A stretch of DNA of 64,000 nt, taken from assembly GCF_910592395.1 (NCBI RefSeq), contig NC_088317.1:18524039-18588038 (forward strand), in the 5' to 3' direction. The notes under the pieces are model-generated. The model did no database searches. It worked only from the letters and a program-made list of their open reading frames with translations, and was not told the DNA's origin. This document shows, one piece after another, positions 1 to 64,000 of this stretch. The stretch comes from Lineus longissimus (lineage: Eukaryota > Nemertea > Pilidiophora > Heteronemertea > Lineidae). The position numbers and the translations under genes were made by a program. How positions within the stretch are numbered: position 1 is the stretch's first letter; the number at the start of each line of letters is the position of its first letter.

Positions 1-751
1 CAAATGGTTCCAGCAACTGAAACGACTGGAATTCCTGCATGACACTCTCTAAACAGCACAGGAGTAAACTGAAGACCGTCACCAGCTCCTGGCTATAGCA
101 TCCACTAGATCTTGCCAGGACAAAGATGGACCAGCAAAGACGCTTTGTCACAAGGAGTTTCCTTAAAATGTAAAGATAAATGAGCCTTGTGGCCTCGCAA
201 ATAATACTGCTATTGGAGAACAACAGCGCCTAAGTAGGTCTAGGCATACTGGTCTGGCCAGTTAAAGTCCATTGAATGGGACTTAAAACAGCTCGCATAA
301 AGGTACATCATTTCTTTTTTCATGCCGTTTATGCAGGACTAGGCCTAGTTGTGACTGTCTCGTGCCACCATCTAGCCACAAGTCATGAAAGGCCCACTAC
401 ATTGAAAGAGTTCTTCAACCTACTGTGTCAGGTCATGCTATTGTCTCTTGGACCTGTGCTAGATAAGATCTTTGTCTCTTCCTCCACATGGATCTTTTTC
501 ACTGACAACATCATGGAGCACCACCTCCTGCATATCACAGCACACATGTGCCTAGCTCCATTCCGTCTCAGTTACAAACTTTGCTTCAAGAGCAGCTGTC
601 TTCAAACTTCTTCAAGACCCTTATCCTTTTTAAAACCTAAAACTCTGTCCCAGTTTTATAATTTAGATATAAAATCTAAAATCATTGATGGAGATTAGTG
701 TACATTTATTGTAAAACTTAAGAGCTTAGTGCCCATTCTCATGCTACCTAC
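1..751. other. Intron or flank left of RB-family exon 4; no exon recognised
   Basis: This stretch should be intron or further gene body of the RB-like gene. A plus-strand open frame at 276-698 (140 codons) has no recognisable family, no splice context and the opposite orientation. I do not call it a gene. Confidence 0.4.
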
Positions 752-925
752 CCAGGATTTTTCTCCTCTGGTCTGAAGATGTTATCAAATAGTTTCTCAT
801 ATTTGAAATATATTGCCGAGACGATGCAGTAATTCCGTTCCAAGTCGATGATATTCTGAAGGACAGCTTCACTTAATTTACATGATTCTTTGATCACACG
901 CAGCTTCTGGAAGAATGTTGCCATG
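752..925 (-). CDS. Retinoblastoma-family (p107/p130-like) gene, exon 4
   Basis: This is the most diagnostic exon of the gene. It reads MATFFQKLRVIKESCKLSEA, then a helix with LERNYCIVSAIYFKYEKLFDNIF. Vertebrate p107/p130 have the same pattern: FFxKMKKW, then LERNFxVSxVIFKKYEPIFxDIF, in the N-terminal (DUF3452-type) domain. The RB1 protein itself lacks the LERN motif, so p107/p130 is the better match. The acceptor is tttgcag|C at 926 and the donor GG|GTAGGT at 751. The split codon AA|C makes a continuous N-M-A-T-F-F. The exon is left in phase 2. The rest of the gene, including the A/B pocket, must lie to the left; I found no further exon in 1-751. Confidence 0.8.
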
Positions 926-1049
926 CTGCAAAGAAATCAAAGACTCATTATGCAGTTCATGCAGCAGATATTGGCTCTAGTTTCATTGCAATTCAATTGA
1001 AAATCTGTAGACTGATTCTACAACTACAACAGACTAAGACCAGACCTAC

Positions 1050-1201
1050 TTTACATCAGCCTCCTTGAGCAGGTCCATGACGGTTGGAGTCGGATAAGAC
1101 AAGTCACCATTTTCAGCGTGTAAGTCCAGCATCCCATAAGGATAGCGCTTGTCGACTGTAACAGTGTACAGCAAAGCGCAGTACCACACCTTTGGGTCAC
1201 C
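1050..1201 (-). CDS. Retinoblastoma-family (p107/p130-like) gene, exon 3
   Basis: The exon is 152 bases, with acceptor tttcacag|GGT and donor AAA|GTAGGT, entered in phase 0 and left in phase 2. It reads GDPKVWYCALLYTV...SYPTPTVMDLLKEADV. This parallels the p107/p130 stretch HWLACALYVACR...VSLTRLLRSA of the N-terminal domain: a W followed by a cysteine- and alanine-rich helix, a variable loop, then TxxxLLKxA leading straight into the next helix. An earlier GT (GAT|GTAAAG) would break the frame of exon 4, so the donor at 1049 is preferred. The loop differs strongly from vertebrate p107, so the gene is divergent. Confidence 0.7.
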
Positions 1202-1385
1202 CTGTGAAATTAAGAAAGATTGATTAAAAGCCATGGCTTTTAACAAATATCTGGACAATGCCCCTTTTAAATCTTGTTACATTAAGGAATTTTGATGTGG
1301 AGGTCTGGGGAATAAATAAATTCTGTAAGCTTGCCTGGCCATGATCCCCGCCCCCCCCCCCCTTGAAAGTACACAAAAAACTTAC

Positions 1386-1509
1386 AGTGTATTCATCTTT
1401 ATAATTTGTAGTCAGCTCCGCCAACATACTCGTCACAGTCTGTTGGACATCATCACTTGCTCCAAGCCTCTTGCCCAAGGCTGAATAGCTTGAATCAACA
1501 AGCGCCATT
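1386..1509 (-). CDS. Retinoblastoma-family (p107/p130-like) gene, exon 2
   Basis: The exon lies between an acceptor (tatgaacag|A) and a donor (ACT|GTAAGT). It is 124 bases long, entered in phase 2 and left in phase 0. It reads ...LVDSSYSALGKRLG, then a stretch ending TTNYKDEYTV. This fits the start of the pocket-protein N-terminal domain, where p107/p130 have a helix of the form ALCQxLNLDE followed by a conserved NY near the next exon border. In that family the N-terminal domain is a cyclin-fold-like unit that helps bind partners; the protein represses E2F genes in the nucleus. The match is distant, so the family rests on exons 2 to 4 together. Confidence 0.6.
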
Positions 1510-1592
1510 CTGTTCATAAAAAGGAAAGAGAAGGCAGTTAGGAAACAGATCAACATGACCTTCCTCGATATATGGGGCAAAGGACAACTTAC

Positions 1593-1762
1593 AGCAAACA
1601 AGAGGTGTTTCCAAATGAAGGCATCCTGTCTTCCAAAATGAACGATTTCAACGAAGTTAGTTTGTGCGCTGACCATTCGTGCGTTTGTACTGTAGGACTT
1701 TTGACGTGTTCTAGTGTGTGCATTTGTTTGGGTTCAGGTCGGTCTTCGTCGAAATCATCCAT
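1593..1762 (-). CDS. Retinoblastoma-family (p107/p130-like) gene, exon 1 (start exon)
   Basis: This is the first coding exon of the gene at the left edge, read leftwards. I start at the ATG at 1762 (residues MDDFDEDRPEP...). The frame stays open for 56 codons plus 2 bases to a strong donor (GCT|GTAAGT) at 1592. The split codon CT|A joins exactly to the acceptor at 1509. The N-terminal residues are acidic and low in complexity, as is usual for the variable N terminus of pocket proteins, so this exon has no diagnostic homology of its own. It is assigned by its splice phase and by the exons that follow. An ATG slightly upstream lies in another frame. The promoter and 5' UTR should lie in 1763-2370. 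The start codon is an inference. Confidence 0.55.
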
Positions 1763-2370
1763 GGACGATGGAGGGTCATGAAAGCTAAACCTGTCAATGA
1801 AGCCATAGCCATGTCACCAGTAACAATGCACGAGTGACATGAACCGAACTCTACTCCGCACAGCCAGCAAGCGGTGAATGCTGTGCGGGAAGGGCCACTG
1901 GATCGATTGGCTGAATTGGCTCTGCACTAGGTGGGCCTTAGCCTAGGTCTCAGCCCAAGTCACCTGCATGACTGTGGACCCACAACCGATGTGCTCAATC
2001 ACCAAAGATTGAGAATTTGTTGACAGTGAGATGGGCGAGATTGCAATGCATTTAGGCCTATTGATAATTAGGCCTAGGCCTATGTCATGATATACTAGCC
2101 TATACCTAGTAGGAATAGGCTAGGCTATACAAAACATGAAGGAAGAGACAGAAAACTGAAAAAGCAGTGCAAACAGTAGGCCTAAAGATATTCCATTTCT
2201 ACACCACATCTCATCTTAAAACTTTTTTCTCAGAGATAAACCAATAAACAAATTTTAAAAGATTTTCATAAACTATTTCAATGCACATATCACACCTATT
2301 TTAGTGCAAAAAACGAGTTATTTCTTGTTTACAATTACAACTCATGAACAAAAATCTCCCTAAATCAGCA
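1763..2370. promoter_or_regulatory. Upstream region of the RB-like gene (5' UTR and promoter zone)
   Basis: No coding sequence is seen. The zone is directly upstream of the start exon on the minus strand. From 2040 to 2120 it contains several overlapping AGGCCTA/TAGGCCT motifs and a CCTAGG palindrome, a composition common in some marine invertebrate genomes. No TATA box or single promoter element can be pinned down. Confidence 0.35.
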
Positions 2371-2547
2371 AAATTACCCGCGACGCCGGGTTGGGTTATG
2401 TCGAAAAAGTGCACCCGCTAGCGATGGGTACTACCCTGTATTTGGGTATCCGGTCGTTTCGCTCCCTGACCTTTCGCCCCGTCGTTTCGCTCCATATCGG
2501 AGAAGCAGGTACCTGAAGCGCGGAGACCTCGCACATAGGGAAATCTC
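2371..2547. repeat. GC-rich repeat-like block with CGTTTCGC motifs
   Basis: This is a short GC-rich block with repeated GTCGTTTCGCTCC-like words (around 2451-2495), abutting the 68-bp array. It is probably part of a transposable element flank. No gene is seen. Confidence 0.4.
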
Positions 2548-3532
2548 ATCAGTCTTTGCTGCTCTGCCAAGTTGTCAACATGGTGAGAGAGATGAGACAG
2601 TCACAGCCCGGCCAAATCAGTCCTGACTGCTCCACCGTGTTGCCAACATGCTGAGATAGATGAGACAGTCACAGCCAGGCCAGATCAGTCTTTGCTGCTC
2701 TGCCAAGTTGTCAACATGGTGAGAGAGATGAGGAAGTCACAGCCAGCAGGCCGAATCAGTCCTGGCTGCTCCACCGTGCTGCCAACATGATGAGTGAGAT
2801 GAGACAGTCACAGCCAGGCCAGATCAGTCTTTGCTGCTCTGCCAAGTTGTCAACATGACGAGAGAGATGAGACAGTCACAGCCAGGCCGAATCAGTCCTG
2901 GCTGCTCCAGCGTGTTAACAGCATGATGAGAGAGATGAGACAGTCACAGCCAGGCGGCATCAGTCTTTGCTGCTCTGCCAAGTTGTCACATGGTGAGAGA
3001 GATGAGACAGTCACAGCCAGGCCGAATCAGTTCTGGCTGCTCCACCGTGACCAGGCCGAATCAGTCCTGGCTGCTCCACCGTGTTGACAACATGATGAGA
3101 GTGATGAGACAGTCACATCCAGGCCCATCAATCTTCGCCGCACTGCCTAGTTGTTAATATGGCGAGAGAGATGAGACAATCACAGCCAGGCCAAATCAGT
3201 CTCGGCTGCTCTGCCAAGTTGTCTACATGGTGAAAGAGATGAGAGACAGTCACAGCCAGGCCAAATCAGTCTTGGCTGCTCTGCCAAGTTGTCTATATGG
3301 TGAGAGAGATGAGACAGTCACAGCCAGGCGGCATCAGTCTTCGCCGCACTGCCTAGTTGTTAATATGGTGAGAGAGATGAGACAGTCACAGCCAGGCCAA
3401 ATTAGTCTTGGCTGCTCTGCCAAGTTGTCAACATGGTGAGAGAGATGAGGAAGTCACAGCCAGGCCGAATCAGTCCTGGCTGCTCCACCGTGTTGACAAC
3501 ATGATGAGAGAGATGAGATAGTCACAGCCACA
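2548..3532. repeat. 68-bp minisatellite array, copy 1
   Basis: A tandem array of about 14 units has a period near 68 bp. Each unit carries a GAGAGAGATGAGACAGTCACAG core and a variable half. Three variable halves alternate: CTGCTCCACCGTGTTG, CTGCTCTGCCAAGTTGTC and CGCACTGCCTAGTTGTTA. The period is not a multiple of three, so open frames inside the array are not genes. The same family forms 27600-28815 and 29490-29745. Confidence 0.9.
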
Positions 3533-3694
3533 GTACTTCGATCGTTTCTCCTCCGCACGTGCTAGGACGTGTCTGTCGGAGCTGACAGCTACCTCGATGA
3601 TTAGGACCTCCTTTTCCTTCTCATAGAAGACGAGCATGTCGGGGTGCCGGTGTTTTATAGCCGGGCCCGTGGGGACTAGCGAGTCCCAGAGCAA
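3533..3694 (-). pseudogene. Fragment of a retrotransposon C-terminal PD-(D/E)xK endonuclease-like domain
   Basis: An open stretch reads LLWDSLVPTGPAIKHRHPDM, then LVFYEKEKEVLIIEVAVSSD, then EEKRSKY. The R/H-PD followed after about 14 residues by an I-I-E-V-A-V strand is the pattern of the restriction-like endonuclease or allied C-terminal domain found on invertebrate non-LTR retrotransposon polyproteins. It also has the usual charged xxExEKxxKY tail. The frame then runs directly into the 68-bp array at about 3533, so the fragment is truncated at the junction. No reverse transcriptase is seen upstream. This is a dead fragment, not a host gene. Confidence 0.6.
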
Positions 3695-3811
3695 TCTCAG
3701 CTTCTTTCCAGAGTACGAGTGGTCATTGGAACCGGCTTCTCAAGACCACATACCGATGGTATCCATCAATATGTGTCTCCTTGACTGATGTAAACAGTAC
3801 CGGTACCATAG
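3695..3811. other. Spacer between retroelement fragment and large transposon
   Basis: Short unique sequence; nothing is recognised apart from the adjacent direct repeat at 3812. Confidence 0.4.
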
Positions 3812-3820
3812 AGGATGTAG
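3812..3820 (+). repeat. Candidate target-site duplication, left copy (AGGATGTAG)
   Basis: AGGATGTAG lies 3 bases outside the left inverted repeat. The same 9 bases, in the same orientation, lie 3 bases outside the right inverted repeat at 22429-22437. The 3-base spacer is AGC on both sides. Confidence 0.7.
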
Positions 3821-3823
3821 AGC

Positions 3824-3972
3824 TGTGTCAAGCTAGCCCAAAATTTCTATACCCAAATCAAGCTAGCCCCATATTTCCAACGCCAAGTTTACTCGGGTCT
3901 TACTCGAACTTACTCGGGTAAAGTGTCAAGCCAGCACTAAATTTCCAGCCCCATTTTTGGCGTTTTTGCGTT
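3824..3972 (+). repeat. Left terminal inverted repeat of the giant element
   Basis: It begins TGTGTCAAGCTAGC. Three copies of a TCAAGC[TC]AGC motif occur at about 3827, 3858 and 3927, plus ACTCGGGT / ACTCGAAC / ACTCGGGT repeats near 3890-3920. Such iterated motifs are typical transposase-binding sites in long terminal repeats. Confidence 0.85.
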
Positions 3973-4217
3973 TACATTTTCGTCGAGTCAAAATGCAATC
4001 ACCGACAGTAACCGACCTGAAAGCCATCTACTAAAAGTTAACTGTAAGCCATTCTAACTAAAAGTTAACTATAACCTACCGGTTATACTAATTCCCGACC
4101 TCCCCCGACTTTTCTCGACATTTACCGACTTGCGGAAAATGCTCCCAAAATATAGTGTATTAATCATCAGAATATTTATATTTGTACTGTTTACATACAT
4201 ATACAGCACATCGGTTA

Positions 4218-4980
4218 ATTTCAAGACTTTTGAACGCTGCTAAGTTGAGCAAATCAACTCCAATAATTACATCTATTTACCGACCGCAATTATTTTCTGC
4301 AGGTCGGTAATCTTTGTTAGTTGTGGTTGTCGCTTCTTGTAAACTGTACATGTATATGCTCGTGTTCGGCCTTAATTTTTTTTCTTACCACCCCAAGCTG
4401 AAAAACCACTTGGAGATGGCACTTTTTCTGATTGTTCCTCGACGAAACCACATGGGTACGGTCGGGGGCGATACCCTGCATTGCCTCATACCACTCTCGT
4501 TCCTAGGTGTGACCAGAATATTTTTAAAAATCTTTTTAAAGTAAATTTTCCATTTTTTTTCTTAACACCCTAAGCTCAAAAACCACTTGGAGATGGCACT
4601 TTTTCTGATTGTTCCTCGACCAGACCACTTGTGTACGGTCGGGGACGATGCCCCGCATAGCCTCATACCACTCTCGTTCCTAGGTGTGACCCGAATTTTT
4701 CAAAAATATTTTTAAAGTAAATTTTCCATTTTTTTTCTTACCACCCCAAGCTCACAAACCACTTGGAGATGACACTTTTTCTGATTGTTCCTCAACCAAA
4801 CCACTTGGGTACGGTCGGGGACGATGCCCTGCATAGCCTCATACCGCTCTCGTTCCTAGGTATGACCAGAATTAAAAAAAAATATTTTTAAAGTAAATTT
4901 TCCATTTTTTTTCTTACCACCCCAAGCTCAAAAACCACTTGGAGATGACTTTTTCTGATTGTTCCTCGACCAAACCAAAT
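4218..4980 (+). repeat. Leader plus 176-bp satellite block, left copy
   Basis: A leader of about 170 bp (4218-4390, with a GACCGCAATTATTTTCTGCAGGTCGG core) is followed by four tandem units starting near 4391, 4568, 4744 and 4920, a period of about 176 bp. Each unit has a conserved part (CCACTTGGAGATGGCAC ... GTACGGTCGGGG ... CTCGTTCCTAGGTGTGACC) and an A/T-rich tail. The last unit is cut off by the insertion at 4980. Short open frames here are by-products of the repeat. Confidence 0.9.
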
Positions 4981-5149
4981 GGATGCGGGGTATGATAATG
5001 ATACTAATGAAAATGTTGACATCAGTATATGGTTGATGAGATAACAAGGTAAGGAAGAAGAAAAAAGATGAAAGTGCGGCAGATTCACCGGGAGTCGAAC
5101 CCGTGACCAGCCGATCCACAGTCAAACACATTATCATACCCCGCATCCA
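4980..5149 (-). mobile_element. 170-bp foldback (MITE-like) insertion with tRNA-like interior
   Basis: The ends are perfect 21-bp inverted repeats (4980-5000 and 5129-5149, starting TGGATGCGGGGTATG). The insertion interrupts a 176-bp satellite unit right after its CCAAACCA word. The minus strand contains a perfect Pol III B-box-like GGTTCGACTCC with a paired T-stem, preceded by an anticodon-loop-like CTGTGGA. It lacks a matching acceptor stem, so it is not a working tRNA gene. It may be a tRNA-derived SINE that acquired inverted ends, or a MITE that captured a tRNA. Confidence 0.6.
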
Positions 5150-5707
5150 AACTTATCAAACTGCAGCACATACTGATTCCGGGCGTTCGAGTACTACCGA
5201 CGATGGATCGAATCGGCTGCTGGTATTTTCGAGGATACATTGGAATTAGGGTATCCTGAGCTTCAGACCTTTTATGCTTCTTAATTCGTCATATCGAGAG
5301 GCGGAGGATATTGTAAACCACTGGTGCCTAGATGGTTAAAGGGGTACGCCGGTCGTTGACGTATATTTACTGTTTGGTCCAATCATATCTAGTTCCTACT
5401 TCTAACGCCAATCAACTCCAATAGTCAGCAGTCAAACGCTCGAGCGCTATCTGTATACAATTGGTTCGTGTATAAGTTTTCCCGACCGCTGCAAGTTAGT
5501 TCATGGTCCGACTTTGTGTTTTAAGGATGCGGGTTACTTTGTTGCCCGATGACCATCCTCCTCCCTCTGTACACAAGCTCGGTCAATAGTGTCGAATATT
5601 GGCCTGTGCTTTAGGACGCCTGATGACCAATTAATTAGATGTTCGAGTGACCCTGCTCGTAGGGTCGGAGAAACGAACAGCGAACATTGACCCCGGATTT
5701 CCTCAAG
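5150..5707. other. Unique sequence upstream of the start exon at 5708
   Basis: No repeat or ORF is recognised. It would serve as promoter and 5' UTR if the exon at 5708 is real. Confidence 0.3.
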
Positions 5708-5794
5708 ATGGCTTTAGATGTAGACAAACTTGTTACTGATGGGAGTAATGCTGACAAAATCGGAGTGATTTATAAGCGTCTCGCCAGTTTATTT
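5708..5794 (+). CDS. Candidate start exon inside the giant element (29 codons)
   Basis: An ATG at 5708 (context CTCAAGATGGCT) opens 29 codons, MALDVDKLVTDGSN and on to ...YKRLASLF. The frame ends in phase 0 at a textbook donor TTT|GTAAGTAT at 5795. The residues look like an ordered helical protein rather than random translation, but I do not recognise the family. A possible next exon is 6439-6472 (acceptor tcatgttag|ACC, donor AAAT|GTAAGT), which keeps the frame open. It could be the first exon of the element's own transposase or a captured host exon. Existence is inferred from ATG, frame and donor only. Confidence 0.4.
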
Positions 5795-6159
5795 GTAAGT
5801 ATAGATTAAACCAGTTAGGTTGCGGAAAATACTCGCCACATTTATCCGAGGACTTTATTTGACACGTGGCGGAAAACGACAGTGAAACCACCTGCTATGT
5901 TTCTGAATCGAGAAAGTCCTAATCCTAGTCAGCAGTGAAGGACATGGCAGATTCATCTTGACCACAAAAGTTTTTGCATCTCCCAAGATCCGGTTATGGA
6001 CCATGGGAAGGTTCAGGGAGAGCAACTCCCTGAAAAGGGCGAGAAGGCGGCCAGTGCACGATTCTGCTGAGACGGCCTGGTCCAGCTGGACTTATGCCAA
6101 TTGCTTTGATACCATCAAAAATAATCGTCGCCCAAAAAGGCAAAAAAGCATTATAAAAG

Positions 6160-6234
6160 TTGCGCTTGGTAGGATTCGAACCCACAACACAGGTCATGCC
6201 AGTCTGACGCTCTATGCTCTGAGCTAACGCGCCA
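6160..6234 (-). repeat. tRNA-Lys-like SINE head
   Basis: The minus strand carries an A-box-like TTAGCTCAGAGC, a D-arm pair GCTC/GAGC, AGAGCGTCAGACT as in tRNA-Lys, and a B box GGTTCGAATCC. The acceptor-like ends pair with one mismatch. The anticodon stem does not pair, so it is a tRNA-derived SINE or pseudogene, not an active tRNA. A related tail (TGTTGTGGGTTCGAACC) is at 6600-6617 on the plus strand. Confidence 0.6.
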
Positions 6235-6284
6235 CAACTGCTGAAAGTTGTTCGACCACTTTGTGGAGTTTGATTTGCCCTTTC

Positions 6285-6372
6285 TTCGACGATTTGCGCA
6301 TGTCCCTGCCATGATTAGCCCCTTTGCGCATGACCATGTCACGATTAGCCCATTTGCGCATGTCTTTGGAAT
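6285..6372 (+). repeat. Short tandem repeat, TTTGCGCATG...GATTAGCCC
   Basis: Three near-copies of TTTGCGCATG with intervening ...C[AC]TGATTAGCCC, period about 36-40 bp. No function is seen. Confidence 0.6.
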
Positions 6373-6816
6373 GGCACTGTGATGGCCAGGGCATTTTCAA
6401 ATTGCGTGGTGAACAAACACTCCCGATTTCTCATGTTAGACCGTGTCGACGTTGTCAAAAAGCGTGATCAAATGTAAGTACGATGTTCTTTGTTACTGTT
6501 TATTAGGCGTATTTAGTCACTGTTGATTTTTCAGGCCGAAATATTATGTTCTAAAGGTACTGCGGTGTATACCAATCAATACACTGCATGCATGCCTCGT
6601 GTTGTGGGTTCGAACCAAATAAGCGGAGATGTGCCGAAGTCTTCCATCTTTGACCTTGCACCTCCAGCGCATCTTAATATCGTCTTTTATTGTTGTTTTA
6701 GGTCACGTACCCGTAATAAACGTCTAAGCCATATTTCAGTTGAATAAAGACAATCCGCCACACTCATAACTTTTTCCCAGAGGCTTAGTTAATGAGGAAC
6801 GCTTTCCATCCAAATA

Positions 6817-6935
6817 CAGTGGAACCTCTGTTAGCGAACACCTCTCTATTAAGGACAACCTCTCTATTAAGGACAACCACTCTATTAAGAACAACCTCTC
6901 TATTAAGGACACAAGTTTTGGTCCCAAAATTGGTC
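6817..6935 (+). mobile_element. pogo/Tigger-like transposon terminus with 17-bp tandem repeats
   Basis: The sequence TA|CAGTGGAACCTC is the terminal motif of pogo/Tigger-type Tc1/mariner elements. It is followed by four or five copies of a 17-bp ACCTCTCTATTAAGGAC unit. The matching right end was not found nearby, so this is a lone or truncated terminus. A second, divergent end is at 53983-54027. Confidence 0.6.
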
Positions 6936-7149
6936 GTTTCCATTCAATTTGACCTCGTGAATCATTTCGACCTACTTTGAGATGTAAGAGGCCCCTATTG
7001 GCGGCTTTGTGTAACTATATCTTGCCTGCCTAGCTGCTGCCTATATTCTCCCTTTAATATCAACACCAGTGACTAGTGATGTTTCCTAAACACCAGACCG
7101 ATTTAATTGTGGTGTGCACAGGGTTGTCATCAATCTTGTTGTCCATATG

Positions 7150-7730
7150 AGATTGTATTCTTCTGTCTTTGCAGACAGCTCTACTGTAAGAGCAGGCCTA
7201 GATTTTTGGTATCGGGAGGTTCTTCAACCGAAGGAGGGTCAAGTTTGGAGGCAAGCTACAAGGTTAGAATAGATATTAGTTTGTAAAGTGAAAAAGTTTG
7301 AAAGTTTGTGAAATTGTATCCTTCTATCTTTGCAGGCAGTTCAACTGGAAGTGCAGGCCTAGTGCAGGCAAAGATTTCTGGTATCGGGAGGTTCTTCAAA
7401 CGGAGGAGGGTCTAGTTTGGAGGCAAGCCACAAGGTTAAAATAGATATTAGTTTGTAAAGTGAAAAAGTTTGAAAGTTTATGAGATTGTATCCTTCTATC
7501 TTTGCAGAAAGTTCTACTGGAAGAGCAGGCCTAGATATCTGGTATCAGGAGGTTCTTCAACCGAAGGAGGGTCTAGTTTGGAGGCAAGTCACAAGGTTAG
7601 AATAGATATTAGTTTGTAAAGTGAAAAAGTTTGACAGTTGATGAGATTGTTTTCTTCTATCTTTGCAGACAGTTCAACTTGAAGTGCAGGCCTAGATATC
7701 AGGTATCGGGAGGTTTTTCTTTAGAATCCT
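7150..7730 (+). repeat. Tandem array of four exon-like cassettes (period about 165 bp)
   Basis: Four units each contain an acceptor-like TCTATCTTTGCAG (ends near 7174, 7336, 7507 and 7668). About 90-105 bases later the first three have a donor-like CA[AC]AAG|GTTA. The segment between is open in two frames: for example QLYCKSRPRFLVSGGSSTEG in one frame and GLDFWYREVLQPKEG in another. The fourth unit is truncated. This looks like duplicated exon plus intron units rather than simple DNA, but no protein family is recognised. Confidence 0.6.
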
Positions 7731-7861
7731 ATTTTTAAATCCCACTTGCACGTTTTCTTTAGTAATGACTTTTATTTTATCCTGTATTGATGTTTTAATG
7801 TTTTATTATAAATTGTAAAGTGCTTAGAAGTTTTAACAACGTTAAGCGCTATACACATTTT

Positions 7862-7865
<4 letters not shown>

Positions 7866-7898
<33 letters not shown>

Positions 7899-7912
7899 TA
7901 ATAATTAATAAT
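7866..7912 (+). repeat. (AAT)n microsatellite
   Basis: A run of AAT/AATA repeats of about 45 bp precedes the 286-bp satellite. Confidence 0.9.
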
Positions 7913-7914
7913 CA

Positions 7915-9244
7915 ATAATGAGAGGTTGCAAGTCTCGGTATTGTCGCTGCCCTTGGGATGATAATGAACGACCCTCCCAACCAACCTGAGGGAGAGCCTC
8001 AAGGTAAGAGTTGATCCTTGACTCAGCTTGGCCAAAAAAAGCGCAGATAGTATGCTATTTTAATGCTATAGATTTTTCAACAAGGTTTAAGACCTTTTGC
8101 TCGGATTTGTGATTTTTTAGCAAGGTTTAAGACATCTTGCTCGGATTGGAGATTTTTCAGCAAGGTTTAAGACATCTTGCTCGGATTGGAGATTTTTCTG
8201 CAAGGTTTAAGACATCTTGCTAAGGATTGATTGAAATGCCTCATTCTGATTCCATATTTTATAGGTTCAACTAGTCTTTTAGGTGATAGGTTGCAAGTCT
8301 CGGTATTGTCGCTGCCTTTGGGATGACGAAGAACGACCCTCCCAACCAACCTGATGGAGAGCCTCAAGGTTAGACCTGATCCTTGACTCAGCTTGGCCAC
8401 AAAATGGAGCAGACAGTCTGCTATTTTAATGCCATAGATTTTGCGGCAAGATTTAAGACACCTTGCTAAGGATTGATTGAAATGCCTCATTCTGATTCCA
8501 TATTTTATAGGTTCAACTAGTCTTTTAGGTGAGAGGTTGCAAGTCTCGGTATCATCACTGCCTTTGGGATGATGAAGAACGACCCTCCCAACCAACCTGA
8601 GGGAGAGCCTCAAGGTTAGACCTGATCCTTGACTCAGCTTGGCCACAAAAAGGCACAGATAGTCTGTTATTTTAATGCCATAGATTTTTCGGCAAGATTT
8701 AATGCATCTTGCTCGGATTGGAGATTTTTCTGCAAGGTTTAAGACATCTTGCTAAGGATTGATTGAAATGCCTCATTCTGATTCCATATTTTATAGGTTC
8801 AACTAGTCTTTTAGGTGAGAGGTTGCAAGTCTCGGTATCATCACTGCCTTTGGGATGATGAAGAACGACCCTCCCAACCAACCCGAGGGAGAGCCTCCTG
8901 GTTAGACCTGATCCTTGAATCAGCTTGGCCACAAAAAGGCACAGATAGTCTGTTATTTTGATGCCATAGATTTTTCGGCAAGATTTAATACATCTTGCTC
9001 GGATTGGAGATTTTTCTGCAAGGTTTAAGACATCTTGCTAAGGATTGATTGAAATGCCTCATTCTGATTCCATATTTTATAGGTTCAACTAGTCTTTTAG
9101 GTGAGAAGTTGCAAGTCTTGGTATCATCACTGCCTTTGGATGACGAAGAACGACCCTCCCAACCAACCTGAGGGAGAGCCTCAAGGTTAGACCTGATCCT
9201 TGACTCAGCTTGGCCACAAAAAGGCACAGATAGTCTGCTATTTC
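7915..9244. repeat. 286-bp satellite array, part A
   Basis: About 4.5 tandem units of a 286-bp monomer with some internal deletions. Each monomer contains TTTCGGCAAGATTTAATACA, CCATATTTTATAGGTTCAAC and CCTCCCAACCAACC words. On the minus strand each monomer has an open frame of about 77 codons (MAKLSQGSGLTLRLS...). On the plus strand it has an acceptor-like TTTTATAG and a donor-like CAAG|GTTAGA. The array stops at the left LTR of the copia element. Confidence 0.9.
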
Positions 9245-9422
9245 TGAAAAGTTTGTCATTACTTACTGACATTGGTTGTATTCCACTCACACAGTCACTC
9301 CATATGATGGGCCGGCCCAGGTCTCTTGCTTGTGATTATTCTTTGTCGTGTACTGGTATAGTTTATCCTCTAGATAATATGTCCTCCTGACTCAATCTGT
9401 TCTCCATGAACAACTCTCCTCA
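9245..9422 (-). repeat. 3' LTR of the copia element
   Basis: A 178-bp copy; on the minus strand it begins TGAGGAGAGTTG and ends CAAACTTTTCA. A purine-rich tract (GGGTGGAGGGAC, 9436-9447) lies just inside it and overlaps the end of the pol frame. Confidence 0.9.
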
Positions 9423-9428
9423 ACTACC

Positions 9429-11069
9429 TTAAAAAGTCCCTCCACCCAAAAGTACACACAGATCAGCCAGTTGTTCTTTTCCATTGATCCATTTGAATTT
9501 CTCTATATCCTTTCTTTCAATGGCTTCTCTGATACCACTTATTTCTATTCTCAACCTCTTTTCTGAGACTCCTTTGTTGGATCTGACAGCCTCATGGAGT
9601 GATTTGCAGTCTGTCACACAAGTTATTCTAGGGCTTTCTTTTATGATTTCCGAAATCAGAGAATTGATAAAGAAAGCATTATCCATTGCATCTGCCATTG
9701 CCAGGGTTTCTCCAGCCAGTGTGCTTCTCACCACTCGTCTTATTTTCTTAGAACTCCAGCATAATGGTGAAATTTTCTGTTCTTCTCCTTCTAGACATAT
9801 GAAGTGTCCTCCTTGAGTAGCTCCATTTTCCAAATTTCCAAATGATGCATCACTAAATACAGTCAACTTGGGGTTCTTCAGTTTACTAAACTTAAGTGTC
9901 ACCTTCTCACTTTTGGCTTTTCGGATTACTTTGTTTGTCTCAAACAGATCTCTCACTTTGGCTTGATCCTTGACTCTTGAGGCTATATTACAAGTATCAA
10001 AGATGATGTCTGGCCTGCTCTGTCTCCCCAACCATAGAAGTTGGCCAACCCTTTCTCTCATGATCTTTCTTTCCGATTCTGTTACTTCAGCATCCTTTTG
10101 GTCCCATCTTTCTCTTCTCAACTCTATGTATTCTAAATTGTCCTTGTAAAAATTCTGATCCAATCTGATTTGTCCCATGTCACACTGTACCTTTAAGCCA
10201 ACATACTTGAAGCGTTCTTTGTCCTCTCTCCCAACAACTAGTTCTTTTCTCACGTTCTCTATCACTAGTTTCTCAAACTCAGGTGTCCCAGCCCATAGGA
10301 AGTCATCTACATGACATGCAAGAATTCCTCTCAGTTGTTCCTTCTCATCATGCCATATGAACACAGCTGGTTCAAGTTTGGACACCACTCCTTCGTATTT
10401 GTTCATGCATGATTTCACCTTTTTGTACCATTGAAGGGAAGCATCTCCAAGTCCATAGACACATTTTTCTAACTTCCACAGTTTTCCTTCCTTTTCTTTA
10501 GCTTCTTTTGGAGGTTTTATGTATATCTCTCTTTCTAATCTCTCACCTTGGAGAAAGGCAGATTTTATATCCATTGATTTTGGGGTCCATTCCTTCTGTG
10601 CCATTATGGCAAGAATTATCTTCAAAGCCTCTGTTGAGCAAGTGGGAGAATCTCTCTCCATTTCAAGATCACTTTCTTCATAGCCTCTCGCTACAAGTCT
10701 TGCTTTTGGCACCAATTTTCCATTCTTTTCTTTCATACAGCATACCCATCTGGTTGAAACAGTTCTTTGTCCTTCATCATTTACAGTTGAGTATACCCTG
10801 TGATCTTTCCAACTAGTGAGTTCTCTTTCTTTAGCTTCTTCAAAGACACTCTGTTCTGTTATATAAACATCATTTTCTTGCTCCCCATTCTGTTCATCAG
10901 TTGTTATTATTGTGACTTTCCAATTATCTAGTTCTTCAAGATTCACTAGCTGACATGGTCTCAACTTCTCCATTTTCACTAGTAACGCCCATGTTGTACC
11001 AGTTCTTATACTGTCCCGTCTTTTTTCCAGCTCTGTTGATGACTGTAGCTTTCCTTGTTTCTTCTTCAT
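9429..11069 (-). pseudogene. copia pol, reverse transcriptase and RNase H segment
   Basis: This 546-codon frame encodes the copia reverse transcriptase, which copies element RNA into DNA in virus-like particles, and the RNase H that removes the RNA. Visible motifs: WVCCMKEKNGKLVPKARLVA at the front of the RT, the catalytic aspartate context MDIKSAFLQG, a YGL turn, and the catalytic pair in ACHVDDFLWAG. The RNase H region has FSDASFGN, then the copia-type AGETLAMADA, and ends VTDCKSL...EQLADLCVLLGGGTF. The frame ends at the purine tract beside the 3' LTR. It is in a different frame from the segment upstream (overlap 10936-11069), so a frameshift separates them. Confidence 0.92.
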
Positions 11070-11586
11070 CTTTGAACTTAATCATTACATGCTGTCCTGG
11101 TTTGAGAGATGTTGTTTTCAATGTCAATGTTGGAAGTTCTGTGCTGGCATCATCTTCTCTCATTCTTTCTGCATTCTGGTCATCTCCCCTTTTTCCTACT
11201 ATCTCTTCATCTTCGTTGTTCACATCAAGATCACTATCTCTCTCTTCTGTTGTCTGGTCTCTTCTCTCATCTTCACTGTCTATCTCTTCTTCATTTGCTG
11301 CCTCTTCTAGTTCACTATTCTTGCCTTCTACTGATTTCATTTCCTTCTCTTCTTCATCAATTTCTATTTTCTTCTCCACTTTCTTCAGTCTGCATACATG
11401 TACTCTCACTAGCTGGCTTCCATGTCTGACAAAGACTACTACTCCATCTTGTCCTATCACACGACCTGGTCCCCTCCATTCAGTTTCATTGGGTCTTTTG
11501 TAGAACACTTTATCATTGTTCAAGTCACTACATCTCGGCTGGTCCGAGTTTGTTTCCGCAGAGCTCTTCTGATTCTTTCTGAGCAT
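10936..11586 (-). pseudogene. copia pol, integrase-RT linker segment
   Basis: A 216-codon frame begins within the end of the integrase. It has the copia integrase C-terminal motif (VFYKRPNETEWRGPGRVIGQ; the GKG/GPG-like element), then a long acidic, low-complexity linker rich in E, D, K and S. Such linkers normally separate integrase from reverse transcriptase. It overlaps its neighbours in other frames at both ends (11520-11586 and 10936-11069), so this piece lies between two frameshifts. Confidence 0.85.
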
Positions 11587-13200
11587 TCAGCTTCTGTGTA
11601 TGCACTTCTAGCTGCATGCATTGCTGTCAGATGTTCTCCAACTTTCTGGCTTGTTGTTACCCCTTCAAGTGCTGGTAGGCTTTCTTCAAGAACAGAGGGT
11701 AAGTTGGGATTAACACCGAACACAAGTTGGTAGGCACTGAATCCATGTATATTGCTCATAGTGTTTTTAGCCATCAGAGCCCAACTCAATGCAGTCTCCC
11801 AGCTACATTGTTTGTCTGCTTTAACTTTGGACAATGTTTCTGTCAGTGTCATGTTGTGCCTTTCACATATTCCATTGGACCACGGACTGTAAGCTGCAGT
11901 CATGAGAATTTCTATACCAAACAAGTGACCCATCTGCACAACTTCTTCATTAGCGAATTCCCCTCCGTTATCTGAAAATATTTTCTTTGGAGCACCAAAC
12001 CTGCTTATCCATTGACTGATGAATTTCTCAACAATTTCTGTTCCTGCTTTTGTTTTGACAATTGCTCCTGCACTGTATCTTGTGTAAATGTCTATGATGT
12101 GTAAGAACCAAAGTGAAGGTTCAAGCTGATGTCGATCCATAGCTACCATTTCATTCCAATTTGTTGCAAGTGGCAAAGAAACTACAGGTCTGCTCGGTGT
12201 CTTTTGAAATCGTTGACATATCTCACATTCCCTCGAAACCTTCTCAAGCGTCTTCATCATACTTTGGTCCTTGATGCCCGCTTTCGCCAGCAGCATTCTC
12301 AGTTTCTCTTCTGAAGGATGTCCAAATTGACGATGAAGTTTCACTATTACTTTCTCTTTTTCTTTGGTGCTGTTAATCATCAGTACTTGTTGTGAATTCA
12401 GTTCTTCTTTTATGGTTCTTCTCCCAAGCAGATTCAGACAGTAGTGTCCACTCGAGGTTTGTTCTAAATGTACAGTCCTACCAAACAGTTTTGCTTCATC
12501 TTTGTTTAGGTCTAAGACGGCTCCAGCCTTTTTCAATGACTCCTTGCTTAACAATAGAGGCAAGTCTAATTCCACAACGTCAGTTGTAATGTTGCATTTT
12601 GTATCACCTATGTAAGCTGGGATAGTAATCGTCTTGGAGGCTGTCACCTTGACCCCATCACCGAATCTGTATACGCTGCTGCTGCTTTTTGTTTGTTTAA
12701 CTGTTGATGATCGTTCTCTGTCATTCAACGTTTCAATGTACTCATCAAGCCATTTATTGCCACAGACAGTCTTAGTGCATGCTGTATCTAATATGGCTGT
12801 GCCAAATGTTTCAGTCATGAATATGAGGTTGTGGTTGTCTATTTCACTGGTAAACAATGTTACATTGCACGACTCTTCTTCTGTTACCAATCTTACTACT
12901 TCCTTTGAGTCCTTATGCTCACAATCCCGAGCCCAGTGATATGTACTTCCACAAACAGCACATCTGGATCTCATGCCTTTCTTATCCATTGGATTTGTTC
13001 CACGCTGTAAATAAGGCTGTCTCTCTGTTGCCTTATTCTTGAAGTAGTGGCTCCTGCTATTTCTGGTTTGGTTGTTTGTGAACATCGCTTCCTGTTTTAT
13101 TGTCACACCATAGTCATTTAAACATTTTGATGCATCGTTTTCTCCAAAGTCCGTTTCAAAGCTGATTTCATACTTTGGAAGTTCAGTTCCTTCGCCGCTG
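11520..13200 (-). pseudogene. copia gag 3' end, protease and integrase segment
   Basis: This frame carries a zinc knuckle of CX2CX4HX4C form (CAVCGSTYHWARDC), which binds genomic RNA. The aspartic protease site is ILDTACTKTVCG, which cleaves the polyprotein. The integrase zinc-binding HHCC begins HRQFGHPSEEKL and ends CEICQRF. The D,D,E core has MDRH, FSDNGGEF and the glutamate in SNGICERHN. Integrase inserts the DNA copy. The frame is open from about 13200 down to a stop at 11520. The upper end has no start codon of its own and continues gag after a frameshift. The published-style start at 13106 would be a GTG and is not meaningful here. Confidence 0.92.
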
Positions 13201-13657
13201 TTAGTGCAAGTTGTTTCTCATTTTGGCCTAGACCTGCTTTATCTAGAATTTTGAAGGCTAGAACAGCTTCTGGTAATTCCATTTTATGTTTCTTACTAAG
13301 ATAGTACAGTCTTTCAAACTCAATGATATACTCCCCAATTGACTGTCCTTCAACTCTTTAGAAATTTTCAAATTTGGTGTAAATGCTGTAGGCTATATCA
13401 ATTTCATCCTTTTTGTAAACCTTGTCAAGGGCTGCTAGAAGTACTTTCATTCCATCATCAGTATTGAGTTCACTTGTTTCAAGTTCTAATGCAATGGCTC
13501 TCGCCTGACCTTTTAGTGATAATGTGACTGCAAGAGCTTGTTTCTTTATATCAAGTTCTGTCACAAGTTGCCACATAGAAATTTCATTTTTCCATGTCTC
13601 ATAATCGGAATGAGATTCACTTCCAAAGGTTGGGGGGTTTTTATATCCGGCGGCCAT
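13110..13657 (-). pseudogene. copia gag, N-terminal part with in-frame stop
   Basis: The start is taken at the ATG at 13657 (MAAGYKNPPTFGSESHSDYE); a longer frame to 13723 runs back into the leader. The product is the capsid-forming Gag of the copia family (UBN2-like): FxGxxHxDYETWKNEISMW near the N terminus, then SLKGQARAIALELE. A TAA at 13360-13358 interrupts the frame after KFENF. The same frame then resumes with VEGQSIGEYIIEFERL and AVLAFKILDKAGL. It ends at a second TAA near 13116, while the overlapping shifted frame carries on into the zinc knuckle. It therefore has one nonsense change and one frameshift. Confidence 0.85.
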
Positions 13658-13774
13658 TTTTTTCTTTTGTTTGCTATTAAGTACAGGCACTGATGTACAG
13701 GGAATGTAAATGTATATGCACACAAGTATCCAGCTAACACTACACAGAGGTCCTCCTTGTAGATTGTTACACAG

Positions 13775-13786
13775 CCTCTGCTACCA
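13775..13786 (-). promoter_or_regulatory. Primer-binding site complementary to initiator tRNA-Met
   Basis: Directly inside the 5' LTR the minus strand reads TGGTAGCAGAGG. This is the complement of the 3' end of metazoan initiator tRNA-Met (...CCTCTGCTACCA), where minus-strand DNA synthesis would be primed. Confidence 0.9.
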
Positions 13787-13964
13787 TGAAAAGTTTGTCA
13801 TTACTTACTGACATTGGTTGTATTCCACTCACACAGTCACTCCATATGATGGGCCGGCCCAGGTCTCTTGCTTGTGATTATTCTTTGTCGTGTACTGGTA
13901 TAGTTTATCCTCTAGATAATATGTCCTCCTGACTCAATCTGTTCTCCATGAACAACTCTCCTCA
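13787..13964 (-). repeat. 5' LTR of the copia element
   Basis: 178 bp, apparently identical base for base to 9245-9422. The satellite resumes right after it, in a different phase of the monomer. Confidence 0.9.
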
Positions 13965-13967
13965 ACT

Positions 13968-16900
13968 GAAGAACGACCCTCCCAACCAACCCGAGGGAGA
14001 GCCTCCAGGTTAGACCTGATCCTTGAATCAGCTTGGCCACAAAAAGGCACAGATAGTCTGTTATTTTAATGCCATAGATTTTTCGGCAAGATTTAATACA
14101 TCGTGCTCGGATTGGAGATTTTTCTGCAAGGTTTAAGACATCTTGCTGAGGATTGATTGAAATGCCTCATTCTGATTCCATATTTTATAGGTTCAACTAG
14201 TCTTTTAGGTGAGAGGTTGCAAGTCTCGGTATCATCACTGCCTTTGGATGACGAAGAACGACCCTCCCAACCAACCTGAGGGAGAGCCTCAAGGTTAGAC
14301 CTGATCCTTGACTCAGCTTGGCCACAAAAAGGCACAGATAGTCTGCTATTTCAATGCTATCGATTTTTTGGCAAGATTTAATACATCTTGCTCGGATTGG
14401 AGATTTTTCAGCAAGGTTTAAGACATCTTGCTAAGGATTGATTGAAATGCCTGATTCTGATTCCATATTTTATAGGTTCAACTAGTCTTTTAGGTGAGAG
14501 GTTGCAAGTGTCGGTATCATCACTGCCTTTGGGATGACGAAGAACGACCCACCCAACCAACCTGAGGGAGAGCCTCAAGGTTAGACCTGATCCTTGACTC
14601 AGCTTGGCCACAAAATGGCGCATACAGTCTGCTATTTTAATGCCATAGATTTTTCGGCAAGATTTAATACATCTTGCTCGGATTGGAGATTTTTCAGCAA
14701 GGTTTAAGACATCTTCCTAAGGATTGATTGAAATGCCTCATTCTGATTCCATATTTTATAGGTTCAACTAGTCTTTTAGGTGAGAAGTTGCAAGTCTCGG
14801 TATCATCACTGCCTTTGGGATGATGAAGAACGACCCTCCCAACCAACCCGAGGGAGAGCCTCAAGGTTAGACCTGATCCTTGAATCAGCTTGGCCACAAA
14901 AAGGCACAGATAGTCTGCTATTTTAATGTCATAGATTTTTCGGCAAGATTTAATACATCTTGCTCGGATTGGAGATTTTTCTGCAAGGTTTAAGACATCT
15001 TGTTAAGGACTGATTGAAATGCCTCATTCTGATTCCATATTTTATAGGTTCAACTAGTCTTTTAGGTAAGGGTTGCAAGTCTCGGTATCATCACTGCCTT
15101 TGGATGACGAAGAACGACCCTCCCAACCAACCTGAGGGAGAGCCTCAAGGTTAGACCTGATCCTTGACTCAGCTTGGCCACAAAATGGCGCATACAGTCT
15201 GCTATTTTAATGCCATAGATTTTTCGGCAAGATTTAATACATCTTGCTCGGATTGGAGATTTTTCTGCAAGGTTTAAGACATCTTGCTAAGGATTGATTG
15301 AAATGCCTCATTCTGATCCCATATTTTATAGGTTCAACTAGTCTTTTAGGTGAGAAGTTGCAAGTCTCGGTATCATCACTGCCTTTGGGATGACGAAGAA
15401 CGACCCTCCCAACCAACCTGAGGGAGAGCCTCAAGGTTAGACCTGATCCTTGACTCAGCTTGGCCACAAAAAGGCACAGATAGTCTGCTATTTTAATGCC
15501 ATAGATTTTTCGGCAAGATTTAATACATCTTACTCGGATTGGAGATTTTTCTGCAAGGTTTAAGACATCTTGCTGAGGATTGATTGAAATGCCTCATTCT
15601 GATTCCATATTTTATAGGTTCAACTAGTCTTTTTGGTGAGAAGTTGCAAGTCTCGGTATCATCACTGCCTTTGGGATGATGAAGAACGACCCTCCCAACC
15701 AACCCGAGGGAGAGCCTCAAGGTTAGACCTGATCCTTGAATCAGCTTGGCCACAAAAAGGCACAGATAGTCTGCTATTTTAATGTCATAGATTTTTCGGC
15801 AAGATTTAATACATCTTGCTCGGATTGGAGATTTTTCTGCAAGGTTTAAGACATCTTGTTAAGGACTGATTGAAATGCCTCATTCTGATTCCATATTTTA
15901 TAGGTTCAACTAGTCTTTTAGGTAAGGGTTGCAAGTCTCGGTATCATCACTGCCTTTGGATGACGAAGAACGACCCTCCCAACCAACCTGAGGGAGAGCC
16001 TCAAGGTTAGACCTGATCCTTGACTCAGCTTGGCCACAAAATGGCGCATACAGTCTGCTATTTTAATGCCATAGATTTTTCGGCAAGATTTAATACATCT
16101 TGCTCGGATTGGAGATTTTTCTGCAAGGTTTAAGACATCTTGCTAAGGATTGATTGAAATGCCTCATTCTGATCCCATATTTTATAGGTTCAACTAGTCT
16201 TTTAGGTGAGAAGTTGCAAGTCTCGGTATCATCACTGCCTTTGGGATGACGAAGAACGACCCTCCCAACCAACCTGAGGGAGAGCCTCAAGGTTAGACCT
16301 GATCCTTGACTCAGCTTGGCCACAAAAAGGCACAGATAGTCTGCTATTTTAATGCCATAGATTTTTCGGCAAGATTTAATACATCTTACTCGGATTGGAG
16401 ATTTTTCTGCAAGGTTTAAGACATCTTGCTGAGGATTGATTGAAATGCCTCATTCTGATTCCATATTTTATAGGTTCAACTAGTCTTTTTGGTGAGAAGT
16501 TGCAAGTCTCGGTATCATCACTGCCTTTGGGATGACGAAGAATGACCCTCCCAACCAACCTGAGGGAGAGCCTCAAGGTTAGACCTGATCCTTGACTCAG
16601 CTTGGCCACAAAAAGGCACAGATAGTCTGCTATTTTAATGCCATAGATTTTTCGGCAAGATTTAATACATCTTACTCGGATTGGAGATTTTTCTGCAAGG
16701 TTTAAGACATCTTGCTGAGGATTGATTGAAATGCCTCATTCTGATTCCATATTTTATAGGTTCAACTAGTCTTTTAGGTGAGAGGTTGCAAGCCTCGGTA
16801 TCATCACTGCCTTTGGGATGACAATGAACGACCCTCTTAACCAACCTGAGGGAGAGTCTCAAGGTTAGACCTGATCCTTGACTCAGCTTGGCAACAAAAT

Positions 16901-17510
16901 GGCGCAGATAGTCTGCTATTTTAATGCCATAGATTTTTCAGCAAGATTTAACACATCTTGCTCGGATCGGAGATTTTTCAGGAAGGTTTAAGACATCTTG
17001 CTAAGGATTGATTGAAATGCCTCATTCTGATTCCATATTTTATAGGTTCAACTAGTCTTTTGGTGAGAGGTTGCAAGTCCCGGTATTGTCGCTGCCTTTG
17101 GGATGACAAAGAACGACCCTCCCAACCAACCTGAGGGAGAGCCTCATGGTAACACTCGACCCTTGACTCAGCTTGGCCACAAAATGGCGCAGACAGTCTG
17201 CTATTTTAATGCCATCGATTTTTCGGCAAGATTTAATACATCTTGCTCGGATTGGAGATTTTTCAGCAAGGTTTAAGACATCTTGCTAAGGATTGATTGA
17301 AATGCCTCATTCTGATTCCATATTTTATAGGTTCAACTAGTCTTTTGGTGAGAGGTTGCAAGTCCCGGTATTGTCACTGCCTTTGGGATGACAATGAACG
17401 ACCCTCCCAACCAACCCGAGGGAGAGCCTCAAGGTTTGACTTGATCCTTGACTAAGCTTGGCCATAAAATGGCGCAGATAGCCTCAAGGTAAGACTCGAT
17501 TCTTAATGCC
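13968..17510. repeat. 286-bp satellite array, part B, with three-unit higher-order repeat
   Basis: About 12 tandem monomers of 286 bp. Between about 14930 and 16641 two consecutive three-monomer blocks, 856 bp apart, share private variants: TGTTAAGGACTG at 15001 and 15857, CATACAGTCTG at 15191 and 16047, GATCCCATAT at 15316 and 16172, CATCTTACTCGG at 15528 and 16384. This shows recent block duplication. Monomers decay toward 17500. Confidence 0.92.
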
Positions 17511-19487
17511 ATAGATTGAAATTTTGAGCAGTGACTGAGATTATGTGACTTGAGTAAGATACAGCTGAACCATCCAATATATTCAAGAACATAAAAAACG
17601 GATTCAAACAAGAATGTAAAGATCTAGAGGAGAGATTTCTAGCAGTTTTGAAAAGTCTTGCTAAAGATTTTATTCCAAATTGAACACATCATTCTTATTC
17701 TAATATTTTAAAGGTTCAACAAGCCCAGGATCACATTTGAATCACTGACATCCCCATTCTGTAGGAAAGGAGCCTTGGGAAAGGAGAACCCATCAAAGAT
17801 CGTCTCGAAAACACTTGCCTTGATCAGGATACGCTGAAAAACCACCGATGAGGAAAATCACTTTATCATCATCATCATGGAAGTTTTATAACCCTTTTGG
17901 GTCTTCAACTTATAAGGTTTGTGAAAAATCAGTGCAATACAGTCTTATTTTCCATCTCTTTGAATCTGACACAGTCAATTCTTTAAGACATCCTCATTCC
18001 TTGTCTTTTATACCTGGACTCATACTTAGACTGGTCATTCTCTATTGTTGTTTGTATATCAAAATATGGTGCCCACACAGAAAAACACAAAAAGACCAGG
18101 CGCTTTATAAAAACAAGGAAAAACGAAGTACGGTGTGGGAGAGTCGTCTCACTTGTAGTAAAAATATGAACTTTTTAATTTTTCCAGAGATTGTCTAAAC
18201 GGGTTTTGAAAGTTTCAAGGGTATTTCTATTTGCAGCTACAACTTCATGTCAGAGATACATGGAATACTGTCAGGAACAAACCTGATGAAAGAACTCTCA
18301 TTGCTACACCAATGTTCGCGTTGATACAGAGCTGGACGATCCCATCGATGCTCTTGTTTCAGGCAAATGTAATGAAGTGCTGTGCAAACGATCTGTTAAG
18401 CAAACATTTGTTCCAAATTGTAGCATAATATTTGTTCCAAATAGTGATTTACCGACATGCTTGAAGATCACCTGTTTGTATTTGACAATGCAATACTGCA
18501 CAAATGTAATGTGATGTAATGCAACGCTACAATTTGTTAGGCAAAATGTTTGTTCAAAATTGTGATTTATCAACATGTTTGAAGATCACCTGTATGTAGA
18601 TCACCTGTATGTATTTGACAATGCAACACTGCACATAATCTTTCACTGTGGCCCAGTGTGTTTTGCACCCTTGAAACTAATGTAATTTAAACTTTTCAAG
18701 CCTGAATGCTCTTGGGAGCGCCCTTCCTGTTCTCAAATAGTCTGTGAATAAGCCACTTAAGTATGTTGATAACTTTATCATTTCATACTGTGTCATCTTC
18801 CTTTGCATATAGGCATATAGGCATATCTTTCATTATTTTCAATTATTTTTTATTTTTTAAAGTTTTTTTTGGCATTTTTGTTTTTTCTTCAGTGGTACAT
18901 GTTGGTCATTATAGCTAGATTACAGGTAGGTTAGGCCTACAGGGTTACAGCATTAGTTTATTTCATGACTGGCAGTTAGTGCCGTCATCAGCAGCCACTT
19001 AGGATAGGATTGAGACTAGTGAGTGCAGTAGGTGTAGGCGCAACGTATCTAAGGTTAGGCACTCACTGGTCTTTATCTCCAGGAAGATGACACACCTGGG
19101 TAACCATGGCGAAGCTGCAATACAATCTTATCACTGGTTTTAAACTTGATCCCAGTTGTTTGCTATAATTGGGAAAAGTTTGTTATCAGATTTTAAAACT
19201 CAGAGGCTCATGCCAGTGAGCATGTTGCGCGTTTTAATAGTAATAGTAGCTCGAATTGGGCACATGGCTTGAAAGGTTTAAAACATTGACCTGTGATAAA
19301 AAGGGTGAGTTTCTGGGAATGGCCTGCAAAGGCAATTGCATTTTCTCACCCATTTTTTCACAATCAAATATTGTTTATAAAATGTAAAATGTATGATGTA
19401 AATAATGAAGTAAAAATGTATAACATGATAAGAAAGTACTTCTTTGAAGATATTTATGTTTTGTTATGGTAAAATGAATTACAGGCC
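17511..19487. other. Non-coding interior of the giant element
   Basis: No convincing gene is seen. At 18400-18500 and 18535-18640 there is a tandem duplication of about 130 bp (TTTGTTCAAAATTGTGATTT ... GAAGATCACCTG). A plus-strand stretch at 18229-18420 follows a good acceptor (TTCTATTTGCAG|C) and is open, but it has no known family and could be an old exon. 18900-19060 contains TAGGTTAGGCCTA-like words. Confidence 0.4.
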
Positions 19488-19865
19488 CTTACTGTAAACT
19501 CACTCAGGAGCTGTCCGACCGTCAAATGGCAGCACCCGCTGGATCTGTCATATTCATAGTCCCCTGCTGTAAACTCACCCGGCCAGGAGCTGTCTGGGCT
19601 TCAAATGGCAGCACATGCTGGATATATCAATATAGGACAGCCCCCCCCCCCCACTATAAACTCACCCAGGAGCTGTCTTAACCTTAAATGTGGCAGCACC
19701 AGTGGGACATATCAGTCGGCTACCATCCTACGTGTTGGTCCCTACTATAAACTCACCCAGGAGCTGTCTTAACCTTAAATGTGGCAGCACCAGTGGGAAA
19801 TATCAGTCGGCTACCATCCTACGTGTTGTTCCCTACTGTAAACTCACCCAGGAGCTATCGCCTCT
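19488..19865 (+). repeat. Tandem repeat, period about 75-91 bp
   Basis: Five units begin with AAACTCACCCAGGAGCTGTC at 19496, 19571, 19658, 19749 and 19840. The last two periods are exactly 91 bp. A poly-C run at 19641-19652 lies in one unit. Confidence 0.85.
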
Positions 19866-20234
19866 TGATCATGTGAATCAAATGCTAGTCTGGAGGTCTC
19901 AGAAGCCCACTTTGTCCCCTCCAATAGATCGAAGACATGCCTTTTCCGAGGCCGGGATGGATGTACGCTATCCTGATTCAAATATTATTCATCATTCTCT
20001 TCGTTGGCCATCTTCTTAGATGCCTGAGATAGTAAGTCAGGTGTCCGAGATGAAAAATAAACATCGTCACTGAAAAAAAAAACACCATGTCCTTTCACTA
20101 AGACGAGAATATCGTCTAAATCGGATTCTGGGTCGTGTGAAGACAAGTCTCAAATGGTCTGTGAGAGGTGTCTAAATGAACTCTTTGCGACCTCGATGTC
20201 AATCGTCAGAGATAACGCCCTAGTGGGAACAGGT

Positions 20235-22050
20235 TATGAAATTTCCAGACTTTTGAACGATCATAAGTTGAGAAAATCAACTCCAATAATTACATCTATT
20301 TACGGACCGCAATTATTTTCTGCAGGTCGGCAATCTTTGTTTATAGTTGTGGTTGTCGCTTCTTGTAAACTGTGCATGCTTATGCTCGTGTTCGGCCTTA
20401 ATTTTTTTTCTTAACACCCCAAGCTCAAAAACCACTTGGAGATGGCACTTTTTCTGATTGTTCCTCGACGAAACCACATGGGTACGGTCGGGGGCGATGC
20501 CCTGCATAGCCTCATACCACTCTCGTTCCTCGGTGTGACCAGAATTATTTTTTAAATCTTTGTTAAGTAAAATTTCTAATTTTTTCTTACCACCCCAAGC
20601 TCAAAAACCACTTGGAGATGACACTTTTTCTGATTGTTCCTCGACCAAACCACATGGATACGGTCGGGAACGATGCCCTGCATAGCCTCATACCACTCTC
20701 GATCCTAGGTGTGACCAGAATTTTTTTCTAAATCTTTGTTAAGTAAAATTTCTAATTTTTTCTTACCACCCCAAGCTCAAAAACCACTTGGAGATGGCAC
20801 TTTTTCTGATTGTTCCTCGACCAAACCACATGTGTACGGTCGGGGACGATGCCCCACATAGCCTCATACCACTCTCGTTCCTAGGTGTGACCAGAATTTG
20901 TTTCAAATATTTGTAAGTAAATTTTCTAATTTTTTTCTCACCACCTCAAGCTCAAAAACCACTTGGAGATGGCACTTTTTCTGATTGTTCCTCGACCAAA
21001 CCACATGGGTACGGTCGGGGACAGTAGCCTCATACCACTCTCGTTCCTTGGTGTGACCAATATTTTTAAAGTAAATTTTCCATTTTTTTTCTTAACACCC
21101 CAAGCTAAAAAAACACTTGGAGATGGCACTTTTTCTGATTGTTCCTCGACCAAACCACATGGGTACGGTCGGGGGCGATGCCCTGCATGGCCTCATACCA
21201 CTCTCGTTCCTAGGTGTGACCAGAATTTAAAAAAAATATTTTTAAAGTTAATTTTCCATATTTTTCTTAACACCCCAAGCTCAAAAACCACTTGGAGATG
21301 GCACTTTTTCTGATTGTTCCTCGACAAAACCACATGGGTACGGTCGGGGGCGATGCCCTGCATAGCCTCATACCACTCTCGGTCCTAGGTGTGACCAGAA
21401 TTTGTTTAAAATATTTTAAAAGTAAATTTTCCATTTTTTTTCTTAACACCCCAAGCTCAAAAACCACTCGGAGATGCCACTTTTTCTGATTGTTCCTCGA
21501 CCAAACCACATGGGTACGGTCGGGGACGATGCCCCGCATAGCCTCATACCACTCTCGTTCCTAGGTGTGACCCGAATTTTTCAAAAATATTTTTAAAGTA
21601 AATTTTCCATTTTTTTTCTTACCACCCCAAGCTCAAAAACCACTTGGAGATGGCACTTTTTCTGATTGTTCCTCGACTAAACCACATGGGTACGGTCGGG
21701 GGCGATGCCCTGCATAGCCTCATACCACTCTCGATCCTAGGTGTGACCAGAATGTTTTAAAAAATCTTTGTTAAGTAAAATTTCGAATTTTTTCTTACCA
21801 CCCCAAGCTCAAAAACACTTGGAGATGGCACTTTTTCTGATTGTTCCTCGACCAAACCACATGTGTACGGTCGGGGACGATGCCCCACATAGCCTAGCTC
21901 ATACCACCAAATTTACTTTAAAAATATTTTGGAAAAATTCGGGTCACACCTAGGAACGAGAGTGGTATGAGGCTATGCGGGGCATCGTCCCCGACCGTAC
22001 ATATGTGGTCTGGTCGAGGAACAATCGAAAAAAGTGCCATCTCCAAGCTG
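20235..22050 (+). repeat. Leader plus 176-bp satellite block, right copy, ending in an inverted unit
   Basis: The same leader as at 4218-4390 is found at 20235-20408. It is followed by nine direct units (near 20419, 20597, 20773, 20948, 21105, 21279, 21451, 21627 and 21807). At 21905-22050 one unit is present in reverse orientation, making a large hairpin-like end. The block has the same orientation as the left copy, so it is a direct internal duplication. Confidence 0.9.
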
Positions 22051-22276
22051 CTTGTCTCCAGAAATGAACCCCTTACTGGTGCTGCCCTCCTGAAAATACT
22101 CGGGGGACCATAGAACTGAAATCAATATTTTATGAAAGATTGAATACTAGTCTATAATTCAAATCAATATTTTTCTTGATTACCTTTGTATTAACCCACG
22201 CCACCCCAGGGTCAACTTTTTGTTTTTATTCTTCAATAATTTGTACCGTTGTAGGTGTCACTGGTCTTGTGCCTGT

Positions 22277-22425
22277 AACGCAAAAACTCCAAAAATGGGG
22301 CTGGAAATTTAGTGCTAGCTTGACACTTTACCCGAGTAAGTTCGAGTAAGACCCGAGTAAACTTGGTGCTGGAAATATGGGGCCAGCTTGATTTGGGTAG
22401 AGAAATTTGGTGCTAGCTTGACACA
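22277..22425 (-). repeat. Right terminal inverted repeat of the giant element
   Basis: This is the reverse complement of 3824-3972 with 8 mismatches and no gaps, ending ...GCTAGCTTGACACA at 22425. Confidence 0.85.
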
Positions 22426-22428
22426 AGC

Positions 22429-22437
22429 AGGATGTAG
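22429..22437 (+). repeat. Candidate target-site duplication, right copy (AGGATGTAG)
   Basis: Exact copy of 3812-3820, placed after the spacer AGC (22426-22428). Confidence 0.7.
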
Positions 22438-23500
22438 GGGCATGCAATGGGAGGATAGGTCATGCCCCAGACATCAACAATCGGTGATCCTCAATATTGG
22501 TCACCATGGCATGCATGCATGCATATCTTAGAATAAATTAACTATGTTGCATATACATGGCTGCATAGCAAAATAGTCAAAATTAGCAAAGATATGCACA
22601 TGTCACTGTGCTACGAGTATTTGGTCAGCAGGCGTTCGTCTATTATGCGATCACGCCACTTCAAAACGTTGAGCAGATAAACGAAAGTTTGATACCTAAC
22701 TAATTTCTGAAAGATCAATATTTTGGTTTTGCTAATGTGCCTTCACTAATATGTTCTTTCGTTTTCATCTCAAGAAATATCAACCTGAAAGTGATCTTGA
22801 TTTTATCGATAGATACCTATTACACCAATTAATATTCTTATGTAAGAGTTTTTTTAATATATTTGTCATAACAATTTTACAATACCCAAAATATGGGTCA
22901 TACCAGCAGACCACAGGCCTAGTCTACATATAGGCCCCTACTATAAATCAGATACTTGGTCGTGGTCAATTGGACAGATTACCACTCGGAAGAGATTGTC
23001 CCCATGTTTATTAGAAATGTCTTTAGGGACCGACTGACTGATGAGACTGCCCATATGATTATTGGAGATGTCTCTTGGACAAATTTCTCTTCGAGTAATT
23101 TCTAATTGAGGAGCCAGCACAATTAAATACTCCATTGGCATGTGTGATGTTATCATCAGTATCTTTGTCACAATTCTGTATCCACTTTCATCTCGGTTGT
23201 GTTGGCATTTGTTTCAGGTATCGCACATTCCCAGAAACCCAATGTTCTGTTGATTGTTGTGGATGATTTGAGACCAGCTATTGGCTGCTAGTGCTACGGC
23301 TAAAAATCAAACGAGGACTGACAACGAATTTGAGGGCTTCTTTCCAAAATTACACTGTAGACAAATTGATCAAGTAAAGTATTTTTATGTAGATATTGAC
23401 GTAATTTTGGTGGCACGTTTAAGATGACTGTGGTCCCAAGGTAGTACTCAAGTTGTACTTAAAGAGTTGTCAGGTAGATATTGTGTACTGCCAGTCTCGT
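22438..23500. other. Intergenic sequence right of the giant element
   Basis: No gene is recognised. A CATGCATGCATGCAT run lies at 22508-22525. A minus-strand open stretch (22941-23171) contains an imperfect internal duplication (PRDISNNHMG / PKDISNKHGD) and is judged non-coding. Confidence 0.35.
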
Positions 23501-23504
23501 GAGA

Positions 23505-24020
23505 TCAGATAACCAGCTGGCAGAGGTTGGTTGTTCCATTGTCCGTCCTTGTGAGATGATTACCACGGTACAACCAAATCAGTTGTCTTGTACAGCTAAA
23601 TAACCATTTGAAGTTGTGTCAATTACTTCCCAACCTGACCAGATAACCAGCTGGCAGATGCTGGTTGTTCCATTTTCCGTCCTTGTGAGATGATTACCAC
23701 GGTACAACCAAATCAGTTGTCTTGTATCACAGTGTAATGTTGTCTTGTACAGCTAAAGAACCCTTTGAAGGTTGTGTCAATGTCTTCCCAACCTGACCAG
23801 ATATCCAGCTGGAAGAGGTTGGTTGTTACGTAGGCTGTCCTGTCGTCTCCAAAGTTCATTAGCGGTAACCTTAGTGTAATTTTTAGGTTGTGTCAAGGTC
23901 TTCCCAACCTGACCAGATAACCAGCTGGCAGAGGGTAGTTGTTTTGCGTCAGAGTTTTTATGTTGTGTCAAAACCTTCACAATCTGAATAGATCAGCAGC
24001 TGGCAGAGATTGATTGTTTC
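23505..24020 (+). repeat. Diverged tandem repeat with CCAGCTGGCAGAGGTTGGTTGTT core
   Basis: Five core copies (near 23513, 23645, 23807, 23920 and 23998) are spaced 78-160 bp apart. The first two units are nearly identical over about 130 bp (GTCCGTCCTTGTGAGATGATTACCACGGTACAACC). No coding is seen. Confidence 0.75.
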
Positions 24021-24284
24021 CACATCCCACAGACCATGCAGACAGAAAGATATTGGGATTTCACCAATCGCAATTGCCGTTGCCTGTACCATGACAGAAG
24101 ACGGACAATAGTGCGATGGGCTTCATGATTTTGCTTGGGTTGGGGAGTTTCTGGGCTGATAAGGGCAGACATACATTGGATCAGGTCAAGTATTGGGGTT
24201 GAGAAAGTGTTAGGTGTTGGTGTAGGGGGCCTACCCTAAGGATAAAATAATGTGTCTCAATTTCACCATGGCAATCTGACAGCA

Positions 24285-24440
24285 CTTCACCATAGTGAAT
24301 TGGGACGGTGAAATATTTTACCATGGTGAGCATGGTAAATTCTACATTCATGGTGAGCATGGTAAACTTTGAATTCACCATGGTGAACGCTGCATTCACC
24401 ATGGTGAGCATGGTCAACTCCGATTTTACCATGGTGAATC
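24285..24440 (+). repeat. Palindromic TTCACCATGGTGAA minisatellite
   Basis: Six or seven copies of a CACCATGGTGA or ACCATGGTGAGCATGGT word are spaced about 20 bp apart, each a short perfect palindrome. Confidence 0.75.
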
Positions 24441-25120
24441 TGAGATTTTTTTCTTAAGGGTCATCTCCATCCAAACCAATTCACCGACTTAACGTTGCCC
24501 TCTTTTAAGGCAACAAAATAATGAAAACAGATGCAAAGACAGGAGACTAAAGACGGAATACAATGTACAGAACACAGCCTTGTTATTCATGAAACATAGA
24601 CTCTTGTCGACAACAAACAGTCAACAGAATTTTGGCAGGATTTTTCAAAATAACAATGATGTGAAAGGAAAAAATACAATAAAATATAGCAATAAAAGTA
24701 AGTCACTCTATTGCAAATTACTTCCCACTAACAAGTTGAGGTGTGCCCACAAGTTGCTCGACAATCAAAATGGATTGATACGACGAACACCAGAGTTCAA
24801 AGGCGAGAAAGGATTCACTTTTTGCCCACATCAACGCATCATTCATTGAAATCGCTGTTGATCGAGGAGCGACACGTGGCCATCGGAGTGACTAGGGAGA
24901 TGAGAGCTGGCGATTCAGTCCATGCCTGTTCGAACAGGCCACCATTCCTCTCCTACACTGCTTTGGAGTCTTTGGTAAACTCGGATGAGATCATCAGTGG
25001 GTGGCGACTTCTTCCTAGATTTTCTGAAGACAGAAAATAGAATTCAATTCAATACAGTACATGATTGTGGCAGAGCAAGGGACAAGGATGTGATGTGACA
25101 AGATCGAAGAGCAAGACCAG
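24441..25120. other. Intergenic; weak open frame only
   Basis: A plus-strand open stretch at 24741-25040 (99 codons) has no recognisable family. No gene is called. Confidence 0.35.
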
Positions 25121-25134
25121 CGTGAATCTACACG

Positions 25135-25405
25135 ACACACTATGGACTAGTGGCTCAGATTCTCAACTAGAGGTCAAGAGGTCCCTGGTTCGAATCCTAC
25201 AGTCGGTGAGAGACTCAGGCAGGTCTCTTAGACACTTGCCTCACTACCCAGATGTATAAATGGGTTCTGGCGCTGGGCATATGGACAAATGGGACAGCAT
25301 TTTTTCCTTCTTTTTTTGTTACTAACAGGATTGTGTGCAGCCCAGGCTTCAATCTCTTCATCTATCTGGGCCCCCGACGATGGCACCTTTGGTCCTTTCT
25401 TTTCC
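25135..25405 (+). mobile_element. tRNA-derived SINE
   Basis: The plus strand starts with an A-box-like AGTGGCTCAGATTC and a B box GGTTCGAATCC (25187-25197). A body follows with the ACCCAGATGTATAAATGGG motif, often seen in invertebrate SINEs, and a T-rich region at 25299-25319. This is the usual order head, body, tail. The exact 3' end is uncertain. Confidence 0.6.
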
Positions 25406-25620
25406 AACAAGTGTCTGAAACAGTGAAAACAAAAACACAGTGGAAATCATTGACCGCGTTGTAGGTTAGACACTGCTGCTCAAATGATTTGAAATATTCT
25501 CCTCACAACTCAAAGAAGAAAACCTAGGTGGCTTTTTCGTTATGCATTTCTTTGCAGTGAATTAACGAGTAAACATCGTCTCTCAGACACTTGGGAAACG
25601 CATCTGAGAGCATCTCAGTT

Positions 25621-26016
25621 TCAAAATTTTCCTGCTGGAGACCCCCAGACCTCCCTTCGTGGGTGAGCGCCTACTGCGCTTTCATGTGATTGTGAGGGCG
25701 AGCCCTCACCATATTCAGGCTTCGCCCTCAACGGGGCCCCCTCTATCCAGCTGTGCTGGATCCACTCCCTTATTTGATGGTGACCTACCATGTGGTCCAG
25801 CCACCAGTCAGACAAGGATCCCCTTTTGCGATTTGTTGCTACTTCTGGCTGTACCGAGGCTACTTTTTGCTGGGTCACTGGATGTACCAAGTCATGCCCG
25901 CTGAAACGACGAGTGATCATATCAACATTGTTGTGGCGATACTCTACACCATCCCTTCGCAATTCCCACAGCCCGTGATCACTGTTCACTAAAAGATTTG
26001 AGAAACAAGTCGTCAC
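25621..26016 (-). CDS. Unidentified 131-codon open frame, probably transposon-derived
   Basis: A continuous minus-strand frame starts MTTCFSNLLVNSDHGLWELR and continues with charged, tryptophan-containing residues (SDWWLDHMVGHHQIREWIQH, then APLRAKPEYGEGSPSQS). Such composition suggests real former coding sequence. The end of the frame overlaps a GC-rich stretch, CCCAGACCTCCCTTCGTGGGTGAG in part, of the kind often found in repeats. No catalytic motif or family is recognised, and no splice context is needed. A plus-strand shadow frame (25753-25992) exists. I lean to a transposon gene remnant. Confidence 0.3.
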   Translation of the reverse strand: MTTCFSNLLVNSDHGLWELRRDGVEYRHNNVDMITRRFSGHDLVHPVTQQKVASVQPEVATNRKRGSLSDWWLDHMVGHHQIREWIQHSWIEGAPLRAKPEYGEGSPSQSHESAVGAHPRREVWGSPAGKF

Positions 26017-26910
26017 AATTCCGTTGGCGTCATATGCAATTTGAATTGCAGCAGACGTCGCGGTTTAACATAAGCTGTGTACCGGTGCTACCGAATACGC
26101 TGCATGACACAAGGGCCTTAACATCACAGTAGAAAAGAATCATATTGAATTTGGCTAAATCACAGGGCTCAGCCAGGCCTCTGAATCTGATATCATGATG
26201 GGGGGCGGGCGAGGGGGTTGGTCCAGCAGCGGCTGGCAGCGGACATTTGTCTTGACTCTTGCTTAGCGCTGCTACAGCTTAAAGTGCTGTGGTACAGTCT
26301 AGAAGCAGTGTCATCATTGGCGAAATGGACCAAAGTTTGTGAGGGGCTGAGTTTCGTCCAAAAATAGATCTGTTTACACACTACGGCAATGGCGTATTGC
26401 AGGTACACGTCAACGGGTCATTGATTGTCGGACGTCAGTTCGCCAAGAAAACCAAAGGAATCGAAGGATTCATTGAACTCATCAACACATCATTAGTTTT
26501 CAGTGAAGTGCAACTGTATTCCTAGGTAAATCACTTTGGTATATAGAGAGTAAGATTACAATTAACTCACGTTAAAGTTTGAGTTCCGGGGAGGTAGCGT
26601 TGTCAGTACGTTGGTTTAGGGGCGCAATAACCTAGCTTATAGCCAGCAATTAGTACACTAAGATTTCAGTGATTAACATAATAGTTGCAAGTATTTGGCA
26701 TTTTAGATTCATATTTCGTGCTATAATAACTACGTTGTAAACATAATGCTCAAAATAGATTCATGAAAAAGTTGTTAGGGCAATATCAAGCAAGCAGTAA
26801 CGGAAAAAAGTGTAATTCCATTAACTGAATATTGTTTTTAAGCACTATAACATTTTAGGCCTACTTTTCCGTAAACCACGAGAACAATGTATGTGAAAAA
26901 AACAACACAT
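26017..26910. other. Intergenic; nothing recognised
   Basis: No repeat or ORF that I can support. Confidence 0.4.
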
Positions 26911-27109
26911 ATAAGTGAGGCGCCGAGTATACAGTAATTGTAAGGTAAAGAAAAGCTCGGTCTCTAAAGTCTGGAGGTCCGGAGTCCGTAACTGTGACGG
27001 TCACGAGAGTGATTTGTCCTTACGGATAGATCGAGAGGGCGGTTTGGGGTTCCGCCGACGGTGCTCGCATGCATTGGTCGTATCCCCGAAACCTTTACAA
27101 CGACAACAA

Positions 27110-27515
27110 ATCTGGTGGCATCCATGACGGTATAGGAATTGACGGTGAAGTTACAAAAAATCTGGTGGCATCCAATGACGGTATAGGAATTGACGGTGAA
27201 GGATCTCGTGGCATATCGGATGCGCATCCGAAGACGGTAAGGGAATTGACGGTGAAGGATCTCGTGGCATATCGGATGCGCATCCGAAGACGGTAAGGGA
27301 ATTGACGGTGAAGGATCTCGTGGCATATCGGATGCGCATCCGAAGACGGTAAGGGAATTGACGGTGAAGGATCTCGTGGCATATCGGATCCGAAGACGGT
27401 AAGGGAATTGACGGTGAAGGATCTCGTGGCATATCGGATGCGCATCCGAAGACGGTAAGGGAATTGACGGTAAAGGATCTCGTGGCATATCGGATGCGCA
27501 TCCGATGACGGTTTT
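27110..27515 (+). repeat. 56-bp minisatellite
   Basis: About seven units with an exact 56-bp period (GACGGTAAGGGAATTGACGG ... CTCGTGGCATATCGGATGCG). One unit lacks a short GCGCATCC piece near 27390. The first units (27110-27190) are a diverged form with AAATCTGGTGGCATCCA. All three minus-strand frames are open because 56 is not a multiple of three and the unit lacks minus-strand stops. This is not a gene. Confidence 0.92.
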
Positions 27516-27545
27516 ATATACATATATATATATTATATAAATTTT
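27516..27545. repeat. AT-rich (TA)n stretch
   Basis: A short TATATACATATATATATATT run directly after the 56-bp array. Confidence 0.8.
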
Positions 27546-27599
27546 AGTTTTACAATATTATGTAAGTGCAAGCTCTAGTGAGCTCACACAACTGTTTGA

Positions 27600-28815
27600 C
27601 AGTCCTGGCTCCTCCATCGTGCTGACAACATGATGAGAGAGATGAGACAGTCACAGCCAGGCAAAATAAGTCTTGGCTGCTCTGCCAAGTTGTCAATATG
27701 GTGAGAGAGATGAGGAAGTCACAGCCAGGCCGAATCAGTCCTGGCTGCTCCACCGTGTTGACAACATGATGAGAGAGATGAGACAGTCACAGCCAGGCCG
27801 CATCAATCTTCGCCGCACTGCCTAGTTGTTAATAAGGCGAGAGAGATGAGACAGTCAGAGCCAGGCCGAATCAGTTCTGGCTGCTCCACCGTGTTGACAA
27901 TAATTATGGTGAAAGAGATGAGACAGTCACAGCCAGGCCAAATCAGTCTTGGCTGCTCTGCCAAGTTGTCAACATGGTGAGAGAGATGAGGCAGTCACAG
28001 CCAGGCCGAATCAGTCCTGGCTGCTCCACCGTGTTGACAACATGATGAGAGAGATGAGGAAGTCACAGCCAGGCCGAATCAATCCTGGCTGCTCCACCGT
28101 ACTGACAACATGATGCGAGTGATGAGACAGTCACAGCCAGGCCACATCAACCTTCGCCGCACTGTCTAGTTGTTAATATGGCGAGAGAGATGAGACAGTC
28201 ACAGCGAGGCCGAATCAGTTCTGGCTGCTCCACCGTGTTGACAATAATTATGGTGAGAGAGATGAGACAGTCACAGCCAGGCCAAATCAGTCTTGGCTGC
28301 TCTGCCAAGTTGTCAACATGGTGAGAGAGATGAGGAAGTCACAGCCAGGCCGAATCAGTCCTGGCTGCTCCACCGTGTTGACAACATGATGAGAGAGATG
28401 AGGAAGTCACTGCCAACATGATGAGAGACATGAGACAGTCACAGCCAGGTCACATCAGTCTTCGCCGTACTGCTTAGTTGTTAACATGGTGAGAGAGATG
28501 AGACAGTCACAGCCAGGCGAATCAGTCTTGGCTGCTCTGCCAAATTGTTAACATGGTGAGAGAGATGAGACAGTCAGAGCCAGGCCGAATCAGTCCTGGC
28601 CGCTCCACCGTGTTGACAACATGATGAGAGAGATGAGACGGTCACAGCCAAGCCACATCAGTCTTGGCTGCTCCACCGTGTTGACAACATGATGAGAGAG
28701 ATGAGATAGTCACAGCCAGGCCACATCAGTCTTTGCTGCTCTGCCAAGTTGTCAACATGGTGAGAGAGATGAGACAGTCACAGCAAGGCCGAATCAGTTC
28801 TGGCTGCTCCACCCC
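27600..28815. repeat. 68-bp minisatellite array, copy 2
   Basis: Same family as 2548-3532: about 18 units alternating the CTCCACCGTGTTGACAA and CTCTGCCAAGTTGTCAA halves, with occasional AATAATTATGG variants at 27900 and 28245. Confidence 0.92.
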
Positions 28816-28935
28816 ACGTGACTTCATCGACGAGTATGCGAAATCCTTTTGTTCGGCCTCATTCAGCGTTTTGCCCCGAGAGGGGAGGAGAATGGCTGCT
28901 CCCCAGCTGTCCCGTTCGAGGAGGCAAGACCACAA
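28816..28935 (-). pseudogene. Short open fragment joined to the 68-bp array, unidentified transposon protein piece
   Basis: On the minus strand a frame reads WSCLLERDSWGAAILLPSRG, then KTLNEAEQKDFAYSSMKSRG, and runs into the array. It looks like degenerate coding sequence, but the family is not recognised. Like the fragment at 3533-3694 it is cut off exactly at the array border. Confidence 0.35.
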
Positions 28936-29489
28936 TTGATTTTTAAGCCTTTAAGCAGTTAAATTGTCAATGTTTGACCGCGACGCATCAAATACTGCGT
29001 GGGGTTGTGAATCTGAAATTTAGATTATGTTATTCCGGAGAGTCGGGCAAGTAAATGGTGAAAAATAAACTGGTAGTTGACCACGGAATTTTTTTGATAA
29101 TCGACAAATTAGACAGACTTTGATATTTCCACTCTTTTCAGCCAACTGGCAGAAAAACTCAAAACACGCCCCCTATTACCCAATTAGCAAAATTCGAAAT
29201 TAATTTTTTCATCAAATAATTTCTTTATATCGGTAGACTTGCCACAGCAAATATTTTTCAAAACCTCTCCAAATATGTACTTGAGAGTTAAAAACATGCA
29301 CTCGTCTAATTGATAGGCCTGGTTCATACATTAGAAATAGCGTCGTTAGCTTTCTTGAGACGTTTGCTTTGCCCACCCACCCACCCCAGTTCTCCGTCCT
29401 TTCGCTTTTCTGCTTTTGCAGATGTCGTGCTCAGTTCCTCCCAATACTCTTCCTCATGAGCACACGATTGGATGGAGTCACGTGGGTTG
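28936..29489. other. Unique segment splitting the 68-bp array
   Basis: A spacer of about 550 bp interrupts the minisatellite family. 29324-29480 is open on the minus strand (CAHEEEYWEELSTTSAKAEK) with lysine- and glutamate-rich residues, again adjoining the array. No family is recognised. Confidence 0.4.
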
Positions 29490-29745
29490 CTATCACACCG
29501 TGTTGCCAACATGATGAGAGAGATGAGACAGTCACAGCCAGGCCACATCAGTCTTCGCCGCACTGCCTAGTTGTTAACATGGTGAGAGAGATGAGACAGT
29601 CACAGCCAGGCCGAATCAGTCCTGGCCGCTCCACCGTGTTGACAACATGATGAGAGAGATGAGACAGTCACAGCCAGGCCACATCAGTCTTCGCCGCACT
29701 GCCTAGTTGTTAACATGGTGAGAGAGATGAGACAGTCACAGCCAG
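29490..29745. repeat. 68-bp minisatellite array, copy 3
   Basis: About four units alternating two subtypes exactly (CCTGGCCGCTCCACCGTGTTG and TTCGCCGCACTGCCTAG halves), a clean 136-bp dimer. Confidence 0.9.
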
Positions 29746-32700
29746 GCTATGTCTTTCTTTATCAACCCAGGACAGTCTGGAGGTGCCACGGTCTCATGCA
29801 TAGAAGAGACTGTTGAGGTCAGATGTCTCCCATGCAGTGACATTCGATTTCACAATCAGTTCGTTCATTTTGAAAACATTTCTCTGTGACATGGGACAAA
29901 GGTAGCCCCTGCCACCGCTCTCTATTTACAATCAACAGATTGGGTAAAGTGGGGGAAAACTAACACCTCATCAGTTTTGTTCTGTGTAGTTGTCCACAAA
30001 AAATAACGAGACAACTTTCTAGGTTTCCGTATATGTCCTTTTATTTAAAACTAATCAGAAACACTAAGGGACAATTTCATTAACAAAATACCTATTTACA
30101 ACTTTAATCAACAAAATTGTCCTCAGAATCTTCTAGTTTTGTCCACAGTTACCATGGAAACGTGGACATGACCGAGTTTCTCTTCATCTTAAAGAGGAAG
30201 ACAGGTGACCCACACATTATGCCATTCTTGACAGGTGACGATTGAAAGATCAAAAAGACCTTGGTAAACTTTTGTCGATGTTTGAATCTCCAAGAAACGT
30301 TGTAAAAACCTCAAGGATTTTCTATTGTGACATCATGATAAGCTGAAGCAAGTAGCCATCTTCTTCTGTTTAGTGTGCCAACTGACTGCTATCGGATATC
30401 CTGGAATTGGAATTGGAATTCGCCCGCAAGATTAGAATAAACAGGTTTTCGTTCATTTGACATCAACTGTCTTAAAATCGCCACCAGTCGACAACGGCCA
30501 GACACTTAGTGTCCTCTTACATTGCAAACACGAAAAGCATCAGAATACAAAGAAACTAAAACTACAATATCAGAACCCACATAGACTATATACAACTAGT
30601 GATCAAAAGGATTAACACGAGAAGATGTACGACGCCTTCGACACGGCTCAGCATGCTTAACAGTGCCTTCTAGTTTTAGAAAATGGACCTAGACATTTGT
30701 GGCGGGATAAAAAGTTGTCGAGTTGGTTTGAAGGCCATGCGCGTTGGTATCGGTAGGAAATTACCTCTTGTAGGTTCCTTTGATCTGATCTTTATATTCC
30801 ATTATTGTGTCACTGGACCCAGCTCAAGGATTGGTAGGTTGGAAGGACTGCGGGGCTCACGGCAGTACCACAGGAGAAAACGAATGCCTAATCTACGTAC
30901 AATCAAATTGCTGGCCTAATTGACACGAGTTTTATCCCGCCACGACAGTCTCGGCTGGAACATGAGATCGGGAAGGGGACGTGAACACATCGAGTGAAAG
31001 ACTTCGGTCACGTCATTCTTCAGGATTTAAGCCAGTCGTGGCCCTCCGATGGATGGAATGACTCTCGTAAGAACAGAGTCTGTCAATTATAACGAACATT
31101 TTGAAATTTTATAGAATGTACATTGCCTAAACGTTTTCCTGTAACGGACAGTCAACTGGAATCTGGAATTTTTCAAGAAAATAAAACTTATTTGCGAGTT
31201 GCGGCATGGTTCGATTTCTCATTTAAATACTTTACATGTAGCTTGTAGGCCTTTAAACAGGGAGGTCTATCTTCTCCAGTTGGCTCTTTTGTATTGTTTT
31301 TTCAACTGCGCGATACTGATTGTCAGCAAAGAGCTTATGTCTGCTGACCGTAGGATAGTGACCTATGCAGTACTAGTAGAAGACGAGGCAAGCCAAGGGG
31401 TCATCAATCTTAAGAACCTATACATGTATGGCAGACTGAGAATCCCACACATTCTGGAGAACCAGCACCAGCAACTCTAGTTATCTTCTTCGATTTCCAA
31501 CACAGAATATACAGACATTATATAGAGTACACACTACAATACAAAACAGCATGCTGAACATTTACCCTGTCACGGTCAATACAAATCTGGCCACCAGGGG
31601 GCACAACTAATTGACCCATTTGAAGCACTGGGAAAGACGCCACTGACAGTGTTAGTTGGAGTGAATACGTTGCAATTCCTGTGGGGTTTACTCTTGGAGG
31701 CAAAAGTAACACCCACGGTTTTGTAAGGCTGTGACTATTTCATGTAGTCAAGACGGGTTTCACTCCAGGGAGTGTGAAAGACTGAGGAGGCTATAGGCAG
31801 GAGCCTGGTAGAGCCAGATTAAATCAGGAAATTGCTGCCAGGTGGCAGTATATAACACATCCAGGTAGGGTACTAATGCGTAGTACCATAATGCATAAGG
31901 CTGATGTACTATGAGAACCGTCACCTGTGGTGCTCAAGGAGGGAGCTGTCTTTAGATTTCAGAGGTGATATGCACTGTTCATGCCTGACCCACAAATACT
32001 TTCTCACCGAGTCCAGCAAGAGCCAGTTCTCTTCCTGTGCTAGTCACGTGGACATCACCAATTTTTAACTGGAACCTAATCCTGCCTTTGATTTGATAAT
32101 GTAGAGGAGCTCTCCTTCAGGCCAAAAGACATTCCTTGATAATAGAAATATTGGACTGGATTTCGTTACAGTGAAGGTGGGAATAGTAAAGTCATTGATT
32201 GTCCCTTGATAGAATATAATGATTTTGCCTTCACTAAACTAACACTTATACATGTCATGTTCCATCGATACCTGTAACAAATACTATATTCGCTGCATAC
32301 AGGAACATGTATAATCAATGACAATGGAATCTCTAATGTATGGCATAGCCACTTCTGTCACATGATCTCTGAATAGTTAGACATGGCATAGAAGTATTCC
32401 ATTCGATTCTGACATGATTGTTTACATAACTGAATAGACTGGTAGACAATGCAACCTTTTCATTGATTTTTCTTTAGTTCAGCTTAATTTACCTTTAAGT
32501 AGTTAAATAGTATTCTCTATTTGAATCATAATGCTTTCACCGAAATGAAATCTTATTCATCATCATTCAAGTAAAATTGGCCAACATTGATATTGGCACG
32601 GAGACATCATTATGGCACTTTAAATATCAGAAAAAATCATTTAAATTTTACAAATTTTACAAATTTGGCAACACAGGTAGACCTCCTTATGAATTGTATT

Positions 32701-35570
32701 GTCTTTTGGCAATTTCGAATAGAACGCTATTACATACATTCCCTTTTAAATAACTTCTTAACTTCTTAATGGCACTTTTTTTACGTCATTCTTAACCCAT
32801 GAGAAATTAAGGATGATTGACGTCTATCCCATTCTTTTGGGATAACTTCTCATTTATATATTTTCGGGAAAAACTTGAAAAATCTTCTGAACATCCTTTA
32901 ATTTCTCTATGGGTTACCATGGCGACATCAGCGATATACATCCTAATTCACACAACAATACGAATATGTTTTGTTAAAACAACGTTCCTCAGCCTTAAAC
33001 AGATAAAATACGAAGTATATTCTAAAAGTTTACATGGAATAGAAAAGTATAGTTCCGGCCCCTTCTTGGAGGGAAAGACAGAGTCGTGAATCCAGCAGAC
33101 AAACCTGGGACCCAGGAAAGAGATTGAGACGTCTAGGGGTTGAACCCAATTGAGCAATTGTTAAATTCTGTGAATATATCTCTTCAATAACATCATTGAG
33201 CAACAGTAGCAACCCCATACTTCGTCAAATACTTAAAGGAAACAGAGTATTTATTTGACAGAATATAACATGAAATCTTAAGATTAAAGTAGGGCTGAAG
33301 ATCAAAGTTGAGGATGTAACTCTTACTTTCGCAGACAGCCGCAATATCATATAAATTCTGGTATCTACATCCATTCACGGCATAGCAGTTTTGTACAGTT
33401 TTGCAGGGCAGAACTTTGCTTGCAGATTCACCTGTCATACTTTAAGTGGGCGGAATAACCACTCCCTCCCTCCCTTGAGGAAAACATACTTTGCAATTTT
33501 TTATGTACCTTTTACAATTGCAACAGTTGTTAGAATAGATTTATTGTGGAATTATGGGTCCACCAAATGACATAATCCTTACCAAATCCTACAGTTCTCT
33601 CAGCTTAGTCGGCCAGGCAGAATCTTAATCTTGTCCTCGGCCTTAAAAATCTGCATCTGTAGCAATTACGAGTAACCAGAAAAGCGTTTACAAAATAGCA
33701 CCTTTGTTTGGGGGCAGTCCATAAATGTTCTAAGTACACATTGAGTATTAATATGGCCTAACAGTCTTCTTTATCAAATATGAGATCATCTTTACAATTA
33801 TGGGCGGTGCCGAAATTCTAATCACATTTTCAAGTTAAAGTACAGCAAACGTGCGACTAAATCAGTAAGGGCAGGAGGAGGGACAGGAATTTTCCTGGTT
33901 CGATATGCTTATCAGTTTCTATCCTCAACAATCCTGATTCAGCAATGCTGATTTTTGTTGATACTCTAACTGCCTTATTGATTTAGTCGTCCGTATGCGA
34001 TACCTAAAAGTTGCATTCTTGCTGAAGCATTAAGTCATGCAGATCGAAAAGCTCTTACTACTGAATAAATTAACAGCTAGAACAGCCAGATTTAGCTCAT
34101 AGGTACATTGCCAGGCAAACTATGCGCATACTGCTTTTGGGAGCTGCTAGCCGACAGAGAAGCATTAAAAGGTGCCAAATTGCTAAAGAGTTCTGAATCA
34201 TGTATCTTTTGGTGGCACGGAGACTTCAGATCACAGATGTTGCCAATGGTGCCCATGGAATTCAAAACTGCAATCACACACATCTGCAGATAGCTTATTA
34301 TTCATGACATTTGATGGCCAACAGATGTCATTATTACAATCAAGACATCTTAGATTGACACCACTTCCACCTACAAGTGTGATTTTGAATTTTAATTTCA
34401 ACTGTTTGTAATAATAGTCAATAATCAATACAGTTGCTATGGCTTCTATTGTAATCAATTTTGTTGCTAGGTAACCGTAAAGAAGCTGGGGTTGCTACAG
34501 TCACCAAGGATGAAGGGTTAGACACTGCTTTAGCATAATAAGATGAACATTAAGCAGCTACCAGACAAAATATCAGGCCAGAGACGTGTCCTCAATTCAG
34601 GAGTCAACCACAGTAAACATAATATGATGCTTAGATTATACATCATGACAATTTTCAGATGTTTTGATAATTTATCTGTCGGACAGAATCTATATTACCA
34701 TGAGTTATTTTAAGTATCATAGCTTTACTGAGGTTTCATATGAATCAAGGTCAATTCTCTGAGCAGATGATATATAGCAAGCAATCCTGTTTGACAGGCC
34801 ATTGATTTGTCAAGCACTGCAAAAGCAGGTGGGTACAGAGAATCTCGTCCCGAATAGGTCATAGTGACCTAGTTTGCTTTCAATATGGGTCGTAGCGACC
34901 TACACTTGATCTAACTACCACAATTATGGCAAAAAGTAGTGTCCCGGAAAGGCGTCACTCTACTTAACAAGAGTATCATGGCATTTTTACTTGGTGACTA
35001 TTCCCAGCCACGTAGATAAGGGTGGTGTGCAAGGATACACATGACTCTTCTAAGCAAATCTGATGTGTTTTCCAAAGGAATGTAAAAATGGAGTATCAAC
35101 TTTTAGATATTTGCAATAAGTTTTCAGCAAATATGAAAGGATAGACAACATTATATGTTTCCACAGATATATATATCATCAGGTCTTTGGAGCCAAAGAA
35201 AAACTGGAAGAGGAAAGAGTTTTACTCAAGTACAGAAAAATGAGACTCCAATATTAGTTCAAATGTTGGGGCATTCCCAACACATATGTTTAGTATGGGG
35301 GTATCACATCATCCAGCATTTCAAGGAATATAACACAACAGCGCTGAACAGTATAAGTTATTATTCTGAAAAGTAGAGTGACAACCTTTATGGGACGTAC
35401 TGTATCATTGAGCTATACAAGATCAAATTCGATCACAGTGACCTAAAACCATATCAAAAAGAAATAAATAATGTTCACCGAGAGAGATAAAAGTTTTGTG
35501 CAAATGTTCAAGATCAGTGGAATGATACAAGACAGTTTATAGAGCAGTTAGTAAGTGGATCACCATATAG
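29746..35570. other. Long non-coding region
   Basis: No exon is supported. A minus-strand AATAAA lies at about 30038-30044 and could mark the 3' end of a minus-strand transcript. Scattered open frames under 95 codons have no splice or family support. 34848-34913 has a repeated GGTC[AG]TAG[TC]GACCTA palindrome pair. Confidence 0.4.
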
Positions 35571-35579
35571 CTGCACGCC

Positions 35580-35735
35580 AAACAGGCGTGGAATTCACAT
35601 CGGGCCACACAGGCGTGTGATTCACATCGGGCCATACAGGCGTGTGATTCACATCGGGCCATACAGACGTGTGATTCACATCGGGCCATACAGGCGTGTG
35701 ATTTGCCATATCAACGCCAATGCTATCTTGGGACT
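35580..35735 (-). repeat. 27-bp in-frame minisatellite (NHTPVWPDV repeats)
   Basis: Four full units and partial ends of a 27-bp repeat (AGGCGTGTGATTCACATCGG core). On the minus strand each unit encodes NHT[PS]VWPDV, within an open frame 35560-35751 that starts MKNVPQSQDSIGVDMANHTP. A period of 27 preserves frame. It could be a small expressed repeat, but no gene context is visible. Confidence 0.7.
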
Positions 35736-35751
35736 GAGGAACGTTTTTCAC

Positions 35752-36900
35752 AGGTGTACTAAGACTACAACAATTTAAAATGATACAAATGCAGTAGTGT
35801 TCCCCTCCTATTAGTGCGACTTGAAATTATACAAATATAGGAAAAACATGTAGGGCCGATCAGAAAAACTACAATGATACAAAAGTCATGAAAGTCATTA
35901 ATAGAAATATTCAGACTTAAGAAAAATATGTCTAATTCTTCAATATATCTTCACCTAACTTCAGCACTCCATACACACATGGCGCCAACTTTGACTCTGC
36001 AATATGCAAGCACCATTGCAAGGGACTAGCTTCCATTGAAAGATGGAGAGCTGTTTTTAGGGGCTGTGATCATCAGAAACAAATAAATGAAGTGTCAAGT
36101 GCAAATTAACCCTTTCAGGGCTGGGATGGGGGTCACAAAAGTCACAAATAATGAAGAAAAAATTATATGAAAATCACCAAACCCCAAAGTCTCAGCCATC
36201 AGACAGCAATTATATGGGCCTATTCAGAATCATTTAAAAAGGTTTTGAGAGAAAAAGATAATCGACTTTTTTGGGTAATCTTTTACCGTTTCCCCCATCT
36301 TCCAGACATACAAGGGCGAAGCAAAAAGTAGTGCTCCTAACTGTGATTCTATCAATATATGCTACATTTCCCATCCTTCTCCTTATTGAGAAAGACAGCT
36401 TGCGGACAAATGCATTAATCTTTTGACAAACTATCTTCAACAACAGTCCACGTGTGTCTGACATTTACATTCAAAATCCTCTGTTAGGCCAGCAGTGGAC
36501 AATCGCTCTGCCTGGGCGGCCAATATCTAACGGAAAACACATGCCATACAAATATATCATCGTAAATGTTGAAAATGAACTCACAGACAACATTCAAGAC
36601 CTTTCTTTCCAACACTCCTTAAAATCTATGCTAAACTTTCTCTTTTGGCAGAGTATCAAATTCAATGCAAACACCAGGCAGCTATGTTTGTGGCATAAGC
36701 TGCTTGGAGTGTGAACTAACCAGTGAACTTTGACCTCCTCCTCGTTCAATAACCAACCATTAGAGGGCAGCTGTTGCCCTTTTTAAATCACCGGGATATG
36801 TCATACATATCATGCAAATAATTGCCTAACAGAAATAAAACCTAAAAGAAGAGAGCCAACCATCAAATCTGTCCTGAACAATTGAAATTGAGGCAGCCCT
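35752..36900. other. Non-coding; nothing recognised
   Basis: Only short unsupported open frames are present. Confidence 0.4.
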
Positions 36901-37890
36901 ACCATGGGTGCTTAATTACCATGGTTACTACCATACTACCATAGCAACTCAGCACTTCACCATGGCAACTAGCCGTCCAGCCATTGTTGCCATATCAACT
37001 GTTCATGATTACCATTGCAACTCAAATTGAGAGGAGAGCCCGATTGTGCTGGGGCAGATTTGAGGTCAACACAGATCTTGCATCCAAAAATGAGAAATTG
37101 TAATCAAAAGTGCATAAAGATCTCCAGAGCCATTGTATTAAAGTAGTTTTCTCCTCACAGTGTTGTCCAATGGCTCCTCAGTGAAAGACAGGGTATGGAC
37201 ACCACACTGGCTGAGAGTTTGCTCCAAGCACACATGCAAATTTAGTTGTCAGTGTGCCCGAGTGGTGACTCATGGCAACATATGTTATTTAGGTCGAGTG
37301 ACTCCAAAAGAATACTTAACCATCCACATGTCTCCTCTCCTAGTGGATGCCTCATCCATAGGTGACATCTCCCATTTCAAATCATCGATTCGAAAATCTA
37401 CACAATGCCACCTAGTGTCAAATTGTTTACCTTAATTAAGACTCTGTATGGGAAATTTTCGCATCGCATGCTTTGTGCAGAAATCTTCAAAAGTACCGTA
37501 CGTTAATCATTACCACATTGAGCACCATGTCCTAAGAGGAACATTTGTCATGTACACTGAAATTCTCCACTTGCCCAATTCGAACAAGCCATTTTCACAA
37601 CCCTTTCTTCTCTAACCTAAATGTAACAATTCTGTACACGTCATGCTACAATGGAAGATGCTATTTATATCATGCTCATATAGCATTCACAAAGATAACT
37701 TGGAAACTATCTAACATTACCATAGCGATAAGTAACCATATCAACCAAAGTTGATATTGCCACAGCAACAGTTACCTTCTGAAAGTTTACCATAGCAAAT
37801 GTTTTGCCATAGCAACCAACCCTGGTAACAATGTTACCATGGCAACACACAATGGCAACCATATCACCATAGCAACTAACACAGCAACAC
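36901..37890. promoter_or_regulatory. CCATGGCAAC / CCATAGCAAC motif clusters (X-box-like)
   Basis: Two clusters (36901-37020 and 37715-37890) of ten-base CCAT[AG]GCAAC or CCATGGTTAC words. At 37833-37846 GTTACCATGGCAAC fits the RFX-factor X-box consensus GTNRCC(N)RGYAAC. Whether these bind RFX or are only a degenerate minisatellite cannot be told from sequence. Confidence 0.5.
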
Positions 37891-39230
37891 ATTTTCTCAA
37901 GCTTTGCAATAGAAAACCGAATGCGGCTTTGGGGCTTTCCTGACATGAAGTCACCCTGCAAAAGTTATTAAGCGCAGAAACACTGAGCAAATACAGCATG
38001 AGGCGTGAGAAATAAGGGATGTGAAAATGCGGCGTGGCCAAGAAAAACACCAAAGCATCATCACTACAGAGTATCTCTGTATAGCCTTATTAAATAGATC
38101 ATCAGTTATTGGATTGTTCAATTTCAAGATGGTGAGGTGGATTATTTCTAGGAATTATGTGTGGTGTTTAATTTTTCATAATTGTTCACAAGAACTGTCC
38201 CATTTTTAAAGTTTTAAGTGTTCATTAGTACATGTAGCGAGGAAAGCATGTCTCTGTCTCTCTCGTCAGGTTATTGGCTGAACTTCGATAGGTAGAGTTT
38301 GTTCTATGTACCGTAACAAAGAAAGGAGACATTATTTGAGTTGACACAGATTAAACTTTGGTGCTTTTATAACTGGGCACTGGTTCTTTTATAAAATCTT
38401 TCGTGAAAAATCAGTTTCCAAGAGCAAGACTTTGCAGCCAAACTGATATAAACTCGTGGATCAGCCCACACCTAAATCGAAGGACAACCAACACTTGCTC
38501 ACACCCACTTTAAGCTGAAATTGAAAATGGGCGCTGGGGCTATATGCAGTGATGTGGCAGCACTGGCTTGAGTCATGCAAATCAAGGACATGGCGGTGCG
38601 GGTGCCTATACGTGACGAGGAAATTCCGCTGCTGGCATCGTAGGCACTTAGGCACAAGACAAAAGATGGATGGGGACAAGGGCTATAATTGGACAACCTA
38701 CCACGGCAAAAGTGCATACAAGTACAGGTATCTGAAACAAGGGCAGCACTCTCAGAGACAGAATATTTCAATTCTCTAATGAGTTGTCAGTTGACTATTT
38801 GAAAAGTCAGCAATGTCGATTTTGGTCACTGCAACTATCACACTCATTCTTGATCAGGTCACTTTCTCTCGACACAATGTTAAAAGAAAAAGCTTTCTAT
38901 TGAGATGTTCAACGACATAAATGCACTTCAGGTTGTCACAGTATAAGGTTGTATCAAAACAGTGACAAAGACACGCCAAGCATGTTGCACACTGCCTAAA
39001 TACACATATCAAGTTGGATGAAATATCACAATGATTTCGCATCTACACCAACAATGTCCAAAATCATGCAACTCGGAACTACGAAACTCACAAGACCAGT
39101 TTCCACACAAAACAACACAGACTCAACCTCACCGGTTCAGGCCTCCCCTCCAGGGATGTCATATAGTGCAGGCCGATATTTAGCTGAGACTCATTAAAGG
39201 CAGTTTCATTATCAACAATTATATAAATTC
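37891..39230. other. Non-coding; nothing recognised
   Basis: No supported exon or repeat. Confidence 0.4.
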
Positions 39231-39239
39231 ATCACAGAT

Positions 39240-39560
39240 TTTTGTTTTCTATTTTGCCGTGGCAATAATATATTTTTCCATGGTATTTTTATCTATTTTG
39301 CCGTGGTATGTTGTCCCAACTGAGCAACAGCAGTAACAGCAAGCTCTGGATGTAATCAAAAATACTCGGCCAGGTATTCAGTTTATCACGAGATAGTGAA
39401 GTATTGAAAATGAGTAACTGTATAATATTTCCCTGGTTTACATGATAGTAACCACAGTAACTCACCATGGCAACAGTAACCATAGTAACAACCATGGCAA
39501 CAGTGGCCATAGCAACTAACCATGGCAACAGCATGACCATAGCAACTTATAGGCAGTCTC
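39240..39560. promoter_or_regulatory. Further CCATGGCAAC-type cluster
   Basis: Six or more CCAT[AG]G[CT]AAC words occur between 39430 and 39545, plus TTGCCGTGG words at 39255-39305. A smaller group is at 41066-41110. Confidence 0.45.
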
Positions 39561-42530
39561 CACCATGAATACGAGCAGCAATGCCACAGGAACAAACAGT
39601 TTTCTAATATTTCACTATTTTGCTGCTCTCTGCTCCATGCAAGGACTTCTCAGCTAGATGACCTAGGTCTTTAATCAAGACTGGACACCTCAGAGCTTAT
39701 GGGTGCAGCCGTCATCAACGTTTGATCGGTCACTAGGATTTCTAGCCGAGCAGAGAGAAAACATAAATGCCTAGCGGAGCTGAAGAGCGTTAGCTGTACA
39801 GTTTGAGGAGTGTACAAAATAAACATGCACTAGAAAGCACAACAAAATCATGTCTACTGTTTACTCTGAATGCAGGATTTATTTTAGCAACATTATCAGA
39901 GCAGGACATAGAACAAAGCGGACAGACGTTGGTAAAAGCAGCCGTTGTAGTCAAAACATATGGGCCTCTGCATAAGCAAAGCAAATCCTACGTTGGTTAC
40001 TGAGCAATGGATCTTTGACCTTGACCTTTACATTTACGAATGACCTTGAACCAAGGCCAAAGGTCACCTATGCAACGTGTTTGCATGCACACTTAAGCCT
40101 ACTTCTGGGGGAAATCTTTCAAGACATTTTAGAGGAGACATTTACATGTACAGCGTTGCGCAAAAATATGCAAATGAAAATACTAAAGCATTGAGTTGTT
40201 TGACAACCCTAAGACTATGTCGATTTCTGTGGCACAAGAAGCGATTTGCGAATAACAAGACGGAACTTAGTTTCCATGAAGCGTCATTTTTTAAATCATC
40301 TATTTATATATTTTTCAATATTTAAAATATCTTGAAAGAAATCCTACAATGTGTTTCCAACTTCTCGTCTCGAAGATAAATGAAGTCAAATAACGAGAGA
40401 AATACAACAAAAATGGCCATCGCGTGTTTGACACGTCGTGACCCCCTTGTAGCTGAACCTTAACAAAGTGCCTATATAACAAATTAATGAAGAAACCAAA
40501 TGGAAAAAGTCCCTTTAAAAAGAGGGCATACATAATTTTTTTATCCAGCCTAAAACCAAAGCACTAAGTGGCCAAGAGACAGATTCAAGGTGGATGCTGG
40601 GGTCCAGAGTTATAAAGGGAACCCATACCCAAATCTGCCTATAGATCAATGCCCACCACCTAAAATTATACGCAGCACATATGTTGTAGAATCATGATTT
40701 AATTGTATATCTATGGCAACGGAGATTAAAAAGGTTACGACCTTCAAAAATGCAAATATGGCAAACTTCAGCTGCATCTTTAGGCTAAGCCCATAATCCC
40801 CCAAACTATGGAATGGACTCTTCCAGTCAATGAATTGGTCATACCAATCAAGACAAACAAGAAAGCTTGCTTCCTGAAGTCTTCGATTTTTAGCTGCTTA
40901 GTGCCCAGGTAGTTGGCTAACGGTTTTTTATGTTAAAGCTAAATAAAACTACATCAAGTGCAATGAAAATCACACACCTCCAAGTTAACAAGGGGGCTAC
41001 CCAAGGTTTTCACTGTCAATTTGTTTTTTCTGACTTTTAAAGTTAAACTTCTTACGTTTTTCTTACCATGACAAGGAGCCATGGTTACCATGGATTACCT
41101 TAGCAACCAGTCAATTCCTTAGTAACGGGAGGTTTTTTCCTGATTAATGGAGTTGTGCGGTGTGACAAGGAGGGTATCTGAATCAACAGTATTGTGCACC
41201 TACGGGAAAAGAAATAAACATATCTCTCTTTTAACCCCTTTCTTCTGTAGCAGCAGTGTTTGCAATCAGATTTTTTTTCATGAATCCTCCATAAAAGTAG
41301 AAAATGTCTAGAACAAGGAGAAGTTGCATCAGCTCAAAGTAGCAAAGCAGATGACATCAGTCTTACACGACTAAAATCAACGGAGTGGAAACAACATCAT
41401 AGATGATGTACACAAATCTTGGTTTTAGAGTTAGGTTGATACAAAACTTGTGAAAAAGCATTGAGTAGCATCCCCTATTAACTAGCAGGTAAATACAAGG
41501 CTCCTGCAATATAAGCTTCTTGCCAGAGGTTAAGCAATGGCACGCCTTTTTTTACAAAATAAGCACTCAAATTAAAAAGCGAAAAAGTTACAGTCGTCCT
41601 TTTAGGACAAGTACACATTCATTTTACGAGAAAAACGCTACATATTAATATCTACATACAGACTTTTCCCCACCACTAGAAGCAGAACTCAGTAAATTGA
41701 CTGTAAATAAGGTGTATTTACAGTAGATAATGGACCAGTTCTGGTTCTAGCTAAGATGAAATGTACTATACACTACTCGACTCTAGAATAGAATAAATTG
41801 TATCTTTTATCACAAAATGATTCAATATGCGTCTGCTTCGAATAAGCTCAGGAAAAAACAAAATCTGAGAGTACCTACGTTATGGACGAAAACCTATAGG
41901 TCCTTCCTTGAAGAATTTTAAAATAGAAACACTAGTTAAAAAGTGAAGTTAGCATATAGTGAGGGCACAGGGTAACCCCTCAAGACAGATTCTAAAAGTT
42001 CCATTTAAAATGACAATTTTCACAATATTTTTGGAACTAAAAAACAATTTTACAGACGAAATGTAATATGATGTGATGGAGATCATTTCCATTGCTACGA
42101 TGGTGGCATGATTTAAGATGACTTCCAAGAACATGAATTTAAAAGTTTAGAGTGCCATTAACCCTTTTGAGACTAAAAATATTGCGGCAAAATTTCACCC
42201 TTGTAATTGAAATGGTGACTTATTCTGAACTTCTTGCGCTTTAGATCAAGATCGAGACCATGTCATTTGAGGGAAACACATTCATCAAACATTTTCAGTC
42301 CTAAAAGTGTCCACCTGAAGTGGTGTGAAAAGTGTATTTTAATAGATAAGAGTCATGTTTATATCTAAATGTCATTTAGAAGCGATAACCAGAGATGTTA
42401 CACATTCAATAACCAGTGACCAAATGAAGTCATGGAAACCAGAAATTCTAGACACAAAAGTTTGAGTTTTATAACTGACAAAATGCATATAGCACATTTA
42501 GAAAATTCCCCGCACCGATGTTAGATCACT
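39561..42530. other. Non-coding; nothing recognised
   Basis: Moderately AT-rich DNA. Several AATAAA-like words occur on both strands, and no exon is supported. Confidence 0.4.
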
Positions 42531-42559
42531 GTCTTCTGATTTAGATGTATGGTTTTCAT

Positions 42560-43330
42560 AATGATGACCCTAATTAGTACTAATTAATATTAATTAATAA
42601 AATCCCCATAGTAACCAAAGATAACATTGGAAAAGTTATACATATATTTACCGCAAATCTTAAACCCAAGTTGTAGTCATTTACGTTTATACAAAAAACA
42701 CCAACAATGATTGTTGAAATCTTGAATATCCAATCCAGTAATATCTCTCGCCACGACACAGGTCGTGCAATGAACACGACAGTCTTGTTATAATAATGTC
42801 TGAAAAAATATTCATGTTCCTTTCTCAAGTGATTTTTTACAGATTAATCATGCTATATAGTTGTAATATTCATAAAAAACTTGAATTTATACATATCTAA
42901 AAATCATTAACTAAAAGAGTGAAAAGAACAATTTAACAACTTACTCAAGAGTGATGACCTACATATTGTACCAGTGGTAGATAAATGAAGCACATAAGGT
43001 GATGATTAATCAACTGGTACAGTAATTAATTAATTATATTGATAACTAATTACCTGATATTACTCACTGTAAGAACTATAAGTACAAGTAGTTAACTTTT
43101 AATTATGAGTGATGAATTATGACTCATTATAATTGACCAATGATAATCAACTAAATAGCACTTACAGTGAGCTAATTATCAGCTAATTAATTAATTAACG
43201 AATTAATGCGGACATGACACATGTTACTTCTATTAAAATTTATCCTCTAGAATATGGCACACAAGAAGTAATTAAATTACTCTTTAAGTGATTTAAGCAT
43301 TGCACTCACAATGTTAATTAGTCTATACAT
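42560..43330. repeat. TAATTA-rich AT block
   Basis: A block of about 770 bp with many TAATTA / ATTAATTAATTA words (for example 42583-42600, 43023-43040 and 43175-43200). Confidence 0.6.
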
Positions 43331-43667
43331 ATAATATACGATTTTACACATTTTAAAAATGTCGACTACACCTATACAGAACATGTTCATGTCCGCAACA
43401 ATTCTCTCAACTTTTGCTGAGGACGATCGATTATACTGAAGCACTGGACTAAGTGAAGCAAATGCTTGTCTGCCACCATCTATCAGTCATTTCGAACATT
43501 AGGCCGACACAAGTGTTAGGATGTCAAAATTCTCAATATTTGGGCTACGCTCGAAGGACACAAAAGAGGGCAGCAGACTCCAGCATTAGCTCTAGCCACA
43601 AGCGAGTTTATCCAAGGGTACTGCATGCAGCCAAGATGTCTAGGCAAAATACAACAATTCGAAGAAA

Positions 43668-44240
43668 TGGGATGGTATCACATCCTTTTGTACGGTTTTC
43701 CATCCACTTTGGGACGGGTTTCCATCCTTTTGTATGGTTGTCCATCCATTCCAACAAATACAACAGAGTGGCATAAAAGCCTATGAACTGACACCGAAAA
43801 CATGTAGTAGATTCATGGCACATTTCCCAAAAGTTTATATAAAATACCATGATATTAAGTAGAGACAACACAAAACAATCATCGCCTCGTGTCTCTTCTT
43901 GACTGCCTGCAGCGCCCTCGACGAGAACGGTGACATCATCGATGATATCACACATGTACTAACACCAAGACACATCAAGGGCGGCTAGGGAACACCATGC
44001 GACCACACAAGAGTTGCTAATTTGCATATCTGGCACGATGAAATAGAAATGAACAGTTTTTTATTTTGTGTGTTTATGAAACAAAAACCTTTAATTGGTT
44101 AGGAAGACTTATTGTTTGAAACTTGTATCAGAACCATCGTGGATGGCAATTCATCCAATTTGGAGATGTAGATCAATTTGTTTTCAGATGGTTAGTCATC
44201 CAATTCGGCATGGTTGTCCATCCATTGAGAAGGTTTGCTG
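43668..44240. repeat. Degenerate GGATGG / CCATCC repeat
   Basis: TTTCCATCC[AT]TTTTGTA[CT]GG-like units of about 25 bp occur at 43680-43757, with a looser set (GGTTGTCCATCCATT) at 44130-44235. Confidence 0.6.
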
Positions 44241-45040
44241 TTTTTTTTTCAAGAAATGACCATTCAATAGTAAAATCATAAAAGTTAGGATGGCTAGTCC
44301 TTCAAATACCCTTGTATTTAGCTTGATAACTAATGGCACATATCAAATGTTGTCTTACAGTCAATGCTGGTCAATCTGGTGTTTGTGCACAAGATGACAA
44401 GTTCCAAAATGCAATAGGAAATGGCACAGATAACTTTAGATGCCCCAAAAAGTATTTTATGTGGTTGTTGCCAGAAGGCGTTGCTGGCAAGGTTGATATA
44501 AAGGCTGTGGTGAAAGCGGAGGTTTCCTTCTAGCGCTAAAACAATGTGTTTCACTAGAATTAGGTTGCATGCACTGTAAAGGCTGGCATGTGAAGCTTTC
44601 CTTGGCGCTGGCTGGGTCTTTTTTAGGTCTGACTGAACTTTTGAACAGCTTGGAAAAGCATTGGCACTGTTGCATGCATTCCATCGACAAGCATAGCGGG
44701 CGACTTTAATCAGGGTTTTCCAAAACCAGTCCGTTAAAACAGCTTTTTAGATCCCCAATTTTCTTCAAACTAGATTGAAAAATTTCGAGTGTAATCACAA
44801 ATCTTCCAGTTTGTGTTTCATCCTACTGAGATCGAAGACCTCTATACAATCACAAAGGGTGTGTATAGCTGTCGACGATTAAGAGGAAATGAAGACACGC
44901 AACAATTAAACAAGTGTGGTATGTATGCCTCCTTGACAATTGAACACAAAATTGCTGACACAAAAACCTCATTTCGAATAGAAAAAAATATAAAAGGTAA
45001 CTTCCTACATACAAAACGTTAAGGTCCGTAATCTGGAAAT
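44241..45040. other. Probable 3' untranslated or downstream region of the MBNL-like gene
   Basis: Lies downstream of the MBNL-like stop codon on the minus strand. No other gene is recognised. Confidence 0.4.
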
Positions 45041-45245
45041 GTCTGATCACATTCACGATGTTGGGGGTCACATCTAGGCCGTGAGAGGTCTTCAACATGT
45101 TCAATCACAACTGTGAGGTCTTCAATCACATATATGATATCTCTGATCGCATCTGTGATATTCCTGATCACGTATGTGACCTTTTGCTCACACCAGGGAG
45201 ATTTCTGATCACATCAGTGAGACATCCACAAACATCAGTGTTGTC
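45041..45245 (+). repeat. GATCACAT-type degenerate tandem repeat
   Basis: About seven loose units of 27-30 bp (CTGATCACATxxGTGA) lie in the presumed 3' UTR of the MBNL-like gene. Confidence 0.6.
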
Positions 45246-45325
45246 ACCGTCCAGATTGACGATTTGTCCTAAATCACATGACTTTACGTTTCCGCCCTTG
45301 ATATGACTCCACGCTCTTGCTGCCC

Positions 45326-45444
45326 TCACAGAATCAGGTTGGGCAGAACGGGAACGTGGTAGTACTTGCACATCGGGCGACTACACTTGCCCTTGGCCGC
45401 GTCTCGACAGACAGTCACTTTACCGTCCGTCACTTCAACATAAT
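45326..45444 (-). CDS. MBNL: Muscleblind-like (MBNL) gene, last coding exon: CCCH zinc finger
   Basis: The acceptor is tctttcag|AT at 45445 and the stop is TGA at 45328-45326. The first two bases complete a GAT codon with the previous exon. The exon reads YVEVTDGKVTVCRDAAKGKC, then SRPMCKYYHVPVLP, and ends PNLIL. The finger is C-x7-C-x4-C-x3-H, the spacing of muscleblind fingers 2 and 4. The DGKVTVC lead-in matches the VTVCMD and VTACYD contexts of animal muscleblind proteins. Muscleblind fingers bind YGCY sites in pre-mRNA and regulate alternative splicing. CTGTGAGG around the stop could be an alternative donor, so other 3' ends are possible. Confidence 0.8.
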
Positions 45445-45837
45445 CTGAAAGAAAACCCATGATGTGCATAAATATACTACCATGTTCTCACTCACATTGC
45501 TCGGCGAAAATTATCCACATTTTTTAAAGTGATTTTTTCACCAGAGGATCAACAGATGAAGATACCAAAAGCAACAGGACTGAAGAAGTTTCTTAACAAA
45601 ATGGGGTTATTCTCAGCAATACCAAAGGCCTATGTGGATGCTCCTTGTGGTAAGATGTCCGGATTCCAAAGTGGTCCAGGGCTGGATATCTCATCCATAG
45701 ATCCTACACTCTGAAATCCACACACAACCAGACATATCCCTTCTTTTGCACCACTCTGACGATAACGTCCAGTAGGACTAGCGGAAACTGATTCGAAGAC
45801 TTTCCAGGCCACCAACGTTACTGGTAGTGCTGCTTAC

Positions 45838-45922
45838 CTTCAATAAGGTGTACATACTTGCACTGTGGCCGCACACACTGCCCAGACTTAAAATCGCGGC
45901 ACACTGGGAGGGTGTCCAGCAA
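45838..45922 (-). CDS. MBNL: Muscleblind-like (MBNL) gene, penultimate exon: CCCH zinc finger
   Basis: An 85-base exon with acceptor ctattctag|TTG and donor GAAG|GTAAGC. It reads LLDTLPVCRDFKSGQCVRPQ, then CKYVHLIE, and leaves one base that joins the next exon to give D-Y-V-E-V. The finger is also C-x7-C-x4-C-x3-H. Together the two exons form a tandem CCCH pair with a linker of about 16 residues, as in other muscleblind finger pairs. In vertebrate MBNL1 the finger pairs come before the KRPLE region; here a pair follows the equivalent region (61515-61580 and 55086-55257). It may be an extra C-terminal pair or an invertebrate arrangement. Related families such as ZC3H10 are less likely given the neighbouring exons. 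Confidence 0.8.
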
Positions 45923-48900
45923 CTAGAATAGAGAAAGCAACATTAGAAAATGACCTCTGAAAAAAACAAGTACCACAAGTGTCAATTTCAGACCTGGAGA
46001 GTCACTTGCAAATTACCACTATCTAAAGAGTGACCAGTTGTGTAGCAGTGGTGGAGATGTGGACTCTAGCTGTATCAAGATGCTGTTTAACAGGTGAGTT
46101 TAGTATCAGTTCCATGGCATACCCTAAATTTAGATACATCCTTGGTAGGCTGACTTCTAACACTGAGTTTAGTCACGTTTAATGACTCACATGTCACGTC
46201 ACGATTCCAATCTTTGTGAAGTGATATAAGAACTCCTGTATAGCCAGCATTCTGGAACTGACTCGTTCTTCTTTTGACACGTGAATTATGACACACAACA
46301 GATGAATTGTGACATGTGACACCGATGGTAACTCGGCCATAGATATAGCTAAATCAAGGGTAAAATGCCAAGAACATTTGAATAACAGCTATTGCAGTGT
46401 GAGAGAGGGCCATCACCAAAGCAGCGCTTTATGAACCAGCAAGAAAAAAGTGCAAAGTTTGCAAATTGTTTTCTCTATAATTAAATCATGTAAAAGGTAC
46501 ATGCAGGCATATGGAACGCAGTCCACAGGTACAGGAGTTAACATAGGGGGGGGGGGCATTTTTGTCCAATCAGATGAAATGAAATATAGTGACGGGAAAA
46601 TTAACCATTCTTACATTTGAGAATGGTTATGAAGTTATGAAACAGGAATTCAAATATATAACTACATAAGGCACTTGAAGTTAGATCAAAAACTGTTGAT
46701 AAAAAAAAGTTCAAGAAATTTCAACATCTTCAGCTTCTAACAGAAATACTTCTGGTTATTGCATATAAAATTGTTTCTTGAACAAAAACGTAAAAAAATA
46801 AAATTCAAATGAATCGAAATGAACTGAACACATCAACGAACTGAAGGCGTGCTGCAGATATACAAAGGGACGCCAGAAGGGTGCAAGGCCTGGGGAGGCT
46901 AGAAGGTCTGGCAACAAGGGCGCCATAAAGATGCGTAGCCGGGCTCCACGCTTCTAGTTTGTAGGGGTAAAACTGATCACAACTGATGGATGCAAACATC
47001 TTCGTAATATTATATGTTTAGTGTTCATGCGTAATCAATTCTAAAGTATATCAGAGTTGAAGAAACAAATAGGCATGTCCCCTCCCTAAAATTTGGATGA
47101 CCCCCCAAAAAAGAAACAACAGAGGGAGGTTCATCAGTGATCTAGCATTCATAACTTGATGTACGGTACCCCACTGAGAAATCTGTTCCTGAAGAAAAGT
47201 TGCCCCAGGAGAGTAGTTCCCTAGCATAGTTGTTGCAAAGGAATGCTGTGTCCTTGGTCCTACTCCAATGACATCGCGATCATTCCCACAAGGGTTATAC
47301 TGACACTGTCACATATTTTACAACTGCACAATATTTTGATTGAGAATACTCAAGGACTCTGGCTGTTGACTTGGCCCAATAAGACAGGAAGCAGGTACTC
47401 CAGGTACCAGAACTTGATGAGGCGGGAGGTTTTATGAGTTGTTTTCTGTATCAACAAAAAGTACTCTGTTACAGTTTGGTATGATTTCAGCAATGTGTTT
47501 CAGCACTTTGATTTCAGTCTTACTTTAGTGCAGCTGATAAGTCCCAGGTGTCTCTAGAGTAGATTTGATTTGGGGACAGGAAGGGTTGGATGGGCACTGT
47601 CATTACCATGACTGTCAGTAATGAAGTCTATATCTAGCTGCCGACAGTCCTGTAGTGTAATCGAAACTGTGACCAACTGATCAAGTCTGATATATACTTG
47701 TGTTGAGTGAGGGAGATCTTTCTAGAAGTTACGAAATTACGAAAAGTCTTTTTGAATTTTCATCATCGCCAAATTCTCTCATGTCTCATCCTTACTGAAT
47801 AGTGACGAATGCATATGTAAAAAAATTGGCAATAAAAACTAAGTTGATATTTAATACAGGAAGCCTTTATTTGAGAATGTTATGTGATGCTGAAAAAGAG
47901 AGGCCTGAAGGGTGCAAAGACTAAGGACAGCATTGTGCGTGGAAATCTAGCCAATCGGAAGCAAAGCTCACGCCTGGTGCACACGGGTAACTTCAGTCAT
48001 GCAACTGGTCAGTTTCTAAGTTTGGCAGGAAAGCATTGACATGTTTACGTAGCAGTTTCTGATGAGCGTTCTCCCAGAACTTTCGAGTTTGAAGACTGTT
48101 GTCTGAGTTTGGTCACTGCCAGGACAAAAGCCCACTTGGTTCCAGTAGTCTTTTTACGATATTTTCGCTCCTCACCAACTGCGCTAGCAGGTAACTTGAA
48201 TTACAAATACAAGCTGGAGCCAAATTAGTCTTGCTTGAGCAACAGAGACCAAAAGCGGTTAACCACTTCAGTGGAATCAGACCATCTACCATGATCGTAT
48301 CAGGATAAAGGAAGAGCCACTTTAAAATCAAGCAGTTGCATGATGAAAGTCGCACGTGTGCACCAGGTATAAAAGGGTGAAAATGGAAGCAATATTGAGG
48401 CAAGACCTTTGGATATTTGCAGCAGGCCTTGGCACGTGGCACAATTCTGGTCAAATCTACCAGAAAGAGCGCCAATGCTCTGTCGATCGAAGTACCTGAT
48501 TTTTATCGTCAAAGAAATTGACGCATTGTGAGTTAGAGACATGGTGCCCGCCAGCACTCAGCATGCTTGTTGAGCTGTGAATCATGGGATCTGATTGGTT
48601 GACGGTTGGCATGGCAACAGTGCACAAAGCCAGTGATTGGACGAAAGCGTGTATTGACAGCATGCAGATGCAGCAAGCGGAGATATATAGGCATGAAAGG
48701 AGAAAATAGCAATCATTTAGGTGAAAACGTGACATGTACAAAAGATTTTCCATTTTATCAAACTCACAAGTGAGAGACAAGTGTAGATTGTGCATGAGAG
48801 TCTCACAGACATAACAGAGTTGACTCTCGATGGACTGAGAGGTTTTTTTTCTTATTTTGGTGAGTGAGGCATGTACCTGTTCAGGGCTTCTGTGACCAGA

Positions 48901-51900
48901 GCTAACAGACATGACAGAGCCAGCATACACAATGGCACATTAGATCTTGCCAGACATGATTGGTTTTACTATTACTTCATTTCACCTTATTGTTTTTTGG
49001 TATAACAACCGACCTTCTCATGAGCCCGAAAAGGTACAAAGTGACTGCACCCTCTGGTGGATGCGATTAGTAACTACCTCATTACTTCAATAGAAATAGC
49101 GCTCAATCCTCGTATCACACGATAGAGTGTTTTAACATCTCCACACCAGAGTAAACTTGGTTGTACTCAACTACTGACATAGGTATCTTTAAATCTTTGC
49201 ATGTTCCCTAACATCTTATCTGGTTTCCTGCTAATCTACTTACTATACCTATGTAAAATATCGGTACCAAAAACAAGTAAGTGTTGAATGAAAAGCAATA
49301 TTTTCTGGGCCAACTTGTCACATGCTCCATATAGTCTCCTTATAGCCAAAGAATGGTTATTACCACAACCCAAAGGATGGGTGCCCCAGTAACCTGAGAC
49401 ACCAAGGAATTCACATCATCGTGATCACTTCCAATTCCATGTCATTTGATACTGGTATTAAGGAATTCATAATTGCACTTGATCATATGTGTTAATTGTT
49501 ATTATCGACCTAATTTTACCATTCCATAAGGTTCCGCCCAGGGTTCATGTGAAATTCTATCCTTTGAGAGCCTTTAGTGTCAGCCATAGAGAGTAAGCAT
49601 AAGTATTGCGTGTAAAGATTGGATCATGCATTGTTCCATTCGTTAGAAGTTAATTCAGTTTTTTGTTATAGTAAAAAACATATCATTGTATGGCAGATTC
49701 AACCGGAGTGTGCTAAAAGGGCAACAATTTAAGTGAATGCCTAAAGTTGAGAAGAAATCATCTGGCCTTACAAAAGATACCTTATCCTAAAATAATGCAA
49801 TCAAAACAGCATCCAGTAATCATTCTGCATCAATCATTATTTATCCATGAAAAATTAATCCTTTTTGATTTTTGAATGCGTCAAATAAAACAGCACATGA
49901 CTGAATTCACAAGTCAAAACCAGGTATAGTTTGAAAATTACTGAGGCACAAAATTACAATGTTTTTTTAATGTTTTTGAATGGCGCAGAGAATTAGCGTA
50001 AATAGCGGTTGAGAACCGTCGCGCTCCAATTATAAAGGACATAATCGTCTTGGTGATTATGTCGCAGCTGCCCATACAAGCTGTATCAAAGAATAGTGCT
50101 GATCTGGGAAGTCAACACACCCCCTCGACTCTGAACATAACACTGACATAGAAGGGCTGTTTTGTAATGCTTGCTACGTGTGAAGTGTCTGACTTTTTCA
50201 TTGGGACCATCAAGACATTATAGCAAGTGTTATACTTTTCACTTTTATTTCAGTAATTACAAAATAGTCGGTAATTCCTCACTGGACAGCCAAGTTTCAA
50301 CAGAGTGGCAATCAAAATTGCTCCAAGAGCAATAAAGAAATTTCACTATTGATGGCAGAATCAGCTGCAAAAAACCGCTCCTCCCCGTTCATTATGGTGT
50401 AAGGTGGTCATATTGGATTACACAAGGGAAGCCAGCACAATGTCAACACTGAGAGGCCCGAGGGGGCGGCTGGCAGGGCTCTCCTTCAACTAATCAAATC
50501 ATCTCAGACAGACTTTCCAAGCTAATCCTACAGAACCAGGGGCAGACAGACGAGGGCCAGGGATTTTGACTGAGACGAGGGACAGGGTTTAAGTAGCTCC
50601 GAGCAACTAGGAGTATAACTCCCAGGACCCAATACTGCCTCACCTCAGATTACTCTGACCTGTCAACTCAGTTTCAGCACTGTGAAAATGTTACAGTTTA
50701 CAGTACAAGGCCTTCTTGACCTTTTCTTTGAGAAGGGTTGTATTGCCAACAGCAGCACCTTTAGTGAACTTGTCAAGACTCCCAATGCCACAAAAAAAAT
50801 CCTAACAGTACTCACACCAAGCTTGCAATTTGATCAATACATAAACAAATCTTTCATATCGGATGAATTAAGGTTGAGGGTTCCACCATGGACGCGCTCA
50901 TTCAATAAAGTATTTACAATTTCTAACGAGTCTCGAGATAATGCTGGAAAATAATCATTCAACGGTAGATATCTCGCTTCATTTGCTTGAATGCAGCTTA
51001 TTTTTCCAACCAATCACAATAACCGATTTTGCCATAAATAACGCGAACAAAGACGGCAAGTCACGCCATACCTTACGGTAGTTCTCTTTTTCTATGTAAC
51101 CACTCAGCAGCGCCAAGCCAGACAGTTTGTTTTTTATCAACTCTTCATCAGTGTAGCAACTCGTAAATATTGAAATGAGAGTTTTTTAAAGAATCGTAGT
51201 TTTTGAAAATCGCTACAAGTGTTCTTCAACAAATAGGGACGGACAAGTTACGAAGGCAATACGTGGCTGAATCAAAGGATTAGTGACACATGAAATGCTA
51301 TGCAGTGAGAGTAGCTCATTAGCATATCATCGTCTGCTTCACTACATGCAACGTCTGCTGCAAGCACCGCAGAGATTGTTGGAAGGACCTCCTCTTGCAT
51401 ATGATAACATCGTGCAATCCAATCTTGACGGTCCAGCAAATGCAATGAAGAAGATCCCATATTGACCACCAGCAACCAAAATCAGACAGGCAAAATGCAC
51501 CCATCTTGCCCCCCTATTTAGGCTTTGACATAAACCAGAAACTAAGCAGCCTTGGAGTCAGAATGACAGTCCCCCTCTCTCCTCTCCTTTTCCCTGTGAT
51601 ATAAGGTGGCCAGTCCTCTTAGCAGATATTAACCGAAAGAAAAGTGGCCAACACTTGGTGAACCTACTTGAAGTCAAACAGCTCACAACTGGCTAATGAA
51701 GTATTTTTTCACAGGTCTGGATTGGTCAGCGAGGCAAACATTTTCCTAGCCTGGTTTGCCTCCTTTGCTGGAGAGGAAATTGTTGGCTGCATTTCCAGAC
51801 AATGTGTTGCTCATTCTGATTGTATCCCGAAATCTCAGCTGTCTACAGATCCAATCCTATTCAACAACAGCTTCAATACAGCACTTGGAAAGCAAGACCA

Positions 51901-54900
51901 ATAACGCCCAGTCCTGTCAGTCAGAGTGGCCCACACTTGGGTGAACTCACACTTCAAGCTAGTCAGCTTGCCACTGGCTGATAAAGTATTTTTAATCCGT
52001 ATGGCTCAGAAGGAAGCTGAGGGTGCCTATAGCCTGGTCTACCTCCTTCGGTGAAAAGGAAATCGCTTGGTTCCAAATCTGGCCTTGTTCATTCTGAATT
52101 CATCCACAAAGCTCAGACCTCTACATGTTTATTCCTATTCATGACAACTTGAAACACACCACTTGTAAAACTAGTCCAATACGATTGTACTGTCGGGCAC
52201 GGTTTTGAGATTTCAGACCCATTAACCAAACTTAAACTACATTCTAGTTTCATGTTAGTACATACATCATCTACACAATGTATTGATTAACTATGTATTA
52301 ATTACACCAAAAAGTAAATCTATGCTACTCTCGTCAATATGGCTGTCACATAATTCAAACTCAAGTAGGCTATTTGGGAATTTTAAAATCGAGGGCCATT
52401 ATTCTGAGGTTTGGGTTTTGAAAGCATTTCAGTGTATTCAAAAAACTACTCAAATGAGGTTCTGGTTTGACTTGAGATTTTAACTTTTCCAATGTTCAGC
52501 TTCAGAGATCAACATGATCAATAATGGTGTTGAGATTCGACAGAAAGCTTGGTTTTGAATCTATGACTTTTTTGCTGTTTCATACCGTTTTTGGATTGAT
52601 GGGAGACACAAGCTCCTTGGCCTATCATCACCTTGATGTAGTTCTTGAATGATTAAGACTCAAACAAAAGCTAATTACCCTATTAACTTTAACCTCCCGC
52701 CTTACGAGCGGACATCAAATCACCTTGCCCAAACAAGCAAAAGACTTGGCCAGATCCAACGGGACCCAAGGGACTGTCATATTTCATCATCAACACTTCC
52801 CATGTCAAAGCTGTCGTTACGATTTTTTTCTAAAGCATTACAGTTGGAAGCGAGGAGAATCCAAACCAGGAATAGACTAACCACATAGGTCTTGATTCCC
52901 CCATAAAATGGAAATCCCTTGAATAAACGTTGAGTGAATAGTTTCACTGAACCCAACTGTGAATTCCATTGAAACCAGCACGAGATGAGGTCGATGACTG
53001 TAGCCAATAGCAGATGCCAGTAGACATTCTTCTTTGGCATTTTTGGTGGCACTCTTAGGCTTTGTAGCCTGATGGACTGTTCCCTTGTGAGCGTGTGGAC
53101 TTGTGGCAGTGTTTCCATTGTCTGCATAGCATGCTCCTTGGTACAACCAATTGGAATATCTAGTTTCTACCATTATACAATCAAGGCCCAGTTACCCTGA
53201 CTTGGCATGATTCTGGTTTGGCTCAAATTAGGTTTTCCGCCCTCATCAAGCAAGAGGAGTCCACCTCAGGCTACTTGCAGAGATTCAAAACTGTGCAGCT
53301 TTTATTCAATGACCATTCAACTGGAAGAAAGGTCAAGTTTGGTTGTGCCAAAAGATTGCAGAAATACGCTCATTTTCCAGAGCAGCCATTTTGGCAAAAA
53401 ACTGAGGTGAACCAAATGTCATCTGCACAAATTGCACCGACCAATCAAATGATTTATAGAGCACTCGTGCAACTAACCGCCATTCATGAGCAATACATCA
53501 TCATTTCACGACTCGAGTCATCGAGCATTAAAGAGATATTAACGCATCCATCGTTGCCTACTAGGAGAGACACTGTCATTATGTGTCTGTGTTCAGAGTG
53601 CTGAGTCAACAGTTTTTAACGGCAGTTCTAACGGATGTGTAGGGCGGTGGACGATTAGCATCAGGTGTGCCTAAAGCACCCGCCAATGATATTAATAACA
53701 TTTTTGTCGCAGCGACCTGTGTTAAATTTCCTTTTGTGGTGGCTGCTATTGGGACCTTGCACTAGACCCACTGGATTAACAAACATTTCTGAGTCAAATT
53801 ATTTTTTTCACTTGTTTTTTTTCTGCTCAAAATGAAGAAACATCATCAGTCCCAAAAAATTTTGACTTTGTAAATTTTTCAGAATTTTTAACTTACTTCA
53901 ACATTTTGGCGGGAAACCTAACCATGCATTTTGTCCCAGGATTTTCAACTTCACTAACGCTATCACCCTGGTAATGCAACCAATCAACCTCGTTCCCTTG
54001 AGTGGTCGTTTAGCGGGGTTCCACTGTATAGTCTTTGGCGCTTTGCACTAGGCCCTGTTAGCCTGCATTATGTCCACGGTCTAGTCTGTGGCGGCTGGTA
54101 TAGGGAACTTGCACTAGACCCTGATAGCCTGCCTAAAGGTTACTCATTCAGTGATAACTGTTGCACGTCACAGCAACACAAATTTCCCTTTTTTTTAGAG
54201 TGACCTGAGTTGGATGTGTAAGCCAATTTTTTAATACTTAACAAGTTTTTAATGGTTGTCCTTGCGGAATGGCCGATATCTTCAGAGGTAATCTGCAAAT
54301 TTTTCACCAAAATGAATGGACATTGCAACTGGGATGATGCTGGTCTGAGCAAGATCATCATTGGAAGCCGTAATCACTCACTGGTTGTTTTTAATGCTCA
54401 CAATAGCATCAGTGGTGAATGCGTAATGCAGACTTTTCTACCACATACCAATGTTTTTGGATGAGTTCTCTCACTTTTTTTCTCCATTTCAAACAGGTGA
54501 AAAATTACCAGTTTTATGCTTATGGCGAGAGGAGACTTCGATGGGCAACATTTTTGTTACATGGAACTGTTGCTTCTTGATAGTACCGCTGTGAACCCCA
54601 GGCCCACCGGTGATATTTCTCTGATTTCCGTATGATGGAGTAAAAACACAGACATTGTTGGTGCAACATTTATTAATCGAAAGGTTGACATTGGAATTGA
54701 TTAGTTTTCTCATCTGAAACGCTATCTTCTTGCAGAATTACATTGGAGTGAAATCTCAAATGATATTTTTTCTGAACTCCGAGCTAATAAAGGGGTCTAC
54801 AGCAATACAGATAATACACAAGAACACATAACCAACTCGACCCAGAACTCTGCTTCATTCAACACTCAAACCGGAGTCAAATCTGGTGTGGATAGTTTTG

Positions 54901-55085
54901 CCTTATACCTTTCCTTTAAACAATTTTACTGGCATCTTAGTAACCCTACCCATTCACATTATAATTCAAACATCATTTGAAACTATATTATATTACTGGT
55001 ACTACTAGAGACAAAATATGCATGAAATAGAGTCTACCAATCACCAAGCGAAGCATGACCTTGAACTTTGACCTTCAATACTCAC
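45923..55085. other. Intron(s) of the MBNL-like gene with at least one exon unresolved
   Basis: The exon at 55086 leaves phase 1 but the exon at 45922 starts in phase 0, so at least one exon whose length is 2 modulo 3 must lie here, or the two are never joined directly. Candidates looked at (for example 49340-49390, 48500-48620 and 52980-53170) are not convincing. Poly-G runs at 46546-46555. A plus-strand open frame of 128 codons at 53218-53604 has no family. Confidence 0.5.
53983..54027 (-). mobile_element. pogo/Tigger-like terminus remnant
   Basis: On the minus strand TA|CAGTGGAACCCCGCTAAACG is a typical terminal motif of pogo/Tigger-like elements. Adjacent 53740-54130 carries three TTGCACTAG[AG]CCC repeats. 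The element body is not recognised. Confidence 0.55.
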
Positions 55086-55257
55086 ATGACACCGGCACAA
55101 ATGCCTGACCTTGTTGTAGTTGCATGGCAGCCAGGGCCGCCTGCTGATACGCAGCCGCCGAGCCGGAACCCGGTTGGTACATCGGTAAACCGCTCTTCGC
55201 ATCAGCCATGGCTGGACGTTTCACATACGGCACCATCCCGGGTAGTGGTGGCATACC
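55086..55257 (-). CDS. MBNL: Muscleblind-like (MBNL) gene, internal exon: KRPA / YQQALxxMQLQQ region
   Basis: A 172-base exon with acceptor ttctttcctag|GGT and donor TCAT|GTGAGT, entered in phase 0 and left in phase 1. It reads GMPPLPGMVPYVKRPAMADA, a G/S/A-rich stretch, then AAYQQAALAAMQLQQGQAFV and PVS. Vertebrate MBNL1 has the same order: PPLPKRPALE, then FQYQQALANMQLQQHTAFLP. This low-complexity region follows fingers 3-4 and shapes localisation and protein contacts. The match in order and spacing to MBNL is the main support for naming the gene. Confidence 0.85.
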
Positions 55258-58200
55258 CTAGGAAAGAAAACGGACCAATGAAATCATGGCATTCCAGGGC
55301 CGAGAAAACGCTGAAAGACATGTAGATGTCGCACTGGTAACGGTGGCTGGTTGGTGGTTTCCCCGCTGAAATTTAGAGTTCTTTCCACTTTTGGTTTGAT
55401 TATTTGTGTTTTTGTGATGGGCTAAGCTGTCCACTACCATAGCGGCCAACATACTTAGTGTTTGGGTCCATTTTTTCCAAAGTTTACCAGAATATACTGT
55501 ACACGACCCTGTCTAGTCTAATTACCAACAATTGTTGTACACTGCATCACAAGTGTACTATGCGTCTCATTTTTGGTTGTCCTCAAGACATCGTACAATC
55601 ATGCGCCGTATCGCTTCAAATTGAGACTCTTCACATAATTGAAGCAAAATGCACAACAACTGTAGCTATCTACTCGATGATAATTACCCCAGACAAAGGC
55701 TATGTTAATGTACAGTGACCACTGTATAAATGTACAACAAATCTGGTCAACTCGGTTGAAACGGACCAAGATGGGCTAGGTTACATAGTGTGCACAGTGT
55801 CCAGAAGCCAAGCAGGTTCTTGAAGCAGAATTTTAAAACCCGGAAAAACGGGCGTAGCTAATTACCAGGTAATCAACTTGCGCCGTAATCGCGGGAGTGT
55901 TCCGAAAAGATAGGAAGGGAATTTGAGAAAGGTACGAGATACTAACTCACAAAAACGTTCAAGCTTAATTTAAAACTTTGGTTAGACATGCACACGTATG
56001 ACATATAGGGTGTCAAAAAAATTGTATAAGTATTTTCAAAATAACCACACACTTATCAAATTTGAACTTTCTTATTGATATAATCTTGATTTTTCTGAAT
56101 TATTTTGAATATAATCATAAGTTTTTTCGACACAAGTATGTCATGACGTTTCTAGGTGTAAATAAAAGCATTTTTACAAATAGTTTGCGTTCCGTTCCGA
56201 AGGTTGGGATTTTTTCTACCACCAGTTATCCAGTGAAAACATCCACATGCAAGGTCAAGGTCAATCATAAATGCATTTACACAAAATGGTGAAAACAATA
56301 ACTGGTTGCAGAAAGGACAACTATCATCCAATCAGCAACCAGAGCAAAGGTCAAAGGTTACAAGCAATGCTGACAAATCCATGTCAAAGGAAAACAAGCG
56401 AAAAGTAAGAATGTGAACTTTCAGGTCAATCAATGAGGTCAACGTTATCTAGAGGTCTAGGCCACCATAGCTGAAGGTCAAGGCCAATACATGAACTCTG
56501 ACATTACCAAGGATGTCTTGAAATACTGTCCAGCAGTAGCTTTATCTTTTTCGGCTCCAAATGCCAAATTATAAGTATCCATGGGTGTGTGCCGTTCTTC
56601 CATCCTTCACTGGGCCAGACAGGTCCATAAAGGGCACAAAGTGGGCACATGTATCTGTCCAGGCGTCCAGAAATCATCATTCTTCCAGGCATTTACAATA
56701 CATATTGCAAAAGACACATTAGTGCAGGGCATATTGGCAGGTTTATTGCGTTTTCATCGTAATGGTAATATTGAGAAAGTTTCTTACTAAAACACTTCCA
56801 ATTCATACTTTTTTTGAAGAGAGCATCAACCACAAACCTGGTCAATAAACATTCATCAAATTAACAATTTTTATGACCTGATGATTATCAATAGCATCCC
56901 TCGTCACACTCGATGAGTGCACAGCTGTCCTCAAATTACCCTGTCCAATCATCTCGTCTGTTAATTTGAATTGAATGGCGCCACTGGATGACTCGATCAC
57001 GGTTTCCACACCCATTTATCTCTTCCACGAGCGTGACGCGTATCGTAGCTTCCAAATCGTTCAATCGCACATCCATCGACAAATCATTTTATCAAGTCGA
57101 CAAGGGTGTGGTGGTCTGGCGGTGTCTGTAAAACATCAGGCTTGGTTACGGTCTGTTGCTTCCAGGAGAGGATGCATCACATAATTGATGAGCCAATCAC
57201 GTTCATTTCAATTTGAGCGCCTCTCCACGAGACTACCAGACGCTATATTTGATACGTTGCACTCCGAGACAACAAATCATTCCAACAAGACAGTTTTTTT
57301 CTGAGTCTGCAAAATATCAGATCTTGTCTTTGAGTTAAACCTGTTGCAGATCTCCTCCATCCACTCGTCTCCAGTTTGATGATGAAAACCCCTGTCCACT
57401 TCTAATGACTTTCACGTGGTGCCGACCAACCACTTCATTGCGGATGTCATTTGGTTAATACAGTCCTCCCAGTCTGGATTTCATCAGAGTAACTAACCTT
57501 GAATTGTTTTCATTTTTAACTGTATTTTATGCGCCGAGGACAATGAATCCTTTTCATCAAATCTTTATAAGATATTGATACAGCCAAACATAGACAGGTT
57601 ATGGAAATAAACTGATATTATCGACATTATAGAAACAAAGGGCTGGTTCCTTCAGCTATTAACTGGATTGATTACCGTAAGCTGCTTTCCCCCATAAGTT
57701 TGGGAAATATCAAGAAAATATTTATCTTACACTTACAACTTTGTGACAGAGTACCAAATAAGGTGTGTCTATGAAGGTAAATTCATTCCACAAAAGTGTA
57801 AATCCCGGAAGACACATCTGAATCTTTGTATTTCCAAGTTTAGCATAGTTTCGAGAAAAATCCCCACTTCTAAATTTGGCTTTAAAAGTTTTAAGATAAA
57901 TTTGGTGCGACACCATGTGTCACAGTTAATGACCCATTTGGAGAAAAAACCTCCGTGATCTCCCCCATCCACTATCATGATAAATGATGATTCTCAATTG
58001 AGAATATTTCCACTCGGAGTGATTTGAGTCATTGACTGCGATCGGAAAAGGAAACAATTTCGTTTCTCGAGATGGGTGTTGACTAATGAGAAGGGTTAAG
58101 ACAAATCCGCGATTAATCAGAGATGGAGCTTTTTCGGGGTGAAATAGTCGTTTCTGATTGGATTCAGGTGTGGTAAGCTGACTTCAAAGGGAAACGGATT

Positions 58201-61200
58201 AGGGTTTTTGTTATCTGGCGAATTGGCATATCATTTATATCACTGAAAGAATGACAGGGACAAGCTGCAGGGTTATGGGTAGTTCTTTCAGGGGAGCTGC
58301 ATAAGGTCGCTGCTGGGAGACTAGACATTCAATAGTGCACACGTTCCTTGAAATAATAATGACGAATTTACAGTTTTCTTTGCCATACTGCTTTTTCTCC
58401 TCTCTGTACTTGCGCAAGTTCTTCTTCTTGAGTGTAATTCTCCTGACGGACCATTGTAGTCTATGAACACCTTGATCAAACACTGGATCTACTGTCTTAT
58501 GGTTACTTTATTAGGGTTTGCCGCGTGAATGCAAGGTCATAGACATAATCTGATAATTTTTCAATACCTGTAATAAGATCCGCCCAATCACGTAATAGAC
58601 AAAAACATCGCCCGCTGAGCACCTTATATAATTGGCACGTTCACATTCTTACTCTGTCTTGCTAACCAATCAAAATTCACACGGAGCTAGACAGTATCGG
58701 CTGGAAACCTGACCATTAATAAAAGCATTGGCATTCACCTCACACGTTACCATGGAAACGACTCACAAAATGATTGCATTCTGGTGATGACCTTAACATT
58801 TCACCGGCTAGACAGCGGAACCTCGCCAGTCTTGCGGCGGCCAATCAGATTGAGTCGTTCCGGGGCGTGGATCAAACGTCTTAAGAAGCTGCTGGTTGCT
58901 TTCGGCACATTTGTTCGCCAGGTTTAGATTTCACCTGAATTTGTCAAAATCATGTGTAGATTTGTACAGTTTTCTATATTTAATGTACAACTGATACTGT
59001 CAAGTGTCAGAAGAGTTATTGAAGACAACATCATTTATCTTATACTCAAAGAGCTTGGAGTTCTTTTCATTTATCAGCTAGAACTTTTGACATATCTGAT
59101 GGGTAAATGGTATTATGTCTGCTAATATTTAGTTTCGTACCACTCGAATCCTTTCTTAATTTAATCATACCTCAACAACTTGACCATGACAATTCCAAAT
59201 TCGACGAATTTTACTTTTCATGCGATGATTGCCTGGGTAAATCAATGACAAACTTCAACATTTTGGACAGTTTCTTGACTTCAAATGAAACTGGTATGGC
59301 CTGGACATGTTATGAACAATGTTATCAACCTGACTGTGATATATCCTGACCGTGACATATCCCATTTATCGCACCTTTTCTCTTCTCTGTGATCATCTGT
59401 TCAAGTCAATGATGAAATGCCACACGGTAAAGCAGCATTAATCACGCTTATTTGTTGCCGAGTTTGGCAGTGATTATTTGGGTTTGCCGCCATTTATAAC
59501 GATTTATTATCAAATATGAACCAATACTGTGACTTAAGGTTATGTGGAACGATTTTAGTGGGGATAGATGGGAATTTTTATCACAATGATTTTTCATTAT
59601 TACTCCTCGCTCAGGATTTTTCATTTATTTCTGTCTGTTTTGTTGGTAAAGAATGTGACGATGATAAAATGATGTTGTTGGTCGATAAAGGTCAGAAAAA
59701 GAAGCAGGTTAACCCTTCACCATTGGTTTTTAGGGCCAGGGAGCCAATCAGCGATGCTGACCCACTTTTCAAAGTCAGTTCCAGAAAGAGCGAGGTAAAA
59801 TGGTCAATCCAACTAGAATTCAAGTTGACATGTTTAAGCTGTGCCTGATGCATGTTTTTCTTTGACTAATTTTTTTGCTGAAACATTATTTCTAGTTATC
59901 TAAATTGTGTATTGTTCTTTCACCAGTACGTTTATCTGTAAACTGACTGCTTGAAATGACACTATTAATATCAACGACACACACAAGTTCTTCACCTATT
60001 GCATTATTATCCACGACGCCCTAATGGAGTCGCTGGATGCAGCTCTTGCCTCCAAGATAAAGCACATCAGAAAGTGGCCGACCTCGTTAGCTAAGCAAAT
60101 TATTAGGTCATTAATTAACGGTCATATTGACAGGCTCAGTGATAACCTGCTTATAGCGGTGATGCTGACCCAGGTCCGTGATAGAGCAGGTCCGACCAAT
60201 ATCCAAAATGTCTCGGCAGGATATTTATGGCTATTGTTCCCGTGTTGATTTATCTGAGGTGTTTTCTTGTCAAACAAAGACTTTGTTCATTGGTGGGTTT
60301 GGTGATGACTTTTGTCAAGTTGACTAATGGTGTTTTTAGCTTTACCAGTTTGGTACAACAAATTGTAGTTTAGCTACGAAACTGAAAGACATTGAAACTA
60401 GGAACACTTGCAATGCCCATGTTTAGATCCTTTTTGTAAGATGTAAGGTAAAGGTGGTACAATTATAACCACTGTGTGCATTGATGTATATTGTTAGCTG
60501 TTTTTACACTGTAGAGGCTGTGATTGTACCAGAGCTATAATTGTACCACCGTACCTTGTACAAAACAAGGAATTTGTTCAGGCCGGCTTTGGTCATAAAG
60601 TGGTCAATTATTATTCCATACGTCAAATGAGGTGAAATATTACTAATCATTCCAAAGTCATAACCAAAGATTTTCAGCGATAAGAAGATTCCATCATTAT
60701 TATGGTTATTATTTCATTAATCTACCAAGACCAAATGTATCCATAGAAACCAAAAATACCTTTAAAGACAGTGTAAAGCCTTGTAAAAGGTATCTGTTTA
60801 AATTTCTTTTTAACTAAATTGTATCTTCACATTAATTTAACAACTACATGTACATTCCATCATTATTATTTGTTTGATTATTTTCTTATTAATCCACCTA
60901 GACCAAATGTATCCAAAGCAACCAGTAAACAACTCTGATACAAAAATATGAGGTGAATGCCAATACTCCAACAAGCAATATGTGAGAAGTGGAGAAAATT
61001 TGACAGATTCAAATTAAAATTTCTCAATCATTACAAAAGTGTCAAAATTCTCAAGATTCAAGATTCATGCTAATTGACTGCAGCAACGTCTGTAATGCTT
61101 AATGCTGTTAAATCTAACCACAGAGGTATATTCATCTCTTAATGAATCGCAAATTAATTTCTACCAATTAACTAACTAGTTTTCATCCGATTTCCAAAGT

Positions 61201-61514
61201 TTCTTAATCAATTAAGAGAGATTTCGATAAGATGAAAATCGCAGAATCACATGACTCACATAATGACAAAGATACACGATAAAGCACAGGAAAGTTTGGA
61301 ACAGTTTTCTACAAAATCGTCTTCATGCAAGCCACTGGTGTTCTAAGCATGAATGCACGAGTTGTACATTCGCAAGTGACGTACAGACGGAGGGAAATAA
61401 AAATCGTCAAAAAGCGCAAGAGGAGCCATCGTTGTCATGTGACTGTGCAATCAACATCTACAAGCAGAATATCTACTTGGCAACATGCAAAGCATGATGG
61501 GAGAGTTCAAATAC
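55258..61514. other. 6.3-kb intron of the MBNL-like gene
   Basis: No exon is recognised. Open frames are short and unsupported. 58740-58760 has a TTACCATGGAAAC word of the CCATGGCAAC family. Confidence 0.55.
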
Positions 61515-61580
61515 CAGTATCAGCTCTTCGGCCGAGTCCAGAGGTCGTTTCTTGCCCTTCAAGACCTCAACCACTTGCGG
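61515..61580 (-). CDS. MBNL: Muscleblind-like (MBNL) gene, small exon: KKRPLDSAEEL
   Basis: A 66-base exon of 22 codons, phase 0 to phase 0. The acceptor is gcatactaattag|CCG (with a TACTAAT branch-point-like word directly upstream) and the donor CTG|GTATTT. It reads PQVVEVLKGKKRPLDSAEEL and IL. Vertebrate MBNL1 has SVKSLKRPLEATFDLG in the equivalent place, just before the exon with PPLPKRPALE. In vertebrates a neighbouring K-R-P exon region contributes to nuclear localisation. Being a multiple of three, this exon could be skipped without a frameshift. Confidence 0.75.
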
Positions 61581-62680
61581 CTAATTAGTATGCAGAGCAC
61601 ATGATCGCAATTGGCCAATGATATGGCAGCATGGCAGGGTTGGCGGCACATGACAACAGCAAGCAGCAAGGCATTGTGGGTAGAAAAAAATAAAAAAGCA
61701 CCATTTTAATAATATCAACCAACATGCATTTTTAAAATGTGTAGTGTACGCATAGCAAGTCTTCTGTCCTGTGCCTTTCTACCCTTAACAGCTAAAGTAA
61801 TACATACTACAAATGATTACATAAATGTGAAGACGCGTAGTTATGCGAAAGAAAAACCCCACTTTCCAAGTTAGACAGTAAAGTATGAGCACTAAATTAT
61901 ACAGCTAAAACCTAACGTCTAAAAATACATGGAAAGCCGGTGCAGAACCTAGTCACCTAGTGGCCAATACCGGTTTATAAAAGGACCAATGAGAGCTTTA
62001 GATTTGAGGTCAAAGGTGAAGCAAACAAAGGATTGTTGATAGCCCGATTGTAAAAACTTGACAAACTGAATTTTTAAAATTAAGATTTCAGCATAATTTT
62101 TGATGAGGGGTCAAGATGGAAGCCTTAGATTTGAGGTTTAGACAATCATAGGCAGTGAACTAAGGGTCAAATGAATTAATAACCAATCACGTCATAGATC
62201 ACAAAGGTCAAAGATACATATGACCAATCAGGGCTGCGCTTTGAGGTCAGAGGTCAGCTGTTACGGAGAGAAAGGCCAAGAACTGAAAACGAGCTGACAG
62301 CAGGTCTCTAATAAACAGAATGATGTAATAACAGGTTCAAAAAGATGACATAAATTAGTATAAAATACAGCATATGATGGGGACGCCCTCTACAGGTAGA
62401 ACTGGTCACTATATTTGACGAGAATGAAACATGCTGCAAGGTAATGAGTATAATAAGACATACATAACATGATACAGTAAAGTGTGGTTTGAAGAGTTCA
62501 GTGACGGCGCCCGTGAACCTGGATAATGGCAAACACTCAGACCACCAGCGTGAGAAAAACAGAGCTCAGAGCTGTGGCTAAGTTGGACTAACACTGCATT
62601 CGACCTAACTCAACGTTTATGCTGGAAAAATGGAGTCATGGTGTAGAAAAAATCAAGTGTTGTCATCTCTATAAGCAAAA
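61581..62680. other. Upstream intron of the MBNL-like gene
   Basis: No exon is recognised. The exons for the first finger pairs must lie beyond 64000. Confidence 0.5.
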
Positions 62681-62689
62681 ATAGTGTCA

Positions 62690-63400
62690 GCTTGAACTGA
62701 ATTAGGCTTAAGTTGAACTGAATTAGGCTTAAGTTAAGTTAAAGTAATAGTCCCAGACTTAAGTAAACCTACGCTTAAGTCACAAACTTAACAAAGCTTG
62801 GTGTCTTAAGCTTAAGAATTAGTAATGTCTTCCTAGATTTGGCAAGTCCCAATCCAGAGTTAAATTGTCCTTTACACCCTCATTTCACTGTTTAGACTCT
62901 TCCACTTAACTCATTAGTAGAGTCCACTTCAGAAAATGGGGGTTTAAAGTTTGAGCAACCCGATACTGTACCATGTTTCCTTAAGCTGGACAACTACCGC
63001 AATACACTTGACTTAAGCCTTGACTACACCAATCTTGGGTGAAGCATGGGGTGAAGCAAGGGCTGGGGAATGACCAGGCCTTGGCAAAGCAAGGGCAGCA
63101 AAGCTTAGGTTAAGCTTGTAGTTAAGTAAGCATTGTTGAAGCTTAAACTGCACTCAACCTTGGACAAAACTTGGACTGGAATTTTGGTCACCACGCTTCA
63201 GCAGGCTTAAGCATCTGTTTAGCTAAGGCTAAGTCCCATTTAATTCTAGCTTAACTTAAATCTCCCTTAAGCTAGAAATGAAAAGGCTTAAATCCCATTC
63301 AAGCAGATATTAACTTAAGCTGGTTAACCTAAATGAAACTTAGTTTAAGCTTGAACAGAAATGAACTTAAAGCCTGCTTTTACTTGGGGCACATCAGACA
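62690..63400. repeat. TTAAGCTTAA-rich degenerate repeat
   Basis: About 30 occurrences of CTTAAG, TTAAGC or GCTTAA words in 700 bp, with no fixed period. It lies inside the presumed MBNL-like intron. Confidence 0.65.
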
Positions 63401-64000
63401 GGGGTTAAGCTAGACTTGGCTTTGACTCCAAGCGAAGGGTCAAAGAGCAACTGAAACTGAGGAGACATCTGGCAGCCAAAGCAACTAGAACATGCTTCGG
63501 GCATGTGTCAAATGACCTCAGAATATGTAAATGAGATCATTACGTATTCATGTGACCTCACAATATGCTAATGAGGGTGAAACAACATTCTCCATGGCAA
63601 CAATGACAAAATTAAAATTTCACAACCATAACACTATCTTCAGCAATATTTTTTATAGCATTAAAAAGAAAATTTGCTCTGCAAAGATGTCATTCCGTAG
63701 ACTTGTTAAAGATGAGTTTGAGACACTCAACAGAGAAAGCAATTATCATGCAGTTGCTCTACTTGGGAGTCAGTGAGGCATATGAGTCAGGACGAGTCAT
63801 CAAACAACTGGTTCTGCTGGGTCAGTAAGTAAGTTTCAGGTGCAAGGGTCAACTGTGTTATCAGTCATTGAATCCCGAGTCATGATGAGTCTTCAAACTT
63901 CAGGTATTGCTAGGGTCTGTAAGTTAGGCAAGACTTTTTTTACCTTGGTTAGAGTTCTCGCCGCTAGGGGATTAATTGAAAATGTTTATTCCACCCTCCT
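63401..64000. other. Intronic; nothing recognised
   Basis: Contains one CCATGGCAAC word at about 63592 and a duplicated TGACCTCA[GC]AATATG...AATGAG motif (63513-63575). Confidence 0.4.

Follow-up and report, generated by a model that had tools for sequence, protein, structure and literature searches.

A large block in the genome of Lineus longissimus: a probable natural composite transposon built from two short non-autonomous elements

The closest precedent for composite movement comes from the Ac/Ds macrotransposons of maize, which belong to the hAT group (PMC9910405, PMC3260210). As far as these reports describe them, two elements lie around unrelated DNA, their outer ends act as a pair, and the mobile stretch can be large and contain nested retrotransposons. 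An 18.6-kb block in the nemertean L. longissimus has the same layout and, judging from its sequence, would have moved in the same way. It differs from Ac/Ds in having 9 bp instead of the described 8 bp duplicated at its ends, in its animal host and in the deletion of an internal end, which has left a simple two-ended element.

The ends of the block recall other systems. In Tm1, a Mutator/Foldback element of root-knot nematodes, the duplication is described as 9 bp (range 8-10), the inverted ends are composite and contain internal repeats, a short non-inverted stretch separates them from the duplication, and most copies are non-autonomous, all as in the block; however, the same description gives 7-bp terminal motifs and elements of 0.17 to ~2.6 kb, and a Phantom/MULE transposase is known for Tm1 (PMC3169594), whereas none is tied to the block. 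The foldback transposon Tetris of Drosophila virilis, likened here by description and not by sequence, is also non-autonomous, with internal tandem repeats, 8-10 bp duplications and an autonomous partner that was not found; the account of Tetris on which we draw describes no trapped foreign repeat (PMC4079207). Ginger1, Ginger2 and IS481EU share TGT..ACA ends with the block, and Ginger inverted ends can reach a similar length. In the portions of the literature used here, however, duplications measure 4-5 bp for Ginger and ~4, 15 or 25 bp for IS481EU, and Ginger ends read TGTNR, whereas the outermost bases of the block are AGC/GCT followed by TGTGT (PMC2836005, PMC10045372).

The long inverted ends with short non-inverted terminal bases and the 9-bp duplication are those expected of Mutator elements (MULEs), and inverted ends composed of internal repeats are those of the foldback type. 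The 9-bp repeats, found in four copies, differ from the 8 bp of hAT elements; they also differ from the 6 bp of Polinton/Maverick elements, which carry polymerase and integrase genes. By duplication length only, the block may be called Mutator-like. The preliminary description had named this affiliation for the case of a 9-bp duplication; the duplication and the terminal bases suggest membership, but no transposase of the MULE type could be linked to the block.

Table 1. Features of the 18.6-kb block. Positions refer to the window, the whole 64-kb stretch of DNA that was analyzed.
Feature	Position	Strand	Basis or detail
Left copy of 9-bp target site duplication, AGGATGTAG	3812..3820	+	window sequence and comparison of copies
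Left terminal triplet AGC, constant, in the same, non-inverted orientation as at the opposite end	3821..3823	+	25-end comparison
Left terminal inverted repeat	3824..3972	+	149 bp; 3 motif copies starting TCAAGC(T/C)AGC, 3 TTACTCG
Left part of short element: subterminal block, lead-in, four 176-bp units; truncated at cargo start	3973..4988	+	comparison of copies
Cargo: unrelated dispersed repeat with 286-bp array; contains nested Copia	4989..20239	+	comparison of copies
Nested Copia retrotransposon (RVT_2, rve), within 286-bp array	9245..13967	-	domains and LTRs
Right short element, lacking a left inverted end of its own, with lead-in, nine 176-bp units, a further 176-bp unit in inverted orientation and the right subterminal block	20240..22276	+	comparison of copies
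Right terminal inverted repeat	22277..22425	-	149 bp
Right terminal triplet AGC; reads GCT inward	22426..22428	+	25-end comparison
Right copy of 9-bp target site duplication, AGGATGTAG	22429..22437	+	window sequence and comparison of copies

The element extends from 3821 to 22428 (18,608 bp; 18,602 bp without the two triplets); together with both copies of the duplication it occupies C10:18527850-18546475. Its inverted arms differ at 8 positions without gaps, and three motif copies and three TTACTCG repeats lie within each 149-bp end. The arms and the flanks, AGGATGTAG-AGC on the left and AGC-AGGATGTAG on the right, are as previously described. The window contains only two occurrences of AGGATGTAG, starting at 3812 and 22429, and none of its reverse complement. 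We drew 200,000 random point pairs from the window and, skipping close pairs, counted 198,761; a repeat of at least 9 bases equidistant (0-20) from both points was present in 234 of them, i.e. ~0.1%, an upper figure with tandem arrays left in the count.

We searched the 391-Mb genome with the 149-bp end and compared the flanks of the matches, as had been suggested. The search resulted in 25 ends, representing ~21 distinct flanks: four ends sit on one common junction and two ends on C13 have one flank. AGC (9 ends) or GCT (16 ends) adjoins TGTGTC in all of them, one having a base change there. This constancy indicates that the triplet is part of the element. Outside the triplet, a 9-bp direct repeat was found in four of the seven two-ended copies; all nine bases agree in the 18.6-kb block, C8:1480120 and C6:5752973, and eight agree in C9:11053749. 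The best agreement among 586 ordered comparisons of unpaired ends, which served as a control, was 6 of 9. In the remaining three two-ended copies only 3, 2 and 2 of the 9 bases agree, and they have no duplication because one end of each sits on the common internal junction. That account lends no independent support to the rule seen in the other four. Eleven of the 25 ends have no partner. Two right ends on C13, separated by 5.9 kb and identical in their flank, look like a tandem duplication. Exact matches to a 22-base piece of the end were absent from viral contigs and GTDB genomes.

The preliminary description considered the block exceptionally large for a non-autonomous transposon. That length does not come from a unitary element; the block combines pieces of two short elements with an unrelated repeat and a nested Copia. 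The ends belong to a short, ~1.5-kb non-autonomous family, of which a complete, solitary member lies at C8:1480120-1481665 (1,552 bp including the triplets) with its own 9-bp repeat. Short and large forms have the ends and subterminal blocks in common, and inverted 176-bp units also occur inside short elements; in the 18.6-kb block, the lead-in and 176-bp block are present twice in direct orientation. The Copia element accounts for 4,723 of the 18,602 bp between the outer arm ends. Its 181-bp LTRs (9245-9425 and 13787-13967) are identical, and no target duplication was seen by eye. Without the Copia, 13,879 bp are left, of which ~61% is tandem repeat by hand-set intervals. A tandemly repeated exon was rejected as the nature of the 286-bp unit; the reading frame stays open in 10 of 77 units, and the open stretch is no more conserved than the remainder of the unit. 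A coding-like, exon-like stretch at the cargo end was considered as a captured host gene. It has 50 genome matches, many weak and some at known copies, and four loci hold it without inverted ends; it was therefore taken for a repeat.

The cargo and its junctions also occur at other places in the genome. The same cargo/AGC/TGTGTC junction occurs at C2:2469013, C2:11300853, C3:14079998 and C7:3025515, where the relatives retain an internal inverted end with AGC between repeat and element. The 18.6-kb block and the C13 copy share a deletion junction at which this internal end is gone, and yet their right flanks differ (AGGATGTAG vs TACTACGCC). The opposite side of the cargo is bordered directly, on C3, by an inverted end of the right type. 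Parts of the cargo were found without inverted ends, within ~1.5 kb of the match, at all four 3.2-kb loci inspected outside known copies (C4, C5, C9 and C14). No second outer end of the C13, C2 and C3 composites appeared among the 25 genome matches or in the retrieved sequence, so that some composite copies could stem from segmental duplication. The C2:11300853 copy has three reversed 176-bp units on its right, and for this reason may be nested within another copy.

The earlier remark that no transposase is visible agrees with the Pfam search. No transposase was matched in 11 of the 12 frames outside Copia (all except the minus frame of 3974-9244), and in this search polymerase and integrase domains came up in Copia alone. 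Matches to DHFR_1, Med15_M, DUF4802, HA2_N and CPV_Polyhedrin were weak, below the curated cut-off, and were taken as chance. A Mutator-like ORF (PF20700) in the neighborhood of the C16 end was rejected as an autonomous partner; 188-bp direct repeats enclose it at a distance of ~6.5 kb from that end, and no left end was found in C16:9822500-9838499. In one 3.0-kb relative lies a fragment of a protein that may be of the DDE type and has no curated Pfam match. Neither the protein fragment of the C9 copy nor its longer relatives (C9:10998890, C10:11062389 and C17:3438044) matched a transposase family in Pfam; their sole low E-value was to Metallophos_2, below its curated cut-off. Searches of a large protein collection with the C9 fragment gave 459 and 109 candidates, none of which reached E 0.001, and its 708-aa relative, at C9:10998890, matched no solved structure at E 1.

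Together, two related elements around unrelated DNA and a target duplication that bounds the whole argue that the 18,608-bp block is probably a natural non-autonomous composite (macro)transposon, in which two short elements trapped an unrelated repeat and were moved in trans. Among the composites, the 18.6-kb block alone shows its two outer ends together with a duplication. Two ~1.5-kb non-autonomous elements, with their 149-bp inverted ends, terminal AGC/GCT and 9-bp duplication, would have come to flank the repeat in direct orientation. A transposase acting in trans would then have brought the outermost left end of the first together with the outermost right end of the second, moving everything between them and making the 9-bp duplication here. 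In the lineage of the block, a ~480-bp deletion at a short AATT match would have removed the internal left end and left the two outer ends alone; the Copia insertion would have come last. We regard it as possible, but rather doubtful, that the streamlined two-ended unit with direct AGC termini itself moved on after losing the internal end, served by the Pfam-less protein family to which the relatives of the C9 fragment belong.

Other readings were weighed against the composite. A single large ancestral element may have held all parts, the large form being old and the short elements its internal deletion products. The shared ends and subterminal blocks fit this, and deletion is the usual source of short non-autonomous elements; nevertheless this reading is unlikely in view of the direct duplication of the lead-in and 176-bp block, the extra inverted end with AGC at the four cargo junctions and the four inspected loci with cargo parts but no inverted ends within ~1.5 kb of the match. 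It is very improbable that unrelated end fragments were brought together, or that an inversion or segmental duplication was at work, with flanks matching by chance. Although the partnerless ends and the C13 pair would suit such an origin, the exact 9-bp repeat is equidistant from the arms, its two sites are the only ones in the window, and three other copies follow the same rule. The proposal that the whole block was a single transposition unit is supported.

The preliminary description left the duplication at either 9 bp or 3 bp, the latter being the inner AGC, with two AGGATGTAG copies already present in the target. The direct AGC on both flanks is what the shorter version has in its favor. 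It can be practically dismissed, since the triplet recurs at all 25 ends over ~21 distinct flanks, the C6:5752973 copy reads GCT at one end and AGC at the other along one strand and hence has no direct repeat of the triplet, and the 9-bp repeats outside the triplet in four of the seven two-ended copies are the outcome that had been named as contradicting it. The other copies in the same genome therefore settle the question for 9 bp. Constant terminal bases beside a duplication can mimic a second, shorter duplication when a single copy is read.

The block suggests how large DNA can be mobilized without an enzyme of its own. A single genome offers a series of forms, from the short element alone through the composite with internal ends to the composite in which the internal end is deleted and which has its own duplication. 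This series represents a way in which short non-autonomous elements could become a large mobile unit with unrelated DNA.

The inverted ends previously described for the 18.6-kb block are borne out, since the two arms align without gaps over their whole length (Table). Each is followed on the outside by AGC and, at equal distance, by the same 9-mer in direct orientation (AGGATGTAG-AGC on the left, AGC-AGGATGTAG on the right), as had been claimed; this 9-mer occurs in the 64-kb window only at 3812 and 22429. Each arm contains three copies of a motif starting TCAAGC(T/C)AGC, one of the six having one further base change, and three of TTACTCG. Internal repetition within element ends is often a sign of transposase binding sites, and these repeats are putative sites of this kind.

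The preliminary description allowed a duplication of either 9 bp, as in Mutator-like elements, or 3 bp (AGC), and proposed a genome search with the end and a comparison of flanks. We searched the same genome (391,118,348 bases, 30 contigs, here C2, C3 and so on) with the left arm and obtained at least 25 matches from 25 candidates. Of these, 14 pair up at seven two-ended loci and 11 stand singly. The triplet outside TGTGTC was AGC at 9 and GCT at 16 of the 25 ends, including the L023 end, where TGTGTC itself has one base change. The ends lie in about 21 distinct flanks; four ends have one common flank and two on C13 another. Because the triplet is constant while the flanks vary, it is part of the element.

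The 9-mers outside the triplets agree at all nine positions in our block, at C8:1480120-1481665 (CAATACTTG) and at C6:5752973-5761960 (CGAAATCAG; two GCT-type ends), and at eight of nine at C9:11053749-11056710. The maximum in 586 ordered comparisons of ends unpaired with each other was 6. The triplets and the 9-mer agreement therefore place the triplets inside the element and the 9-bp duplication outside it. Of the two readings, the 9-bp one holds and a 3-bp duplication of AGC does not. Copies without flanking duplication, named earlier as evidence against transposition, do occur: the remaining three two-ended loci, on C3, C2 and C7, agree at 3, 2 and 2 of 9 positions. Each has one end on a recurrent junction, GTTCAGGCC-AGC-TGTGTC, which is found at four places and outside which the sequence is cargo, an unrelated dispersed repeat with a 286-bp array.

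Features of the block (window positions)
Feature	Position	Length	Remarks
Element	3821-22428	18,608 bp	constant triplets, 9-bp repeats outside
Target duplication	3812-3820, 22429-22437	9 bp	AGGATGTAG on both sides
Inverted arms	3824-3972, 22277-22425	149 bp	8 mismatches, no gaps
Left part of short element	3824-4988		
Cargo	4989-20239		
Second short element, lead-in to right end	20240-22425		orientation as left part
Direct duplication	4217-4988, 20240-21014		90% identity
Copia	9245-13967		181-bp LTRs identical

Besides these features, the segment 4980-5149, between 21-bp perfect inverted repeats, contains what by eye resembles the 3' half of a tRNA; in the large C2 copy, part of the segment is reversed. 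A single family of 68-bp minisatellite is present to either side of the element (2547-3530, 27600-28813 and 29496-29747), by eye in the same orientation.

Copies were painted with parts of the window. The short element, a non-autonomous family of about 1.5 kb, consists of inverted end, subterminal block, lead-in, 176-bp units, an inverted 176-bp unit, right subterminal block and inverted end; alone, at C8:1480120, it measures 1,552 bp including triplets and has its own 9-bp repeat. At C2:2469013, C2:11300853, C3:14079998 and C7:3025515 the cargo extends about 90 bp further than in our block and then gives way to AGC-TGTGTC, which is the left end of another short element. Behind this end the element is whole at C2:11300853 and at C3; at C7 it matches only in part, and at C2:2469013 it breaks off 34 bp into the subterminal block. 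Our block and C13:15384206 both lack the 90 bp, the internal end and the subterminal block and have a common junction, GAAATTTC, between cargo GAAATT and lead-in AATTTC, which suggests that it was made by a deletion at a short match. The two copies differ in their right flanks. At C3 (L010) a right-type end adjoins the opposite side of the cargo.

Parts of the cargo are also seen apart from the inverted ends. A genome search with a cargo-end peptide gave 50 matches from 63 candidates, many weak and some at known copies. Ten loci were fetched, six of them at known copies; the other four (C4, C5, C9, C14) all contain cargo DNA, and none has these inverted ends in the 3.2 kb fetched per locus. 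Divergence from our cargo is 1.05% in the left part (C2:2438325 copy); where stretches of the right part align, it is 1.8% (C13), 2.1% (C2:11300853), 3.3% (C2:2438325), 7.5% (C3) and 7.4% (C7). Among the composites seen, our block alone has a duplication and the two outer ends, since the left-arm search matched no second outer end for the C13, C2:2438325 and C3 composites, fetched over part of their length, and three reversed 176-bp units follow the C2:11300853 copy.

Two further arrangements were seen. At L037 two right ends with identical flank (C13:15385534 and 15391439) lie 5.9 kb apart, which looks like a tandem duplication; a 799-aa frame between them matches a rhodopsin-type receptor (7tm_1). 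In the C16 copy (L034), the right subterminal block contains 1,073-bp tandem repeats, 99.9% identical, at C16:9835306-9838180.

The Copia (domains RVT_2 and rve) is probably a later insertion into the block. It lies between different phases of the 286-bp unit; no target duplication was visible by eye. Some of its relatives among the 120 listed are named from Saccoglossus and Mytilus, which, with the rhodopsin-type receptor frame, makes an animal host probable. The large C2 copy (from C2:2438325) has about 54 286-bp units, and the sequence between them is only 65-76% like our Copia, so that its retroelement is a different one. By eye, frames in the C6 copy (L026) are DIRS-type-like, and one beside the C8:18396548 end (L038) is BEL-type-like.

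A DDE transposase had been proposed for search in autonomous relatives. In the C9 copy (2,968 bp including triplets), 176-bp units in opposite orientation enclose a protein-coding fragment of about 690 bp that has one stop. Relatives of this fragment are at C10:11062389 (91% identical), C17:3438044 (three pieces, 81-95%) and C9:10998890 (46%), the last a 708-aa open frame (L058:1339-3462) with DATGKV and, 74 residues further, NMDRAM, which we take, after Mutator-like enzymes, to be a possible DDE core. Pfam gave no transposase family for the fragment and its relatives and no match at E 1 for the 708-aa frame, a large protein collection and solved structures gave nothing, and the flanking sequence fetched for the three relatives contains none of these inverted ends. 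The fragment may be the remnant of an autonomous partner or a captured gene, and the 708-aa frame perhaps represents an undescribed transposase family. The similarity of the fragment to Metallophos_2 (E 7e-5 to 2e-4) was under the curated cut-off and was taken as chance.

A 670-aa open frame at L034:1374-3383 (C16:9829873-9831882) matches the Mutator-like transposase PF20700 (E 2.7e-49); it lies between 188-bp direct repeats, 98.4% identical, and is, as far as seen, separate from the present ends. Near the C17 relative, a 763-aa frame (L062:212-2500; C17:3434711-3436999) is, by eye, presumably piggyBac-like.

The block itself is confirmed, and it shows the signs of having moved as one piece. 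The initial reading of one large non-autonomous transposon without visible transposase is upheld as to the unit and as to the enzyme, none being found in the 11 frames scanned of the 12 that lie outside the Copia; it is modified as to the size, the block being a composite whose parts are of known sorts and not a giant unitary element. According to excerpts of PMC3169594, non-inverted terminal bases likewise separate the 9-bp duplication from the composite inverted ends in Tm1, a Mutator/Foldback family; the authors call such bases unusual, yet known from other Mutator-like elements. Composite movement is of the kind known from maize Ac/Ds macrotransposons, formed by two linked elements (PMC9910405, PMC3260210, in excerpts) and cited there for up to 100 kb (PMC3260210). 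Mutator membership is not established, since the ends were linked to no transposase. The block combines composite movement with a 9-bp, Mutator-like end, each of a known kind, and its interest lies in the series that leads from the short element to the streamlined composite.
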